Part shown: positions 1-64,000 of the stretch, piece by piece
How positions within the stretch are numbered: the first letter of the stretch is position 1
How the letters are laid out: every line of letters begins with the position of its first letter
NCBI RefSeq assembly: GCF_000021565.1
Contig: NC_012440.1
Coordinates: forward strand, 1,256,210 to 1,320,209
DNA length: 64,000 bases
Reading direction: 5' to 3'
DNA from: Persephonella marina EX-H1
GTDB lineage: Bacteria > Aquificota > Aquificia > Aquificales > Hydrogenothermaceae
Notes under the pieces: generated by a model
The model's database searches: none
What the model was told of the DNA's origin: nothing
Seen by the model: only the letters and a program-made list of their open reading frames with translations
Made by a program: the position numbers and the translations under genes

Positions 1-1479
1 TTATTAAATCTTTTTAAAGAATACATAGAAGATTTACAAAATTTGGATGATGAGGAAAATTTTGAAAAATTAGCAAAGAAATATTTTAAAAATAAAGATA
101 TAAAAATAGAGAACCTACCAACTCTTTTACCAGTTGAAATATTTGATAGATTTAAAAGGATTTTACAGGGATTTACTCTTTTGAAGAAAAAGTTGAATAA
201 GATACCTTCAAAAAATGATATAAAAAAAGATAAAAATTTACTAATTGATGTTTTAAATGAAGCTATCTCAATAATGGAATCTGAAAGAGAAGAATTTTGG
301 GAAAGTGATGTTCAGATATATCTAAGAAATATCTACGGACAGAAAAGCTTTTTAAACCTTAGTGTTAATAAAGATAGATTTGAAAAATTTTATAAAGATT
401 TTGAAAAACCTTTAATTGAAAGCAGTGTTAAACGTGACAAAACTTATAAATGCATAAACTGCATAGACAGGCAAGCCAAAAAAGATACTATTTTTGATAC
501 AGGAATTTCTAAATTTTATGGATTAAATCCAGATAGTGTGAACTTTGTCTGGAACTTTAAACCAAAACTTCCCCTCTGTGAAATCTGTGAAATTATTTAT
601 TTCTCTTATTTTGCTGGATTAATCCCCGTGAATAAGAATGGAAAAACTGTTTTCTATTATGTTAATTCCGACACTTCATTAGAAAGTCTGTTAAAAGAAA
701 ATCTTTTACTTGAAAGAAAACTTACAAAAGAGATTTCTGAAAATCCATTTATTGAATTTTTCACAGAACTTGTTTTGATGTCTGAAGAAGAAAGAGCAAG
801 ATATACATTACAAAACACAGTTATTATAGAATTGGACTTAAACAATGAAACGATGCCAAAGATTTACAGTTTTAATATTTCAAGGGAAAAAGCAGAATTT
901 TTAGTAAACAACAAAGAAAACTTCCAAAAATTATCAAAAGTATTTTACAAGATAAAGAATGACAGCTTTTCAGTATTACCGGAAGTTATAGAAAAAACGT
1001 TAAACAACAGTTTGAACTTTAAGTATTTAAACAGATTGATAAAATTACATTTAAAAAACGCCAATGACTCAAGCTATTACGCCACAAATATAACCAGCTA
1101 TCAGCTTCAGTTATTAAATCTTTTAACAAAGGAATTTTTACAAAAAGTAATTTTAGGAGGAACTGATATGGGTATTGATGAAAATAATCTCTGGAGCATT
1201 TACTACCAGGGTATAGACCTTGCAAAAAAACTAAGAGAATCTAATGCTGAAAATAAGATCCAATCAATTGCTTACAAACTTCTTAATGCTCTCAGGATAG
1301 GAGATACAAATCAGTTTATGGATGTCCTGATCAGAACATATATGGCTTATGGAGAAGAAATTCCTTCCACTTTTGTGAAAGCCATATCTGATAAAAATAC
1401 ATTTTATCCTTTAGGCTATAGCTTTTTAAATGGATTACTCGGCAAAGAAAAACCAAAGGAGGTTTCAAATAATGAGTAA
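1..1479 (+). CDS. cas8: Type I-B Cas8 (Cst1-like, CXXC-CXXC family), 5' end outside window
   Basis: Large subunit of a type I-B (Tneap) Cascade complex, which recognises target DNA and PAM. Two zinc-finger-like pairs are visible, CINC at about bases 451-462 and CEIC at 577-588, the hallmark of the Cst1 family. The frame is open back to base 1 and the upstream codons read as ordinary protein; a TTG at 43 is the only visible start candidate and has no ribosome binding site, so the true start very probably lies outside the window. The stop overlaps the cas7 start. Family assignment rests on the Cys pairs and on the cas7-cas5-cas3 order downstream. Confidence 0.85.
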   Translation, partial: LLNLFKEYIEDLQNLDDEENFEKLAKKYFKNKDIKIENLPTLLPVEIFDRFKRILQGFTLLKKKLNKIPSKNDIKKDKNLLIDVLNEAISIMESEREEFWESDVQIYLRNIYGQKSFLNLSVNKDRFEKFYKDFEKPLIESSVKRDKTYKCINCIDRQAKKDTIFDTGISKFYGLNPDSVNFVWNFKPKLPLCEICEIIYFSYFAGLIPVNKNGKTVFYYVNSDTSLESLLKENLLLERKLTKEISENPFIEFFTELVLMSEEERARYTLQNTVIIELDLNNETMPKIYSFNISREKAEFLVNNKENFQKLSKVFYKIKNDSFSVLPEVIEKTLNNSLNFKYLNRLIKLHLKNANDSSYYATNITSYQLQLLNLLTKEFLQKVILGGTDMGIDENNLWSIYYQGIDLAKKLRESNAENKIQSIAYKLLNALRIGDTNQFMDVLIRTYMAYGEEIPSTFVKAISDKNTFYPLGYSFLNGLLGKEKPKEVSNNE

Positions 1480-2404
1480 CTTACAACCAAAAGGATTAAC
1501 AATATCAATAATCTTTGATGCGATGAGTTTAAACTATGGAGAAGGAGTTGGAAATATTTCTGAACTAAAAAAATTATCAAGGTCTGGCGAGCTTTACTCT
1601 TATGAATCAAGACAGGCAATAAGGTTTGATACATACCGATTACTAAAAGAAATTTTTGGGATAGATAGTGATAAAGAAGAACCTCTAACAGGGGACAATG
1701 ATGTTGTTCAATTTAAACCTGAAGCTAATGTAAAAGATTATATTGAAGCTGATTTATTTGGTTATATGAAAACAGAAAAAGATAAAGGGGCTTTAACAAG
1801 GCCTGCAGTAGTTAGAATAAATCCAGCAATATCTTTAGAACCTATGAATTTAGATGTGGAGTTTGGAACAAATCTAAATTTTGCTCAAAGAGCAGGAACA
1901 AATCCTAATCCTTTCCAGTTTGAACACCATTCTTCCCTTTACTCGTACACCATAACCATAGAACTTGATAAAGTAGGTAAAGACGAAAACGACGAAATTG
2001 ATATAGAACCAGAAGAAAAGGCAAGAAGAATTAATATGCTCCTTGATGTATTAAAAATATTAAACAGAAATATCAAAGGAAGAATGGAAAGTCTGAATCC
2101 ACTTTTTGCCATTGGCGGAGTTTACAATGTAAAAAATCCATTTTTCCTCGGCAGACTAAAAGTTAGTTACAATAAAGAGAACAGGAAATATTCTGTTAAA
2201 ACTCCTATAATAGCCTCTATTTTAGATATAAGTTTCAATGGAGAAAAAGTTAAAGATAATACCCATATAGGTATTATAGAAGGATACTGGGAAAACGAAT
2301 CCGACATTAAAGAACTACTGCCAGATAATCAGGTTCACAATATAAATGATTTCTTTGAGGAGCTAAAGAAAAAGGTTAACGATTATTATGGGATAAAAAA
2401 TTAA
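1472..2404 (+). CDS. cas7: Type I-B Cas7 (Cst2/DevR family)
   Basis: Backbone subunit of Cascade, coating the crRNA. The N-terminus has the Cst2/DevR pattern: a hydrophobic strand followed by FDAMSLNYGEGVGN and a SRQAIRFD segment. I start it at ATG 1472 because AAAGGAGG at 1455-1462 sits nine bases upstream; an in-frame TTG at 1430 would add 14 residues encoded inside cas8. The resulting 310 aa is normal for the family. It overlaps the cas8 stop by eight bases, indicating translational coupling. Confidence 0.92.
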   Translation: MSNLQPKGLTISIIFDAMSLNYGEGVGNISELKKLSRSGELYSYESRQAIRFDTYRLLKEIFGIDSDKEEPLTGDNDVVQFKPEANVKDYIEADLFGYMKTEKDKGALTRPAVVRINPAISLEPMNLDVEFGTNLNFAQRAGTNPNPFQFEHHSSLYSYTITIELDKVGKDENDEIDIEPEEKARRINMLLDVLKILNRNIKGRMESLNPLFAIGGVYNVKNPFFLGRLKVSYNKENRKYSVKTPIIASILDISFNGEKVKDNTHIGIIEGYWENESDIKELLPDNQVHNINDFFEELKKKVNDYYGIKN

Positions 2405-2438
2405 TTATGAAACTTGTAATCTGAATAGAATTTTATAT

Positions 2439-2465
2439 AGTATTACTAAGAGTATTATTAAGAGG
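2439..2465 (+). promoter_or_regulatory. 12-bp direct repeats before the toxin-antitoxin module
   Basis: AGTATTACTAAG (2439-2450) and AGTATTATTAAG (2451-2462) are adjacent direct repeats with one mismatch, leading into AGAGG (2461-2465), ten bases before the antitoxin ATG. Type II antitoxins often repress their own operon by binding repeated sites at this place, so these are candidate operator half-sites. The role is an inference from position. Confidence 0.35.
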
Positions 2466-2474
2466 TCTATAGTT

Positions 2475-2723
2475 ATGATTATAACGGCAAATGAACTGAA
2501 AACAAAAGGAATTTCCTTTGTTGAGAAAATTCTAAAAAAATACAGGGAAGCATATATCTCTGTTAGAGGGAAGCCTAAGTTTGTCATATTACCAATTGAA
2601 GAATATGAAAAACTGAAAGAAGCGGAACTTGAAAAAATTATAAAAGAAGCAGAAGAGGATTATAAAGCAGGTAGGATTATAAAAGAAACTGCAGAGGAAC
2701 ATATAAAAAGATTGGGAATATAA
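2475..2723 (+). CDS. Phd/YefM-type antitoxin
   Basis: 82-aa putative antitoxin of a type II toxin-antitoxin pair. The N-terminal half has the Phd/YefM layout: short strand IITANELK, helix, then PKFVILPIEEYEKLKEAE, the typical V-I-L-x-x-x-E-Y-E-x-L segment. The C-terminal half is highly charged and probably folds onto the toxin. The stop codon directly abuts the toxin ATG. It lies between cas7 and cas5, in the same direction, which is unusual; it was probably inserted into the cas operon. Antitoxin function is inferred from family pattern and pairing. Confidence 0.8.
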   Translation: MIITANELKTKGISFVEKILKKYREAYISVRGKPKFVILPIEEYEKLKEAELEKIIKEAEEDYKAGRIIKETAEEHIKRLGI

Positions 2724-3002
2724 ATGTATCAGCTTGTCTTTACTGAAACATATTTAAGAAGGGAAAAGGATTTCTTAAAAAAACACAAGGACTTGATCCC
2801 ACGATACAAGAAAGTTTTAAGATTGCTAGAAATAAATCCGTATCATCCTTCATTAAGGTTACACAAACTAAAGGGGAAATTTAAAGATAAGTATTCTGTC
2901 TCTATAACAATGAATTACCGCATTATTATTACATTTGCTGTCGTTGAGAATGAAATCGTATTGATAGATATAGGTTCCCATGATGAGATATATAAAGGAT
3001 AA
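2724..3002 (+). CDS. RelE/YafQ-like toxin
   Basis: 92-aa RelE/ParE-superfamily protein, probably a ribosome-dependent mRNA endonuclease. Visible family features are the basic N-terminal helices (REKDFLKKHK), the LRLHKLKGKFKDKYSV segment with central basic residues, NYRIIITF and the terminal IGSHDEIYKG motif, where the His-Asp pair matches YafQ-like toxins. It starts directly after the antitoxin stop. The next gene, cas5, starts 16 bases downstream, so the toxin is embedded in the cas transcript. A ParE-like gyrase poison is the alternative, but the HDEIY ending favours the mRNase branch. Confidence 0.8.
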   Translation: MYQLVFTETYLRREKDFLKKHKDLIPRYKKVLRLLEINPYHPSLRLHKLKGKFKDKYSVSITMNYRIIITFAVVENEIVLIDIGSHDEIYKG

Positions 3003-3018
3003 GTGGGGGAAAATGTTT

Positions 3019-3741
3019 ATGAAGATTTTAAGAATTAAAGCCTATCAACTTTTTGCGAATTACAGAAAACCAATGAGTTACAACTACTGGGATAGCTATC
3101 CACTACCGCCTCTTTCAACTATTAGAGGTTGGTTTCACTACGTAGTCTGGAACGGAAACAAAGATGAAAACAGGCATTATATTCCTATCTCTATGAGTAT
3201 TCAGGGAAAGTTCTCTTCTGTAATTCAGGATTTACAGACACTTATAAAGTTTGATAGAAAAAGGAACACAAAAGGAGAAATCGTAATAGAAGGCTTTAAC
3301 AAAGCTTTCTCAAAATCTCCGACTTATGTAACAAATATTTTTGATATAAACCTACATATATACATAAAAGCAGAAGAACACTTTCTGCACAGATTTATTG
3401 AAAATGTTTTCAAATTAGAGTATCCATCAATTGGAAGATACGAAGATTTAGTTAGAATTGATGAGTTAAAGATAATAGAGCCAGAACCTATAGATCTCTA
3501 TGAAGAGCCTCACGATATATACTACGGGATTTACATTAACAAAAAAACTGCCGACTATTTTGGACTTAGGGGAATAAACTACAGAATGAACTTTAAGTAT
3601 GATGGTGACCTGCTTAATAAAACAGGACTAAGATACTTTGAGAGGAAAGATATAGTATATGTTGATAATGCTGTATTGGGAGAAGGAGAAATCTTATTTG
3701 ATAAAGAAGAAAACAGGGTAATAGATTTAGTAGGGGATTAA
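3019..3741 (+). CDS. cas5: Type I-B Cas5
   Basis: Cascade subunit that caps the 5' handle of crRNA. The N-terminus MKILRIKAYQLFANYRKP, the SYPLPPLSTIRGWFHYVVW segment and a conserved F-strand are the Cas5 signature (first strand of a RAMP fold plus a Pro-rich loop). I choose ATG 3019 because the purine-rich GGGGGA at 3005-3010 then lies eight bases away; ATG 3013 is too close, and ATG 2980 would overlap the toxin. 240 aa is typical. It is separated from cas7 only by the toxin-antitoxin pair. Confidence 0.87.
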   Translation: MKILRIKAYQLFANYRKPMSYNYWDSYPLPPLSTIRGWFHYVVWNGNKDENRHYIPISMSIQGKFSSVIQDLQTLIKFDRKRNTKGEIVIEGFNKAFSKSPTYVTNIFDINLHIYIKAEEHFLHRFIENVFKLEYPSIGRYEDLVRIDELKIIEPEPIDLYEEPHDIYYGIYINKKTADYFGLRGINYRMNFKYDGDLLNKTGLRYFERKDIVYVDNAVLGEGEILFDKEENRVIDLVGD

Positions 3742-3759
3742 AAATCAAGATTAATAGTT

Positions 3760-6009
3760 ATGAGGAAAATTTATGCAAAAATCTATTACAAAGACGGAAA
3801 ACCAGTTCCAGAAACTTTAGAGGAACATACGGAAAATCTTCTGATAGAGCTTGAAAAGCTAAAAAATATATACGGCAGAGATATAGTAATTAATGAAGAT
3901 TTTTGGGAAAATTTAAAATTTGCCTGTTTATTTCATGATTTAGGAAAAGTATCTGATAATTTTCAAAGTAAGTTGAAGAGAATTGTAGGTGAAAAAATCC
4001 CCAGGGGAGTGGATAAAGAAATACCTCATAATTTTCTGTCTGGAATATTTTTATATTCAAAATCAATAAGAAAATTAATACCAAGAGAGTTTTTTGATTA
4101 TATTTTTTATGCTGTAGTTTTTCACCACGATAGAGAGATCAATTTTGATAGTAATTATCTTAAGGAAGTTGTGGAAAAGGATATTTCAAAAAAAGCTGAT
4201 TTACTAAACTGGCTGGAAAAGTATTCAATAGTTATAGACCGTGTTGACCCAGACAGATCAGGGATTCTTTTTAAGAAAATAAAAGAATTTAAATATAGTG
4301 AACATGAAAAAACAAAAGAAGTTAAAAGGTCTAAATACTTCATACTACTAAAGGGATTACTTCACCGTCTTGACCACTCAGCATCTGCAAAAGTAAATGT
4401 GGAAGAAGAAAGAATAAAAAATCCAAGGGAAAAACTAATACAAAAACTTTCTAAAAAAGAAAATTTTACAGGACTAAAACCATTTCAGGAAAAAGCAAAA
4501 GATTATGAGAATGAAAACATACTTTTAACCGCTTCAACAGGAATGGGAAAAACAGAGTTTGCTATAAACTGGATAGGTGAAAGTAAAGCATTTTATACTT
4601 TGCCTGTCAGGGTATCTGTTAACGCAATGTATGATAGGTTTGTTAACTATTTCGGTAAAGATAAAATAGGACTTCTTCACAGCGATGCTGTTTTTTATGG
4701 ATTTGATAAATACGAAAAGTTTGAGGACAACCTATCAATAGAAGAGCATATAATTAGAACTCAGGCAACAAGACAGTTTGCTATGCCGATAACAATAACC
4801 ACTGCTGACCAGTTATTTACAGCTACATTTAAATATCCGGGATATGAAAAGGTATATGCTACACTTGCATACTCCAAAATAGTTTTAGATGAGCCACAAA
4901 GCTATTCTCCTGATACATTAGCAATAATAATCAAAGGTCTTCAGGAAATATCTGAACTTGGTGGGAAGTTTTGCTTTATGAGTGCTACCATACATCCGTT
5001 CATAAGGGAAAGATTAAAGGATTACTGTCGTATATTAGACGCCGTTTTTAATACAGAAAAAAAGCATAAAATTACCTTACTGGATAACTCTTTAGAAGAA
5101 ACAACAGAAAAAATAAAAGATCTGTATAAAAAAGGCAAAAAAGTCTTAGTGATCCTGAACACCGTAAAAAAATCACAGGAGATATACAAATTACTTAAAG
5201 ATGATAAAACCAATGTAAAACTTCTTCACTCACTATTTATAAACAGGGACAGAAAAGAAAAAGAAGATCAGATAAAAGAGAATTTCAAGACAGAACAACC
5301 AGTCATCTGGATAACAACTCAACTTGTAGAGGCATCTCTGGATATAGATTATGACGTCTTATTTACTGAAATAGCTACTCTTGATGCATTAATACAGAGA
5401 ATGGGAAGAGTAAACAGAAGGAAAGGCAGAACAATTGATGAAAACAGTTCTCCAAATATATTTATTGCCTTGAACAACCCATCAGATCAGGGAAAAATAT
5501 ACAATAAAAATATTGTAGAGTTAACGAAGGAAGCTTTAAAAAACTATGAAGGAGAAATACTGACAGAAGAGATAAAACAGTCATTAATGGAAGAAGTTTA
5601 TAATGAAGAAAAAATAAAAAGCACAAAGTTTTATGAAAAGTTTGAGAAGAACTTAGAATTATTGGAATACGGTTATCAGGCAGATACCAAAGGAGAAGCT
5701 CAAAAATTATTTAGAGAGGTCCTAAATATAAATGTAATTCCCGAAAAGATACTTAATGAAAATTATACACAGATAGATAATCTGATTAACCAGATTTTGG
5801 ACAAGTCAATACCATATCCAGAGAGATTAAAGAGCATTCATAAATTAAACTCTTTCACTTTAGGTCTTCCAATCTTCAGAATAAAAGACCAGATCCCAAC
5901 AGACATAACACCACCTAAAATGAGGAACAAAATATTTTCCGTAAATTTTGATTATAATAGCGAACTCGGATTAATTATTGAAAGTCAGCAACTTGGTGAA
6001 ATTTTATAA
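3760..6009 (+). CDS. cas3: Cas3 HD nuclease-helicase
   Basis: Target-degrading nuclease-helicase recruited by Cascade. The N-terminal HD domain shows HD at residues 59-60 (FHDLGK), FHHD at 121-124 and LHRLDHSAS near 201-209. The helicase follows: Walker A TASTGMGKT ending at 265, motif II DEPQ at 377-380, SAT at 408-410 and motif VI QRMGRVNRR near 546-554. At 749 aa, HD and helicase are fused in the usual order and all main catalytic motifs are present. It starts 18 bases after cas5. The next gene is separated by 128 bases with an operator-like palindrome. Confidence 0.95.
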   Translation: MRKIYAKIYYKDGKPVPETLEEHTENLLIELEKLKNIYGRDIVINEDFWENLKFACLFHDLGKVSDNFQSKLKRIVGEKIPRGVDKEIPHNFLSGIFLYSKSIRKLIPREFFDYIFYAVVFHHDREINFDSNYLKEVVEKDISKKADLLNWLEKYSIVIDRVDPDRSGILFKKIKEFKYSEHEKTKEVKRSKYFILLKGLLHRLDHSASAKVNVEEERIKNPREKLIQKLSKKENFTGLKPFQEKAKDYENENILLTASTGMGKTEFAINWIGESKAFYTLPVRVSVNAMYDRFVNYFGKDKIGLLHSDAVFYGFDKYEKFEDNLSIEEHIIRTQATRQFAMPITITTADQLFTATFKYPGYEKVYATLAYSKIVLDEPQSYSPDTLAIIIKGLQEISELGGKFCFMSATIHPFIRERLKDYCRILDAVFNTEKKHKITLLDNSLEETTEKIKDLYKKGKKVLVILNTVKKSQEIYKLLKDDKTNVKLLHSLFINRDRKEKEDQIKENFKTEQPVIWITTQLVEASLDIDYDVLFTEIATLDALIQRMGRVNRRKGRTIDENSSPNIFIALNNPSDQGKIYNKNIVELTKEALKNYEGEILTEEIKQSLMEEVYNEEKIKSTKFYEKFEKNLELLEYGYQADTKGEAQKLFREVLNINVIPEKILNENYTQIDNLINQILDKSIPYPERLKSIHKLNSFTLGLPIFRIKDQIPTDITPPKMRNKIFSVNFDYNSELGLIIESQQLGEIL

Positions 6010-6080
6010 AATCTTTTAACTCATTTTTTTTTAAAACTACAAATTATTTTATATAAAAAGTTGATTTTGAATAGAAATGG

Positions 6081-6125
6081 ACAGAAAAATTTTTATACAG
6101 AATTTAGTTTACAGAAATTTTCTGT
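6081..6125 (+). promoter_or_regulatory. Operator-like cluster of ACAGAA half-sites
   Basis: Between cas3 and the nucleotidyltransferase, ACAGAA occurs at 6081, 6097 and 6111. The last forms a perfect inverted repeat, ACAGAAA-T-TTTCTGT (6111-6125), ending 12 bases before the ATG of the next gene. Such a cluster in the only sizeable gap of the operon suggests a transcription-factor site controlling the nucleotidyltransferase-cas4 part separately. The regulator is unknown; AT-richness makes some repeats likely by chance. Confidence 0.4.
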
Positions 6126-6137
6126 TATATTTGTAAA

Positions 6138-6926
6138 ATGCAAGATTTAATAAGACAAAAACTTAAAAATATTGAAAAAAATCACAACATAAAAATCCTC
6201 TATGCCTGTGAGTCTGGAAGCAGAGCGTGGGGATTTGAATCTCCTGACAGTGATTATGACATCAGATTTATATATGTAGAAAAACTGGATTACTACCTGT
6301 CAATAGAGCAAAAAAGGGATACCATTGAAATAATCGACGGAGAACTTGACTTTGTCGGATGGGAGCTTAAAAAAGCTCTGTTTCTGCTCAGGAAATCAAA
6401 TCCTTCCCTCATTGAGTGGTTAAACTCTCCTAGAGTTTACCTGAAAGATGAAGAATTTTATAAAAAAATCAAAAAACTCATGGAAAAGTCCTTCAACCCA
6501 AAATCCCTGATGTACCACTACTTCCACATGGCAAAATCAAACTACAGAGAATATCTAAAGGGAGATTTAGTAAAGGTAAAAAAATACTTCTATGTGTTAA
6601 GACCTATATTTGCATTAAATTGGATCCAAGATAAAAAAAGAATTCCACCAATAGAATTTGAGATTCTTTTGAACGGAGTCCATATTTCAGATAAAGTTAA
6701 ACTTGAAATCTTAAAACTACTAAAAGAAAAAAAGAATACAAAAGAACTGGATCTTAGACCAAAAATTAAAATATTGAATGAGTTTATAGAAAAAAATATA
6801 GATTATTATGAGAAATTTTTGAAAGAGTTTGATTTTAGGACAAATCTTCCTGAAGTTTACGGCTATAACTTCCTATTAAGAAGAATGATTTTCAAATATG
6901 ATACTGAAATATGCAACCCGAAATAA
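6138..6926 (+). CDS. RlaP-like nucleotidyltransferase (COG3541 type)
   Basis: 262-aa DNA-polymerase-beta-superfamily nucleotidyltransferase resembling the RlaP/YcgL group (PF10127), some of which belong to RNA repair operons. The catalytic core is visible: GSRAWG at residues 27-32, SDYD with Asp39 and Asp41 as metal ligands, and GELDF with Asp71 as the third acidic residue. The C-terminal half is helical, Lys-rich and conserved in style with the family. It overlaps cas4 by 16 bases, so the two are co-translated. It is not a usual cas gene; its substrate (tRNA, crRNA, protein) cannot be told from sequence. Confidence 0.8.
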   Translation: MQDLIRQKLKNIEKNHNIKILYACESGSRAWGFESPDSDYDIRFIYVEKLDYYLSIEQKRDTIEIIDGELDFVGWELKKALFLLRKSNPSLIEWLNSPRVYLKDEEFYKKIKKLMEKSFNPKSLMYHYFHMAKSNYREYLKGDLVKVKKYFYVLRPIFALNWIQDKKRIPPIEFEILLNGVHISDKVKLEILKLLKEKKNTKELDLRPKIKILNEFIEKNIDYYEKFLKEFDFRTNLPEVYGYNFLLRRMIFKYDTEICNPK

Positions 6927-7423
6927 ACTTTGAAGAGCTTAAGGTTAATGGGATTAAAATCAATTATTACTTTATTTGTCCCAGAAAGTTATGGCTTTTT
7001 GATAGAAAGATCACGATGGAAGAAAAGTCTGACAGGGTTCTTATGGGGGCGTTACTTCACGAAACCAGTTACAAAAGAGATAAAACTAAAGAAGTTCTGA
7101 TTGATAATATTATCTCAATTGATATCCTGGATAACTTAAACATCAGAGAAGTTAAATACTCTGATAGAATGGCAGAAGCTGATAGAATGCAAATTCTATA
7201 CTATCTGTATTATCTAAAAAAGCTTGGAATAAGCAAAAAAGGGATAATAAACTATCCCAAGCAAAAGAGAAGAGAATTTGTAGAGCTTACACCAGAAGAT
7301 GAAAGGAAGATAGAGCAGGCTTTAATGGAAATAGATAGAATACTAAAGCAGGAAAAACCACCACCTGTGATAGATGTCCCATATTGCAAAAAATGTGCTT
7401 ATTTTGAGTTTTGCTTTGGGTGA
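6911..7423 (+). CDS. cas4: Cas4 Fe-S exonuclease
   Basis: Adaptation nuclease that trims prespacers and selects the PAM. All four cluster Cys are present: Cys23 (ICPRKLW) and Cys159, Cys162, Cys168 (CKKCAYFEFC at the C-terminus). The RecB-like nuclease residues are His50, Asp71, Glu80-x-Lys82 and Gln94. 170 aa is the usual length for the short type I Cas4. The start lies inside the preceding nucleotidyltransferase gene. Downstream the operon is broken by two opposite-strand genes before cas1. Confidence 0.93.
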   Translation: MQPEINFEELKVNGIKINYYFICPRKLWLFDRKITMEEKSDRVLMGALLHETSYKRDKTKEVLIDNIISIDILDNLNIREVKYSDRMAEADRMQILYYLYYLKKLGISKKGIINYPKQKRREFVELTPEDERKIEQALMEIDRILKQEKPPPVIDVPYCKKCAYFEFCFG

Positions 7424-7426
7424 TTT

Positions 7427-9772
7427 TTACATAAAGCTTGTAAAACCTTGTGTTTGGAGCTTATAAAGCATCTCTAAAAGTTTATGGGCAGTATGTTTAT
7501 AATCACTATCAATTGAGTTTAAATCTGGGATGCCTTCTTTTATGAGTTCTTCTGGACTTTTAATTTCACAGAAGTTTAGAAATCTTAAAATAGGTTTTTT
7601 CAGTTTTTGTCTTGTTCCATGAAACTTCGGTAGCACTTTCATCTTTAACGCCAGATCAAAAGCTTCATCTAAATTTTCAAATTTTATTAATGAGTTTTGA
7701 CAGTTGTATAAGAACATAACTATCTCATCAAAAACTCTGTATCCAAAGTGAAGGTTAAAAGGTTTTAAGATCTGATTTATTTCTTCAAGTTTATCTTTAT
7801 ATTTCTTATTTTTTTCTAAAAACTCTAAAATCTTTCCTTTGTTTATGGAAGCAAAATTGCCATTATTTGTAAAGTCTTTTTTTAAATCTTCCGTGAATTT
7901 GCCTTTATTTTCAATACCGTTTGAACTATTTTTTAAAAAATTAAGGTACTCATCAAAACATCCAACATCAAACTCAATGGTAAAAGCTCTATCTAGAACT
8001 TTGGGAGAAAACATATGGGTAGTTTCATCAATATTTACAGTTCCGATGAAGTAAAGGTTCGGAGGTAAAAATAGCTCCTTTGGTACATTTGAACTTTCTT
8101 CATTGTGAAGTTTTATGCTTTGGGAAGTAAATTTATAATTTCCTTCATTCAGTTCTTTTCCAAGATTTTTAATAAACTCTATAAAACTACAACTTCCAAT
8201 AGCTTCGCTTAAGTTTTGAAATTTTTTTGCTTCCAGTACAGATAAAAAGTCTGCAAAGTAATATTCAACTCTTGCTAAATTCATCTCATCAAATAGGACG
8301 AAAAAGGGGTCTGAATCTTTTCCATTTTCCAAATAGTTTTTAGAAGCTTCTAATACAAAGTCCAATAAAGGAGTTGTATGGTATTCCCTTTTTAAAGGGT
8401 TATAAAATCCAAGTAGTGATTTACTGTCTTTAAAATCGGGTCGAACGGGGAAGAATAAATTGTTATCTAAATTCTGTTCAAATTTTTTTATTTTAAGTTT
8501 TTTATCTAATTTTTTTAAGCCTAACTTCTTAATATCTTCTTTTTCAATTATTTCAAATCCAAATAAACTTCCGATATACACCGCCAAGTGATTTGTTATC
8601 TCTGATGCATTGATTAAATCTGTTCTGTTTTTTAATTCTTCTACTACAGGTATAAGTTCTGTATAGTATTTGTTTATTTTCAAAAAAACTTTTCTATTAG
8701 TCGTAGACATCAACTTCTCATTTATAGATTCAATAAAATCTTGAATTTTTAATCTTCCATTACCAAACTGTATTTGCTCTTTTTTAATGGGAACCAATTT
8801 TTCCTCTGTGTCTTCTGTAACAATCCATTTTTCCTTTTTGATACTTTTTGAGTTGGGAAAATATTTAACGAAATCCTCAAAAATTTTTGTTTTTCCTGTG
8901 CCTGAAAGTCCTGCCAAGATAACAAAACCTTTTGTTTTTAAGGCATTATAGAAAGATGCTATCTGATGATTTTCAAGCTTTAGATTTTCTAAAAATTTTT
9001 TTGAATTAATTATTGGATCGTAAACGTACAAAAATCCATTTTTTAAAGCTATAGGATTTATTTTACGATTACAGAAGCTTTTCAGATCTTTCAATGGAAT
9101 GTACTCGTTTAATTCTTCAATTTTATCAATCAATAGCCATGTTTTGAATATTTCATTTTTCCTTTCTGAAAGTTTTTTCTTTCCTTTCCATCCTTCATCC
9201 AGAATAAAATCTTCCCAGTTCTCTGGACATTCTATTCCGTCATCACCTTCGTGAGTTATGAAGTCTACAACTTTGCATCTCGCTTTTAACTTACCATCTT
9301 GATAAAAATAAAACCAGAAAGGTTTTTCTTTTTCGTAGTCTTCTTTACAATGTTTTATCGGATAGCTCCACCAAAGGGATACTTTATCTTTATTTTTCAA
9401 TTTAGTTTCAATATCGGATAATAGACTCTTTAGATCATCTTTGCCTATTGAACCAGCAAGAGCTATTTTCTTTTGGTTATAGCTGCCTTTTAAATCAGAA
9501 TTTATTGTTTTTTCCTTAATATCTCTTAGTCCCCAAATTCCTGTTCCTTTTTCTTTTAGATAAAAAATATCCTCTTTACCTACGAAATTGTTTGAATCTG
9601 AAGAATATCTTTCAAGTGTTCCTCTTATGGTGGCTTTATAAGATTTTGAAATCTGGACATTATATTTCCGAGCTAATTTTTTAAATTCTTCATATATCTT
9701 GTTAAGATGAGCTTCTCCTCCTAAATTTTGCAACACTTCGATTAATATATCTTTATGCCTTTTGTTCTCCAT
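7427..9772 (-). CDS. mcrB: McrB-like AAA+ GTPase with N-terminal HTH and EVE-like region
   Basis: Motor and DNA-recognition subunit of a McrBC-type modification-dependent restriction system. Residues 1-85 look like a winged-helix domain of the kind found at the N-terminus of restriction proteins. About residues 130-215 (SLWWSYPIK, then FYFYQDGKLKARCKVVDF) resemble an EVE/PUA-like reader of modified bases. The AAA+ core has Walker A GLSGTGKT (288-295), LFDEMNLA (493-500) and GTVNIDETTH (577-586), matching the McrB GTPase signature. It follows the McrC-like gene by 22 bases with an AAGAGGT site, and converges on cas4 with a three-base gap. Confidence 0.87.
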   Translation of the reverse strand: MENKRHKDILIEVLQNLGGEAHLNKIYEEFKKLARKYNVQISKSYKATIRGTLERYSSDSNNFVGKEDIFYLKEKGTGIWGLRDIKEKTINSDLKGSYNQKKIALAGSIGKDDLKSLLSDIETKLKNKDKVSLWWSYPIKHCKEDYEKEKPFWFYFYQDGKLKARCKVVDFITHEGDDGIECPENWEDFILDEGWKGKKKLSERKNEIFKTWLLIDKIEELNEYIPLKDLKSFCNRKINPIALKNGFLYVYDPIINSKKFLENLKLENHQIASFYNALKTKGFVILAGLSGTGKTKIFEDFVKYFPNSKSIKKEKWIVTEDTEEKLVPIKKEQIQFGNGRLKIQDFIESINEKLMSTTNRKVFLKINKYYTELIPVVEELKNRTDLINASEITNHLAVYIGSLFGFEIIEKEDIKKLGLKKLDKKLKIKKFEQNLDNNLFFPVRPDFKDSKSLLGFYNPLKREYHTTPLLDFVLEASKNYLENGKDSDPFFVLFDEMNLARVEYYFADFLSVLEAKKFQNLSEAIGSCSFIEFIKNLGKELNEGNYKFTSQSIKLHNEESSNVPKELFLPPNLYFIGTVNIDETTHMFSPKVLDRAFTIEFDVGCFDEYLNFLKNSSNGIENKGKFTEDLKKDFTNNGNFASINKGKILEFLEKNKKYKDKLEEINQILKPFNLHFGYRVFDEIVMFLYNCQNSLIKFENLDEAFDLALKMKVLPKFHGTRQKLKKPILRFLNFCEIKSPEELIKEGIPDLNSIDSDYKHTAHKLLEMLYKLQTQGFTSFM

Positions 9773-9794
9773 AATATATGAACCTCTTTATTTT

Positions 9795-11225
9795 TTAATC
9801 ATTAATCAGGATTTTTTTTAAATCTAAATTTAAAAACCCTATACCTTCAAAATACTCTTGGTTCAAAAATTTTTTATCAAATTCTATTTCATAAATCCCT
9901 TTATCTTTAAAATAAAAATTTCCCAATGTATTATTTCCATAACATACTGCAACAGCAAATTCAGCATCTAATCCATCTTTATAATAATGCATATTTAAGA
10001 GAATATCCTTTCTATTATCTTCAAAAATTCTAAATTTTGCATCAAAAATATATTTTTTATTATTCATTTCCATAATAAAATCAGGTCTAAATTCTAACCT
10101 GGAATAAGAGTATAAGCTCTTTTGAAAATATAGTTTTAATCCATCTTCAAACTCAAACACCGCATAATCGTATATAGTCCCTTGTTTAGTTCTTTCTTCA
10201 AAGTTAATCTTTGTTTCATAATTTCCGTAAATCTTTTTGAGTGATTTTAGTATTTCTATTAATACGTAGTATTCCCATAAAGTAGCCATATCTTTTAAAG
10301 AAAGCGCAATATCAAGATTTTTAAAAATCTGTGGTATGAATGAAGAATGGAACAATCTATATATATTGAATATTTCTCTATAACCTGCTTTTTTCATCAA
10401 TACCTGAGAGTTCGAAGGAAAATAACTTAGATTTCCGACTTCCACAAAAATATCTGTTTGCAAGGCGTATTCAACTTCCTCTTTTATTTCTCTTAGCTCC
10501 TTTAGATATAGGAATTCTTCTAGTTCTTCAGACAGAACTGTTTCAATCTCTTTTAAAAAATACTTAATAAACCTATTTTCAAGAGTATCAAATGTTTCTT
10601 CTGTCACATACTGTAAAACCTTTATAGGCGAATATCTGTCTTCGATAATTCCATTTTCCGTTTTGTATAAGAACTGAGGATTAGATATAATGTCAGTCAA
10701 AACATCTTCATTAACTACGTATACCTCTCCTAAGTTCTTGTATTCTTCATTTTCGATTAACTCTTTATGAGGATTAGAGAGAACGAAATGAACAGAGTTT
10801 ATCAACTCATCTTTCTTTTCTAAGAGTAGTAAAAGTTTAAAGATTTTACTTTCCACTGGTTTGCTTTCATCTACAGGGAAGTTTGCTAAAGCAATTGAGT
10901 AAATAATATTCTCTTTTGATAGTTCTCTGATAATGTAATTTAAAAATTTTTCAAAGAAAAAGTTAAAGAAAGTTTGAAAATCGCTTTCTTTTTTAAAACT
11001 TTCTAAGGATTTTTTTATTTTGGACGGTATCACAAGTATATTATCTGTCAAGTATCCGCAGAAATTTTCTACATATAAAATATCATCTTCTATTCTTACT
11101 TTTTCAGATTCCTCTAAATATTTTAGAAATTTAATATCGTTATGTCTAATGCCAATTTCTTTTAAATTAATACTATTGCTTTCTATGATCAAAATTTGCA
11201 AGTCCTTTTCTGAATTTTTCAACAC
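9795..11225 (-). CDS. McrC-like PD-(D/E)XK nuclease (DUF2357/LlaJI-type)
   Basis: Probable nuclease subunit partnering the McrB-like GTPase. The C-terminal RPDF...YIFDAKFR segment gives a PD-(D/E)XK site with Asp382, Asp395 and Lys397 (numbered from the start chosen here). A central helical region with LWEYYVLIEIL is typical of McrC/DUF2357 proteins. The frame is open to 11459, but that would overlap cas1 by 200 bases on the opposite strand. Between 11225 and the middle of the gene there is no ATG, so I use GTG 11225 (TTG 11222 is as good). Its start lies 33 bases from the divergent cas1. Confidence 0.72.
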   Translation of the reverse strand: MLKNSEKDLQILIIESNSINLKEIGIRHNDIKFLKYLEESEKVRIEDDILYVENFCGYLTDNILVIPSKIKKSLESFKKESDFQTFFNFFFEKFLNYIIRELSKENIIYSIALANFPVDESKPVESKIFKLLLLLEKKDELINSVHFVLSNPHKELIENEEYKNLGEVYVVNEDVLTDIISNPQFLYKTENGIIEDRYSPIKVLQYVTEETFDTLENRFIKYFLKEIETVLSEELEEFLYLKELREIKEEVEYALQTDIFVEVGNLSYFPSNSQVLMKKAGYREIFNIYRLFHSSFIPQIFKNLDIALSLKDMATLWEYYVLIEILKSLKKIYGNYETKINFEERTKQGTIYDYAVFEFEDGLKLYFQKSLYSYSRLEFRPDFIMEMNNKKYIFDAKFRIFEDNRKDILLNMHYYKDGLDAEFAVAVCYGNNTLGNFYFKDKGIYEIEFDKKFLNQEYFEGIGFLNLDLKKILIND

Positions 11226-11227
11226 TA

Positions 11228-11241
11228 TATATTTAAATATA
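11228..11241. promoter_or_regulatory. Palindrome in the mcrC-cas1 divergent gap
   Basis: TATATTTAAATATA is a perfect 14-bp palindrome filling almost all of the 33-base gap between the divergent McrC-like gene and cas1. A full promoter for cas1 cannot fit in this gap without overlapping the nuclease gene, so the element could serve as a shared AT-rich -10 region or an operator. AT-only palindromes arise easily by chance. Confidence 0.3.
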
Positions 11242-11258
11242 AAAACAAAGGGGAAAAA

Positions 11259-12254
11259 ATGTCTCGTAGGTTTTATATTAACTCTAACGGAAGGCTTAGA
11301 AGAAAAGAGAACACCCTTTATTTTGAAACAGAGCAGAATGGGGAGATAGTCAAAAAAGCTCTTCCGATAAATGATATAGATGTAATCTATGTTTTTGGCG
11401 AGCTTGATATAAACACAAAAGCTCTGAATTACCTGTCTGGATACGATATCCCTATTCATTTCTACAATTACTATGGATTTTATTCTGGAAGCTTTTTGCC
11501 GAGAAAAAAGAATGTTTCAGGGAGTCTGTTAGTAGAGCAGGTAAGGCATTATATAGATAATAAGAAAAGGCAGTATCTTGCGGTATCTTTTGTTGAAGGA
11601 GCGGCCTATCATATTCTAAGAAATCTAAGAAAGCAGAATATAAATTCTGAAGATTTTGAAGAGATAGAAAAAGATCTTTTTCCTAAGATCTTTGAAACCA
11701 GAAATACTGAAGAACTTATGGCATTAGAAGGTAATATCAGGGAAAGATATTACCAGCTTTTTAACAAAATAATAAATAACGAAGATTTTTTTATGGAAAA
11801 AAGAGAAAAGCGGCCACCAGACAACCCGATAAATGCTTTAATAAGTTTTGGAAATTCTATTATGTACAATACTGTTCTCACGGAGATATACAGGACTCAG
11901 CTTGATCCTACTATAAGTTACCTTCACACGCCACAGGAAAAGAGATTTTCATTATCTCTTGATTTAGCCGAGATCTTTAAGCCTTTTATTATTGACCCAC
12001 TTATTTTCAGTCTAATTAATAACAGACAGATAACCATAAAAGATTTTGATAAAGATCTGAACTATGCCTATCTGAATGAAAATGGACGAAAAAAGTTCTT
12101 AAAAGCTTACGAAGAAAGGCTTTCTAAAACAATTAAACACCGGAAGTTAAAGAGAAAAGTCTCTTACAGACAGTTAATTAGGCTTGAATGTTATAAGTTG
12201 ATAAAACATCTGATAAGTGATGAGGATTATAAACCATTTAAAGCGTGGTGGTAA
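11259..12254 (+). CDS. cas1: Cas1 spacer integrase (type I-B)
   Basis: Integrase that inserts new spacers with Cas2. Catalytic metal ligands are visible at Glu157 (ALEGNIRERYY), His223 (YLHTPQEKRFS) and Glu238 (DLAEIFKP). The 331-aa length and the N-terminal RRFYINSNGRLRRKENTL match the type I-B branch. RBS AAAGGGGA at 11247-11254 supports ATG 11259. It is coupled to cas2, whose ATG lies one base after the cas1 stop. It is separated from cas4, its usual neighbour, by the McrBC-like pair on the other strand. Confidence 0.95.
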   Translation: MSRRFYINSNGRLRRKENTLYFETEQNGEIVKKALPINDIDVIYVFGELDINTKALNYLSGYDIPIHFYNYYGFYSGSFLPRKKNVSGSLLVEQVRHYIDNKKRQYLAVSFVEGAAYHILRNLRKQNINSEDFEEIEKDLFPKIFETRNTEELMALEGNIRERYYQLFNKIINNEDFFMEKREKRPPDNPINALISFGNSIMYNTVLTEIYRTQLDPTISYLHTPQEKRFSLSLDLAEIFKPFIIDPLIFSLINNRQITIKDFDKDLNYAYLNENGRKKFLKAYEERLSKTIKHRKLKRKVSYRQLIRLECYKLIKHLISDEDYKPFKAWW

Positions 12255-12255
12255 G

Positions 12256-12522
12256 ATGTTTGTTATAGTGACTTATGATATTTCCGAGGACAGAAGATTA
12301 AATAAAGTAAGGAAGATATTAAAGAAATATCTTTACTGGAGTCAGCTATCTACATTTGAGGGTGAAATATCTGAAGGTAAGCTTGCACAGTGTATGTCTG
12401 AGATAAATGATGTTATTGATCGCAATGAAGACAGCATTTATGTTTATGAGGTGAAAAATCCCAGAAATATAAAAAAGAAAGTCTTAGGGATAAAAAAAAG
12501 TTATATGGATAATTTTTTGTAA
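12256..12522 (+). CDS. cas2: Cas2
   Basis: 88-aa partner of Cas1 in spacer acquisition, ferredoxin-fold. MFVIVTYDIS carries the conserved strand with the Asp (VTYDIS), followed by RRLNKVRKILKKYLYWSQLSTFEGE, the typical Cas2 helix and second strand. An upstream in-frame ATG at 12217 lies inside cas1, so ATG 12256, one base after the cas1 TAA, is chosen. It is followed directly by the CRISPR leader. Confidence 0.95.
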   Translation: MFVIVTYDISEDRRLNKVRKILKKYLYWSQLSTFEGEISEGKLAQCMSEINDVIDRNEDSIYVYEVKNPRNIKKKVLGIKKSYMDNFL

Positions 12523-12569
12523 AATTTTTTAAATATTGCACTAGAATAATAATAGTTTTATAAAGGATA

Positions 12570-12818
12570 CATGGAAACAGAATATGTTTAACATAGGATT
12601 TATCTCAAAATAAAATGCATTCTGAGTGGAGAAAACTCAAATTTTTAATCATTGATAATCAACGCTAATAAGTTTATGCAAATAAATATAATTGCATTAC
12701 TACAGGTTTAATGCAGATTACTTATTTTTGAAAAGATGTATAAAAGCAGAATGATCTTTCTCTAAACGGCTTTATAACTTGCTAAACTATTTATTTTTTT
12801 ATACTTTTAGGCAGATGG
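12570..12818 (+). promoter_or_regulatory. CRISPR leader of array 1
   Basis: AT-rich non-coding DNA between cas2 and array 1; the 296 bases 12523-12818 hold no gene. Bases 12688-12786 match 46013-46111 before array 2 with four mismatches in 99 positions, and in both cases the block ends 32 bases before the first repeat. It contains the inverted repeat TGCATTA (12693-12699) / TAATGCA (12709-12715) with a nine-base loop, a candidate anchor for Cas1-Cas2 or an architectural protein. Further weaker similarity extends upstream to about 12570. The array promoter should lie here. Confidence 0.85.
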
Positions 12819-13237
12819 GTTTTTTCTGAACCAAGTGGGGTATAAATTTTATGAGCTGGAAATATCTATAAGAAAAATTGAGGGTTTTTTCTGAACCAAG
12901 TGGGGTATAAATTCTTTCTGCTCTACATATATTGTTTTTCCTGTGTAGTTTTTTCTGAACCAAGTGGGGTATAAATTCCTTCTTTGCTTGAAAATTGATC
13001 AGACGATAAATGAGTTTTTTCTGAACCAAGTGGGGTATAAATTGAAGATCATAAAACTTATATCTAAAACTCCCTACGTTTTTTCTGAACCAAGTGGGGT
13101 ATAAAGTGGAAGATACATGTAATAAGGAACTGGGACGATGCAGTTTTCTTTGAACTAAGTGGGGTATAAATGTTGTTGTTGGTTGTATATTGACCATCAC
13201 TGCGTCTTGTTTGTTTTAAACTAAGTGGGATAGAAAG
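12819..13237 (+). CRISPR. CRISPR array 1 (7 repeats, 6 spacers)
   Basis: 29-bp repeats start at 12819, 12884, 12948, 13014, 13078, 13143 and 13209, with spacers of 35-37 bp. The first four are identical (begin GTTTTTTCTGAACC, end GGGGTATAAAT). The fifth ends in AAAG; the sixth has a GTTTTCTTTG 5' part and ACTAAG; the seventh, GTTTGTTTTAAACTAAG... GGGATAGAAAG, resembles the array 2 repeat. Leader-proximal uniformity and distal decay set the direction left to right. It is beside cas1-cas2 and so is the primary array. Confidence 0.98.
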
Positions 13238-13262
13238 TTTTATAATGGAAATTGTATAGTAA

Positions 13263-13754
13263 AGTTTTACAAAATTTGAACTACCCGATAAAAGTTTATC
13301 TCAGCTTGAAAAAGAGGTTAAGGAAAAGGGACTTAATGATAAAGAAGTTGAACAGACATGGGATGAGTTTTTAACTATGCTTGATAATTACAACTCTAAA
13401 AGCGGATCATATTATCAGTACACATTAGAAGATTTTAGGAATGGAAAAGTTGATAAAACGTTGGAAGCATTGAAGAAAGAAATAACAAAAATGGAACAAA
13501 TTCCGGGATATCTTGAAAGCGAACAACGAAATAAACTCTACAATAACTTCAAGCAACAGTATAAAGACTTAACAGAGTTAAAGAATAAATATGATGAGGC
13601 GGCAAATAATACTCTTGTGTGGAATATGTATAATTTCCTTAAAAGGGGGAGAGAAAACTCAATTGCAACCCCGGAAGTTAAGGATGGTGGTTTATTTGGT
13701 AATGATCCGTCGGCAGTTGATAAGACAACTGGCAAGCCGATATTTGAGAAATGA
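13263..13754 (+). pseudogene. 5'-truncated coding fragment abutting array 1
   Basis: The frame is open from 13263, just after an in-frame TAA at 13260 and 25 bases past the last repeat, to a stop at 13752-13754. It reads as real protein throughout (for example FELPDKSLSQLEKEVKEKG), with Lys/Glu-rich helices and an ending GKPIFEK. The first ATG (13377) has no ribosome binding site and lies in the middle of good coding sequence, so this is best read as the C-terminal part of a gene whose beginning was lost at the CRISPR boundary. Function unknown. Confidence 0.6.
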
Positions 13755-13810
13755 TACTAAGATATTATATAAAGATTACCAATAAATAAAAATTAAGATC
13801 TATCAAAAGA

Positions 13811-13835
13811 AACAGCCCCTCTACAAAGGGCTGTT
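13811..13835 (-). terminator. Rho-independent terminator
   Basis: AACAGCCC (13811-13818) pairs with GGGCTGTT (13828-13835) around a nine-base loop. On the minus strand it is followed by TTTCTTTT, and it lies seven bases past the stop of the small membrane protein, so it ends the minus-strand accessory operon. It may also stop transcription coming from array 1 and the fragment. Confidence 0.8.
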
Positions 13836-13841
13836 TAAAAT

Positions 13842-14132
13842 TTAATCATCAAATTTTCTTTTATCAACTGCTGGAATATCATATTTGTAAAGACGAGGGA
13901 AGAAGTTTTCACCAAAGAAAGTCAGGTCAGATATGTCTTCAATAAACTCCTCTTCTTTTTCTTCTTCTGTTTTTTCTATACTTTCCTCTTTTTCTTTTAC
14001 ATTCTCGTTTGATCCAAAAAAGCCATAAATTATACTATAAATTACAATAAACATAAAATATGTGAACCCTGCTATTACCATTAAAACTCCAATTGATACC
14101 GCTATTACAGTAATAATTAGTAATGTGTCCAT
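13842..14132 (-). CDS. Small membrane protein with acidic tail
   Basis: 96-aa protein of unknown function. Residues 5-38 are strongly hydrophobic (one long or two short membrane segments, ending IIYGFFGS). An acidic, Lys/Glu-rich stretch (about 43-68) and a polar tail follow. It is the last gene of a minus-strand cluster with the lipoprotein gene and is followed by a terminator. No family recognised. Confidence 0.65.
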   Translation of the reverse strand: MDTLLIITVIAVSIGVLMVIAGFTYFMFIVIYSIIYGFFGSNENVKEKEESIEKTEEEKEEEFIEDISDLTFFGENFFPRLYKYDIPAVDKRKFDD

Positions 14133-14193
14133 AACAAAAAACCCCTAATAAGGATTTAATTTTAATGTAAGTCTTATAATAAGATCGTCAATG

Positions 14194-15645
14194 CTATAAC
14201 CGGCAAGCATTGATTTGCTCTGTTTTTATCAGCCTTCCGTCTCTAAAATATCTTATCTCATACAAACATTTTTCATAGTCATTCAAAGGAAAACATCTAA
14301 GTTGGTAGTTGTCCACATCCATTGATCTGATGTTGTACAGCTTACAGGATTTCGCAAGTATTTTTGCCTTTAGAATAACCTTCTTGGCTATGCTTTCGGG
14401 TGGAGTGTTTCCAAGGGGTATTGCATTTCCATTGCAAACTTTAAAATTCAATATCTCCTTTTTAGAGAATGCTGTTATAGTCTTTATTATTGAAACAAGA
14501 TCACAGCCTTCTTTGTCTTTCCCGTTATATTTACTTAAGTATGCTATACCCCCTATCTGCTTAATTACGCCTGATTTATTTTTAGCTGTTTCTAATGCTA
14601 TATCCGATGCTTCAGCTGAATCTTTTTCTTTTATCTGTTCTGGTAGAGGTTCTGACGATGCCATCTGGATCTGTTCTATTTCATCTTTAATAAGAAGTCT
14701 ATAGGAAAAATCGTGGGCATAGGGACTTATATAAGTGGTTTTTTGGTTCACCTGCGATAGCTTTATTGTAAATCCTCTTATAGGTGATTTACATATATAC
14801 TTTCCTTCAAAAACAGCTCCATTACCGAAGTGAAGTTTATTCTTCTCTATAACCACTTTTATCATAAACTCATCTATAGGAATACCGTCTTTGTAAAGCT
14901 GTCCACCATTGGCATTACAGAAGGAGACCATTTCATTTATTATCTTAAACTTTCTTAAAGCTGCTCCTTTATCACGGATAGATCCTGAGCCGACCACAAA
15001 ATTACCGTAATCGTATTTAATATCTTTCATCTTCATAATGAATGCTGATATTTTGTCAGGTCCGAATACCTCTGTTGCTTTTTTGCCTTTGTAATCTGGA
15101 TCTGGTGCTATAAGCTGGCTGTAGGGTCTTACTCCTTTTATAGTATCCTTGTGCCAGATATAAATTACTACCGGAAACCATCTAACCTCGTTATTTGCAG
15201 ATGAGAAATATCCAGCTCCTTCATGGAAACCTCCGATCATAAATAACTTTTCATCTCCTCTCATACAGACGTCGCCAGCAATTACCTTATTCTCAACCTC
15301 CACAGTAGCTGTAAATCCGTCAGCTGCCTTTACTTTCCTAATCAGTTTTCCCCCGTCCTTTTCACACGCTTTTTTCAAATAAAGAGTCAACATCTCTATC
15401 CAGTGATCTGTCCTCTTTCGGTTAATCCAGAAAGTGTATCCATCAGACCACAGATAACCTGAATGGGCATCCTTGGGCAGGTATGTAGGTACTTTCTTTA
15501 TGTTGTTCAGTTTATAAAGTAGTTGTGCAACAGCTGAAGACTGCTGGAATTTCTGGATCTGCTCTACACTGGCTTGCTTGGTTGACGTTCCACAGGAAGA
15601 TATGAAAAATGAGGTTAAAAGAAAGATAGGCATCCATTTTTTCAT
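14194..15645 (-). CDS. Unknown lipoprotein
   Basis: 483-aa predicted lipoprotein. The N-terminus MKKWMPIFLLTSFFISSCGT is a signal peptide with an ISS-C lipobox, so Cys18 would be lipidated. The mature part has many aromatic and Cys residues and no motif I recognise; the C-terminal third (after about residue 330) seems to be a separate domain with Cys pairs. GGGGGT just before the ATG serves as ribosome binding site. The preceding small gene ends two bases upstream, so they are co-transcribed. Surface or periplasmic location is inferred. Confidence 0.75.
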   Translation of the reverse strand: MKKWMPIFLLTSFFISSCGTSTKQASVEQIQKFQQSSAVAQLLYKLNNIKKVPTYLPKDAHSGYLWSDGYTFWINRKRTDHWIEMLTLYLKKACEKDGGKLIRKVKAADGFTATVEVENKVIAGDVCMRGDEKLFMIGGFHEGAGYFSSANNEVRWFPVVIYIWHKDTIKGVRPYSQLIAPDPDYKGKKATEVFGPDKISAFIMKMKDIKYDYGNFVVGSGSIRDKGAALRKFKIINEMVSFCNANGGQLYKDGIPIDEFMIKVVIEKNKLHFGNGAVFEGKYICKSPIRGFTIKLSQVNQKTTYISPYAHDFSYRLLIKDEIEQIQMASSEPLPEQIKEKDSAEASDIALETAKNKSGVIKQIGGIAYLSKYNGKDKEGCDLVSIIKTITAFSKKEILNFKVCNGNAIPLGNTPPESIAKKVILKAKILAKSCKLYNIRSMDVDNYQLRCFPLNDYEKCLYEIRYFRDGRLIKTEQINACRL

Positions 15646-15647
15646 GG

Positions 15648-15843
15648 CTAACCCCCCGTATGTTTTACAAGCTTCTCAAGTTTTTTATTTTTTGTTTTTT
15701 CATACAACTTTTCTAAATGATATTTAAGGCTCCAGTCACCGCAGGACACTACCGCTTTTGGATTGTTTTTCAGGTTCTGTAACGTGCTGATAGGCGGGAA
15801 CAGTGTACATATCAGTTGCTATGAGTTCATATCCGAATATCAT
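15648..15843 (-). pseudogene. Small gene interrupted by a frameshift
   Basis: On the minus strand an ATG at 15843 with AGGAG upstream begins MIFGYELIATDMYT, but this frame hits a stop after 35 codons. In the +1-shifted frame, sensible protein continues (NLKNNPKAVVSCGDW, then LKYHLEKLYEKTK) to a TAG at 15648-15650, two bases before the lipoprotein ATG. One base change near codon 14-16 would give a roughly 65-aa protein. Either a recent frameshift, a sequencing error, or programmed shifting. Function unknown. Confidence 0.5.
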
Positions 15844-15860
15844 GATTTTGGCTCCTAATT

Positions 15861-16124
15861 TTATTCATTGGTGATTTCTTTGAAATACTTAAGTATTTCG
15901 CAGCTTGTTAGTCCTTCCATTTTCAGAAGTAGAACTAAAGTGTTCATAGCTCCAGCTCTCTTTCCAGAGTAGTAGTTTAGTTTTTCAAGTTTATCGTATA
16001 GCGAATAATAACAGTCTAACTCTTTTTGACTTAGACCTTTAGAGTTATTCGCAGAAGTTTCTGCCTGAGTTGTAGTAAATGTTAAAAAAGTAATAAAAGC
16101 TGATAGAAGAACTAACTTTCTCAT
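15861..16124 (-). CDS. Small exported protein
   Basis: 87 aa with a clear signal peptide (MRKLVLLSAFITFLTFTTTQA, cleavage after Ala21 likely), leaving a mature protein of about 66 residues with two Cys (DCYYS, TSCEIL) that could form a disulfide. AGGAGGGAGG-type sequence precedes the ATG. It opens the minus-strand cluster leading to the lipoprotein. No family recognised. Confidence 0.65.
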   Translation of the reverse strand: MRKLVLLSAFITFLTFTTTQAETSANNSKGLSQKELDCYYSLYDKLEKLNYYSGKRAGAMNTLVLLLKMEGLTSCEILKYFKEITNE

Positions 16125-16283
16125 AGTGCTTCCTCCCTCCTTTTTAATATTTACTTAGATTTTTTAGCTTAAAATCTTACTGTATATTTAAAGAATAGAA
16201 ATATTCCTGTCATAGTTAAATCATAAATAAATTTACATCTTTTAAACTCTTTTTAAATTTCTCCTTAAACGAATGATGATAGT

Positions 16284-16490
16284 TCATGTTCCTAACTCCC
16301 AGTTTGATTTTTCTGCCCAAAAGTGACTTATTATAAGAGTTCCTTGAGACAATATACTTAAAAGTTTTATCACCCCTGCAAAAGGAATATCTGCAGGAAC
16401 AGCCTCAAGAAGAACTAAGTATCCTATAAATGCTGTTATTCCAAGAAAAACTCCTACTGTTTGCAGAAAAGTTGAGGTGTGTTTTTTCAT
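16284..16490 (-). CDS. Small two-segment membrane protein
   Basis: 68 aa with two hydrophobic stretches (about residues 8-28 and 37-55) joined by a short loop containing PADIPF. Starts MKKHTSTFLQ. The flanking gaps (16125-16283 and 16491-16606) hold nothing else I recognise. Function unknown; it could be a chance reading frame, but hydrophobic periodicity and a plausible N-terminus favour a gene. Confidence 0.45.
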   Translation of the reverse strand: MKKHTSTFLQTVGVFLGITAFIGYLVLLEAVPADIPFAGVIKLLSILSQGTLIISHFWAEKSNWELGT

Positions 16491-16606
16491 CCAGTCTGTT
16501 GTTTAGTAGATGACAGTCTTTTCTTGAATTTCTATCTTGTTACGCAATAAAAGAGGTTTTTTATTATTATAATGATTGATTAATTTTTAGATTCTGGTGG
16601 TTTATA

Positions 16607-17236
16607 TTGGCAAAAGTTGAACCTTTTGAGGAATTTACGGAAAGATATGAAGAATGGTTTGAGAAAAACAGATATGCTTATCTGTCGGAGCTGAATGCTG
16701 TTAAGAAACTGATTCCTGAGGGAAAAGGTGTTGAGATTGGCGTTGGATCCGGTAGATTTGCTGTTCCTCTAAACATAAAGTACGGTGTTGAACCTTCATT
16801 GAAAATGGCTAAGATCTCAAAGAAAAAGGGAATTTTTGTTATTCGGGCTGTAGCTGAATATCTACCTTTTAAGAACAACTCCTTTGATTTCTGTCTATTT
16901 GTTACAACTATCTGTTTTGTTGATGATATTGATAAATCAATTAAAGAGGCTTACAGAATACTGAGGAAAGAAGGAAAGATAGTTATAGGCTTTATAGATA
17001 AAAACTCCCCTTTAGGTGTTTTTTATGAAAAAATAAAGGAAAAAAGTCCCTTCTACAGATACGCAACATTTTACTCCACAGAGGAACTTACACAGATCCT
17101 TTCCCAGAAAGGTTTTGGAAATTTCAGATATCTCCAGACGGTTTTCAAAAAACTTGACGATATAAAATCTGTTGAGCCTGTCAAAGAAGGTTACGGTGAA
17201 GGCTCTTTTATTGTTATATCTGCAGAAAAGCTTTAA
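16607..17236 (+). CDS. Class I SAM-dependent methyltransferase
   Basis: 209-aa methyltransferase of the Methyltransf_11 type. Motif I is GVEIGVGSGRFAVPL near residues 37-51, followed by an acidic end of strand 2 (GVEPS) and FDFCLFVTT as motif post-I/IV. The substrate is not evident. It begins at TTG 16607 with GGTGG seven bases upstream. It converges with yicC with no gap. Confidence 0.85.
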   Translation: MAKVEPFEEFTERYEEWFEKNRYAYLSELNAVKKLIPEGKGVEIGVGSGRFAVPLNIKYGVEPSLKMAKISKKKGIFVIRAVAEYLPFKNNSFDFCLFVTTICFVDDIDKSIKEAYRILRKEGKIVIGFIDKNSPLGVFYEKIKEKSPFYRYATFYSTEELTQILSQKGFGNFRYLQTVFKKLDDIKSVEPVKEGYGEGSFIVISAEKL

Positions 17237-18094
17237 TCACTCAATATTCTGAACCTGCTGTCTTATCTTCTCAAGCTGTGCTTTCATCTCCACAGTATAT
17301 TCTGAGAAATCTGGCATTTTATTACCCATTGTGTTTATCTCCCTGTGCATCTCCTGACATAGAAAATCCATTTTTCTTCCAACAGGCTGATCAAGTTCTA
17401 AGAGCTCTTTAAATCTTTTTATATGTGTCTTCAGTCTTACGATCTCCTCAGTTATATCCATCTTGTCTGCTATTATTGTGGCTTCTATAAATGCTCTTTC
17501 AGAAAACTCCTCACCTAATAGCTCCCTTATTTTCTCAACAGCTCTCTCTTTCGCCTTAGATATGATCTCTTCTTTCTGTCTGTCTATCTTTTCTGCGATA
17601 TTTTCCAGTATTATAAGCCTGTTTTTAATATCCTTTATCAGATTATCTCCCTCTCTTTTCCTTTCCTCCTTCAGTATTTCACAGGCTTTTTTAACAACAT
17701 CAAGTGTGTTTGATTTCAGTTCCTCATCTATAAGATTCTCTTCCATTTCACCGGCTATACCTGATGCAAGATCGTATATTTTGTCGTCTGAGGGGGAAAG
17801 CTGTATCTCTTCCATAACAGTTTTAACTGTCTCAACAGCTTCTTTCAGGTTGTCAATATTCATAAAAAGCTTTGGTTTCCTATATTTTAGATCTATAAAA
17901 ACCTGAAAGCTCCCTCTATCAAAGAAAGATCTGATTATATTCCTGACATCAAGTTCTACAAAGGCTATAAGGTCTCTATGTCCTTTGACAGATATATCAA
18001 TACCTTTCCCATTCAGAGATTTTATTCTTACAGATATATCGTACTCATCAAACTCCTGTGAAACATAGGCAAATCCTGTCATACTGTACGGCAT
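17237..18094 (-). CDS. yicC: YicC/YloC family endoribonuclease
   Basis: 285-aa YicC-family protein, a family shown to have RNase activity in E. coli. The N-terminal MTGFAY motif, the RSLNGKG-like IKSLNGKGIDI, and the C-terminal PVGRKMDFLCQEMHREINTM segment (DUF1732) are characteristic. AAGGAGGATATT precedes the ATG. In many bacteria it precedes gmk; that is not the case here. It follows the ferritin-VIT1 gene by ten bases, in the same direction. Confidence 0.93.
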   Translation of the reverse strand: MPYSMTGFAYVSQEFDEYDISVRIKSLNGKGIDISVKGHRDLIAFVELDVRNIIRSFFDRGSFQVFIDLKYRKPKLFMNIDNLKEAVETVKTVMEEIQLSPSDDKIYDLASGIAGEMEENLIDEELKSNTLDVVKKACEILKEERKREGDNLIKDIKNRLIILENIAEKIDRQKEEIISKAKERAVEKIRELLGEEFSERAFIEATIIADKMDITEEIVRLKTHIKRFKELLELDQPVGRKMDFLCQEMHREINTMGNKMPDFSEYTVEMKAQLEKIRQQVQNIE

Positions 18095-18104
18095 AATATC
18101 CTCC

Positions 18105-19193
18105 TTAATCTATATTAATTCCAAAAATTGACTGCATTAACGATCCAAACCCATAAGAAAGACCTGCAGCTAAAAATGCTGTCAGAACCATCTCTAAGAT
18201 CTTTTTCTTCACATTTATCCCTGATAAAACAGATATAACTGTTGCCACAACTGTTAGAGCAAGACCGGCAAATAAAACAGCAAAAGGAAGGGCTGTTATG
18301 GAAGTTGGACTGAAAAAGTACGGCAGTACAGGGAATAAAACACCTATCAGATAGGCAAAACCTGTAAACAGACCAGACACTATCTCATTTTCTGTAACTT
18401 CTTCTACAAGGAGTTTTTTAAGTGAGTTTTTTTCTTTTCCAAGTTTTGAGCTTATCTCCTCTGCGAGCTTTTCAGGTATTCCAGTTTCTACAAGTTTTTC
18501 TTTAAACTCATCAACAGCTTTCTCAGGGCGGATATCAAATATTATCTCAAGCTTTTCCTTAATTCCTTCATTTACCTGCCTCTGAGATCTTACAGATATG
18601 AAAGCTCCTATTCCCATAGATAAAGCTCCTGCAATACCAACAATCAGACCTGAGATCGCTACCATAAAGGGATTGTTCAGGTATACAGCTGAAAGTCCTG
18701 TAACAACTCCAAGTATCTCAACAAGTCCGTCATTCATCCCAAGAACGAAATCTCTTATGTTTGACACTCCAAGTTTCTGTGTTTCTTTAGAAAATGTTGT
18801 CTCATGCTCAAGCTCATCAACGATTATCTTTTTTATCTTCTCTTTTTCTTCTTCATCTATGGACTCTTTTTTCAGAAAGTCGTAATACTTTTTGACCGCT
18901 CCTGACTCTCCAAGTTCAAGAAAAGAAACTACAAAAACAGGATTTATTATCTTTGAAAGTACAGACAGAAGGAAAAGTCTTATTTTTGAGTGAGCTGTTT
19001 CAGGTATTTTTTCACCTCTTTTCTGTAAAAAGTCTTTCCAGAACTGGGCGTGAGATTTTTCTATTTCTGCGATCTCTTTCAGTATTTTTTTCAGCTCCGG
19101 ATCTTTTGCTTTCTCAGACAGATAGCTGTAGGTAACAAAATCATTTATCTCGTCTTTATAAAACTCCTTTGCATACTCTACAATCTGCCTCAA
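18105..19193 (-). CDS. Ferritin-like/VIT1 fusion, probable iron or manganese transporter (MbfA-like)
   Basis: 362-aa fusion. Residues 1-150 form a ferritin/rubrerythrin-like four-helix domain with metal-ligand patterns EIEKSHAQF and DELEHETTF. Residues 150-362 are a VIT1/CCC1-type membrane domain (NDGLVEILGVVTGLSAV, then a cytosolic helical insert and three further membrane segments). Members of this architecture export iron or move it into a compartment. The TTG start 19193 overlaps the waaA stop by four bases. A fetB-like gene lies two genes upstream, hinting at a metal-homeostasis theme. Confidence 0.85.
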   Translation of the reverse strand: MRQIVEYAKEFYKDEINDFVTYSYLSEKAKDPELKKILKEIAEIEKSHAQFWKDFLQKRGEKIPETAHSKIRLFLLSVLSKIINPVFVVSFLELGESGAVKKYYDFLKKESIDEEEKEKIKKIIVDELEHETTFSKETQKLGVSNIRDFVLGMNDGLVEILGVVTGLSAVYLNNPFMVAISGLIVGIAGALSMGIGAFISVRSQRQVNEGIKEKLEIIFDIRPEKAVDEFKEKLVETGIPEKLAEEISSKLGKEKNSLKKLLVEEVTENEIVSGLFTGFAYLIGVLFPVLPYFFSPTSITALPFAVLFAGLALTVVATVISVLSGINVKKKILEMVLTAFLAAGLSYGFGSLMQSIFGINID

Positions 19194-20386
19194 ACTAAAT
19201 ACTCCTCAATATTTTTTATGTAGCAGTTTAATATTTTTTCCTGATATTTTGAAATATCCAGTTCTGGTTTAAATCCTTCTTCAAGGAGTCTGTCTATAAG
19301 CTTCTCCATCTCCTTACCATCATTTACGGAAAAAACAGCATTAAATTTTTTTAAAAATCTGTATAGATCCTCAATCTTTTCATAATGGTTGCCTATTACA
19401 ACAGGTTTTCCTTCAACTGCAGGTTCAAGTATGTTGTGACCTCCTACCGGAGCTATAGTCCCACCAACAAAAACTACATCAGCATATCTATAGATCCCTG
19501 AGAGCTCGCCTATTGTATCTATTATGTAAACATCAGAATCAAGCCTGTCCGTTTCTGTTCTGAGAGAGAAAGACAGTCTTTCCTCTTCCAGTAATTTTTT
19601 TATCTGATCCAGTCTCTCAAGATGTCTTGGAGCTATTATAAGCCTGAGATCTGGATATTTAAGCCTCAGATTTTTGTATATTGTTATCAGTACTTTTTCC
19701 TCAGGATCGTGTGTGCTTCCAGCAACGATAACCTTTTTTCCTTTTTTATCAAGAAATAGATCCTTTTTCTGAGAGGAAGAGACAAATTTAAGGTCACCAC
19801 AAAGGACAAGCTTATCCTCAGGAACAAAGAACGAAAGATACTTCAGATCTTTTTCAGATCTTACAAGAAACCTTGAGAAGCTGTTAAGAATTTTTCTGTA
19901 GATTGGGGTAAATCTTCTGTAAAAACTGAAAGAGGAAGGCGAGACTCTTGTGTTTATTGATAGTACAGGTATTCTTTCAGAAGTTTTCACAACAAGATTC
20001 AGCCAGAACTCACCTTCCGTTATTATCAGTGCAGAAGGTCTGTAAATATCTACAAATCTTTTTATCAAAAATGGCAGATCAAGAGGAACAGATCTTACTG
20101 TAGCGTAAGGATACTTTTTTAATGCAAAATCTTTTCCCCTTGGTGAACTTACAGTTATGAGTATGTTGTGTTTTTCTTTTAATCTCTCTATTACCGGATA
20201 GGCAACATTAAGCTCACCTATGCTTGCACAGTGAAACCATAATGTATTCTCTTTAGAGCTGTCACTGTATAATACAAATCTTTCTCTAATGTCTGATCTA
20301 TACCCTTTTTTTCTGTTTGTCAGAACAAAGACAGGAAGGTATAAAAATACAAGAAGCGTGTACAAAAAGTTATAAACAGCTACCAT
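19190..20386 (-). CDS. waaA: 3-deoxy-D-manno-octulosonic acid (Kdo) transferase
   Basis: 398-aa inner-membrane GT-B enzyme transferring Kdo to lipid A precursor. Features: N-terminal membrane anchor, WFHCASIGELNVAYPVI (family motif with the catalytic acidic residue), ITEGEFWLNL, VAGSTHDPEE and GGHNILEPA, all characteristic of WaaA/KdtA. The start overlaps the upstream permease stop by one base. Together with lpxB it marks a Gram-negative envelope. Confidence 0.95.
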   Translation of the reverse strand: MVAVYNFLYTLLVFLYLPVFVLTNRKKGYRSDIRERFVLYSDSSKENTLWFHCASIGELNVAYPVIERLKEKHNILITVSSPRGKDFALKKYPYATVRSVPLDLPFLIKRFVDIYRPSALIITEGEFWLNLVVKTSERIPVLSINTRVSPSSFSFYRRFTPIYRKILNSFSRFLVRSEKDLKYLSFFVPEDKLVLCGDLKFVSSSQKKDLFLDKKGKKVIVAGSTHDPEEKVLITIYKNLRLKYPDLRLIIAPRHLERLDQIKKLLEEERLSFSLRTETDRLDSDVYIIDTIGELSGIYRYADVVFVGGTIAPVGGHNILEPAVEGKPVVIGNHYEKIEDLYRFLKKFNAVFSVNDGKEMEKLIDRLLEEGFKPELDISKYQEKILNCYIKNIEEYLV

Positions 20387-21120
20387 CAGTTAAAAACCGT
20401 CCTGATTATTTTTTTATAGGCAAAATTTACAGAGAATATCCCTGTAAAAAGTGCAACGGCAACGATCATATACATTATAACAAGCTGGAAGGATACAGCC
20501 TCAAGGGGATGGGCTCCTGCTATAAGCATACCTACGGTTATGCCGGGAATATGTATAACTCCAACTGTCTGAAGGCTGTTCAGTATAGGTATCATAGCTG
20601 CCTTTATTGATGCTCTATTAACAAAATAAAAAGCATCCTTTAGGCTTCCACCAAGGGCTATTATATTCTCTATAATATCTATCGTATTTTTTACCTCACC
20701 TTTCATTCTATCAACGGCGATAGTGTAAACATTCAGGGAGTTACCTATTATCATCCCTCCAACAGGTATTATCTCGTTTGGTTTGAATGTTATAAGATTA
20801 AGTGCGATTAAAGAGAAGAGAACTATAAAAGATGCACAGAATATTGATAGAAATGCAACGATATAACCCTTATCTGCCAGTTTTACTCTTCTCTGACCTG
20901 TAAATGCTGCAAAAAGTATCATGAATGTGAGGATTCCTAAAAGCTCTAAAGGGCTTTCAAGCTTGAATATGTATGAGAGGAGATAACCTAAGATCAAAAG
21001 CTGGATAAAGGCTCTTATTGAGTTTATCAGTAATGTTTTTTCTATATCTAACTTCTCTTTGTAAAGGTAGAAAAGGGCGGCTAAAACAAGAATATATGAG
21101 AGTAAAAATTTATATTCCAA
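20386..21120 (-). CDS. fetB: FetB/UPF0014-family membrane permease
   Basis: 244-aa integral membrane protein of the FetB (YbbM) family, which with the ATPase FetA exports iron in E. coli. Visible are the conserved SIRAFIQLLILGYLL and the C-terminal PGITVGMLIAGAHPLEAVSFQLVIMY-type segment (here near residues 180-205), plus about seven hydrophobic segments. No fetA ATPase gene is adjacent in this window, so its partner is encoded elsewhere or absent. It is directly upstream of waaA. Confidence 0.88.
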   Translation of the reverse strand: MEYKFLLSYILVLAALFYLYKEKLDIEKTLLINSIRAFIQLLILGYLLSYIFKLESPLELLGILTFMILFAAFTGQRRVKLADKGYIVAFLSIFCASFIVLFSLIALNLITFKPNEIIPVGGMIIGNSLNVYTIAVDRMKGEVKNTIDIIENIIALGGSLKDAFYFVNRASIKAAMIPILNSLQTVGVIHIPGITVGMLIAGAHPLEAVSFQLVIMYMIVAVALFTGIFSVNFAYKKIIRTVFN

Positions 21121-21173
21121 TTACTTACTCCGGTATGTTAATAAAATCAGATTTATAACAGATATTATAACAG

Positions 21174-22313
21174 CTATGATAGGGAAAGCTCTTTTATCAG
21201 GTCTGCTGATCTTTTTATTGCACCTTTTTCTCCAAGAGCCTTTTTTACTTTTTCAAGATCATTTTTTGTTCTTTCGTAAACTTCAGGATCTTCCAGATAT
21301 CTCAGACTCCATCTGGCTATACTTTCAGGGTTACACTCCTTCTGTAGAAGCTCTTTGATTATCTCCCTTCCGGCAATAATATTTGGAAGTCCAAGGTAAT
21401 CTATGGAAACAAGCATCTTCCCTATAAAAAATGTTACTGGGGAGACCTTGTAAACGAGTAGAAACGGATTTCCAAATATTGCCGTCTCAAGTGTTGCCGT
21501 CCCTGATGCCACATTTAAAAATACAGAATGTTTCATAACCTCATATGAAGGGTGTCTAAAATCTTTAACTGTTATCACCGATAGAGGTACTTTCTTACTT
21601 CCTGCGATCTGTTTTACATTTTCTTCCATATTAGGTGTTGATGGGATAACAAAATGGAGATCTTCTCTTTTTCTGTATATGATCTCCGCTGATGATAGTA
21701 GAATTGGAAGGAGTGTTTTTACCTCACTCTCACGGCTTCCCGGGAGAAGTCCGAATATCTTTTTATCTTTCTCTATTCCTATCTTCTCTTTAAAGCTCTC
21801 TTCTGTTTCCTCTGTTTTTATAATATCAAGTATCGGATGTCCTACATACTCAACCCTAAAGCTATCTGAGATATAATCTGTATAAATCTCCTTTTCAAAA
21901 GGCCATATAGCTATAAGAAGATCTGTGTACTGGGCTATCTTTGGTATTCTTCCCTTTCCCCACGCCCACACCTGTGGGGCTATAAAATAAACCGTTTTTA
22001 TCCCTCTTTTTTTTGCTTCCTTTAACAGTTTTAGATTAAATCCGGGGAAATCAACAACAACAAGAAGATCAATACCTTTATCAAGTATCTCAACAGATCT
22101 TTTGAATGTCTCTTTTATCTTGAAGTACTTAGGGAGAGCTTCCATAAGACCGACAACAGATATATTTTCCAGCTTTTCAACAGTTTCTACACCTGCCTCC
22201 CTCATCTTTGGACCTGTTATGCCAACCCACATGAAATCAGGAAGGGCTTTTACAAGCTGTGAGGCGTAGTTATCCCCTGATATCTCTCCAACGCTGATAA
22301 ACGCTTTTTTCAA
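21174..22313 (-). CDS. lpxB: Lipid-A-disaccharide synthase
   Basis: 379-aa GT-B enzyme joining UDP-diacylglucosamine and lipid X. Recognisable parts: SVGEISGDNYASQLV at the N-terminus, GITGPKMREAG, FPGFNLKLLKEAKKRGI, APQVWAWGKGRI, LLPGSRESEV and the C-terminal SGTATLETAIFGNP. The start is TTG 22313, with AGGTG upstream. Divergent from bioB. It shares strand with waaA and fetB after a 53-base gap. Confidence 0.96.
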   Translation of the reverse strand: MKKAFISVGEISGDNYASQLVKALPDFMWVGITGPKMREAGVETVEKLENISVVGLMEALPKYFKIKETFKRSVEILDKGIDLLVVVDFPGFNLKLLKEAKKRGIKTVYFIAPQVWAWGKGRIPKIAQYTDLLIAIWPFEKEIYTDYISDSFRVEYVGHPILDIIKTEETEESFKEKIGIEKDKKIFGLLPGSRESEVKTLLPILLSSAEIIYRKREDLHFVIPSTPNMEENVKQIAGSKKVPLSVITVKDFRHPSYEVMKHSVFLNVASGTATLETAIFGNPFLLVYKVSPVTFFIGKMLVSIDYLGLPNIIAGREIIKELLQKECNPESIARWSLRYLEDPEVYERTKNDLEKVKKALGEKGAIKRSADLIKELSLS

Positions 22314-22353
22314 TCACATACACCTTTTTGATTTAATTATACAATACAAATTA

Positions 22354-22385
22354 TGGTAAACTATAAAAAATCAACAGGTTAACGA
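22354..22385. promoter_or_regulatory. Possible BirA (biotin repressor) box before bioB
   Basis: TGGTAAACT (22354-22362) and GGTTAACGA (22377-22385) are separated by 14 bases. The known BirA operator is TTGTAAACC, 14-16 bases, GGTTTACAA; each half here matches seven of nine positions. It ends seven bases before the bioB ATG, overlapping the Shine-Dalgarno region, a suitable place for repression. Whether this genome encodes a BirA with a DNA-binding domain is not visible. Confidence 0.4.
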
Positions 22386-22392
22386 GGTTGTT

Positions 22393-23403
22393 ATGGAAGA
22401 TTTTATAAAAGGTCTGGCTGAAAGAGTCTTAGAAGGAGAGAAGTTATCAAAAGAGGATGGATTGAAGATACTTTCCATACCTGATGAGTATCTTGATCTT
22501 CTCGTACAGGAAGCATCAAAGGTAAGAGAGGCTGTTTTTGGAGATGAGGTTGAGTTCTGCTCACTTATAAATGCAAAAAATGGTGCCTGTAGTGAGGACT
22601 GTTCATTCTGTGCTCAGTCTTCAAAGTATCCAACTCCTATAAATGCATACGGACTTGTTCCAAAGAAAGAGCTTGTTGAGGGAGCTCAAAAGGCTGTATC
22701 TATAAAGGCGAACAGATACTGTATTGTGACAAGTGGAAAAAGGGCAACAAAGGAAGAAGTTGAGCAGATAGCTGATGCTGTTAGAGAGATAACAGAGAAC
22801 CTTCCTGTAAGGGTATGTGTATCAATAGGAACTGTGGATGAGGAAGACCTTAAGCTTTTAAAAGATTCAGGTGTTGACAGGGTAAATCACAACCTTGAGA
22901 CATCAGAGAGACATTTTAAAAATATTGTTACAACTCACAGTTATAAAGAGAGGCTTGAAACAATAAAAACTGTTCAGAAGGTTGGTCTTTCAACATGTAC
23001 AGGTGGTATATTCGGTATAGGTGAGACAGATGAGGATATAGTTGATCTCGCCTCTGTATACAGAGAGCTTAACGTTAACTCAATACCTATGAACTTTCTT
23101 ATACCAATTCCCGGAACACCTCTTGAAGGGAATAAACAGCTTACACCTCAAAGATGTCTTAAGATCATATCCCTTTTCAAGTTATTCAATCCTCAGGCTG
23201 AGCTGAGGCTCTGTGGTGGAAGGGAGATAAATCTCAGGGAGTACCATGACACAGCGATGGAGATAGCAAACTGTGTTATGGCAGGTGGTTATCTCACAAG
23301 GGCTGGAAGAGCACCTGGAAAGGATGAAGAGATGGTGAGAAGACTGGGAAGAAAGCTTATCACAGGAAGGGATCTTTTCTCAAAGTACAAAACAGCCGTT
23401 TAG
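22393..23403 (+). CDS. bioB: Biotin synthase
   Basis: 336-aa radical SAM enzyme inserting sulfur into dethiobiotin. The radical SAM cluster motif is ACSEDCSFCAQSSKYP (CxxxCxxC). Other hallmarks: YCIVTSGK, VNHNLETSERHF, CTGGIFGIGE, PMNFLIPIPGTPL and the RLCGGRE motif whose Arg binds the auxiliary 2Fe-2S cluster. No other biotin genes are adjacent; a BirA-like site lies upstream. Confidence 0.98.
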   Translation: MEDFIKGLAERVLEGEKLSKEDGLKILSIPDEYLDLLVQEASKVREAVFGDEVEFCSLINAKNGACSEDCSFCAQSSKYPTPINAYGLVPKKELVEGAQKAVSIKANRYCIVTSGKRATKEEVEQIADAVREITENLPVRVCVSIGTVDEEDLKLLKDSGVDRVNHNLETSERHFKNIVTTHSYKERLETIKTVQKVGLSTCTGGIFGIGETDEDIVDLASVYRELNVNSIPMNFLIPIPGTPLEGNKQLTPQRCLKIISLFKLFNPQAELRLCGGREINLREYHDTAMEIANCVMAGGYLTRAGRAPGKDEEMVRRLGRKLITGRDLFSKYKTAV

Positions 23404-23445
23404 TCTGTTAGAATATCTCTTTAAAACAGTGAAAAGGGGATCTGA

Positions 23446-24390
23446 TTGGCTGTTCTTGTTACAGGTGGTGCAGGTTTTATCGGTTCACATCTTGTTGAGG
23501 AGCTTATAAAAAAAGACCAGACTGTTATTGTTGTTGATAATCTATCAACAGGAAAGATTGAGAATCTGCCGTGCAGTGATAAGGTTATATTCATAGAAGG
23601 TGATATATCTGAAAAAGGTTTTGTTAAAGAGCTTTTCAGTTTTTACAGTTTTGATAAGGTCTTTCACCTTGCTGCTGTTGCCTCAGTTGCAAAATCTGTT
23701 GAACTTCCAGAGGAAACACACAGGACAAACTTTGATGCCACCCTTTATCTTTTAGAGAGTTCAATTGGTAAGGTAAACAGGTTTGTCTTCGCCTCATCTG
23801 CTGCTGTTTACGGTGATCTTCTAGAGCTCCCAAAAAGAGAGGATATGCCTGTAAAACCTCTCACACCTTATGCTGTTGATAAGTATGCATCTGAAAGGTA
23901 TGTTGTAAACGCTTTCAGACTTTACGGGCTTGATTCTACAGCAGTCAGATTTTTTAATGTTTTTGGAGAGAGGCAGGATCCTTCGTCTCCTTACTCAGGT
24001 GTTATATCAATATTTATTGACAGGATAAAAAGGTATAAAAATGGTGAGGATACTGAGATTGTAATATATGGAGATGGAAAGCAGACAAGGGATTTTATCT
24101 ATGTAAAGGATGTTGTGAAAGCGTTAATATTACTCTCTGAAAGTAGAGACTCCTCTGGAGAGGTTTTTAATTTAGGAACAGGAAGCTCAATATCCCTACT
24201 GGAGATACTTGATATTCTTAAAGAGATTGTGGGAGATCTGCCTCCTGTAAGATTTGAGAAAGAAAGAAAGGGAGATATTAAGCATTCTCAGGCTGATATA
24301 TCAAAGATAAAGTCATTGGGATTCAGTCCCGAATACTCACTTAAGGAAGGTCTTGAAAAACTGCTTTTTTCTGAAGGGGTTAAGACCTAA
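23446..24390 (+). CDS. NAD-dependent nucleotide-sugar epimerase (GalE-like)
   Basis: 314-aa extended short-chain dehydrogenase. Rossmann motif GGAGFIGSHL at the N-terminus, catalytic YxxxK (YAVDKYASE), and RFFNVFGERQDPSSPYSGVIS typical of UDP-sugar 4-epimerases. Start TTG 23446 with AGGGGA five bases upstream. Its 3' end overlaps the convergent PelB-like gene by four bases. It could provide UDP-GalNAc or related sugars for Pel, which contains GalNAc, but that is only a positional inference. Confidence 0.88.
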   Translation: MAVLVTGGAGFIGSHLVEELIKKDQTVIVVDNLSTGKIENLPCSDKVIFIEGDISEKGFVKELFSFYSFDKVFHLAAVASVAKSVELPEETHRTNFDATLYLLESSIGKVNRFVFASSAAVYGDLLELPKREDMPVKPLTPYAVDKYASERYVVNAFRLYGLDSTAVRFFNVFGERQDPSSPYSGVISIFIDRIKRYKNGEDTEIVIYGDGKQTRDFIYVKDVVKALILLSESRDSSGEVFNLGTGSSISLLEILDILKEIVGDLPPVRFEKERKGDIKHSQADISKIKSLGFSPEYSLKEGLEKLLFSEGVKT

Positions 24391-27353
24391 AAAAGTAAAA
24401 AGTAGTTAATATTCATTCTTAGAATACTGTCAGTTGTTCCCTGAACGCCTTTATAAAAAGATATACCTACTGATAGATGATCCTGATTTATCAAACTTCC
24501 ACCTGCTCCAGCCTCAAAACTGAAACCTGTTCCTGTAACGCTGTTCAGGAAAAATGCTGTATCAAAGTAAGGTCTCCATACGCCTGTGTATATATTTTTA
24601 TGTTCAAGTCCAAATGAAAAGCCTGCTCCTGCCTCAATGTAGCTTTCAGGAAGAACCAGAGGATTTTCGTAAACGGATATACTTTTTATGATTCCCTTTT
24701 CATCTTTTTCTGAGAAATTCCCTTTCCTCAGGAATGTGTATACTGTGTAATCCGGATATCCTGCTCTGATCTTTCTGAAACCTTCAAATGAGAAGATATA
24801 TCCTTTACCGAGATTTTTACCGTCCTGTGATCTGTACCTGCTAAACTCAGCAGAGATATCAGATGATATTCTTGATGTGAGGTTGTAATAGATCGTTGAT
24901 CTTATGCTGTCTTTCATCCCTCCGTAGTAGAGGTATAACGTTTCCTGACCTGTCTGATTTTTTTCAGCTGTAAACTTTAGAGAAAACCTGTCTTTCAGGT
25001 AGGTTCTATACTCAAAAAGAAAACCTGTGAACTCTTTAAGTTTTTTAATCTGTGAAAGTATTAATTTATAGCTGTACCTTGACTTTTTTCTCCCAATACC
25101 TGCATACACTGAATAAAAAGATGAAGGTAGATTTATAATGTCCTCTGAATTATTTTTCAGAAGATTGTAGTAATTGAAACCGGCGTACAGACTGTAGCCT
25201 TTATCAATCTTTAGCCTGAGACTGTTTAAAACACCAAGCTGAGATATATCCCTTCTGATAGAGTACTCTGTTGATATACTGAGCAGATCTTCATACTCCT
25301 GAACAAGATCCCTCAACTGTCTGTAAAGGTAGTTATCATCAGGGTTTTTTCTAAGATTCTCAAAGGCATAGCTCTCAGAAAGATCAATACTTCCCGTATT
25401 CTTCAGTGCCTCAACAAGATCCCTTACAGGTAGGCTTTCTTCGTATCTTTCAGTTATCTCCTTCTGTCTGTAAAGATCATAACTGTTCAGAGCTATGCTC
25501 AGCCTCATCCACGGTTCTGGATCTCTGTATCTTCTTAATAGGTATTCCGCTGTTTTGTAGTTTCTTCTCATAAGGTGGTAAATTATCCTTATCTCTTTTA
25601 TCTCATCGTAAGAGAGGATACCTTCCGCTTTTTTCAGGAGATATGAGATCTTCTCTGCAGGCTCAAAATAAAGGGAAAGATATAGATACGTTCTGAAAGC
25701 TTTACTATTAAGATCTCTGGATTTTTTCTTTAACAGCTTCCATGCTCTATACCTGTAGTGTTGGGCTTCTTCTGTTTTTCCTGATATCTCAAGTATGTCA
25801 GCATAAGCTGAGAGGATTTCCGGGTTGTTTTTGTTTTTTTTGTAGAGCTTTCTGATGTAAGGCAGTGCTTTTGATGAGTTCTGAAGTAAACTGTATCCGG
25901 ATGCGTAAACAAGCATCAGATCTTCAGAGCTGAAAGAGATATTCTTCCATTTTTTTAAAGCCTTTTTTAGTTCTTTATATTTTTTAAGATCAATTAAAAA
26001 CCAGAGGTATCCAGCTATAAGGCTCTCTGAATCCGGAATATAGGTGAGAGCTTCTCTGTATACCTCAACAGCTCTTTTTTTATCACCTTTTTTCAGAACA
26101 GCCTTTATATAGTAAAACCAGAAAAACTCCTCTTTCTTAAGTGTGTTAAGCTCGTAAGGTGAGAGATATCTGATGGATATAAGTATTCTGCTGTAATCCT
26201 TAAGATTATCAAGGGCATAAAGGTAGTAGTAATAAAACTGGGTCTGTCTGTATCTTAACCATCCTGAGTAAGATATATCAGCAAGATCCTTAAATCTTTT
26301 TCTGTAAAGTGTGTGTAAGATCATTCTCTCATAATCTATCTTACGGGCTTTTCTTGTGTAGTAAAGAACCGATGAGGCGAAAAATCCTGTTTCATAATCC
26401 TTCATCCCCCATGCAAGATCTGAAAGTGTCTCCCAGTACTCTTTATTATTAAAATCAGCCTTGCCTATAACCTTTTTCAGTATCTCAAGACTTTTTCTGT
26501 ACTCTCTAACAGCGTAAAATACCCTTGAGAACTCAATGGCATCTGAAACTGATATCTGATCAAGTCTTTCTATCCTTTCAACTGCAGATCTGATATCACC
26601 TGTCTCTATATCAAGGTATATAAGTTTTTTTAATGCCTCTCTGTTTCCTGTCAGACTGTAAACGGTATTTAGAACATCTTTAGCCTTTTCCGGTTCTCCA
26701 AGATTTTCATAGATGGATACTATCTCTCTCCAGTGTGTGTAATCCCCATTCCTTATATCATCCTCAAGTATTTTCAGTGCTGTATCGTACTTTTTAAAAG
26801 CTAAAGAAAGTTTTAAAGCTTTATCCCTGTACTCATCCTTTCCTGTAAGCAGATAAAGTTCAGAGTATCCTTTAACAGCATCATCGTATCTTCCAAGCCA
26901 GAGTGATATATCTGCGTAGCTTTTTAAGAAGAATATATCTTCTGGAAATCTCTCTTTTCCTATCTTTGAGGCTATGTATCCGTTCTCAAGATCGTTTGTT
27001 GCTAAGAATGTTTCCAGTATAAGCTTTAAAAGTTCCTTATCCTCCCCTCTGTAAACAAATCTCTCTTTTTTCTCCGAAAGCTCTAAATTTTTATGGAAAA
27101 ATGAGATAAACTCTCTGTAGTATCTGTCATCTCCCGTTTCCCTGTATCTCTCCAGTAAGTAGCCGAGATAGGATATTTTGTCTCTGTATTTTTCAGTTTT
27201 CTTACCTCCAAAAACTGTTTCTGCCTTTTTCATAAACTCCCTGTAAAAGATCTCATCCTTTGTTTCCATATATTTTCTGTACAGTGTTTCCAGATCATAG
27301 CTGTATGCAGATGTTAGCAGTCCTGAGAGTAAAAAACAGATATACCTTCTCAT
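24387..27353 (-). CDS. pelB: PelB-like outer-membrane export protein (TPR plus beta-barrel)
   Basis: 988-aa protein with an N-terminal signal peptide (ICFLLSGLLTSAYS), a long helical tetratricopeptide-type superhelix (about 30-680) and a C-terminal region (about 700-988) rich in alternating aromatic strands that ends NINYFLLF, the terminal Phe being usual for outer-membrane barrels. This matches the periplasmic-scaffold plus porin layout of PelB, which guides Pel polysaccharide out of the cell. It overlaps the upstream TPR gene by four bases. The N-terminal membrane-anchored part of classical PelB is on that separate gene. Confidence 0.8.
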   Translation of the reverse strand: MRRYICFLLSGLLTSAYSYDLETLYRKYMETKDEIFYREFMKKAETVFGGKKTEKYRDKISYLGYLLERYRETGDDRYYREFISFFHKNLELSEKKERFVYRGEDKELLKLILETFLATNDLENGYIASKIGKERFPEDIFFLKSYADISLWLGRYDDAVKGYSELYLLTGKDEYRDKALKLSLAFKKYDTALKILEDDIRNGDYTHWREIVSIYENLGEPEKAKDVLNTVYSLTGNREALKKLIYLDIETGDIRSAVERIERLDQISVSDAIEFSRVFYAVREYRKSLEILKKVIGKADFNNKEYWETLSDLAWGMKDYETGFFASSVLYYTRKARKIDYERMILHTLYRKRFKDLADISYSGWLRYRQTQFYYYYLYALDNLKDYSRILISIRYLSPYELNTLKKEEFFWFYYIKAVLKKGDKKRAVEVYREALTYIPDSESLIAGYLWFLIDLKKYKELKKALKKWKNISFSSEDLMLVYASGYSLLQNSSKALPYIRKLYKKNKNNPEILSAYADILEISGKTEEAQHYRYRAWKLLKKKSRDLNSKAFRTYLYLSLYFEPAEKISYLLKKAEGILSYDEIKEIRIIYHLMRRNYKTAEYLLRRYRDPEPWMRLSIALNSYDLYRQKEITERYEESLPVRDLVEALKNTGSIDLSESYAFENLRKNPDDNYLYRQLRDLVQEYEDLLSISTEYSIRRDISQLGVLNSLRLKIDKGYSLYAGFNYYNLLKNNSEDIINLPSSFYSVYAGIGRKKSRYSYKLILSQIKKLKEFTGFLFEYRTYLKDRFSLKFTAEKNQTGQETLYLYYGGMKDSIRSTIYYNLTSRISSDISAEFSRYRSQDGKNLGKGYIFSFEGFRKIRAGYPDYTVYTFLRKGNFSEKDEKGIIKSISVYENPLVLPESYIEAGAGFSFGLEHKNIYTGVWRPYFDTAFFLNSVTGTGFSFEAGAGGSLINQDHLSVGISFYKGVQGTTDSILRMNINYFLLF

Positions 27354-28441
27354 CTCATTTCCTCTAATACGGATAGTGAGAGCTTTCTTGCAAGCTCAGC
27401 ATCATCTGCCTGAAGGGCTATCTTTATCATCAGTTTTGCGGTTTTCTTATCCTTTATAAACCTGAATCCGTATCTTCTTATCAGTTTTGTCGCCTCTTTT
27501 ACCATATTCCCTGACTGGAGAGTTTTTAATGCTTTTCTGAAGTATATATTTTTTTCTCTGTATGTTTTTGCTATTTTCATACCTTTCAGATAAAGGTATG
27601 ATGCCTTCCTGTATCTTTTCATGAAGATGGATATTCTGGCTGCCTTCTCCACGTAATCAAGCTTTTTCCTGTAGTTTTTCTCTACTCTTATGAGTATCTC
27701 GTAATGTTTTAAAGCATCTAAGTATCTGCCTATATGAAACTCTATCTCTGCAAGTTTTTCCATATAATAGGCTGACTTTTCAGGTTTTATACTTATAAGC
27801 TTTTTTAATGCGAGAACAGCCTTTCTGTAATCCTCTGTTGCTATGGAGAGCTGTAAAAGTTTTTCAAGGTAAAATGACTGATCCTTCACCTTAGAGACAG
27901 ACAGCATATAAGCTATCTCCCTTGCAGATACTGGATCATTAAGAGCTACAGCTTCCCTGAAGAGATACTCAAGGTATGATCTGTTCTTTATGAACTTGAT
28001 ATTTTCCCTCAGAAATTTCCTTAATTCCTCAAGTTTTCTTTTACGTTCTGTTGAATTTTCAGGATAGGAGAAAGCCTCAAACTTCATTATATCAAACTTC
28101 AGGATGACAACAGTCTGGCTGTATCCCTTCTGTTTTATATAATCACTAAGCAGAATATCAGCTTTTTTAAGATCTCCTACCTGTATATACTTTTTTATCA
28201 GTAGCATCTTCAGATCAGCATACTCAGGATAGTTTTTTATTATCTCTTCCAGATATTTTATACTCAGGAATATATTTTCCTTTGATAGAAGGTTGTAGTT
28301 TTCCGGTTTTGCATACTGCATCAGTTTCTCCTTAGGAAAGAGAAGGAACAGAACTGTCAGAACTGTTACAAAAAGTCCTGCAAGCTCTAAATCAGAGATC
28401 AGTCTTTTATTTCTAAATCTTTTATCTACAGTCTCCCTCAA
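27350..28441 (-). CDS. Membrane-anchored TPR protein, probable detached N-terminal part of PelB
   Basis: 363 aa: a short basic cytoplasmic N-terminus, one membrane segment at about residues 20-36 (LAGLFVTVLTVLFLLFP), then TPR-like helices to the end, presumably periplasmic. Classical PelB of Pseudomonas is one protein with an N-terminal membrane helix, TPRs and a barrel; here the anchor-TPR portion and the TPR-barrel portion are two genes overlapping by four bases. It overlaps pelA by 20 bases. Assignment rests on position and architecture. Confidence 0.65.
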   Translation of the reverse strand: MRETVDKRFRNKRLISDLELAGLFVTVLTVLFLLFPKEKLMQYAKPENYNLLSKENIFLSIKYLEEIIKNYPEYADLKMLLIKKYIQVGDLKKADILLSDYIKQKGYSQTVVILKFDIMKFEAFSYPENSTERKRKLEELRKFLRENIKFIKNRSYLEYLFREAVALNDPVSAREIAYMLSVSKVKDQSFYLEKLLQLSIATEDYRKAVLALKKLISIKPEKSAYYMEKLAEIEFHIGRYLDALKHYEILIRVEKNYRKKLDYVEKAARISIFMKRYRKASYLYLKGMKIAKTYREKNIYFRKALKTLQSGNMVKEATKLIRRYGFRFIKDKKTAKLMIKIALQADDAELARKLSLSVLEEMR

Positions 28442-31124
28442 TTATTATCTCTCCCTTTTCTGTGAATATGTATCTGAAATAACCATCTCTCTCAACAATG
28501 TAATCATCTCTGTTTTTTATTCTGAGATCACAGCTTTCCGGTTTGTAAACTGTAAGCTCTGCAGGTATATAGCTCTTAAGTGTTATCTTCATTTTTTTCT
28601 TATCTTTTATGAAACCTTTTACTATCCCGTTAAAATCCCTTATGTACGGAAATTCAGGCTTTCCTTCCGATATAAGATACCTTCCGGATCCATCAAGATG
28701 GATGTATGTTCTGTTTTTTTCCTTCCTGTATCCAACAACACCTGAGCTTTCTTTTATGTTTATATCAACAGGTCTGTCAAATCTTAATGTTCTCAGATCA
28801 CCATCCCCTGAAACTATCCAGTTTTTACCATCAAAACCTAAAGCTATCTTCCTGAAATCAAGAACTCTTTTTATCCATTCAGATGTGTATAAAGGTGTGA
28901 CCTCCTGTGAAAGAGCATACCTGTAAACCTTCTGTAAGGCTTTTAATGATGCTATCTTTGATCCTGAATAAAAATGGTAATAGATATTTATAGGTTTGAG
29001 TCTCCTTGGTTTTTCAGTCAGCTCAAATGTCTGTATAACATTCTGGTATCCGTAAAATGGACCTTTCCACTCATCTGTGTATATATTTTCATTCTGCATG
29101 GCAGAATAGACCTGAAAGTAACCATCCTTATCAATTCCCATTGGAGATACATAAACAAGGTATGGTTCTTTTTTTGTAGCTTTTGTATCTCCTCCGTTTA
29201 TATTCAGAAGACCTGCTTCATAGGTTAATCTGACAGCTTCAGCAGGTGGCATACAGTCTCCCGTCCACTGGAACACCTTTACTTTTTTGTTTTCAGGGAG
29301 AAGTCTCCTGTTTATATAATCAACAGATCCGATGATCTCCCTTTTTAGATCAAATGTGTAGTTTTTTATAGGCAATGAGTAGTCTCTGTTCTGTTTACCA
29401 TCGTAAAGTTTTTCCCATTTAAATGGATGGGAAAAGGAATGACTTGCAGCCTCAACATTATCAAGCCTGAAAATCTGTCTTGCTATATCTTCAAGTTTAT
29501 GGGATAGATCAGGATAAAGTCCGTAAGGTGCTATCTCCCCTTCTATAACTGATACTGTGTGGGGTATCCTGAAGATTTTTATTATCTTTTCCTTTATGAT
29601 CTCAGATGCAAATTTTTCCCTTTCCCACTCTGTTCTTTCCATAAAGCCATCGCCGTCAATATGAACAAAAAGGATCCTTCTGCCGTTCTCAGTAGTTGTG
29701 TCAGGTGCAGGTATATCTCTCAGTCTTAAAGCTTTCTTAAAGAATTTAAATGGGTTTACAACCCAGAGGTCTTCTATATCTGTTTTCAAAAATGCACCGT
29801 TTAATATATAACCTCCCCACGGTGTGATTGATGCTGGGGAGTAAATCTGACCTTTACTGTTTTCTACTTTTATTAAAGGTCTTCCTTTCTCAGGATATAA
29901 AAGCAGATCAGAGTACTCTAAGGAGAGTTCTGCCTCAAAATCAAAGATGTCTTCCTTATATATGATCTTTTCGTTATCAAACATACCTGATCTGTTTTTG
30001 AAAATATCTATCCCTAAAGGTCTGAGATACTTTTCTTCAAGTGGAAAACCAAAACTCTCAACAAAAACAAGTCTGTTTCCCTCATCTATCTTTTTCCTTA
30101 CCCATCTGTAAAAATCCTGATAGTTTTCAACGGTCTGGGACTGTAGCCACACAACAATCCCCGCATACCTGTCAACTGTATATCCATCAGGAAGTCCCCT
30201 GTTTATATCCCACAGAACAGGGATATAACCGAGATACTCAAAAACAAGAGAACCGAGTCTGTGGGCTGCTGAGTACTCCTTTTTTACAGCTTTTCCGTCG
30301 TAAAGTATCAGTACCTTTCTCGGTATAAACTGGAAGTATGATGTTCCAAATGTTTTCAGATCCTTGTCTATTATCCAGGGTATAAACCCTTTCTCCTGTA
30401 TTTTTTTTGAGATCTCAAGAGCTTTTTTCTTCTCCTTCGGTGGAAGGTAATCTATAACAATAACAGGGAGTTTGATTGAGCTGAGCTTTTCCAGAATCCA
30501 TCTCCTGTCTTTTTCAGGGACAGGTCTGTAATCCATACTCCCAGGATCAAGTCCATAAAAAAGAGATTCAACAGCAACAGCATCAACTGTATCCTCAACC
30601 CTTTTTACTATCTCAAAGCCTCTGTTTATTATTATCTCTTTGTCAGGGTATAGATTTTTTAGCCTCTTGATGAAACCTACAAGAGCATCCTGATACTCAG
30701 CCTTTGATCTTTTATCCTTTAAAGCGATCTGGTATGAGTCCAGTGTATCAAGGAAGAAACCGTCGTAATCCTTTAGTCTGTTGAAAACCCTTTTTATAAG
30801 GAATTTCTGGTATTCTTCATTCCTGAGATCCAGTATAACAGTTTTCCAGTGTATGTTTTTCCCTATTACCCACTCATCTTTAATGTCCTTAAAGTAATCC
30901 CTGTAGCTTTCACCTTCTTCCAGTGATACGTAGGCTAAAAGTTTTGAGTGACCTTTTTTCTCTATGTTGTGGGATGGGTCAACAACAAGATAATCACACA
31001 GATAGAACATCTCCTCAGGTGGGCTGTGATCGTAGTAAAAACATACAGCTGTTTTTTCATTCCCAAAAGCATTTATAAATAAAACAAGTATCAGAAGTAT
31101 CTTACTGAAGCATGAATGTCTCAT
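28422..31124 (-). CDS. pelA: PelA-like deacetylase/glycoside hydrolase
   Basis: 900-aa periplasmic enzyme that deacetylates and trims Pel. An N-terminal signal peptide is followed by a GH114-like TIM-barrel domain (residues about 25-260; LLAYVSLEEGE, GFFLDTLDSY). A middle domain follows, then a polysaccharide-deacetylase-like domain with HIDGDGF (metal Asp) and ASHSFSHPF (the HxxxH metal site) near 480-570. The C-terminal 150 residues look like beta-rich appendages. Length and order match PelA of Pseudomonas (about 950 aa). Confidence 0.87.
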   Translation of the reverse strand: MRHSCFSKILLILVLFINAFGNEKTAVCFYYDHSPPEEMFYLCDYLVVDPSHNIEKKGHSKLLAYVSLEEGESYRDYFKDIKDEWVIGKNIHWKTVILDLRNEEYQKFLIKRVFNRLKDYDGFFLDTLDSYQIALKDKRSKAEYQDALVGFIKRLKNLYPDKEIIINRGFEIVKRVEDTVDAVAVESLFYGLDPGSMDYRPVPEKDRRWILEKLSSIKLPVIVIDYLPPKEKKKALEISKKIQEKGFIPWIIDKDLKTFGTSYFQFIPRKVLILYDGKAVKKEYSAAHRLGSLVFEYLGYIPVLWDINRGLPDGYTVDRYAGIVVWLQSQTVENYQDFYRWVRKKIDEGNRLVFVESFGFPLEEKYLRPLGIDIFKNRSGMFDNEKIIYKEDIFDFEAELSLEYSDLLLYPEKGRPLIKVENSKGQIYSPASITPWGGYILNGAFLKTDIEDLWVVNPFKFFKKALRLRDIPAPDTTTENGRRILFVHIDGDGFMERTEWEREKFASEIIKEKIIKIFRIPHTVSVIEGEIAPYGLYPDLSHKLEDIARQIFRLDNVEAASHSFSHPFKWEKLYDGKQNRDYSLPIKNYTFDLKREIIGSVDYINRRLLPENKKVKVFQWTGDCMPPAEAVRLTYEAGLLNINGGDTKATKKEPYLVYVSPMGIDKDGYFQVYSAMQNENIYTDEWKGPFYGYQNVIQTFELTEKPRRLKPINIYYHFYSGSKIASLKALQKVYRYALSQEVTPLYTSEWIKRVLDFRKIALGFDGKNWIVSGDGDLRTLRFDRPVDINIKESSGVVGYRKEKNRTYIHLDGSGRYLISEGKPEFPYIRDFNGIVKGFIKDKKKMKITLKSYIPAELTVYKPESCDLRIKNRDDYIVERDGYFRYIFTEKGEIIIEGDCR

Positions 31125-32475
31125 AATTCAACCTCTCAAAATCTTTTCTGAGCATATAGAGAGCAACAACAGAGGAGACAAGTAATGAAAGGGCAAAGCC
31201 ATACCCGAAAAACATTATTCCCATCTCAATGGATATAAATGTAAAGACCATATTTAGAACAAAGAAAAGGAATGTCAGCATAAGAACAGCTTTCCTTTTA
31301 TCAAGATAGAAGGATATAGCAAGTAATGACATGAAGAAAAGCTGGAGACCTGTTCCCACAAGATCTATATGAAATAGAGGTATATAAAAAACGGGGAAAT
31401 TTAAAATTCTGAAAATAGGCTCACTGAAAAGAAAGATGATAAGAATGACTATCGTCTGAATCCTGAAAACCTCAAAAAGGGATGTTCTCGCTGTATCAAT
31501 CATCTCAATATGTCTTTTCTTTATAGCATCAAATGTTGCACCACCTCTAACGGCATCATAATAGCTGTCGTACTTCTCTGCAAACTCCGTCTCAAGTCTG
31601 AGGAGAAAAACCGCCATTCCCGGAACGATAGCAAGATATGCAAGGAATATAGGCAGATCGTAAAGTATTGAGTTTCTCAGCACACCTATAACCTTCTCTC
31701 CTGTGTCAGGATGAAACCAGAATATAAACTTGTCTACCCATATGCCGAGGTTGTAGAAAAATCCTGTAAAGATAAGGGACGGGTATATCTTTTTTCTGTC
31801 TAAAAAATCAAACTCAACAAGTTTGTCAGACTCAAAGCTGTATATGATAAGTCCAAGTAAGAGGAAAAACAGTATTATCTGTCCACCCATAAATGATATG
31901 AGGAGACCGTCAAGACCTGATCCTGCTATACTCAGAACAAGTACTGAGCTTATTGTAAATGTATAGGCGATAAAAAATGAAAAAACTATAAATCTGTAGT
32001 TCTTTAAAGCTGTAAGAACTATATTCAGTATCCAGACTCCAGATAGTACGAGGAATGTAAAAACAAATGTAACGCTGTAAAGGGCTCCCTGATCTTTAAA
32101 TATAAAGAAGGCTGGGGATATAAATAAAAATGCTGTGGTGAGGACGAGTAAAAGCATACCCATAATGTTTGGAAGAACCTTTTCAAACCTTTTTTCAAAA
32201 AGCCTGTCAGCGATATACCTTGAAAAGTAAAACTGGAAAAATCCTGTAAATATAAGACTGAGTGCAAGAAGGTATGTGATACTTACCATAAAAGCCATAA
32301 GGTCATGTTTATTTTTTATGAAGGGATAGCTTATATATCCTGAAACAACGATACTTATGATGGATATTATCCATGGTCCTGAGCTGATCACAGCAGAGTA
32401 TCCGTATGCTTTTAGAAGGGATAGAATGTCCCCTTTTTCCAGGATCTTTCTCAGCTCAAAACCGATTCCTGCCAC
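31102..32475 (-). CDS. pelG: PelG polysaccharide transporter
   Basis: 457-aa multi-pass inner-membrane protein of the Wzx/MOP-flippase-like PelG family. The N-terminus MAGIGFELRKILEKG...YSAVISSGPWI is a highly characteristic PelG opening. About twelve hydrophobic segments follow. It should work with PelD, PelE and PelF as the Pel synthase complex. Start is GTG 32475, inside the 3' end of pelF (25-base overlap). Confidence 0.95.
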   Translation of the reverse strand: MAGIGFELRKILEKGDILSLLKAYGYSAVISSGPWIISIISIVVSGYISYPFIKNKHDLMAFMVSITYLLALSLIFTGFFQFYFSRYIADRLFEKRFEKVLPNIMGMLLLVLTTAFLFISPAFFIFKDQGALYSVTFVFTFLVLSGVWILNIVLTALKNYRFIVFSFFIAYTFTISSVLVLSIAGSGLDGLLISFMGGQIILFFLLLGLIIYSFESDKLVEFDFLDRKKIYPSLIFTGFFYNLGIWVDKFIFWFHPDTGEKVIGVLRNSILYDLPIFLAYLAIVPGMAVFLLRLETEFAEKYDSYYDAVRGGATFDAIKKRHIEMIDTARTSLFEVFRIQTIVILIIFLFSEPIFRILNFPVFYIPLFHIDLVGTGLQLFFMSLLAISFYLDKRKAVLMLTFLFFVLNMVFTFISIEMGIMFFGYGFALSLLVSSVVALYMLRKDFERLNYETFMLQ

Positions 32476-33983
32476 TTTGAGAGAGCCTCCATATAAGTAT
32501 TCCTGTAGCTGTTTAAAAACTTTTCCATAGAGTAGTATCTTTTAACCCTTTCCAGAGCTGTCCTTTGGTACTGATACCAGATTTTTTTATCTGAGAGTAT
32601 ACTGATGTAGGCTTCTGCCAGTTTAGATGGGTTTGCTATTGGGACAACCTCACCTGCCTTTCCAAGTTTTTTGTCCTCCTCATCTATCCCTCCGTATATG
32701 AGCTGTCTGCATGAACCTACATCCGTTGTAACAGCAGGAACTCCTGCAGCAAAACCTTCTATCACAACAAGGGGCATACCCTCACTTATAGATGTGAGTG
32801 TAACTATACCTGTTTTAGGCAGGATATCATCTATCTTCTGAAATCCTAAAAACTTTATATTATTTTTTAAACCGAGTGTTTCCACAAGAAAACGGCATTC
32901 CCTTGCATAGTCCGGATCCTCATCCTCAGGACCTACTATCCATCCCTCTATATCTGGTATGTGGTTTGCAACTATACGGATAGCCTTTATAAATGTTTTT
33001 ATATCTTTAATGGGAACAACCCTTCCTATAAGTGTTATAACAGGTGGTATATCCTCTGATCTTTTCTTCACCAGATCGCCGAGTCTATGAATGTCAACAC
33101 CGTTAGGTATGATCTTTGTTTTTTCAGGTGGGGCTCCATAAGATATCTGTATATCCCTTGCTCTATCAAAAAGAGATATTATAGGATCTGATGCTGTGTA
33201 TATCATCTTACCAAGACCCTCAAAAAAGCTGACCCATACCTTTCTGAGGTAGTCTATCTCACCTATCTCCTTCTGTAGAATCGTTCTTTTATCCTCTATC
33301 CAGTCAGCATTTAAAAGGTCTATCTTCCTCTCCCTTGTGTATATCCCGTGTTCAGTAAGTATAAAAGGTTTTCCTGTATCAAAATGCATTAAGGCTCCTA
33401 AAAAGCCTGCGTATCCTGTTGAAGGTGAGTGTATAACCCTGTAATTTTTTATCCTTTTAGCAAGTCTCGCAACAACCCAGATAGGAGTGTGTATATTTCT
33501 TATAGTCCAGAAGTAGTCTATAAATGACTGATCAGGTGAAAATCTGTAGTACTTGCTCAGTATAAATCTCCACGCTTCCTCACTGTAAAGGAATTTTTCT
33601 ATCGTTACCTTTTCTGTATAAAAATCAAGATCCTTTATGTACTCAGGAAGATCCGTTTGAGATCTGCTTTTGAACCATCTGTGAAGCTTTTTTATGTATA
33701 AAAAATCCTCCTTTTTTATCCTTGTTTTCTTCACAGAAGGTTTTTCATCACTCCCAAAAAGGTAGTGAACCTCTAAATGTTTTAGATTGTCGGGGAGATC
33801 ATACTTTATATCTCCGTAATCCTCAGGTCTGCTCCCTAAAAAAACAACACCGAAGCTTATCTCAGGAAGACCTGTTATAAGCTGGTATATCCATGTTGAA
33901 ACACCACCTTTCACATAGGGAAACGTTCCCTCAGCAAGTATCAAGATCTCCACATCATCGGACTTTTTCAGATAAAAACCCAT
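32451..33983 (-). CDS. pelF: PelF glycosyltransferase (GT4)
   Basis: 510-aa cytosolic family-4 glycosyltransferase that makes the Pel polymer from UDP-sugars. Seen: EGTFPYVKGGVSTWIYQLI near the N-terminus (GT4 acceptor-side Gly-rich loop, strongly PelF-like), TEHGIYTRERKIDLL, PNGVDI, RVVPIKDIKTFIKA and the E-x7-E motif SEGMPLVVIEG. I start at ATG 33983 because GGGAGGAAGG precedes it and its A overlaps the pelE stop; ATG 33998 lies further inside pelE. Confidence 0.95.
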   Translation of the reverse strand: MGFYLKKSDDVEILILAEGTFPYVKGGVSTWIYQLITGLPEISFGVVFLGSRPEDYGDIKYDLPDNLKHLEVHYLFGSDEKPSVKKTRIKKEDFLYIKKLHRWFKSRSQTDLPEYIKDLDFYTEKVTIEKFLYSEEAWRFILSKYYRFSPDQSFIDYFWTIRNIHTPIWVVARLAKRIKNYRVIHSPSTGYAGFLGALMHFDTGKPFILTEHGIYTRERKIDLLNADWIEDKRTILQKEIGEIDYLRKVWVSFFEGLGKMIYTASDPIISLFDRARDIQISYGAPPEKTKIIPNGVDIHRLGDLVKKRSEDIPPVITLIGRVVPIKDIKTFIKAIRIVANHIPDIEGWIVGPEDEDPDYARECRFLVETLGLKNNIKFLGFQKIDDILPKTGIVTLTSISEGMPLVVIEGFAAGVPAVTTDVGSCRQLIYGGIDEEDKKLGKAGEVVPIANPSKLAEAYISILSDKKIWYQYQRTALERVKRYYSMEKFLNSYRNTYMEALSKWQESVLS

Positions 33984-34975
33984 CAGCCTTCCTCCCATAA
34001 AACCGCTACAGGATAGAATGATGGGTCGTACTTCAGGTAGGGATGTTTTTTTATAAACTCTTTTATCCTGCTGTACTCCCTGTTTCTGAAAAATATCTCC
34101 GCAAGGTAGGGGGCAACTTTAAACTCCGGAATGTTTGAGTCAAGAGCTTTAGTAAGGTATATATATGAGTCATCAAGTCTTCCTTTAAGGAGATATATCC
34201 TTCCAAGGAGAAGATCAATATAAGGATCATTTTTTATTATATCTTTTGCTTTTAATGCGTATCTTTCTGACTCATTCAGATAAAAGTCTGTTATCTCCTT
34301 ATCAGCCATACCAATATATATTATCTCCCAGTAAAGCTTTGAAAGCTCTCTGTATATGATCCCCTTTTCCTTTTCATCCTTTGCTTTTTTCAGCTTTTCA
34401 AGGTTGTTGTGTATCTGTTCGCTCAGTCTTTTCTCTATCTTATCAAGAACACTGAAGGATAAAAGTCTTATCTCATCATTCTCATCTGAAAGTCCATACC
34501 TTAAAAGCCTGACACTTTCAGGTGATTTCACCTCTGTGAGAAATAAAAATGCTTTTAATCTCAAGGATGAAGGGAGATTTTTTCTGAGGACAAACTCTCT
34601 CACTGAAGACTCTCCAAACTTTCTTTTTCTTACCTGTATCTTTTCTTCTATAAGCTGGAAAACAGGAACGGTCTCAAGGGGAAGAACTGGCAGTTTCTTC
34701 TGTTTTCTGAAGATAATAAGTGAGAATAGAACGGCAATATAGCTTAGAACAGGCGTTGAAAACATAATAATGAATATCACTATGATACTTAACGGGAAAG
34801 GTTTTTTATACCTTTTTGGGAAAAATGTCCATACCACAACCGATAACAGTACTGATGCTACAGTATGAAAGATAAGGAAAAGAAAGATGTTATATGTATT
34901 ACCGAGCATTAAAAATCCTACAGCCAAAAGCTCAAGCAGGATTGAAACAGGCGTAATTTTTCCTTCCATGATCAC
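33983..34975 (-). CDS. pelE: PelE-like membrane/TPR protein
   Basis: 330 aa: two to four hydrophobic segments in the first 90 residues, then a helical region with TPR/HEAT-like repeats (LLLGRIYLLKGRLDDSYIYLTKAL is the clearest). This matches PelE, an inner-membrane TPR protein of the Pel synthase complex. GTG 34975 overlaps the pelD stop; ATG 34969 is an alternative start two codons in. Called mainly from its place between pelD and pelF. Confidence 0.82.
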   Translation of the reverse strand: MIMEGKITPVSILLELLAVGFLMLGNTYNIFLFLIFHTVASVLLSVVVWTFFPKRYKKPFPLSIIVIFIIMFSTPVLSYIAVLFSLIIFRKQKKLPVLPLETVPVFQLIEEKIQVRKRKFGESSVREFVLRKNLPSSLRLKAFLFLTEVKSPESVRLLRYGLSDENDEIRLLSFSVLDKIEKRLSEQIHNNLEKLKKAKDEKEKGIIYRELSKLYWEIIYIGMADKEITDFYLNESERYALKAKDIIKNDPYIDLLLGRIYLLKGRLDDSYIYLTKALDSNIPEFKVAPYLAEIFFRNREYSRIKEFIKKHPYLKYDPSFYPVAVLWEEG

Positions 34976-36219
34976 AGCTCTTTAACTTTTGTAAGTGTCT
35001 GCTCAAGATCATTTTCAACGGTAAGTATTCTGCTTTTTATTTTACCTTCTACCTCTTCACCGAATATATCCTCTATCTTTTCCTTTATCCTGTTAACAAA
35101 CTCAACAGCTGCAACATCACCTGTAAAAGGGAGAAGAATTATAAGCTTTTCCTTCTCAACCTCACTGCATCTTGTTGAGATATCAAATCCTCTTAAGCCT
35201 CTCTCTATCTCTGTAAATGCTGCATCAAGAAAGTCCTGTTTTAACATAAAGAAAACAACTATACTGCTCTCAATACCAAACTTGCTCTTTAGATGTATAA
35301 GCTTTCTCAGCTCCTTTATAAATGAAAGATGTATATTTGGGAATTTAACAACTGTTTCTTCAAGACCTTTTGCGAGATTGTACTCATCAAAAAGATATGT
35401 GAGAAAAACGTTTATCGTGAGAAGATTGTCCTTATTAAGGCTTAAAAAAGGCATATCGGTTATGAGAAGGAGTCCGTTAATATTTCCATTTATATCAACA
35501 GCTGGAACAACAGCCAGATACTCGGATTTTACATCCCCTTCCAGTCTGTTTACAGCCAGATATGTTGATGTTTTATCAATAAATGCCTGTTTAACAAGTG
35601 GATCATCTCTGTTAAGCTCTGCTCCTTTCCCTATCTGGGCTACCTTTTTGAATCCGTTGTCTTCATTTATATATAGGGCTCCTCCATCAATATTGGTAAA
35701 TCTTGATATAAGCATTAAAAAATTTTTAAAAAGATCCACCTCCTTATTCAGTATCATCATCCTTATATCCCTTAAAACGGATCTTATACTGAGAGGTTTC
35801 AGAACATAATTCTTCTCTATCTGGTCATGTGATATTTTCAGCATAAAAAAATTTCTTCCCAGCTCCTCAATCTTTTCCTTAAGAAAGCTGTTCTCTTCCT
35901 CAAGCCTCTCTTTTCTCCTGTTCCAGTACTGGAAAAACTCTCCTAAAACAAATGTTATAAGTAGATACCAGAAAAATGTCTCGTAGGGAAACTGCTCATA
36001 CAGAAAAAATGCTGATATTCCAAAAACGAACATAGATACTATACCTGATAAAAGACCGTAGTAAAGGGTTAAAAGAATGATCACAAATATGTAGTAGGTT
36101 ATATTTCCCCCGATATTTAAGAAAAGAGGGTCATCATTATTCCACACAAAACCAAAAAGAACAAAAAGGATTGAGAGTGTTAAGCTTTCAACGAGTATCT
36201 TAAATCTTTTTCTTTCCAT
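34972..36219 (-). CDS. pelD: PelD c-di-GMP receptor
   Basis: 415-aa inner-membrane regulator that activates Pel synthesis on binding c-di-GMP. Four hydrophobic segments (about 10-95), a coiled coil (about 100-135), a GAF domain (about 150-280) and a degenerate GGDEF domain. The I-site is kept as RGFD (Arg343 to Asp346), directly before the place where GGDEF would be, which here reads CSEVE and so is catalytically dead. This is the known arrangement of PelD. It starts immediately after pelC. Confidence 0.92.
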   Translation of the reverse strand: MERKRFKILVESLTLSILFVLFGFVWNNDDPLFLNIGGNITYYIFVIILLTLYYGLLSGIVSMFVFGISAFFLYEQFPYETFFWYLLITFVLGEFFQYWNRRKERLEEENSFLKEKIEELGRNFFMLKISHDQIEKNYVLKPLSIRSVLRDIRMMILNKEVDLFKNFLMLISRFTNIDGGALYINEDNGFKKVAQIGKGAELNRDDPLVKQAFIDKTSTYLAVNRLEGDVKSEYLAVVPAVDINGNINGLLLITDMPFLSLNKDNLLTINVFLTYLFDEYNLAKGLEETVVKFPNIHLSFIKELRKLIHLKSKFGIESSIVVFFMLKQDFLDAAFTEIERGLRGFDISTRCSEVEKEKLIILLPFTGDVAAVEFVNRIKEKIEDIFGEEVEGKIKSRILTVENDLEQTLTKVKEL

Positions 36220-36723
36220 CTATTTATTTTTTCTCAGTCCATCTATCATCTCATTTATAAGCTTCTGTGCAACAGTTCCTACAGATTCGTAACCCCATCC
36301 TGTTTTTGATCCCACTGCTGTCCAGACTGTTTTTCCCGTTTCTGTCTCTATAATCTTGAGTGTTATACTTACAGCAGGTTCACCATCAATACCTGTCTTG
36401 TACCTCCATTCATTAACATAACCGGTTACCGCATACTTTATATTTTTTGAGGATGCTTTCTTTAAAAGATCTTTTATCTCCTGATCTGAATAATCTTCAT
36501 ACTTGTTGTTATAAAATCTTTCGGATATATTGAACCCTTTTGATACAAATACACCTTCAGCAATACCTGATGCTTTCTGGCCTGCAAGTGGAACCTCTGT
36601 GAAATTCTCAAAGGGAAGTATAACAATACTTTCATCTCTGTTTATATTTTTTTTCTGGACATTGTAAACGGAAGAACAGCTTAGTATTACAACGGATAGT
36701 AATAATAGGAACCACTTTTTCAA
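36220..36723 (-). CDS. pelC: PelC-like outer-membrane lipoprotein
   Basis: About 167-aa lipoprotein. From TTG 36723 the signal peptide reads MKKWFLLLLSVVILSC, with Cys16 as the lipidation site. GTG 36732 is also open but lies within the GGGGTGG ribosome binding site, so TTG is preferred. PelC forms a ring at the outer membrane that channels the polymer into PelB. The mature domain, with IVILPFENFTEVPLAGQKA and a closing TVAQKLINEMI, has the PelC/GNA1162-like character. First pel gene; 30 bases after the metallohydrolase. Confidence 0.85.
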   Translation of the reverse strand: MKKWFLLLLSVVILSCSSVYNVQKKNINRDESIVILPFENFTEVPLAGQKASGIAEGVFVSKGFNISERFYNNKYEDYSDQEIKDLLKKASSKNIKYAVTGYVNEWRYKTGIDGEPAVSITLKIIETETGKTVWTAVGSKTGWGYESVGTVAQKLINEMIDGLRKNK

Positions 36724-36752
36724 ATTTACCACCCCTCTTCTTGATTATCCCA

Positions 36753-37640
36753 TTAATTTACTTTTTCTGTTATACATAAGTCAATCGCATTTGGCTCAAC
36801 TATGATTGCTCTATGCTGTAACTTCCTGTTCTTTATCTCATCAGTAAAATGTCTCAATGGTGCCTCAACCTTTACGAATTTCGGGATTGTGTGGAAAGTT
36901 CCATAATGAATGGGAACTATAAACTCAGCTTTAAGATCAATAAAAGCCTGTATTGCCTCCCAGGGATTCATATGGATCTTGTGAAGGAGAAGTGTCGGCT
37001 CGTATCCTCCTATCGGAAGAAGTGCTGTATGAATATCAAAAACCCTGCCGTACTCTTTAAATCCATCAAAGTATGCTGTATCTCCTGCAAAATAGTATGT
37101 TCTGTCTTCAATCTTTATCATGTAGCTCACTGTATCCGTGTTTGGAAATAGAAGGGATCTTCCTTTGTTATGTTTTACCGGAAGGGCTGTTATCGTCACA
37201 CTTCCGTTATTAAATATCTCGTATCTTTTCAGCTCTATGATCTTTTTAAAGTATGTTCTACCTAAAACAGGTTTTGTATTTTCTGGGATAATAAGTGTTG
37301 TATCCCTTTTAAGTCTCCTCAGTGTTCTCATATCAAGGTGATCGTAATGTGCGTGGGATATAAGAATAAAATCAACTGATGGTATAAGATCAGGTCTTAA
37401 TGCTGGCTTCTGCCTCCTTATTCCGAATATATGGGGACTCAAAAAAGGATCCGTCAAAAATCTTATCCCTTTGTAAGATATAAGAAATGTTGAATGGCCT
37501 AAGTTCGCTATAAAGTCGTAACCGTGTGCTATAGCGTATCTTATCTCCCTGTAAAGAAGGGAGTTCTCGTCAAGTATAAAGTTCCTGTGTAATTTATAAT
37601 CCTTTGCTTTTTGCTTCCTGCCAAAGTTGTTCCATATCAT
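36753..37640 (-). CDS. Metallo-beta-lactamase-fold hydrolase (UlaG/NAPE-PLD-like)
   Basis: 295-aa metal-dependent hydrolase. Signature parts: NLGHSTFLISYKGIRFLTDPF, the metal site HAHYDHLD, VKHNKGRSLL, and FAGDTAYFDGF, as in the NAPE-PLD/UlaG branch. It overlaps the mazG 3' end by 46 bases and precedes pelC by 30, so it is probably co-transcribed with the pel operon. Substrate unknown. A later start in the same frame is possible because the first ~15 residues fall in mazG. Confidence 0.85.
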   Translation of the reverse strand: MIWNNFGRKQKAKDYKLHRNFILDENSLLYREIRYAIAHGYDFIANLGHSTFLISYKGIRFLTDPFLSPHIFGIRRQKPALRPDLIPSVDFILISHAHYDHLDMRTLRRLKRDTTLIIPENTKPVLGRTYFKKIIELKRYEIFNNGSVTITALPVKHNKGRSLLFPNTDTVSYMIKIEDRTYYFAGDTAYFDGFKEYGRVFDIHTALLPIGGYEPTLLLHKIHMNPWEAIQAFIDLKAEFIVPIHYGTFHTIPKFVKVEAPLRHFTDEIKNRKLQHRAIIVEPNAIDLCITEKVN

Positions 37641-38379
37641 CCAGTTTCATCTCCTTTAACTCTTTGTTTTTCTCTTTTGCTTTTTTCTCAATATACTGAA
37701 ATCTGTTGACTGTTCTGTCTATAGAGTGGTGTAAAGCCTGTTCAGGATCTATCCCATACACCCTTGCAAGATTTGTAACCGCTATCAGAAGATCACCTAT
37801 CTCATGCTCTCTTTCCTTATCCGTTTTTGCATTTTTAAGTTCATTAAGTTCTTCCATAACCTTTTCCCATACATCCTCAGGGTTTTCCCAGTCAAAACCA
37901 ACCTTTGCCATTCTTTTCTGTACCTTAACAGCTCTCATCAATGCGGGCATTCTCTTAGGTATCCCCTCAAGTATGGACTCTCTTTCCTTTTCCTTTTCCT
38001 TTATAGCCTCCCATTTTTTTAGATGATCCTCACCTTCAAGCTGTGAGTACTCCACATCCCCGAATACATGTGGATGTCTTCTTATAAGCTTTTCCTTCAG
38101 ATTTTCAAGAACATCATTTATATCAAAGCTTCCTTCATCCTTTTTTATCTGTGAATGGAAAACAACCTGTAGTAAAAGATCACCAAGCTCCTCAACCATA
38201 GCCTTATCATCATCAGACTCTATAGCCTCAAAAAGCTCATAAGCCTCCTCTATAAGATTGTTCTTTATGGACTGGTTTGTCTGTTCCCTGTCCCATGGAC
38301 ATTCCCTTCTCAGCCTTTTAACAATATCAACAACTTCCTGAAATCTTCTACCCTCTTCTCTACATTCCGTTTTTTCCAT
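37594..38379 (-). CDS. mazG: MazG nucleoside triphosphate pyrophosphohydrolase
   Basis: 261-aa housecleaning enzyme hydrolysing NTPs and dNTPs to monophosphates. Two tandem MazG folds: RLRRECPWDREQTNQSIKNN with LIEEAYELFEAIE and the EELGDLLLQVVFH metal-binding helix in the first; DWENPEDVWEKVMEELNEL and HEIGDLLIAVTNLARV in the second. GGGAGGT at 38384-38390 supports ATG 38379; an upstream ATG 38409 lacks such a site. Heads the probable mazG-hydrolase-pel transcript. Confidence 0.95.
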   Translation of the reverse strand: MEKTECREEGRRFQEVVDIVKRLRRECPWDREQTNQSIKNNLIEEAYELFEAIESDDDKAMVEELGDLLLQVVFHSQIKKDEGSFDINDVLENLKEKLIRRHPHVFGDVEYSQLEGEDHLKKWEAIKEKEKERESILEGIPKRMPALMRAVKVQKRMAKVGFDWENPEDVWEKVMEELNELKNAKTDKEREHEIGDLLIAVTNLARVYGIDPEQALHHSIDRTVNRFQYIEKKAKEKNKELKEMKLDDMEQLWQEAKSKGL

Positions 38380-38414
38380 ACAGACCTCCCTTAATGATAA
38401 AATATTCAAATCTC

Positions 38415-38420
38415 TATAAT
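38415..38420 (+). promoter_or_regulatory. Candidate -10 element of upp
   Basis: TATAAT at 38415-38420, 19 bases before the upp ATG, in the gap between divergent mazG and upp. The region 17 bases further up (TTAATG, 38391-38396) is a weak -35. Called from consensus only. Confidence 0.4.
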
Positions 38421-38438
38421 ATATGTAAAAGGTGGGAA

Positions 38439-39065
38439 ATGGAAAATATAATCAATGTGAAAAATCCTGCATTAACAAATATAGTAACAAAGCTGAGGGA
38501 TATAAATACAGACAGCTATCTATTTAGAAAATATATATCAGAAGCCGGAAGAATACTACTTCTGGAAGCATTAAAGGATGAAAAAACCGTTGAGAAAAAG
38601 GTAAAGATATGGGTTGGTGAGTACAGATTCCCAGAGATAGAAGAGGAAAGATACGTTTTTATACCTATAATGAGGGCCGGACTTCCTATGCTTGATGGTG
38701 TTTTTGAGGTACTGAAAAATGCTAAGGCAGGTTTTTTGGCTATAAAAAGGAATGAGGAAACACTTGAAAGTGTGTTGTATTACGACAGGGTCCCACCTCT
38801 TGAAGGGAAAAACGCTGTCATACTTGATCCTATGGTGGCAACAGGGGGATCACTTGATTATGCGGTAAAAGTAATAAAGAAAAAAAATCCTGAGAAGATA
38901 ATATCACTCAATATAATTGGAGCTCCCGAAGGGCTGAAAAGGATAGCAGAAAAACATCCTGAGATTAAAGTCTATATAGCTCAGATTGATGAGAGACTTA
39001 ATGATAAAGGCTACATAATTCCAGGAATAGGTGATGCCGGAGACAGGGCATTCAATACAGAATGA
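38439..39065 (+). CDS. upp: Uracil phosphoribosyltransferase
   Basis: 208-aa pyrimidine salvage enzyme making UMP from uracil and PRPP. PRPP loop LDPMVATGGSLDYA, the uracil-binding C-terminal GIGDAGDRAFNTE, and IPIMRAGLPMLDGV are diagnostic. ATG 38439 is preferred (GGTGGG upstream) over ATG 38394. The stop overlaps the LysE-type gene. Confidence 0.97.
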   Translation: MENIINVKNPALTNIVTKLRDINTDSYLFRKYISEAGRILLLEALKDEKTVEKKVKIWVGEYRFPEIEEERYVFIPIMRAGLPMLDGVFEVLKNAKAGFLAIKRNEETLESVLYYDRVPPLEGKNAVILDPMVATGGSLDYAVKVIKKKNPEKIISLNIIGAPEGLKRIAEKHPEIKVYIAQIDERLNDKGYIIPGIGDAGDRAFNTE

Positions 39066-39670
39066 TGGGAATAATTGAGGATATATCCTTCGGACTTTTC
39101 TTAGGAATAGCTGCAGCTATATCACCTGGTGCACTTCTTGCACTTCTTATATCTGAAACACTGAGGGGAAATATAAAAAATGGTATTCTCGTTTCAGTCT
39201 CCCCTATTGTTACAGATCTGCCTATACTGTTTGTTTCAATATACATACTGAAAAAGATAGAGAATTTCACATCTCTTGTTGGAATAATATCTGCAACAGG
39301 TGGAGTACTCCTCTTTTATCTTGGGATAAAGAATATCTTTGCTAAACATTCCGAGATATCAACAGATATGCATGGCTCTTTTGTTAAAGGGGTTGTTATC
39401 AATATACTTAATCCTTACACATACCTTTTCTGGTTCTTTATAGGTGCTCCTTATATATCGGATAAAGGGTTTGTAAATTCAGCGGCTTTTGTTATCTCTT
39501 TCTTTATAGGTATAACAGGAAGTATGATACTTATAGCTTTCTTCGTTGAGAAGATAAAGAGATTTATAGAGAGCAGATACTATGATTATCTGTTGAAATT
39601 TATAGGTTTTCTTTTTATTATCTTTGGAGTACTACTTATAAAAAACAGTATGAAATATTTAGGGCTGTAA
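39062..39670 (+). CDS. LysE-family exporter
   Basis: 202-aa membrane protein with about six hydrophobic segments. The N-terminal FGLFLGIAAAISPGALLALLISETLRG is the LysE/RhtB opening (P-G motif in the first helix), and NPYTYLFWFFIGAPYI is the mid-protein signature. Exported substrate unknown; the family moves amino acids and metals. Overlaps the upp stop. Confidence 0.88.
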   Translation: MMGIIEDISFGLFLGIAAAISPGALLALLISETLRGNIKNGILVSVSPIVTDLPILFVSIYILKKIENFTSLVGIISATGGVLLFYLGIKNIFAKHSEISTDMHGSFVKGVVINILNPYTYLFWFFIGAPYISDKGFVNSAAFVISFFIGITGSMILIAFFVEKIKRFIESRYYDYLLKFIGFLFIIFGVLLIKNSMKYLGL

Positions 39671-39671
39671 A

Positions 39672-40535
39672 ATGAAAATTCTTGTTACTGGTGGGACGGG
39701 ATTTGTAGGAAGATATTTAGTTGAGGAGCTTTCAAAAGAACATCAGTTAGTTCTTCCTACAAGGGATATAAAAAAAGCGGAGCTTCTGTTTTCTGGGAGA
39801 GGTAATCTGGATAATATAAAGATCATCCATTTTCAGGAAGACCTTGACCACACCGTCAGGAAGTACAGACCTGAAGTGATAATAAATCTTCTCGGAATTC
39901 TTTACGAGAACAGAAAAAAGGGGATAACATTTGAGAAGGTTCATTTTGAGTACACAAAAAAGCTTGTTGATGCCGCTTCTGATATTGGCATTAAACTATT
40001 TGTCCAGATGTCTGCCCTTGGTGCAGATCCTTCAAGTAAAAGCAGGTATCAGAGAACAAAAGGTGTTGCTGAGGAGTATATAAGATCATCAAATATAAAT
40101 TACATAATCCACAGACCATCAATAATTATGGGGAGAGAACAGAAACTATTTCAGGACATGAAAAAGTTTGGAAAAATTATGCCTTTATTTTTAGCACCTG
40201 AAGGGAGAGTTCAGCCTGTTCATATACTTGATGTCAGGGACTGTTTCTTAAAATCACTGGACGAAGAGGATGAGATATTTGAACTGTGCGGTGATAGGGT
40301 AGTAACATTCAAGGAGCTTTTTGAGTTTGCACTGAAATATGCTGGTTATAGAAGACCTGTCATACAGATGCCTAAGATCTTTTTCAGGTTTATGCTGCCA
40401 TTTTTCAAACTTCTGCCAGAGCCTCCAATGACTGAAGATCAGTACTATATGCTTCAGAAGGACAATGTATGTTCAGGAAAATACAGAGGAGTTAAAGAGC
40501 TACTTGGAAAGATCAGAAACCCGTTTGAATTTTAG
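39672..40535 (+). CDS. Atypical SDR, NDUFA9-like
   Basis: 287-aa NAD(P)-binding protein. Rossmann motif GGTGFVGRYLVEEL at the start; VQMSALGADPSSKSRYQRTKG replaces the usual YxxxK region, and IHRPSIIMG follows, as in the NDUFA9-like atypical SDR group (complex I accessory or quinone-related). Two bases after the LysE-type gene, so likely the same transcript. Enzymatic activity uncertain. Confidence 0.85.
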   Translation: MKILVTGGTGFVGRYLVEELSKEHQLVLPTRDIKKAELLFSGRGNLDNIKIIHFQEDLDHTVRKYRPEVIINLLGILYENRKKGITFEKVHFEYTKKLVDAASDIGIKLFVQMSALGADPSSKSRYQRTKGVAEEYIRSSNINYIIHRPSIIMGREQKLFQDMKKFGKIMPLFLAPEGRVQPVHILDVRDCFLKSLDEEDEIFELCGDRVVTFKELFEFALKYAGYRRPVIQMPKIFFRFMLPFFKLLPEPPMTEDQYYMLQKDNVCSGKYRGVKELLGKIRNPFEF

Positions 40536-40536
40536 T

Positions 40537-40845
40537 ATGTTTTATTTCAGAACCTACCTTTATGGTTTTTTTATATGGTTTCTTATTGTTATAGCTGTAG
40601 GATTTTTTATAAACAGCGTTCCTTTTGACTGGAGCAGAGAGTACTTCAGAATAGTTTTCTCAAAAAACTCAAAGATTATTATCAATAATAGTATCCTATT
40701 TGTATTCTTAACTAATTTTATAATAATTACGATATATTTTAAAAGGAGATTTAAAGAAAATCTGAAAAAATCAATGGTCAGGGCGTTGATTTTTAATAGT
40801 ATAGTTACTGTTTTTTTCTTTGGTAACTGTATATTTGGGAGATAA
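40537..40845 (+). CDS. Small membrane protein
   Basis: 102 aa from ATG 40537, which overlaps nothing and lies one base after the SDR stop. Three hydrophobic segments (about 8-26, 48-64, 84-98), basic loop YFKRRFKENLKKS. An in-frame ATG at 40465 would lie inside the SDR gene. Function unknown; sandwiched in a tight operon before the ExeA-like ATPase. Confidence 0.6.
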   Translation: MFYFRTYLYGFFIWFLIVIAVGFFINSVPFDWSREYFRIVFSKNSKIIINNSILFVFLTNFIIITIYFKRRFKENLKKSMVRALIFNSIVTVFFFGNCIFGR

Positions 40846-40847
40846 GT

Positions 40848-42239
40848 ATGGAAAATTTCTTTAAATTTTTTGGACTGAAAGACGATCCTTTCAGGGTCAC
40901 ACCTGATATTGAGTACTTCTATATGTCTCAGGCTCATAAAGATGTTTTAGATGCCCTTGAGTATCTTTATCATACAGGTGAAGGGTTTGCTGTCATCATA
41001 GGAGAACCCGGGACAGGTAAGACAACAACCGTTAAAAAGTTCTTAGCAAACCATCCCTATGAGATACTGTACGCATATATTATCTTCCCCAGCTTCTACC
41101 CACTGGAGATGCTTAGGGCTATACTGAGAGAGTTTGGCGTTAAGACCTCACCTGAAGAGGCAGAAAGTGATCTTTTTGCCAAATTAAAGGAATTTCTGAT
41201 AAAGAAAAAGGAAGAAGGTCATAAAGTTTTTATAATCGTTGATGAAGCACAGAATCTCCCTATAGAAACTATGGAGGAGCTAAGGATACTGTCGAATCTT
41301 GAGACTAACAGGGAAAAACTACTCCAGATAGTTCTTACAGGACAGACGGAACTTGAGAAAAAGATAAATATGCCTGAGCTCAGGCAGTTAAAAGAGAGGA
41401 TAACAGTTGTAGCAAAACTTAGAAATCTTGATTTTAATGAGACGGTTGATTATATAAAGTACAAACTTGAAAAGGCTGGAAACCCTAAGATCCATATACC
41501 ATGGTATATATACAGGCTCATATTCAAGTACTCTCAGGGTAATTTCAGAAAGATTAATCTCATAATGAGAAGAACATTAATGGCCGCATATGTTGATGAG
41601 AGTAAAAAGATCAAATACAAACATCTAAAAGAGGCATTAAAAACCCTTGGTTTTTATGAGGAAGCCAAGGAAAAGAAAAAATTAAAATATCTCGCCCTTG
41701 CATCTGTAATTCTAGCCATTTTACTTGGACTTACAGGAACGTTCTCCTGGTTCCTGTACGCTATAGCAACCGGTGAGAAAAAGATAAATTCTGAGCCTGC
41801 TCAGTACAAGAATATGACCAAAACACAGCATACCCAGCATCTAAAAGCTGAAACCAGAGGGGAAAAGAAAAAAGTACATCCACCGCTGAAACCTGAAGAA
41901 CAGATAAAGGAGTTTATTAAGAGATGGAAAAACTCATGGGAAACACAGGACTTTTTAAGATACATCTCTTATTACTGTAAAGATTTTAGATGGGCCGGTG
42001 GAGGAATTGAAAAATGGGAAAAATACAAAAGGAAGACGATACTCAACAAAAAATTTATAAAGATATACATAAGCGATATAAAGATCAGAAAAATCAAAGA
42101 GAACAGATGGGAGGTTATATTCAAACAGGAATACTTTTCAGATAAAATAGATGATGTCACCTTGAAAAAGCTGATTATTATAAAAAGTAATGGAAAGTAC
42201 TGTATAAAAGAAGAAAGAACGATCAGGAGGATTAAGTGA
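40848..42239 (+). CDS. ExeA/GspA-like AAA ATPase with a C-terminal Cds6-like domain
   Basis: 463-aa membrane ATPase. N-terminal MENFFKFFGLKDDPFRVTPD is the ExeA/GspA opening; Walker A GEPGTGKTTT at about 46-55, Walker B VFIIVDEAQNLP near 125-136, then the TGQ sensor segment. One membrane helix at about 282-306 separates the cytosolic ATPase from a periplasmic C-terminal domain (about 350-463) of NTF2-like character (FIKRWKNSWETQDFLRYISYY), closely resembling the tail of the next gene's product. Overlaps that gene by four bases. ExeA proteins help place envelope machines through the cell wall. Confidence 0.82.
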   Translation: MENFFKFFGLKDDPFRVTPDIEYFYMSQAHKDVLDALEYLYHTGEGFAVIIGEPGTGKTTTVKKFLANHPYEILYAYIIFPSFYPLEMLRAILREFGVKTSPEEAESDLFAKLKEFLIKKKEEGHKVFIIVDEAQNLPIETMEELRILSNLETNREKLLQIVLTGQTELEKKINMPELRQLKERITVVAKLRNLDFNETVDYIKYKLEKAGNPKIHIPWYIYRLIFKYSQGNFRKINLIMRRTLMAAYVDESKKIKYKHLKEALKTLGFYEEAKEKKKLKYLALASVILAILLGLTGTFSWFLYAIATGEKKINSEPAQYKNMTKTQHTQHLKAETRGEKKKVHPPLKPEEQIKEFIKRWKNSWETQDFLRYISYYCKDFRWAGGGIEKWEKYKRKTILNKKFIKIYISDIKIRKIKENRWEVIFKQEYFSDKIDDVTLKKLIIIKSNGKYCIKEERTIRRIK

Positions 42240-43321
42240 GATATCTGAGGGTAGTAATAACATTAATAGCTGCGGTGGTTTTAGGTTCTTTCAGTTATGC
42301 TTCACAACCTACTATAGAGGAAGTTCTCAAGCAACTTGAGGCAAAAAATATTGATAAAGCTGAGGAGCTTGCAAGACAGCTTCCATATGAGGAAAGAATA
42401 AAGCTTAATATCATTCTATTACTTCAGGAAGGGAGAAAAGCTGAGGCCCAGAAACTCTTTTCAAAGATATCAGAGAAAAACAAAGGTGTTTTAGAAAATG
42501 TTATATACATACCTGAAGGCAGTTATGCGATTGTTGTAAGTAAAAGTAGACAGAGACTTAAAGTTATAAAGTTTGTAAATGATCTTCCTGTTGAGGTTCT
42601 TGAGCTAAGATCAATAACAGGGAAAAGACCGGGAGACAAGTTGAAGGAAGGAGATCAGAGAACTCCCAACGGTGTTTATTTTCCTGTTAAATACCTGACA
42701 AAGCTTGCGCCGATGTACGGTGTAGGTGCTTTTCCATTGAACTATCCAAATATACTTGACAGGAAGTTTTTAAACAAAACAGGAAATGGTATATGGATCC
42801 ATGCTTCTGATAAGCCTGACAGACCTTACTTTAGCTCAAATGGATGTGTTGTTCTGAATAATGAAGATTTCAACAAATTAAAAAGATTTATAAAACTTAA
42901 GGAAACACCTGTGGTTATCGTTGAGGATTTTGAGTATACAGATGCCGGATCATTTAAAGAAAAACAGATGGCACTTATATACTTCGTTTATCAATGGAAA
43001 AGGGCCTGGGAAGAAACAGCGAAAGGAAATCTTGACAACTATTTCTTCCTTTACTCAGAAAGGTTTGTCTCAAAAAAGGGCAACAAAGAGCAGTGGATGA
43101 GATATAAAAGAAGAATATCAAAGCTGAAGGACTGGATAAAGATAGATATAAAAAATCTATCAATACTTAAAGACGGAAGAATGCTTGATTTTGGTAATAT
43201 ATACGTTGCAACATTTGATATGAATTACAGATCAAATAACTACAACTTTAAAGGTAAGAAAATACTGTATATCATCAGGGAAGATGGGAAATGGAAGATC
43301 TTAGCAGAAGAAACTTTATAA
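42236..43321 (+). CDS. Csd6-like L,D-transpeptidase-fold protein (YkuD/YafK) with NTF2-like tail
   Basis: 361-aa exported protein. Signal peptide ends near SYASQ. The YkuD domain has the catalytic pattern HASDKPDRPYFSSNGCVVL, with His and Cys in the HxxSNGC-type site. The C-terminal domain (about 240-361; YQWKRAWEETAKGNLDNYFFLY) is NTF2-like, as in H. pylori Csd6, an L,D-carboxypeptidase that shortens peptidoglycan stem peptides and sets helical shape. GTG 42236 follows CAGGAGG and overlaps the upstream stop. The same tail domain occurs in the ATPase just upstream. Confidence 0.85.
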   Translation: MRYLRVVITLIAAVVLGSFSYASQPTIEEVLKQLEAKNIDKAEELARQLPYEERIKLNIILLLQEGRKAEAQKLFSKISEKNKGVLENVIYIPEGSYAIVVSKSRQRLKVIKFVNDLPVEVLELRSITGKRPGDKLKEGDQRTPNGVYFPVKYLTKLAPMYGVGAFPLNYPNILDRKFLNKTGNGIWIHASDKPDRPYFSSNGCVVLNNEDFNKLKRFIKLKETPVVIVEDFEYTDAGSFKEKQMALIYFVYQWKRAWEETAKGNLDNYFFLYSERFVSKKGNKEQWMRYKRRISKLKDWIKIDIKNLSILKDGRMLDFGNIYVATFDMNYRSNNYNFKGKKILYIIREDGKWKILAEETL

Positions 43322-44379
43322 GACTGGCTGGATCATCTTTATTACTGCTATCTTTAAATCCTGATGAAGTTTTTGCAAAACATAACAGCAAACTCCATTT
43401 CAAACTTCCACCTAAGCCTCTCCAGTACTACATAAAAGAGGGTAAAGAGAAAGGTGGGAGAGTTCTTATAATAGGTGGAATTCACGGAAATGAACCGGGG
43501 GCATACAAAGCTGCAGATATTCTTATGGATCTTGATGTTAAAAAGGGAACTGTTGCTGTTCTACCAAGAACTAATTTCGTTTCTGTTCTTGCAAATGTGA
43601 GAGGATACAACGGAGATATGAACAGAAAGTTTCACAGAATATCCAGGAAAGATCCTGACTACAGATATGTATCATTCATTAAAGATTTTATAGATGATTT
43701 CAGACCTGATGTGGTTCTTTCACTTCACGACGGTTACGGCTTCCATATAAAGAATAAAAAACACTGGGGGCAGTGTATAGTTATTGATGCTGTTAGCTAT
43801 AAAGGATATCCCCTTTACAGCACAGCAAAATACGTTGCAGATAGGGTCAATAAAAAAATAACTAAGAAGCACTGGAAGATACCTATCCACAATACAGACA
43901 CGTTTAATAGATACACAAAGTATAAAGAACAGAGGAAATCCTTAACATACTATGTACTTTCCAAGTGTAATATTCCTGCATTCTGTATAGAGGCTTCAAA
44001 ACAGCTACCAGATCTTGAAACAAAAACAAAAATGCATCTTATGATGATAAAAGAGTTTCTTGAGATCTTTAATGTTGAGCTTGATCCCGGTATAGATCAC
44101 GTTCTTTCCAACCTGAGTTCCTTTATAAACAGAAAAAGAGTGTACTCTGTCAGGTTAAATATAAATGGTAGAACAGAGATCATTAACTCATCTAAAACAA
44201 TAAAGGTTCCTGCAGGGAGCAGGATAAGATTTGAATCCGTCTATGGAAATAGAGGAAGTTTCGTAATTCCCGAAGGGGTAAATCTGAACTACTCAGGTTT
44301 TTATTACTCAAGAAATATAAGATTCTTCCTTAAAGATGACTATAAAAAAGTTTTTACCCTGAAGTTTGTAAAAACCTAA
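43291..44379 (+). CDS. Csd4-like M99/M14 zinc carboxypeptidase with Tat-type signal
   Basis: 362-aa putative peptidoglycan DL-carboxypeptidase. SRRNFIRLAGSSLLLLSL is a Tat-type signal. The zinc site appears as GGIHGNEPGAYKAADIL (His and Glu) and SLHDGYGFH; GDMNRKF and the later CIEASKQLP supply substrate Arg and catalytic Glu. The order and spacing recall H. pylori Csd4, which has Gln where this protein has His in the first zinc motif. The ATG lies 31 bases inside the Csd6-like gene, showing tight coupling. Confidence 0.78.
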   Translation: MEDLSRRNFIRLAGSSLLLLSLNPDEVFAKHNSKLHFKLPPKPLQYYIKEGKEKGGRVLIIGGIHGNEPGAYKAADILMDLDVKKGTVAVLPRTNFVSVLANVRGYNGDMNRKFHRISRKDPDYRYVSFIKDFIDDFRPDVVLSLHDGYGFHIKNKKHWGQCIVIDAVSYKGYPLYSTAKYVADRVNKKITKKHWKIPIHNTDTFNRYTKYKEQRKSLTYYVLSKCNIPAFCIEASKQLPDLETKTKMHLMMIKEFLEIFNVELDPGIDHVLSNLSSFINRKRVYSVRLNINGRTEIINSSKTIKVPAGSRIRFESVYGNRGSFVIPEGVNLNYSGFYYSRNIRFFLKDDYKKVFTLKFVKT

Positions 44380-45785
44380 TGTTTTCTCGGCTTTATATCA
44401 ACAGTGACATATTTTGTTGATCTGTTTATCTTCATCTCTATAAGTGTTGTGGTATTTGGATAAAAGAGAGATGGTTTTTCATCAACTATCTGTCCATTTT
44501 CAGTCCTGAGGAGAATTATATTTTTTAGTTTTTCAGTCTCATAGTATATTCCCTCGTCAACGCGGGGAACGTATATTTTCATGCTTAAAACGATATCCGA
44601 ACCTAAAGATTTACAACATTCTTTTATCTCATTTTTTAACTTTTTAATACCAACTATAAACCTTCTGAAACTTGGATCAGTTGAGTTATTATGAAACTCA
44701 TCTGTTATAAGCTCATGAAATCTTCTGCTCCAGTACTCTTCTTCAGCAGAGATCTTCTTTTTTGTAAATTCTCCATTTCTTATGTACCTTCCGTTGTACT
44801 TATAAACGAAGAACTCTATGGTGTAATCTTTTATAGGTTTATTATGGTCATCAACCGCTCTAACTATGAACTGCTGGTAAATCTCCCTATTTTTGAATGT
44901 TTTTTCTGTAATCTCTTCCAGCTCTTTTTTAAATTCTGCGTACTCCTCAGGCTTTTTTATTTTGATAGCTCTCAAAACCAGATCTGCGATCTGTGATTTC
45001 CTGCCAGGTTTTATATCATCAACTATTGATCCATGATCATAATTTCTTAAAACGGCAAAAGCTGTATCAAATCTGTAATCCTTTACATAAACATCTACAG
45101 CTTTGCCTTCCCTTGAGAAGTCAAGTATAAACTTTACTGGATTGAGATTTGTTCCGCAGACAACAACCGTTCCATCTGTTCCTTTTTTGTTAACGAGTTT
45201 TCTAAGACCGCCGTATCCTTTGTTACCGACAAATATAAATGTCTGTATCTGATTCCTGTTGTAATAAGGTCTTTCCTTAAGTAGATCCATATGGGCAAGC
45301 TTCCACTGGTAAGGACTTGCAAGCTCAAGACCATTTAAAAGTCTTCTTCCTACCTCAAACATATCTCCAAATTTGTACCTGCCTTTAAAAACCATACCTA
45401 AAAGCGATTTTCCATAATGAGCTAAAGGAGATCCAAAGTTAGCAGGGGCGAGCATTATTATCTTTTTAACAGGACATTTATCTATACGGTGTCTGTAGTA
45501 CTCTGCTATAAAATGTCTGATCACTAAACCACCTGTTGAATGGACTATAACATTGAGATCAACAAGTTTATTTCCCTCTTTATCTATGAAGCCTTTTTCT
45601 CTGAATCTGTCGTATAGTCCATCTATAACATCTTCGTAGGTTACATTGTCCTCTCTTGATTCATAATCAGCGTAGTATATGGTATCAACAGATCCGATAC
45701 CATTTTTAATCAGGAATGCTTTTACATCTTTGAAGCTTTCTGAACAGTCGCTCCAACCGTGAAGGATAAGGGTTATCTCTTTCAT
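44376..45785 (-). CDS. Lipase-like alpha/beta hydrolase (PGAP1/DUF676 type)
   Basis: 469-aa alpha/beta hydrolase. LILHGWSDC carries the oxyanion strand, VIVHSTGGLVIRHF the nucleophile elbow with Ser in HSTGG, and LAPANFGSPLAHYG follows as in triacylglycerol-lipase-like proteins; a late NYDHGSIV offers the His. The C-terminal 200 residues are a beta-rich domain of unknown role. ATG 45785 is preferred, since GGGGGAGGGAG lies just upstream; ATG 45800 would include this site. Converges on the carboxypeptidase with a four-base overlap. No signal peptide seen. Confidence 0.8.
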   Translation of the reverse strand: MKEITLILHGWSDCSESFKDVKAFLIKNGIGSVDTIYYADYESREDNVTYEDVIDGLYDRFREKGFIDKEGNKLVDLNVIVHSTGGLVIRHFIAEYYRHRIDKCPVKKIIMLAPANFGSPLAHYGKSLLGMVFKGRYKFGDMFEVGRRLLNGLELASPYQWKLAHMDLLKERPYYNRNQIQTFIFVGNKGYGGLRKLVNKKGTDGTVVVCGTNLNPVKFILDFSREGKAVDVYVKDYRFDTAFAVLRNYDHGSIVDDIKPGRKSQIADLVLRAIKIKKPEEYAEFKKELEEITEKTFKNREIYQQFIVRAVDDHNKPIKDYTIEFFVYKYNGRYIRNGEFTKKKISAEEEYWSRRFHELITDEFHNNSTDPSFRRFIVGIKKLKNEIKECCKSLGSDIVLSMKIYVPRVDEGIYYETEKLKNIILLRTENGQIVDEKPSLFYPNTTTLIEMKINRSTKYVTVDIKPRKH

Positions 45786-45908
45786 TACTCCCTCCCCCAT
45801 ATTTTTAATTTCATATCAGATTAATAATTTGTCAATATACTACGAATAAATTTTTAAGAATCTTGATTTTTAAAAGAAGGATTATTACTATTAAACATGC
45901 CAGTTAAA

Positions 45909-46143
45909 CGGATTCATGGCAACTGAATATGCTATTATGATGCATTTTGAGTAAGAAAGACTAAGATTTTTAATCCTTGATAATCAACATTTATAAGATA
46001 ATGCTAATAAGTATAATTGCATTACTACAGGTTTAATGCAGATTACTTATTTTTGCAAAGATGTATAGAAGCGGAATGATCTTTCTCTAAATGGCTTTAT
46101 AACTTGCTAAATGGCTTATTTTTTTATATCGATAGAATAGTGG
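45909..46143 (+). promoter_or_regulatory. CRISPR leader of array 2
   Basis: Between the lipase gene and array 2 (45786-46143) there is no gene. Bases 46013-46111 match the array 1 leader 12688-12786 at 95 of 99 positions, including the inverted repeat TGCATTA (46018-46024) / TAATGCA (46034-46040). Both blocks end 32 bases before the first repeat. Weaker similarity reaches back to about 45909 (CATGG...CTGAATATG). A shared leader implies that the Cas1-Cas2 at 11-12.5 kb can serve this array. Confidence 0.85.
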
Positions 46144-47101
46144 GTTTTCTTTGAACCAAGTGGGATAGAAAGTTAACAACATCTGTTGCTGTTACTGCAG
46201 TTACATCTGTAGTTTTCTTTGAACCAAGTGGGATAGAAAGGTATCTTCTTCTGCTTCTATATAAGATATAGTTTTACCAGTTTTCTTTGAACCAAGTGGG
46301 ATAGAAAGAAGCGTGTATCTTGTGGTGTAACGAAATTGCGGGATGTTTTCTTTGAACCAAGTGGGATAGAAAGGTGGAAAGGTTTAAATTTTAATTAGTC
46401 CACTGGTGAAGTTTTCTTTGAACCAAGTGGGATAGAAAGTTGGAAGTATAACATTTTTAGGCTTTGAAACTTCATCAGTTTTCTTTGAACCAAGTGGGAT
46501 AGAAAGTTTCACTCCGGTGGTGTTATCGCTCATTCTGGAATGGTTTTCTTTGAACCAAGTGGGATAGAAAGACCAGTGATGACGAAAGACTTGCAAGGTT
46601 CTGGGCTGTTTTCTTTGAACCAAGTGGGATAGAAAGGCAGTTCTTAAAGCTCTGGAATCTATGAATGCAAAGTGTTTTCTTTGAACCAAGTGGGATAGAA
46701 AGACTTCCTGATTCTGTTTCAACAACATCCTGCGAAATTGTTTTCTTTGAACCAAGTGGGATAGAAAGTTTTTCATAGCTACCCAAATAGGCTTTGCTAC
46801 TGATGTGGTTTTCTTTGAACCAAGTGGGATAGAAAGTCTGTTTTAGCAGGGATAACAGTTTTATTAACATTTGTTTTCTTTGAACCAAGTGGGATAGAAA
46901 GCAGCAACAGGTTCAAGTATTTTCTGTATTGCTCCAAAAATGTTTTCTTTGAACCAAGTGGGATAGAAAGTGTATGTATACCTGTTCTCCTTTTTTGTAC
47001 TCTACAGTTTTCTTTGAACTAAGTGGGATAGAAAGTGAGCGTGTGTTTGCACATACGCAAACACACAAGAAAGTTTTCTTTGAACTAAGTGGAATAGAAA
47101 G
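46144..47101 (+). CRISPR. CRISPR array 2 (15 repeats, 14 spacers)
   Basis: 29-bp repeats start at 46144, 46212, 46280, 46345, 46411, 46478, 46543, 46608, 46674, 46740, 46808, 46873, 46942, 47007 and 47073. The first 13 are identical (GTTTTCTTTGAACCAAG... ending GGGATAGAAAG); copy 14 has ACTAAG, copy 15 ACTAAG and GGAATAG. Spacers are 36-40 bp. It differs from the array 1 repeat at several positions but shares the GAACCAAGTGGG core. No cas gene adjoins it. Two further degenerate repeats lie at 50795-50888. Confidence 0.98.
47041..47066 (+). repeat. Perfect inverted repeat inside the last spacer
   Basis: Spacer 14 (47036-47072) contains GTGTGTTTGC (47041-47050), six bases ACATAC, and GCAAACACAC (47057-47066): ten-base perfect complementary arms. 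It may derive from a palindrome such as a terminator or origin of the invading element. The crRNA made from it would fold on itself. Confidence 0.9.
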
Positions 47102-48299
47102 AATGGAAGTTGGCTTCCTCATCAATTAATGATACAGGATCAGAGACTTCTTTTATATTTAGAGAATCAAGGATCTCTCTAACAATCTGTCTTTTTACAG
47201 CTTTTTCTTCAGGGGTTTCATTCTTTAGCTTTTCCTCTAATTCATTGATAAATTCCTCTATTCTCTTCTCTGTTTTCTCCTGTTTTTCTCTTATCTCTTT
47301 GATTTTTTTCTCAATTAAATTATTGACTTCCTGAAGGCTAGTATTCTCATCAATCTTGTCAATCCCAATACTTCCCTTTAAAGTTTCCTCTTCTGCATCC
47401 GTAAACTCATAACCAGATCCACTTTCCAAAGCATTATTAACGCTTTCCTTTATCTTCTCTAATTCCTGAAGAATCTTATACTCATATGAATCTGGCTCTT
47501 TGTTTCCCTCACCATTATCTTTTTCTGTATCGCCCTTCTTCTTTTTCACACCTTTTACGGTATAAAGTTTTTCTTTAATTTCTTCTAATTGTCCATCTTC
47601 CTCTTCCGACAAATAAACGGCAAGTAATGCTTTTGTTATATCAGGATCATTTCCATACTTACTGGAAAGATCCATTATAGATTCAATCATATTTAAGCCG
47701 TATCTATACTTTCTGTTATCAATTAAAAACTGTTCTGCTTTTTCTCTTCCCTCACTTGATATATCATTTACCATTAAGTTTGAAATCCTATCAAAGACAT
47801 CAGATAGGACAAGGTATGAATAATTAGCCACTGAAAACTCAAGAGCTTTTTTTACATTGAGATAATTCTCATAATTGCTTTCAGGAAGTCTCTCCAGTGC
47901 TTTTTTACTCTTGATAACACTTCTTATTCCAAATAATGTGGTCTTTCCAGTCGAAGTATCTATTATAAATTTCCCTTTGGACAGACTTCCAAAATCTGCA
48001 ACATCACTCTCATCTCTTTTTAAGTTTGCTACCACACCAAGAAGTACATCATTTTCTATAGACTCTATCTTCTCTGCCTTTTCTAGATTATCACCTCCCT
48101 GACCCTCCAATAAACTTTTTTCCTTTTTTAAAGCAGATAAAATCTCCTCTTTTTTTCTCCTGTAATCTGAATTTATATGCATTAGGACTTTATTTGCCAT
48201 TACCGTACCTAACGAAGCACTGGTCCACACATAATCAGCAAATTTTTCTGTACTATTAGTAGACAGAATTAACTGTCCAAAATTCTCTGGCTTATCCAT
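47085..48299 (-). CDS. Unknown coiled-coil protein whose end is formed by a CRISPR repeat
   Basis: 404 aa from ATG 48299 (GGGTG upstream; a GTG at 48308 is also open). No signal peptide; long Glu/Lys-rich helices, including a strong coiled coil in the last 120 residues. No family recognised. The final codons, encoding SFYST, and the TAG stop lie within the last array 2 repeat, so the natural C-terminus was probably lost. Last gene of the four-gene minus-strand cluster; 18 bases after its neighbour. Confidence 0.7.
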   Translation of the reverse strand: MDKPENFGQLILSTNSTEKFADYVWTSASLGTVMANKVLMHINSDYRRKKEEILSALKKEKSLLEGQGGDNLEKAEKIESIENDVLLGVVANLKRDESDVADFGSLSKGKFIIDTSTGKTTLFGIRSVIKSKKALERLPESNYENYLNVKKALEFSVANYSYLVLSDVFDRISNLMVNDISSEGREKAEQFLIDNRKYRYGLNMIESIMDLSSKYGNDPDITKALLAVYLSEEEDGQLEEIKEKLYTVKGVKKKKGDTEKDNGEGNKEPDSYEYKILQELEKIKESVNNALESGSGYEFTDAEEETLKGSIGIDKIDENTSLQEVNNLIEKKIKEIREKQEKTEKRIEEFINELEEKLKNETPEEKAVKRQIVREILDSLNIKEVSDPVSLIDEEANFHSFYST

Positions 48300-48317
48300 T
48301 TTTAACACCCTTTTTGA

Positions 48318-48662
48318 TTAATTGAGGTTGAAACTTTTTCTATTATAAACACCGTATCTTTTACCAATCTCATTCATAGACACATTGGCAGGTTCGAATA
48401 CTACATCAATAAACCTTATATCTGCCATACCATTACCATTTGAATTCTCTATTATTCTCAGTTGTTCTTTGATCATATCAGGGTATAGAGTGTAGTACTG
48501 TCTATAGGCAGCACTTAGTTCGTCCTTGGCTATTCTCAACTCTTTCTTTGAATAAAGCCGATGTATAGCACCAAAAAGCAATCTGTTTTCTAAAATATCA
48601 TCAGAAGGTAAAAAATCTTCACATCTTAAGTTTTCTAAAGTTTCAGATATTACCTTTTCCAT
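48318..48662 (-). CDS. Unknown 114-aa protein
   Basis: Starts MEKVISETLENLRCEDFLP with AAGGAGAT before the ATG, a strong ribosome binding site. Mostly helical, acidic, no membrane segment, and a C-terminal part (IRFIDVVFEPANVSMNEIG) with strand-like pattern. Eighteen bases separate it from the downstream gene, so co-transcription is likely. No family recognised. Confidence 0.65.
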   Translation of the reverse strand: MEKVISETLENLRCEDFLPSDDILENRLLFGAIHRLYSKKELRIAKDELSAAYRQYYTLYPDMIKEQLRIIENSNGNGMADIRFIDVVFEPANVSMNEIGKRYGVYNRKSFNLN

Positions 48663-48692
48663 CTTTATCTCCTTATATCAATTTTTCTTATT

Positions 48693-49655
48693 TCACTGCT
48701 GGCTAACTTTTTTAGGGATCTTTTTCCCTTTGAAGTCTGGATTGTCTTCATAAACTTTGCTTGCCATAATCTGTTTTCGTTTCTTGAACTGCTGTATTAC
48801 TTGGATCTGTCTGGCTATCTTTTCTCTCATTTCAATCTCTTCTTTGTTCTGCTTCGGCAGTTCAATGGCAAGCCTGTCTATTTCTTTAAGCATATATTCA
48901 AGTAGACTATTATCATCCATTTCCAGACTATAGAACCTTGCCCAGTCTATTACATCTCTACCGAAGTAATCTGTTTCTAGAGGATCTGCACCTCTCTCCA
49001 GAAGCCATGTAATTAGTGCCTTTTTGCCATTGATTAATTTTTCCTCTATTATGTCTGGGTTTGTACGAAAAAATTCAGAGGACAAAAACCTTTTTACACT
49101 CTCTTCTTGAGTCTGCATTCTTTTATATCTATCTTCTTCTAAGCTTTGTTCTATATTCATAGATCCACCAACCGTCCTAATAACATCAGTTCCAACACTT
49201 TTCGTTTTAATCAACCTTCCTATATATCTTCTTGACATAAAAACTGTATGCAAGGGGGTCAATCCCATTGATTTCTCTTTTATATTAACATCAAGTAAAT
49301 GCAAAAATCCCATTGCAAAAGCATATCTGCCCTGCATAATCAAGAGATGTACTGCATGGTGTCCTGCACTCGTGTACATCTCATCTATTTTTAAACCACT
49401 TGTTACACTTTTTTCTAGTATATTTCCAATTCCTCGTGCAAGTTCTTCCAATTCCTGCTTCACTTCCTCAAGGGGATAAATTGAATAGTCTCTTGATTCT
49501 ATGCCTTCTTCATCTTTATAGATGAAATTCCAAAAGATAGTCTTGTACCTTTCCTCGTCTATTTTTCCATTTTTAGGCTTAGGCAACATTCTATAATAAT
49601 ATTCACTTAACACCCCTTCATTAACCCCTTCCTGATCCAGCCATCTGTCACTCAT
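48693..49655 (-). CDS. Ankyrin-repeat-like protein
   Basis: 320 aa, soluble. Ankyrin-type helices are visible: AGHHAVHLLIMQGRYAFAMGFL, GLTPLHTVFMSRRYIG and the clearest repeat GKKALITWLLERGADPLETD followed by GRDVIDWARFY. The C-terminus is basic and helical (QIQVIQQFKKRKQIMASK). Good RBS GAGGTGGAG before the ATG. Ankyrin proteins bind other proteins; the partner here is unknown. A 122-base gap separates it from the upstream gene and may contain a promoter. Confidence 0.7.
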   Translation of the reverse strand: MSDRWLDQEGVNEGVLSEYYYRMLPKPKNGKIDEERYKTIFWNFIYKDEEGIESRDYSIYPLEEVKQELEELARGIGNILEKSVTSGLKIDEMYTSAGHHAVHLLIMQGRYAFAMGFLHLLDVNIKEKSMGLTPLHTVFMSRRYIGRLIKTKSVGTDVIRTVGGSMNIEQSLEEDRYKRMQTQEESVKRFLSSEFFRTNPDIIEEKLINGKKALITWLLERGADPLETDYFGRDVIDWARFYSLEMDDNSLLEYMLKEIDRLAIELPKQNKEEIEMREKIARQIQVIQQFKKRKQIMASKVYEDNPDFKGKKIPKKVSQQ

Positions 49656-49777
49656 TTACTCCACCTCAACTTTTATAGACTGTACCTAATTTATGTTAAA
49701 ACTTAAAACAGATTCATTAAATTTGCAAGCTATTTTTTTGCACTAAAAAAATAATGCAACTTTCTTCTAATCAAAAG

Positions 49778-50794
49778 CTAATTTGTTAACATAGCATCCT
49801 TGATCTTCTGGATTGCAGGTCCATTTACATATCTCATTATTACGGATCTGTCTTTTATATAGAACCTCTTAGCAAGGATTGTTCCACTATCTAACCTTAA
49901 AAGATAATCAACCGTTTCGCCAGCAACTGTCATTCTAAGAAGAACGAAACCAACACCGTCTTTTTCTTTATAAAAGACCTCACCCACATCTCTTTCTTCC
50001 TGTGTATACTCGTCAAAAAACCTTATGTACCCCTCAAGTTTAAATCCAAATTCAAACCCTTTTGCTGATTCTGTCCAGTTCGATGGATTCTCCAAGTAGT
50101 AGGTGCCGGTATCTTCATCATAATACTTATACCCAAGAGATTTACACCCAGATCCATACATTCCAACTTTATCGCATGTTGTTTGAGGGTCCTTACTTAC
50201 TCCATATAGAAAGGAATACAGACCATAAGAAGATGGGTCACAGGTTGAAGCATAGTTATAAAAATAACCTGTAGAATAGTTGTAAGTGTAATTTACAGAC
50301 AAAGAAGATATATAGGGGTCCCCACTATCGTCATAAGCATAGCTTTCTGAACAGGAAGGAGTTTTAGGTGGAATTAGATAATACTTATTTTTGTTCGATG
50401 TCTCTCTAACAAAATAAAGTGGAACTCTCTCAAGAATTACTGCATTATCTTTTGAATCATATGTAAATATATCAAGAACACTTGAATGGTTATAGCCAAT
50501 CTCAAGATCTGCCTGATATTTTGAGAAGAAAATATCACCTGTGGCTTTAGCTTCCCCTCTAATTATATATAGCACATCCCCTTCAGAAAAAGAGATGTTA
50601 AAATTAGGAAGAATATTATCTCTAAACAGATCCCTTGACCTGACTACACGATTTGCAAGATCCTCTTCCCTAATGTTTGTAATATTTAACTGCAAACCTC
50701 TATTGTATGATGCAATTAAACTTCCATTATCAGAAATTATATATGTCCCAACCTGCTGTAAGGACTCGTTCAGTGGAATACTGGTCTTGTTTAC
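49778..50794 (-). pseudogene. 5'-truncated gene starting at a CRISPR repeat
   Basis: The frame is open from the edge of the repeat (an in-frame TAG lies within the repeat) to the stop at 49778. A TTG at 50695 is available, but the 33 codons before it read as protein (GTYIISDNGSLIASYNRG), so the real start is missing. The product is Tyr/Ser-rich with four or more Cys (CDPSSYG, TTCDKVG, GSGCKS) and no membrane segment, suggesting a beta-rich extracellular C-terminal domain. No family recognised. It may still be expressed from TTG. Confidence 0.65.
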
Positions 50795-50888
50795 GTTTAC
50801 TTTGAACTAAGCGGGATAGAAAGGCTTTATCAAGAAAGATAATATCATTTAACACTTGTGTTTCTTTTGAACTAAGCGGGATAGAAAA
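50795..50888 (+). CRISPR. Two degenerate distal repeats of array 2
   Basis: Repeats at 50795-50823 (GTTTACTTTGAACTAAG... CGGGATAGAAAG) and 50860-50888 (GTTTCTTTTGAACTAAG... CGGGATAGAAAA) enclose a 36-bp spacer (50824-50859), the size seen in the main array. They share the ACTAAG variant with the last repeats of both arrays, and add T to C before GGG. They are in the same orientation as array 2, 3.7 kb past its last regular repeat. Confidence 0.9.
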
Positions 50889-50939
50889 TTAGTATTCTTT
50901 ACGTTTGATTAGGATGATAGAAAATCGGTGTAAAAAATA

Positions 50940-51020
50940 GACGCCCGCCCGCTTCCCTGCTCGCAGCGGGTCTGGTGCCGGTAGTTCACTGGAGGCAGGG
51001 TCTCCACCTACCAGCACTCC
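50940..51020. ncRNA. GC-rich foldable element, candidate structured RNA
   Basis: Of bases 50941-51020, 55 are G or C, while both flanks are very AT-rich. Hairpin 1: CCCGCT (50948-50953) with AGCGGG (50965-50970). Hairpin 2: GTGC (50975-50978) with GCAC (51014-51017), GGTAG (50980-50984) with CTACC (51008-51012), and TGGAG (50990-50994) with CTCCA (51002-51006). In thermophiles such GC islands usually mark structured RNAs. I do not recognise the family or the strand; it lacks SRP and RNase P motifs. A transposon end is the main alternative. Confidence 0.45.
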
Positions 51021-51176
51021 CATTAATAATTATGAGAAAAAATAAGAAAATTTCAATCATAGCTAGAATGAATTATTTAACACATTATATCTGGAATATT
51101 GGCAGGAATATTTAGAAACGGGGCTGTTATCAAAAATTCCAGCATTAGACTCGATTAAAATTAATAAGAAGACAGA

Positions 51177-51950
51177 CTACTCAATACTTAGAAAGCTCAA
51201 TTTTTCTAATATCTCTATTCCCCTGTAATCTGTTAGATCAAGTCTTATCGGCGTTATGGAAACATAACCTTCCCTGACAGCCGTATAATCTGTTCCTCTC
51301 TCACATTCCTCTTCAAGTGCCTCTTCGCCGCCTATCCAGTAATAAACCTCCTTTGATGGAGATATATATTTTTTTATCTCCTCTCTGTATGCTCCTCTTC
51401 CCTGTCTTGTTAAGAGAAATCCTTTTATCTGATCTATCTTGATATTTGGAAATGTTACATTCAGGAAAACTTTTTCAGGAAGACCTTTATGAAGAATCTG
51501 TTTTACTATCTTAATAGCAAGATCAGCCATCCCTTCAAAGTCTGGATTTTTTGATGATGCAGGTGAAAATGCTACAGAGGGAATACCGAACATAGTTCCT
51601 TCTCTCGCTGCACCTACAGTTCCTGAGTAAAAGATATCATTTCCAAGATTTGGTCCTGTGTTTATTCCTGAGATCAGGATATCAGGTTTTTCTCCATTGA
51701 GAATGATATGATACCCGAGATGAACACAGTCTGCAGGTGTTCCATCAACTATGTAGTAAAAGTTTTCCTCAAGTTTTTCTATTTTTAAAGGTCGTGTGAA
51801 TGTAAGCGAATGGCTTGTTCCTGACATATTCCTGTCAGGGGTTACGGTTATAACTTCAAAGTTTTCATTCAGAAGTTTTTTCCTGAGAGAGAGAAGACCT
51901 TCCGATTGATAACCGTCATCATTAACAAGTAGTACTCTGTACTTTTCCAT
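51177..51950 (-). CDS. surE: 5'/3'-nucleotidase SurE
   Basis: 257-aa survival protein SurE, a metal-dependent nucleoside monophosphatase. The N-terminal [13 protein letters not shown] gives the DD metal site; [24 protein letters not shown] and [26 protein letters not shown] are the characteristic motifs. Normal length. It is read away from the tRNA-Pro gene and shows no close operon partner. Confidence 0.97.
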
Positions 51951-52021
51951 AAAATTTTTATCCCCATTCTGTTTTCAGCTGATTATTATATTTGATTCGT
52001 GGAAAATAATCTATTTAAAAG

Positions 52022-52094
52022 TCGGAGCGAGCGGACTCGAACCGCCGACCTCTGGCCCCCCATGCCAGTGCTCTACCGCCTGAGCTACGCTCCG
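52022..52094 (-). tRNA. tRNA-Pro (GGG)
   Basis: 73-nt cloverleaf on the minus strand. Acceptor CGGAGCG pairs with CGCTCCG; D-stem GCTC/GAGC; anticodon stem CTGGC/GCCAG with loop ATGGGGG, giving anticodon GGG; T-arm GGCGG-TTCGAGT-CCGCT. C1:G72 and A73 fit proline identity. CCA is not encoded. Confidence 0.96.
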
Positions 52095-52096
52095 AA

Positions 52097-52387
52097 CTAT
52101 TTTGATAAAGACTCTTTTAGATGCTTCCCAGCTTTAAAAGATATACCGAATCTTTCTGGAATCAATTTTTCTTCTTTTGTTTTTGGGTTTCTTCCTATTT
52201 TAGGAGCTCTTTTCTTGACTATAAATGTTCCAAATCCTGAGATCTGGACTTTATGTCCGTCTTCACCTGTAACAAGCTCCTGTATGATTTTTTCAAAGAT
52301 TGCATTGACAACGTCTGATACATCCTTTTTTGATACTTCCGGATTTTTATTTTTCAGTATCCATTCAACAATTTCTGCTTTTGTCAT
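52097..52387 (-). CDS. HU/IHF-family DNA-binding protein
   Basis: 96-aa nucleoid protein. MTKAEIVEWI opens the helical dimer part; VQISGFGTFIVKKRAPKIGRNPKTKE is the beta-arm signature, with the Pro that intercalates DNA in RNPKT; the C-terminal FKAGKHLKESL closes it. Whether HU or IHF cannot be told. Such a protein could bend the CRISPR leaders during adaptation, as IHF does in E. coli, but that is inference. Two bases from the tRNA gene. Confidence 0.95.
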   Translation of the reverse strand: MTKAEIVEWILKNKNPEVSKKDVSDVVNAIFEKIIQELVTGEDGHKVQISGFGTFIVKKRAPKIGRNPKTKEEKLIPERFGISFKAGKHLKESLSK

Positions 52388-52427
52388 ATCCTTCGCTCCG
52401 ATAAATGTTTTTTAAAAATTTATAATA

Positions 52428-52946
52428 TTATAACTGATTGAGATAGGAATTTTTATACCTGATATAGTTCTGATATGACTTTTCAAGCCACTGTATCTCC
52501 TCTTCTGTCAGTTTTCTTTTGAATTTTGCAGGTGATCCTGTCCATAATGATTGGGGTTCTATCTTTTTGTTTGGTGTTACAAGTGCGCCAGCACCTATGA
52601 TGCTTTCCCTTCCAACTACTACACCATCCATAACTGTTGCAGACATGCCTATCAAACATCTGTCTTCTATTGTGCAGGCGTGGAGCATAACGTTATGTCC
52701 AACAGTAACTTCTTTTCCAATGATTGTTGGATATTTTTTATGGTCTACGTGAATTATTGTCCCATCCTGTATGTTTGTTCTGTCGCCAATTCTTATATAG
52801 TTAACATCTCCTCTTATAACAACGTTATACCATATTGAGCAGTCCTCTCCAATCTCAACATCACCTATGATCACGGCATTTTCAGCTATAAATGCAGAGG
52901 GGTGGATTTTGGGATACTTACCTTTATAAGGCTTAATTATCGCCAT
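52428..52946 (-). CDS. Gamma-class carbonic anhydrase-like protein
   Basis: 172-aa left-handed beta-helix trimer protein (YrdA/CaiE/gamma-CA). Hexapeptide repeats VIIGDVEIGEDCSIWYNVVIRGD, and the metal His pattern IIHVDHKK and TVGHNVMLHAC, three His in the usual positions. The start overlaps the small upstream reading frame by 14 bases; GAGGAAGGAA precedes the ATG. Confidence 0.93.
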   Translation of the reverse strand: MAIIKPYKGKYPKIHPSAFIAENAVIIGDVEIGEDCSIWYNVVIRGDVNYIRIGDRTNIQDGTIIHVDHKKYPTIIGKEVTVGHNVMLHACTIEDRCLIGMSATVMDGVVVGRESIIGAGALVTPNKKIEPQSLWTGSPAKFKRKLTEEEIQWLEKSYQNYIRYKNSYLNQL

Positions 52947-53052
52947 TTCCTTCCTCTTTATGTTTTTTTATGAATTTATAACCAACAATAAAGTAAAGGG
53001 CTGTTATGGATATCATGATAAGTGCAACTATGCCTATATACAGGAACTCCAT
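52933..53052 (-). CDS. 39-aa single-pass membrane protein
   Basis: MEFLYIGIVALIMISITALY begins this frame; one membrane helix (about 4-26) and a basic tail ending KKHKEEGNGDN. Its ATG follows the queD TAG without a gap and its 3' end overlaps the carbonic anhydrase gene by 14 bases, so it is positioned like a real operon gene. Too short for family recognition. Confidence 0.6.
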   Translation of the reverse strand: MEFLYIGIVALIMISITALYFIVGYKFIKKHKEEGNGDN

Positions 53053-53538
53053 CTACTTTCCCTTGTAAACAGCTTTTCCGGTTTCTGTTTCCCATATTGT
53101 TACAGATACAACCTTTATCTCATCAAGAAGGCCAGCTTCTCTCAGTTTATCTTCTAAAAAGTCATATATGTATTTTGCAAGTGCTTCTGCTGTTGGACAG
53201 AAATCAACTACTGTTAGTTTTAAAAAACCAAAGTTTTCCTTGAATTTTGGAAATAGAGGATCATTTTTGTCTATTATAAATGAGTGATCAAGCTGGTTGT
53301 CTATAAGATCTTTTAGGGCTGATTTTATATGGTAAAAATCTATTACCATCTCCTGCTCATTTAATTTATCAGATCCTACAGTTACTTCAACTTTATAACT
53401 GTGACCGTGAATGTTGATACACGGGTTAGGTGGTATCTCATCAGCCATAAGTTTTGCACCTTTACCAGAAGAGAGATTCTGCTTCCATACCCTGTGTCCT
53501 GCCTCAAATTTAAATCTTTTTGTTATCTCATATCTCAT
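53053..53538 (-). CDS. queD: 6-carboxy-5,6,7,8-tetrahydropterin synthase
   Basis: 161-aa QueD/PTPS-family enzyme of the queuosine pathway. Zinc His: AGHRVW, and HGH in NIHGHSYKVEV; the Cys just before (NPCINIHGH) is the catalytic one in QueD. MVIDFYHIK and LDHSFI are further family motifs. Eleven bases after pyrK and immediately before the tiny membrane protein. Confidence 0.93.
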   Translation of the reverse strand: MRYEITKRFKFEAGHRVWKQNLSSGKGAKLMADEIPPNPCINIHGHSYKVEVTVGSDKLNEQEMVIDFYHIKSALKDLIDNQLDHSFIIDKNDPLFPKFKENFGFLKLTVVDFCPTAEALAKYIYDFLEDKLREAGLLDEIKVVSVTIWETETGKAVYKGK

Positions 53539-53549
53539 CGGATTATCCC

Positions 53550-54329
53550 CTAAAACTGTATTTTATGTCCATCAAAAACAGGACCTTCATAACATACTCT
53601 CACATAGCTGTTACTTTCAGTATCTTTAACAACACATCCTATACAGATACCAAAACCGCATGCCATCTTACTTTCCAGTGAAAGATACGCAGGTGTTTCT
53701 GTCTTTTTTGCCACTTCCATAACAGCTTTCATCATTCCCTTTGGACCGCAGACCATAAGTGCTGTGTTTTCCTTCTCTTTTATCAGGTCTTCAAGATCCT
53801 TTGTTACAAGGCCTTTTATACCGTAACTTCCATCTTCCGTATATACGATAACATCATCCTTAAACCCGTTTTCTTCTATCCATTCAAGCATTGAAAGCTG
53901 TTCTTTTCTTCTTACACCGTATATGGCTTTAAATGATCTTCCTTTTTCTTTCAGCCTTCTCATGAAAAGAGAAAGGCCTGCAAACCCGATACCACCACCT
54001 ACGAGTATGTAATGATCAAAGTTCTCAGGAAAGAAGTTCCTACCAAGTGGAGCGAGAATGTTTATCTCTTCACCTTCCTTTTTTTCTGTAAGAGCTCTGG
54101 TTCCCTTTCCGTAAACATCATAAAATATGAGAATATCATCTCCCTGTATATCAGCTATAGCAAAAGCCCTTCTCATCATTGGATCATAAAGATAATCCTC
54201 AGATGATCTTACCATTACAAATGATCCTGCAGGTGCATCTTTAAGTTCTGGAGCTTTTACTCTTAGGAGCCATGTTATACCTGAAATATACCTGTTCTCA
54301 ACTATCTTGTATTTTCTGTCATATATCAA
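53550..54329 (-). CDS. pyrK: Dihydroorotate dehydrogenase electron-transfer subunit PyrK
   Basis: 259-aa FAD/2Fe-2S protein passing electrons from dihydroorotate dehydrogenase PyrD to NAD. FAD motif PMMRRAFAIAD, NAD motif ILVGGGIGFAGLSLFMRRL, and the cluster Cys set in MACGFGICIGCVVK with a later VRVCYEGPVFD. Start is TTG 54329 with AGGAG upstream. pyrD is not adjacent. Confidence 0.92.
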   Translation of the reverse strand: MIYDRKYKIVENRYISGITWLLRVKAPELKDAPAGSFVMVRSSEDYLYDPMMRRAFAIADIQGDDILIFYDVYGKGTRALTEKKEGEEINILAPLGRNFFPENFDHYILVGGGIGFAGLSLFMRRLKEKGRSFKAIYGVRRKEQLSMLEWIEENGFKDDVIVYTEDGSYGIKGLVTKDLEDLIKEKENTALMVCGPKGMMKAVMEVAKKTETPAYLSLESKMACGFGICIGCVVKDTESNSYVRVCYEGPVFDGHKIQF

Positions 54330-54408
54330 CTGTTTTCTCCTGGGATTGTTTGTGAATAATATTTTATAACACTTTTGGAATGGTAAGTCTGGATGAATTT
54401 TGAAAGGG

Positions 54409-54431
54409 AAGGGGACTACGGTCCCCTTTTA
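54409..54431 (-). terminator. Terminator hairpin after sdhA
   Basis: AAGGGGAC (54409-54416), loop TACG, GTCCCCTT (54421-54428): eight perfect pairs, just past the sdhA stop. The run TTTT after the plus-strand arm would make it most efficient for plus-strand transcripts; for sdhA the tail is CCCTTTC. Confidence 0.7.
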
Positions 54432-54433
54432 TA

Positions 54434-56143
54434 TTAGTACTTTCTTTCCTGAGGTTCGTACTTGGTTATTCTAACATCTATGTACTCTACTTTTGGGCCA
54501 TCTTCTGTGTAGTATGAGAGAGAGTGTTTCAGGAAGTTCTCGTCATCTCTCTTTGGATAATCTCTTCTTGCGTGAGCTCCTCTTGACTCTTTTCTCATCT
54601 CAGCTGTTATCGCTATTGCTTCCGCAAGATCAAGAAGGAATCCAAGCTCAAGGTAGTTTATAAGTGCTGTATTGAAAAGTTTTCCGCTATCACCAGGTGC
54701 GAGATTTTTGTATCTCTCTTTAAGCTCTTTTATCTTCTCTATAGCCTCAAGCATAGGCTTTTCTTCCCTGAATATACCTACTTTGTCCCACATTGTCTGG
54801 GCCATCTCTATTCTTATATCGTTTATATTTTCTTTACTCTCTTTCTTCAGAAGTTCCTCTATCTCTTTTCTTGCCCTTTCCTCTTCAGCTTTCAGGTTAA
54901 ATGTTGTATCTTCAGGTTTATTTCTTGCATACTCAACAGCTGCTGCTCCTGCTGGTTTTCCAAAGACAACAAGATCAAGAAGTGAGTTTCCGCCAAGTCT
55001 GTTAGCACCGTGAACAGAAACACAGGCACACTCACCAACAGCGTAAACACCTTTAACAGGTGTCATAGAAGTTTTGTAGTCCTCTACATGTATCCCACCC
55101 ATTGAGTAGTGAGCTGTTGGTCTGACAGGGATAGGTTCTTCTATCGGATCAACACCTTCAAAATCAATGGCAAGCATCCTGATCTGAGGCAGTCTCTCTT
55201 TTATCTTTTTAGCACCGAGATGTCTAAGGTCAAGATGGACGTAAGCCATCATTCCTTCGCCCCATCCTCTACCTTCAATGATCTCAGTTTCCATAGCTCT
55301 TGCAACCATATCCCTTGGGGCGAGCTCCATCTTCTCAGGAGCATACTTTTCCATAAATCTCTCGCCTTTGTTGTTTATAAGATATCCACCTTCACCTCTA
55401 GCTCCTTCAGTAACAAGTATTCCAGTTGATCTTAAACCTGTTGGGTGGAACTGGACAAACTCCATATCCTTTAGAGGAATTCCTGCTCTGTAACAGATAG
55501 CCATTCCGTCACCTGTAGAACCGATAGCGTTTGTGTTTCTTACCCAGTAAACCCTTGCATAACCACCTGTAGCGAATATGACAGCTTTTGTCTGGATTGC
55601 ATGAACTTCACCATTTCTTATATCTATAGCTATAACACCTTTTACTTCACCATTGTCAACGATAAGCTCTTTTACAAACCACTCATTCAGAAACTCAACA
55701 TCATTTCTGAGACACTGTTCATAAAGTGTATGCAGTATAACGTGACCGGTTTTGTCAGCAGCGTAACATGTTCTTGGGAAACCTGCACCACCGAAAGGTC
55801 TCTGTGCTATTCTTCCATCAGGAAGTCTTGAGAATGGAACACCTAAATGCTCAAGTTCATAAATTCTCTTAGGAGCTTCCTGACACATATATTCTATCGC
55901 ATCCTGATCTCCCAGATAGTCACTTCCCTTAACAGTATCAAAGGTATGAACTTCAGGGCTGTCTGAGGCGTCAACGTTAGCAAGGGCAGCGTTTATTCCT
56001 CCCTGTGCTGCACCTGTATGGGATCTTGTGGGATATACTTTCGTTACTACACCAACCTTTACATCTTTTGCTTTACTTGCTTCAAGGGCTGCCATCAGTC
56101 CTGCACCACCAGCACCTACAATCAAAACATCATACTTAAGCAT
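54434..56143 (-). CDS. sdhA: Succinate dehydrogenase/fumarate reductase flavoprotein subunit
   Basis: 569-aa flavoprotein. FAD Rossmann motif VLIVGAGGAGLMAALEA; SHTGAAQGGINAAL with the His of covalent FAD attachment; HPTGL and the catalytic Arg region GEGGYLINNKGERFM; HYSMGGIHV and SVHGANRLGGNSLLDLVVFG. No iron-sulfur subunit gene adjoins. In Aquificales it may run in the reductive direction (reverse TCA cycle). AAGGAGGG lies before the ATG. SdhA versus FrdA cannot be decided. Confidence 0.95.
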   Translation of the reverse strand: MLKYDVLIVGAGGAGLMAALEASKAKDVKVGVVTKVYPTRSHTGAAQGGINAALANVDASDSPEVHTFDTVKGSDYLGDQDAIEYMCQEAPKRIYELEHLGVPFSRLPDGRIAQRPFGGAGFPRTCYAADKTGHVILHTLYEQCLRNDVEFLNEWFVKELIVDNGEVKGVIAIDIRNGEVHAIQTKAVIFATGGYARVYWVRNTNAIGSTGDGMAICYRAGIPLKDMEFVQFHPTGLRSTGILVTEGARGEGGYLINNKGERFMEKYAPEKMELAPRDMVARAMETEIIEGRGWGEGMMAYVHLDLRHLGAKKIKERLPQIRMLAIDFEGVDPIEEPIPVRPTAHYSMGGIHVEDYKTSMTPVKGVYAVGECACVSVHGANRLGGNSLLDLVVFGKPAGAAAVEYARNKPEDTTFNLKAEEERARKEIEELLKKESKENINDIRIEMAQTMWDKVGIFREEKPMLEAIEKIKELKERYKNLAPGDSGKLFNTALINYLELGFLLDLAEAIAITAEMRKESRGAHARRDYPKRDDENFLKHSLSYYTEDGPKVEYIDVRITKYEPQERKY

Positions 56144-56238
56144 AAGAACCCTCCTTACATAAAAACTAAAAGTTTTGTTTTAATTATAAATCAACAAAAA
56201 AATATTTTCTATAATTGAGATTAATTATCATGTGAAAC

Positions 56239-57528
<1,290 letters not shown>

Positions 57529-57554
57529 CTACACCTCTCCTGTATTCTCTTTTG

Positions 57555-58835
57555 TTATTCTGTTATTAAAGAAGCCATAGCATCTTCTTCAAGCTTTGTT
57601 ATGTAGCTGTAGTCTTCCCTTTCTTTGATCAGGTAAAAGCTGTTGTCAGAAACGAGAACCTCAGCAGCCCTTGGTCTGACATTGTAGTTTGAAGACATAG
57701 AAGAACCATAAGCACCAGCACTCATAACAGCAAGATAGTCTTTTCTCTGGACATCATCAATCTCCCTGTCAAGGGCGAAGAAATCACCTGTCTCGCATAT
57801 CGGACCAACAATATCAGCTACAACCTTTCTTTCCTTTTTCTCAACTGAGAGTATATGATGGTAAGCGTTGTACATAGCAGGTCTTAGAAGATCGTTCATA
57901 CCTGAGTCAACGATTATAAAATGTTTATCACCTTTATTTTTCAGAAAAACGACCTGTGTTATTAAAGCTCCTGCCTCCCCTATTAGCGATCTACCCGGTT
58001 CTATTATAAGTCTGAGTCCTGTTGTTCTTACTATAGGTATAACGGCTTTTGCAAGATCCTCAGGTGTAGGTGGATTATCCTCAGGTCTGTATCTTATCCC
58101 TATACCTCCACCTATATCAAAATGCTGTAGCTCAATACCTTCTTTTTTTAGTCTGAAAACAAGCTCCGCTGTTTTTTCAACAGCTTCAACATAAGGAGAG
58201 ATCTCCATTATCTGCGATCCTATATGGCAGTGTATACCTATAACATCAATATTTTTTTTCTTTACAGCTTTTCTGTAAACATTAAGAGCCTCGTCAATAT
58301 CAATACCGAATTTGCTTTTTCTGAGCCCGGTTGATATGTACGGATGTGTTTTTGGATCTACATCAGGATTTACCCTTATTGATATCCTGACAGTTTTGTT
58401 CAGTTTTTCAGCAAGCTCATCAAGAACATCTATCTCCATCTCGCTTTCAACATTAAATGAGAGAATGTTCTCCCTTATAGCATACTCAAGCTCAAAGTCT
58501 GTTTTTCCAACACCTGCATAAACTATCTTGTTTGATGGAAATCCTGCTTTTTTTGCCTTATAAAGCTCTCCACCTGAAACTATATCAAGTCCAAGATCGT
58601 TTTCTTCAAAGATCTTAAGTATGGAAAGATTGGAGTTTGCTTTTGCTGCGTAGCATATTAATGTGTTGTATTCTTCAAAAGCTTTTTTGTACTGATCTAT
58701 TCTGTCTAATATAGCCTGCTTGCTGTATAGGTAGAAAGGTGTTCCAACCTTTGAGGCTATCTCCTTAATAGGAATGTTTTCACAAAAAAGCTGATTTTCT
58801 CTGTAATAGAAATACCTACTAAATCCTTCTTCCAT
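57555..58835 (-). CDS. lysA: Diaminopimelate decarboxylase
   Basis: 426-aa PLP enzyme making lysine. PLP Lys in CYAAKANSNLSIL; HCHIGSQI; DIGGGIGIRY (Gly loop for the phosphate); EPGRSLIGEAG; and the other-subunit Cys in GPICETGDFFA. Divergent from minC. Normal length. Confidence 0.97.
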   Translation of the reverse strand: MEEGFSRYFYYRENQLFCENIPIKEIASKVGTPFYLYSKQAILDRIDQYKKAFEEYNTLICYAAKANSNLSILKIFEENDLGLDIVSGGELYKAKKAGFPSNKIVYAGVGKTDFELEYAIRENILSFNVESEMEIDVLDELAEKLNKTVRISIRVNPDVDPKTHPYISTGLRKSKFGIDIDEALNVYRKAVKKKNIDVIGIHCHIGSQIMEISPYVEAVEKTAELVFRLKKEGIELQHFDIGGGIGIRYRPEDNPPTPEDLAKAVIPIVRTTGLRLIIEPGRSLIGEAGALITQVVFLKNKGDKHFIIVDSGMNDLLRPAMYNAYHHILSVEKKERKVVADIVGPICETGDFFALDREIDDVQRKDYLAVMSAGAYGSSMSSNYNVRPRAAEVLVSDNSFYLIKEREDYSYITKLEEDAMASLITE

Positions 58836-58918
58836 CTAAATCTTTTGCCTCCAGATTAAACTTGGTTTAAAATATATATGATAAATAATACTACGAGTTT
58901 TCACAAGAGAGTAGAACT

Positions 58919-59518
58919 TTGGGATTGGAAATTAAAGGTGTAACTATTCCAGCTTTGATGATAAAGCTGGACAAAAGCAGATCTTTTGAGGAAAATCTTG
59001 AGGAACTTGAAAAAAAACTCTCATCAGCTTTTTTCCAGGGTTCTGTTTCTGTAGTTGATCTTTCAGATATGGAACTTTCTGAGGATCAGAAGGAAAAGAT
59101 AGAAAGCATCCTCAAAAAGTACAATTCCAAGGTTTTAGGTTATAGAACATCAGACAAAAGATCTGAGAAAAGGTCTATCAGTAATGTTTCTGAAAAAAAA
59201 TCTCTGAAGATAATAAATAAAACTCTCAGAAGCGGGCAGAGAGTTGAGTATGATGGTGATATCCTTATTATAGGGGATGTTAATCCGGATGCTTATGTTA
59301 TAGCTTCTGGGAATATTATAGTAATGGGAACACTTAGAGGTATCGTTCATGCAGGAGCAAATGGTGATGAGACAGCTGTTATAATGGCCTTAAAGTTAAA
59401 ACCACAACAGCTAAGGATAGCAAGTTATCTCACAAGATCACCTGATGAGATGGAAGAACCGGAATATCCAGAAAAGGCATATATTGAAGATAATCAGATT
59501 TATATTGATAAAATTTGA
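58919..59518 (+). CDS. minC: Septum-site inhibitor MinC
   Basis: 199-aa FtsZ polymerisation inhibitor. The N-terminal domain is short; the C-terminal right-handed beta-helix is clear: LRSGQRVEYDGDILIIGDVN, AYVIASGNIIVMGTLRGIVHAG. The start is TTG 58919 (or TTG 58925); no ATG is available. Twenty bases before minD. Positions division with MinD and MinE. Confidence 0.93.
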   Translation: MGLEIKGVTIPALMIKLDKSRSFEENLEELEKKLSSAFFQGSVSVVDLSDMELSEDQKEKIESILKKYNSKVLGYRTSDKRSEKRSISNVSEKKSLKIINKTLRSGQRVEYDGDILIIGDVNPDAYVIASGNIIVMGTLRGIVHAGANGDETAVIMALKLKPQQLRIASYLTRSPDEMEEPEYPEKAYIEDNQIYIDKI

Positions 59519-59537
59519 AATACCTTTGAGGTAAAAA

Positions 59538-60350
59538 ATGATGGAAGAGAGAAAAAACGGTAAAAACGCAAGGGTTTTTGTAGTAACCTCAGGTAAAGGG
59601 GGAGTAGGAAAGACAACTGTAACAGCCAATGTGGCTACCTCCCTTGCAAAGATGGGCAAAAAGGTTCTTACAATTGATGCTGATATAGGACTTAGAAATC
59701 TTGATATGATACTTGGACTTGAGAACAGGATCGTTTATGACATTGTTGATGTTGTTGAGGGTAGAGTTTCACCTGAAAAAGCTTTTGTTAAGGATAAAAG
59801 AGGACTCTCTCTCTATCTTCTCCCTGCTGCACAGACAAAGGATAAGGAAGCGGTGAAACCTGAACAGCTTGTTGAGATAATAGAGGCAGTAAGGGAACAG
59901 TTTGATTATATATTTATAGACTCTCCTGCAGGTATAGAGGGAGGTTTCAAGACAGCTGCAGCTCCTGCAGATGAAGCACTGGTAGTCACAAATCCAGAGG
60001 TTTCTTCTGTCAGGGATGCTGACAGGATAATAGGTCTTTTAGAGTCTATGGAGAAGGAGAATATAAGACTTATAGTAAATAGAATAAGAGTACACCAGGT
60101 TAAAAAGGGAGAGATGTTATCTGTAGAAGATATAGAGGAGATACTCCACATACCGAAAGTTGGAATAGTCCCAGATGAGGAAAAGATGGTTGATTTCACA
60201 AATAAAGGGGAGCCTATAGTACTTTATGCTGAAAACTCACCGGCTGGAAGAGCGCTTATAAATATAGCAAGAAGACTGGAAGGTTTTGATGTTCCATTTG
60301 ATGAGCTTGAGGTTAAGAAGGGGTTCTTAAGTAGATTATTCGGGAGGTAA
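59538..60350 (+). CDS. minD: Septum-site ATPase MinD
   Basis: 270-aa ParA-type membrane ATPase. Deviant Walker A SGKGGVGKTTVTANV, DADIGLRNLDMILGLENR, DSPAGIEGGF, and a C-terminal amphipathic helix (ELEVKKGFLSRLFGR) that binds the membrane. GAGGT at 59527-59531 serves ATG 59538; ATG 59541 is an equal option. Confidence 0.97.
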   Translation: MMEERKNGKNARVFVVTSGKGGVGKTTVTANVATSLAKMGKKVLTIDADIGLRNLDMILGLENRIVYDIVDVVEGRVSPEKAFVKDKRGLSLYLLPAAQTKDKEAVKPEQLVEIIEAVREQFDYIFIDSPAGIEGGFKTAAAPADEALVVTNPEVSSVRDADRIIGLLESMEKENIRLIVNRIRVHQVKKGEMLSVEDIEEILHIPKVGIVPDEEKMVDFTNKGEPIVLYAENSPAGRALINIARRLEGFDVPFDELEVKKGFLSRLFGR

Positions 60351-60352
60351 TT

Positions 60353-60607
60353 ATGTCTATTTTAGATTTTTTTAGAAAGAAAAAATCTTCTGAAGTTGCT
60401 AAAGAAAGGCTTATGATGGTTCTTTCCTATGAGAGGAAAGGTCTTCCTACTAACTTCGCCGAGCTTCTACAGAAGGATCTTATAGATGTTTTCTCAAAGT
60501 ATCCACAGTTTGATCCAAATAAAATTGAAGTTGAGATAAAAAATGAGAATAATGTATATGAACTCTGGATAAGTATTCCATTTGCAAAGGAAAGTGGAAG
60601 TAGATGA
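60353..60607 (+). CDS. minE: MinE topological specificity factor
   Basis: 84-aa MinD activator. SILDFFRKKKSS is the membrane-targeting sequence; AKERLMMVLSYERKG is the contact helix for MinD, and the C-terminal half is the dimerisation part. GGGAGG precedes the ATG. Overlaps hisG by four bases. Confidence 0.94.
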   Translation: MSILDFFRKKKSSEVAKERLMMVLSYERKGLPTNFAELLQKDLIDVFSKYPQFDPNKIEVEIKNENNVYELWISIPFAKESGSR

Positions 60608-61260
60608 TAAGAAAGCTAAATAGTAATAAACTGACTGTAGCCCTTCCTAAAGGAAGACTATTTGATCAGACGATAGACATTTTCAGAAAAGCCGGCATTT
60701 TAAAAGAGGAGATCAACAGCTCATCAAGGAAGCTTATTATTGAAAGTGGTGACTTTTATTTTCTTCTTGTAAGGGCTAAAGATGTTCCAACATACGTTGA
60801 AAATGGTATCGCAGATATAGGTGTGGCAGGTGATGATGTTCTTATAGAAAGCGATCCGGATGTTTACAGACCTGTTGATCTAAATATAGGTGTCTGCAGT
60901 ATAGTTGTTGCAGGACTTCCTGAAAGTAAGGAGAAATACTTTTCAAATCCTACATCAATAAAGGTCTCAACAAAATATCCTAAAGTGACCAAACAGTTTT
61001 TTGGGAAAAAGGGTGTTAAAGTTCATATTATTGAGCTTTATGGATCTGTGGAGCTTGCACCTCTTGTAGGTCTTTCTGATTACATAGTGGACATCGTTGA
61101 GACAGGTAGAACATTAAGGGAGAACGGACTTGTTGTTATTGAACATATAAGACAGTCCTCAGCAAAGCTTATAGTGAACAGGATAAGCTATAAAACAAGA
61201 AAAGAGAAACTTTTTCCAATAATTGAAAAACTGCACAAATTCCTGGATAAAGGAGAGTGA
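60604..61260 (+). CDS. hisG: ATP phosphoribosyltransferase, short form
   Basis: 218-aa first enzyme of histidine synthesis. LTVALPKGRLFDQTI, DVPTYVENGIADIGVAGDDVL, ELAPLVGLSDYIVDIVETGRTLRENGL (PRPP site). It lacks the C-terminal regulatory domain, so it is the short form that needs HisZ; no hisZ is seen here. Overlaps the minE stop by four bases. Confidence 0.96.
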   Translation: MIRKLNSNKLTVALPKGRLFDQTIDIFRKAGILKEEINSSSRKLIIESGDFYFLLVRAKDVPTYVENGIADIGVAGDDVLIESDPDVYRPVDLNIGVCSIVVAGLPESKEKYFSNPTSIKVSTKYPKVTKQFFGKKGVKVHIIELYGSVELAPLVGLSDYIVDIVETGRTLRENGLVVIEHIRQSSAKLIVNRISYKTRKEKLFPIIEKLHKFLDKGE

Positions 61261-61261
61261 G

Positions 61262-62722
61262 ATGGAGCATATCCATTCTGGTGAAAAAACAAAGGTTATA
61301 ATACTCGCAGCTGGTAAAGGAACAAGGTTTAGATCTGAAAAGCCAAAGGTTTTACATGAGATACTTGGAAAACCTATGATCTTTTATGTATCTCTCTCTG
61401 CAAGATGGATAAATCCTGAACAGATCATATACGTTGTAGGACATAAAAAGGAAGAGGTTAAAAAGGCAATAAACTGTGATAGATGTGTTTATGTGGAACA
61501 GGATCAGCAGCTAGGGACGGGGCATGCGGTTGCTGCTGCAAAGGATTATTTCAAGGATTATGACGGCTATGTTCTTATAATGAACGGTGATATGCCCCTT
61601 ATAAAAGGTGAAACGTTGAAAAATGCTATAAGCTTTATGGATGCCCTTGTCAGGTACGAAGGGGCTAATCTTGGAGATATGGCAGGTTACAGAAATGAAA
61701 ATATAGCTGGTGTTGTTCTTACAGCATATATGCAGGATCCGACAGGATATGGAAGGGTTATTAAGGACAGTCAACACAGGGTTTTAAGGATAGTGGAGGA
61801 GAAAGATGCTTCTCCACAGGAAAGATCAATAAAAGAGGTTAATACAGGGATATACATATTTTACGCTCCTTATCTTGCAGAGGTTATTGATCAGCTTGAG
61901 AACGATAATGCCCAGAATGAGTACTACATAACTGATGTGATAAGACTTTTAAGAAAGAAAGGTAAAGAGGTACACTCACTTATCATTCCTGATCCTACGG
62001 AGGCTATAGGAATAAATAACAGATGGGATCTTGCCAGGGCTGAGAACATTATGAAAATGCAGTACCTGAGCTTCTGGGCGTTAAACGGAGCTACAATACA
62101 CAGTCCTGAGACTGTATGGATAGAGTTTGATGTTGATCTTTCTAAGGATGTTGAGATATTTCCTAATGTTATGCTGAGGGGAAGTACACAGATCGGCGAG
62201 GGAACTGTTATAGAGTCAAACTGTATCATAAAGAATAGCAGGATAGGTAAGAATGTAAAAATTCTTGCGAATACAGTTATTGAGGACAGTGTTATACAGG
62301 ACAATGCTGTTGTTGGTCCATTTTCAAGGATAAGAAATAATACCGTTGTAGGATCTGAAGCTGTTATAGGTAACTTTGTTGAAGTTAAAAACTCAAAGAT
62401 AGGCGACAGGACAAACGTAAGACATCTAAGTTATATAGGTGATGCTGAGGTTGGAAATGATGTTAATATAGGTGCTGGAACGATAACGTGTAATTACGAC
62501 GGTTTCAAGAAACATAAAACTGTTATAAAAGATAAGGCATTTATTGGAAGTGATACTATGCTTGTTGCTCCTGTGACGGTTGGAGAGGAGGCTATAACAG
62601 GATCAGGCTCTGTTATAACCAAGGATGTACCTGATAAAGCTCTTGCAGTTGAAAGATCAGCCCAGAAGATAATCCCAAACTATGCGGAAATTAGGAAAAA
62701 GAAGAAGGGAGCTGATGAATGA
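61262..62722 (+). CDS. glmU: Bifunctional UDP-GlcNAc pyrophosphorylase/GlcN-1-P acetyltransferase
   Basis: 486-aa enzyme supplying UDP-GlcNAc for wall and lipid A. Uridyltransferase motif LAAGKGTRFRSEKPKVL, then GTGHAVAAA; the C-terminal left-handed beta-helix with NFVEVKNSKIG, YIGDAEVG and GAGTITCNYDGFKKHKT. I start at ATG 61262, because AAAGGAGAG lies just upstream; ATG 61223 is inside hisG. Confidence 0.97.
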   Translation: MEHIHSGEKTKVIILAAGKGTRFRSEKPKVLHEILGKPMIFYVSLSARWINPEQIIYVVGHKKEEVKKAINCDRCVYVEQDQQLGTGHAVAAAKDYFKDYDGYVLIMNGDMPLIKGETLKNAISFMDALVRYEGANLGDMAGYRNENIAGVVLTAYMQDPTGYGRVIKDSQHRVLRIVEEKDASPQERSIKEVNTGIYIFYAPYLAEVIDQLENDNAQNEYYITDVIRLLRKKGKEVHSLIIPDPTEAIGINNRWDLARAENIMKMQYLSFWALNGATIHSPETVWIEFDVDLSKDVEIFPNVMLRGSTQIGEGTVIESNCIIKNSRIGKNVKILANTVIEDSVIQDNAVVGPFSRIRNNTVVGSEAVIGNFVEVKNSKIGDRTNVRHLSYIGDAEVGNDVNIGAGTITCNYDGFKKHKTVIKDKAFIGSDTMLVAPVTVGEEAITGSGSVITKDVPDKALAVERSAQKIIPNYAEIRKKKKGADE

Positions 62723-63579
62723 GGGTGCTTCTTTCACTGATTCTTCTGGTAATGATGGTAGTATCATCAGCTATATCTGAGGAGAAACTGCTTGACAAAA
62801 TAGTTCTCGTTGTTAATGGAAAACCTGTTTTAAAATCTGAGATTGAGCTTGCTAAAGAGTGGTATGGTGTAAAAAGTGATAAGGAGGCGGCGAAAAAGCT
62901 TATAGATCAGATAATTCTCGCTCAGGCTGCTGAAAAGGTTGGAATACATGCAACGCCTACAGAGGTTGATAATGCTATTTTGAGACTTGCGAGGATGAAC
63001 AGGCTGGGAAGTGTTAATGAATTCAAAAAAAGACTTGAAGAGAGAGGTCTTGTCTTTTCACTCTTTAAGGATCTTATAAAAAGGGAGATAGTTATATCAA
63101 AGTTTGTTCATATATACCTTAAGAGAAATCTTTTTGAGGGGATTGAGGAAGGTAAAGCTGTAGATCTAAGGAAGATAAGACTTATATACCTTGATAAAAG
63201 TAAACCGGGATTTAATGAGAAGTACGAGATACTTAAAAAGCTTGTAAATAAAGAGCCGTTTGATAAACTTGCAAAAGAGTACTCTGATGATCCTGTAACA
63301 GCTGAGAAAGGTGGGCTTTTGGGAGAGGTTAAAAAGGGAGATCTTGTTAAGACGCTTGATAAACCAATATGGGAACATAAAGTAGGGGATATCTTTGAGA
63401 TAGATACAGATAAAGGTGTCTATTTTATAAAGATAGAGTCTGAAGAGAAAAAGATAGTTCATCAGGAGCCAACTGGAGAAGAGGTTAATAAGAAATTACA
63501 GAAAGAGGTTGAGCTTTATCTAAAAAAACTTAAAGAAAATGCTGTGGTAGAGTATATTGATAAATCTCTTGAGGGATAG
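62719..63579 (+). CDS. SurA-like periplasmic peptidyl-prolyl isomerase
   Basis: 286-aa exported chaperone. Signal peptide MRVLLSLILLVMMVVSSAIS; SurA N-terminal helical domain with KIVLVVNGKPVLKSEIEL; one parvulin domain (about 155-245; FDKLAKEYSDDPVTAEKGGLLGEV). E. coli SurA has two parvulin domains, here only one. It probably assists outer-membrane proteins. Overlaps the glmU stop by four bases. Confidence 0.9.
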   Translation: MRVLLSLILLVMMVVSSAISEEKLLDKIVLVVNGKPVLKSEIELAKEWYGVKSDKEAAKKLIDQIILAQAAEKVGIHATPTEVDNAILRLARMNRLGSVNEFKKRLEERGLVFSLFKDLIKREIVISKFVHIYLKRNLFEGIEEGKAVDLRKIRLIYLDKSKPGFNEKYEILKKLVNKEPFDKLAKEYSDDPVTAEKGGLLGEVKKGDLVKTLDKPIWEHKVGDIFEIDTDKGVYFIKIESEEKKIVHQEPTGEEVNKKLQKEVELYLKKLKENAVVEYIDKSLEG

Positions 63580-63582
63580 GAG

Positions 63583-64000
63583 ATGATTAAGGAGTATATA
63601 AGGAAGATTACTGAAGGTAAGGATCTATCAGCTGATGAGATGAAGGATCTTTTTAATATCCTTATGGAAGGACAGGCAACAGATGCCCAGATAGGTGCTG
63701 TTCTTATAGGTCTCAAGATGAAAGGTGAGTCTGTAGAAGAGATATCATCTGCTGCCCAGATAATGAGAGAAAAGGCCGTAAAGGTTCCTGTGAAGGATAG
63801 ATCCAGGCTGATAGACACCTGTGGAACAGGTGGTGACAAGGTTGATACATTCAATGTCTCAACGATAACGGCTTTTGTTATAGCAGGTGCGGGAGTTAAG
63901 GTTGCAAAACATGGAAACAGGTCTGTCTCTTCAAAATGTGGAAGTGCGGATATTATGGAAGCTCTTGGAGTAAAGATAGATCTGTCTCCTGAGCAGGCTG
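63583..64000 (+). CDS. trpD: Anthranilate phosphoribosyltransferase, 3' end outside window
   Basis: First 139 codons of TrpD, tryptophan synthesis. [23 protein letters not shown] in the N-terminal helical domain, the PRPP-binding [17 protein letters not shown], and [21 protein letters not shown] are diagnostic. ATG 63583 with GGAG upstream, three bases after the surA-like stop. The frame runs off the window. Confidence 0.95.

Follow-up and report, generated by a model that had tools for sequence, protein, structure and literature searches.

In the hot-vent bacterium Persephonella marina EX-H1, one spacer position of a type I-B CRISPR array (array 2) is occupied by 3693 nt of non-repeat DNA, which carries four minus-strand genes and runs exactly from one complete repeat to the next, both in the same orientation. 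Recombination of an invader with two old spacers that matched it is, we infer, the most likely origin of this insert. On this tentative reading, to which we assign a probability of roughly 0.45, the insert is a kilobase-sized pseudo-spacer: part of a virus or plasmid that a double crossover at two matching spacers lodged between repeats. An earlier note on this DNA had described a 3.7-kb gene cluster in a spacer position, cut at both repeat boundaries, and its coordinates and gene count proved right. Its interpretation, which offered recombination between the array and a repeat-bearing element, a captured giant spacer-like fragment and misassembly as origins, is partly supported by the analysis below; the note missed a precedent in Sulfolobus and the route through matching spacers.

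Array 2 consists of 17 copies of a 29-nt repeat (consensus GTTTTCTTTGAACYAAGTGGGATAGAAAG) between positions 46144 and 50888 of the window (the whole stretch of DNA analysed, 64 kb), all in one orientation. Start-to-start steps are 65-69 nt in 14 cases, 3722 nt in one and 65 nt in the last, and repeat mapping bore out the earlier count of 15 repeats, then 3693 nt with four minus-strand genes, then two repeats around a 36-nt spacer; the insert is thus flanked on both sides by ordinary repeat-spacer units. Spacers measure 36-40 nt in array 2, and 32-44 nt across 259 spacers of its repeat family. Three arrays in the genome use this repeat family, each preceded by a leader of ~250 nt, and the three leaders are 81-86% identical. 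Since the conserved leader lies to the left of array 2, the array would have grown from the left, which places the insert at its old, leader-distal end. Both terminal repeats contain the variant AAGCGGG (C18), absent from every other repeat in the genome, and the two repeats that border the insert, at 47073 and 50795, are not identical, with three differences. The spacer immediately left of the border repeat (47036-47072) is a near-palindrome (GTGTTTGC...GCAAACAC), which is unusual in spacers. A search for a third decayed repeat beyond the last repeat of array 2 gave no significant score (21, against a 99th percentile of 20), nor did one for a decayed repeat beyond the last repeat of array 3 (20 against 20). 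Between array 2 and a gene at 51177, which appears surE-like from its sequence, lies a GC-rich, hairpin-like patch (50935-51020) in AT-rich intergenic surroundings.

Table 1. Features of the CRISPR loci, the insert and the phage targeted by host spacers. Positions are those of the window unless stated otherwise.
Feature	Position	Strand	Remark
Type I-B cas genes	43-12522	+	cas8b1/Cst1, cas7, cas5b, cas3, cas4, cas1b, cas2
Array 3	12820-13242	+	7 repeats; adjoins cas2; start-less ORF after last repeat
Leader of array 2	45884-46143	+	81-86% identical to leaders of arrays 1 and 3
Leader-side part of array 2	46144-47101	+	15 repeats, 14 spacers (36-40 nt)
Left border repeat of insert	47073-47101	+	GTTTTCTTTGAACTAAGTGGAATAGAAAG
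Insert	47102-50794		3693 nt, in the position of one spacer
P1	47085-48308	-	coiled-coil orphan; 407 aa from GTG 48308, or ~403 aa from ATG of MDKPENF
P2	48318-48662	-	orphan protein, 114 aa
P3	48693-49655	-	orphan, 320 aa; weak, sub-threshold ankyrin match
P4	49778-50794	-	orphan; no start codon before repeat
CCT, PAM of a would-be 40-nt former spacer at right end of insert	50752-50754	+	
Terminal part of array 2	50795-50888	+	two decayed repeats (50795-50823, 50860-50888) and 36-nt spacer
Array 1	1254084-1254825 (contig coordinates)	-	
Mu-like transposable phage loci			L079 (G030:C3, ~3-20 kb), L080, L083-L085 (G023)

Genes run into the repeats at both edges of the insert. At the left edge, where the earlier note had seen a gene ending inside the repeat, the C-terminus of P1 is cut: the protein reads ...EANFH and then SFYST, these last five residues and the stop (at 47085) lying within the repeat and coming from its reverse complement. 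At the right edge, a frame said to lack a start is indeed open from a TAG inside the repeat at 50795 to 50695 with no ATG, GTG or TTG. Because no start codon precedes the repeat, P4 is probably cut at its N-terminus, with weak codon support at that edge. When scored by the codon usage of the host, both edge frames were the best of six, at +10.8 bits on the left, which is convincing, and +2.1 bits on the right, which is weak.

None of P1-P4 had a significant match in Pfam or PHROG. The ankyrin protein of the earlier note is P3, whose match is present and yet falls below the Pfam cutoff (18.0 versus 22.7 bits), and the label Cys-rich was generous for a protein with 4 Cys in 342 aa. Structure predictions for P3 and P4 were uninformative (mean pLDDT 38 and 36), and a PADLOC assignment of P1 as ZorA (E 0.005) looks like coiled-coil noise. 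The search against plasmids, viruses and related genomes that the earlier note had proposed yielded no relatives in the collections searched: P1-P4 had none among 60 near genomes or across 136 genomes from the phylum, the insert proteins tested against phage and plasmid records had none there, and scans with short peptide patterns, which detect close relatives only, found none for the insert proteins in viral-contig collections and, where genome contigs were scanned for P3 and P4, none there either.

We detected no transposase, integrase, terminal inverted repeat or end duplication in the insert. Among its four genes there were no matches to transposase or casposase families, and no significant PHROG or Pfam match to integrase, structural, replication or transfer genes. 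Compared over 34-40 nt, the two ends of the insert share 24-33% identity directly and 17-20% when inverted. Since they are unlike in either orientation, integration of a plasmid by a single crossover at one spacer and an inverted-end transposon are both excluded; the observation in the earlier note that transposase and terminal repeats are lacking stood. We likewise rejected a casposon, for want of an enzyme and of inverted ends, and a prophage or integrative element, as the four genes have no significant PHROG or Pfam match. The second contig of the genome, 53.7 kb and plasmid-like, bears conjugation-type genes by our reading of its ORFs, and was rejected as a source since no ORF there matches. 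No present spacer of the host targets the insert, all matches being of 14 nt or less.

We extracted 32 spacers from the host and 227 from relatives, and searched the first 7209 of their 9651 nt (all host spacers included) against 30 relatives. At least 8 of the 32 host spacers, from all three arrays (A1s1, A1s4, A1s8, A2s1, A2s2, A2s4, A3s2 and A3s5, three of them in array 2), match one family of Mu-like phage, found within the host's own family of bacteria in genomes G030 and G023, where the targeted element encodes a Mu-like transposase, a transposition ATPase, a terminase, a tail sheath and a major head protein. The host genome itself gave no match to the phage tail sheath. In all 21 matches whose alignment begins at the first base (11 spacers in all), bases -3 and -2 are CC; hence, the PAM is 5'-CCN. 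Of the eight protospacers in G030, seven share a strand; the distances between them run from <1 kb to several kb, and the size of the insert falls within these limits. Thus, the host commonly keeps several co-oriented spacers from one invader.

We propose that array 2 formerly held two co-oriented spacers, a and b, both taken from one element. If that element re-entered the cell, a double crossover or gene conversion at the two ~37-nt matches would swap the array DNA between a and b for the stretch of the element that separates the two protospacers. Each old spacer would keep its outer end joined to an intact repeat, so the edges of the insert would be repeat-exact and genes would be cut wherever the protospacers happened to lie; no repeat on the invader is needed to explain either feature. 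Loss of the targeting units between a and b may itself have been selected. Repeat-exact borders, open frames running into both repeats, the lack of integration signatures, the orphan content and the published archaeal analogues all support this proposal, and its precondition exists in the host today, which holds several co-oriented spacers against one element. Recombination at two spacers also predicts that the insert ends, over its last ~37 nt, in an old spacer with CCN before it. A CCT does lie directly upstream of the terminal 40 nt; spacers of this length are near the upper limit of the range and number 2 of 32 in the host. We give this apparent agreement little weight: with a CC frequency of 4.9% on that strand and seven allowed lengths, it is expected by chance in ~30% of cases, and so the mechanism is unproven. 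Against recombination at two spacers stand the lack of any match between present spacers and the insert and of a significant match to the targeted Mu-like phage, which we rejected as the source (best phmmer E 0.011). GC content is also unexceptional, at 34.3% versus 35.1% for the window, and the putative foreign origin rests on the orphan status of the genes. Recombination across ~37 bp is inefficient, and the AAGCGGG common to the last two repeats would slightly favour a separate origin of that pair.

An unlikely alternative is that a linear 3.7-kb fragment was inserted by both its ends as a giant spacer through the action of Cas1-Cas2 together with Cas4. Integration would have taken place at the leader-proximal repeat of a young array, with duplication of that repeat, and the 15 ordinary units would have come later. 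The exact spacer position and the fragment-like cut ends agree with this, the old position fits polarised growth, and the host has the genes required: its cas locus is of the Cst kind, with adaptation genes complete. Spacers of this repeat family, however, keep to a narrow range of lengths (32-44 nt across 259), and no kilobase substrate is known to become integrated as a spacer. Polarised duplication further predicts that the repeat at 47073 copies that at 50795, whereas the former lacks C18 and differs at three sites. That adaptation machinery would, on rare occasions, give a bacterial type I-B array a multi-kilobase 'spacer' and so preserve gene-sized foreign DNA as part of the immune memory seems to us quite unlikely. 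'Faulty protospacer processing' has nonetheless been proposed for an archaeal case (PMC3718332), and the giant spacer-like fragment of the earlier note came close, since the published analogues are of that sort and the first was named a pseudo-spacer (PMC3718332, PMC4390879).

We also observed two features of the cas locus that concern its other genes. A minus-strand pair of large genes (7427-11459) splits the operon between cas4 and cas1; we read the pair as an McrBC-like restriction system, and its first gene matches PADLOC PDC-M26A. Between cas3 and cas4 lies a nucleotidyltransferase-like gene (6138-6926) with a weak MntA-type match below cutoff.

Crossing of an element, or of another array, with the same CRISPR repeat into array 2 is unlikely. 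Repeats do lie at both edges of the insert, three arrays of one repeat family are present in the genome, the last two repeats have a private variant in common, and virus-borne mini-arrays exist (PMC6858448). But each edge of the insert appears to fall within a gene, so that a donor repeat would have interrupted genes, which is unexpected for the repeat-bearing element of the earlier note if its repeat lay between genes; moreover, the 53.7-kb contig has no copy of the repeat. We consider it improbable that two arrays were joined, with the distal repeat pair surviving from a separate array and a rearrangement leaving ordinary strain-specific chromosomal DNA, the four genes, in between. Such a history would account for the restriction of C18 to the distal pair, and array 3 likewise ends against a start-less ORF; it would, however, mean that each array fragment breaks into a gene precisely where a repeat ends, and no separate leader accompanies the distal pair. 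Misassembly, or collapsed repeats joining unrelated sequence, is highly improbable even though CRISPR repeats are known to mislead assembly, as the insert lies in a single finished 1.93-Mb chromosome, was found once and nowhere else, and is flanked by junction repeats with private variants on both sides. The genome (1,983,966 bases) is finished, not draft, with a chromosome of 1,930,284 bp and one further contig of 53,682 bases, and the insert sequence is single-copy in it.

Array 3 has features of its own. Its five leader-side repeats (GTTTTTTCTGAACCAAGTGGGGTATAAA) are unlike its two oldest, which resemble those of arrays 1 and 2; judged from these sequences, repeat evolution is visible inside the array. 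Directly beyond its last repeat comes an open frame without a start (13263-13376), which has strong codon support (+17.9 bits) and runs into a 125-aa ORF at 13377. The combined frame (13263-13754) has no start in its first 38 codons, and its product is also an orphan, with no relatives found; we read it as a second cut gene at a trailer end. PADLOC assignments of this ORF as GajA, LmuB or Cas7b look like coiled-coil noise, and in genome G124 it matches a trigger-factor-like gene. The host genome may be prone to carry cut foreign genes at the trailer ends of its arrays. The repeat spacings listed for 27 array stretches in ten related genomes include no kilobase-scale gap; among the arrays listed, two have gaps of 133 and 227 nt.

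Two archaeal cases of gene-sized DNA in a spacer position are on record without an accepted mechanism, and a larger one, from a bacterial type I-B array, is now added. This suggests that CRISPR arrays generally can trap gene-sized pieces of invaders, whether by recombination with stored spacers or by faulty adaptation, and that they are possible entry points for foreign genes. Recombination and capture mark the ends of an insert in ways that differ and can be tested, and the PAM required to read them (CCN) is now known. Array 2 of P. marina thus offers a concrete test locus in a cultured thermophile.

The closest known case is the SiL-E1 pseudo-spacer of Sulfolobus islandicus LAL14/1, 1.9 kb of pING1-like plasmid DNA in CRISPR_2, for which the authors considered faulty protospacer processing or recombination of a plasmid with matching spacers (PMC3718332). 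Given two matching spacers, their second scenario would produce just the anatomy of the P. marina insert. As in P. marina, kilobase DNA with several ORFs sits exactly between two repeats, with more normal units beyond, and there is no integration signature. SiL-E1, however, belongs to an archaeal type I-A system and its flanking repeats are identical, a trait that may not be essential to such pseudo-spacers, whereas the P. marina insert, at 3.7 kb, lies in a bacterial type I-B array between repeats that differ at three sites, with decayed distal repeats. SiL-E1 is also 82% identical to known conjugative plasmids, whereas the P. marina insert has no relative in the collections searched. In CRISPR locus F of S. 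solfataricus, 899 bp of pNOB8-like DNA (PMC4390879) similarly places mobile-element DNA between two repeats, but this insert is shorter and archaeal, lies in a leaderless locus and partially matches a known plasmid. Foreign DNA also breaks up arrays in Haloquadratum walsbyi HBSQ001, where a MITE lies inside a spacer, and in S. solfataricus, where ISC1359 does so (PMC3119063, PMC4390879); such transposition leaves spacer halves on both sides together with element ends, neither of which is seen at the P. marina insert. We conclude that this insert is a larger, bacterial, type I-B counterpart of the archaeal pseudo-spacers, unusual but not unprecedented.
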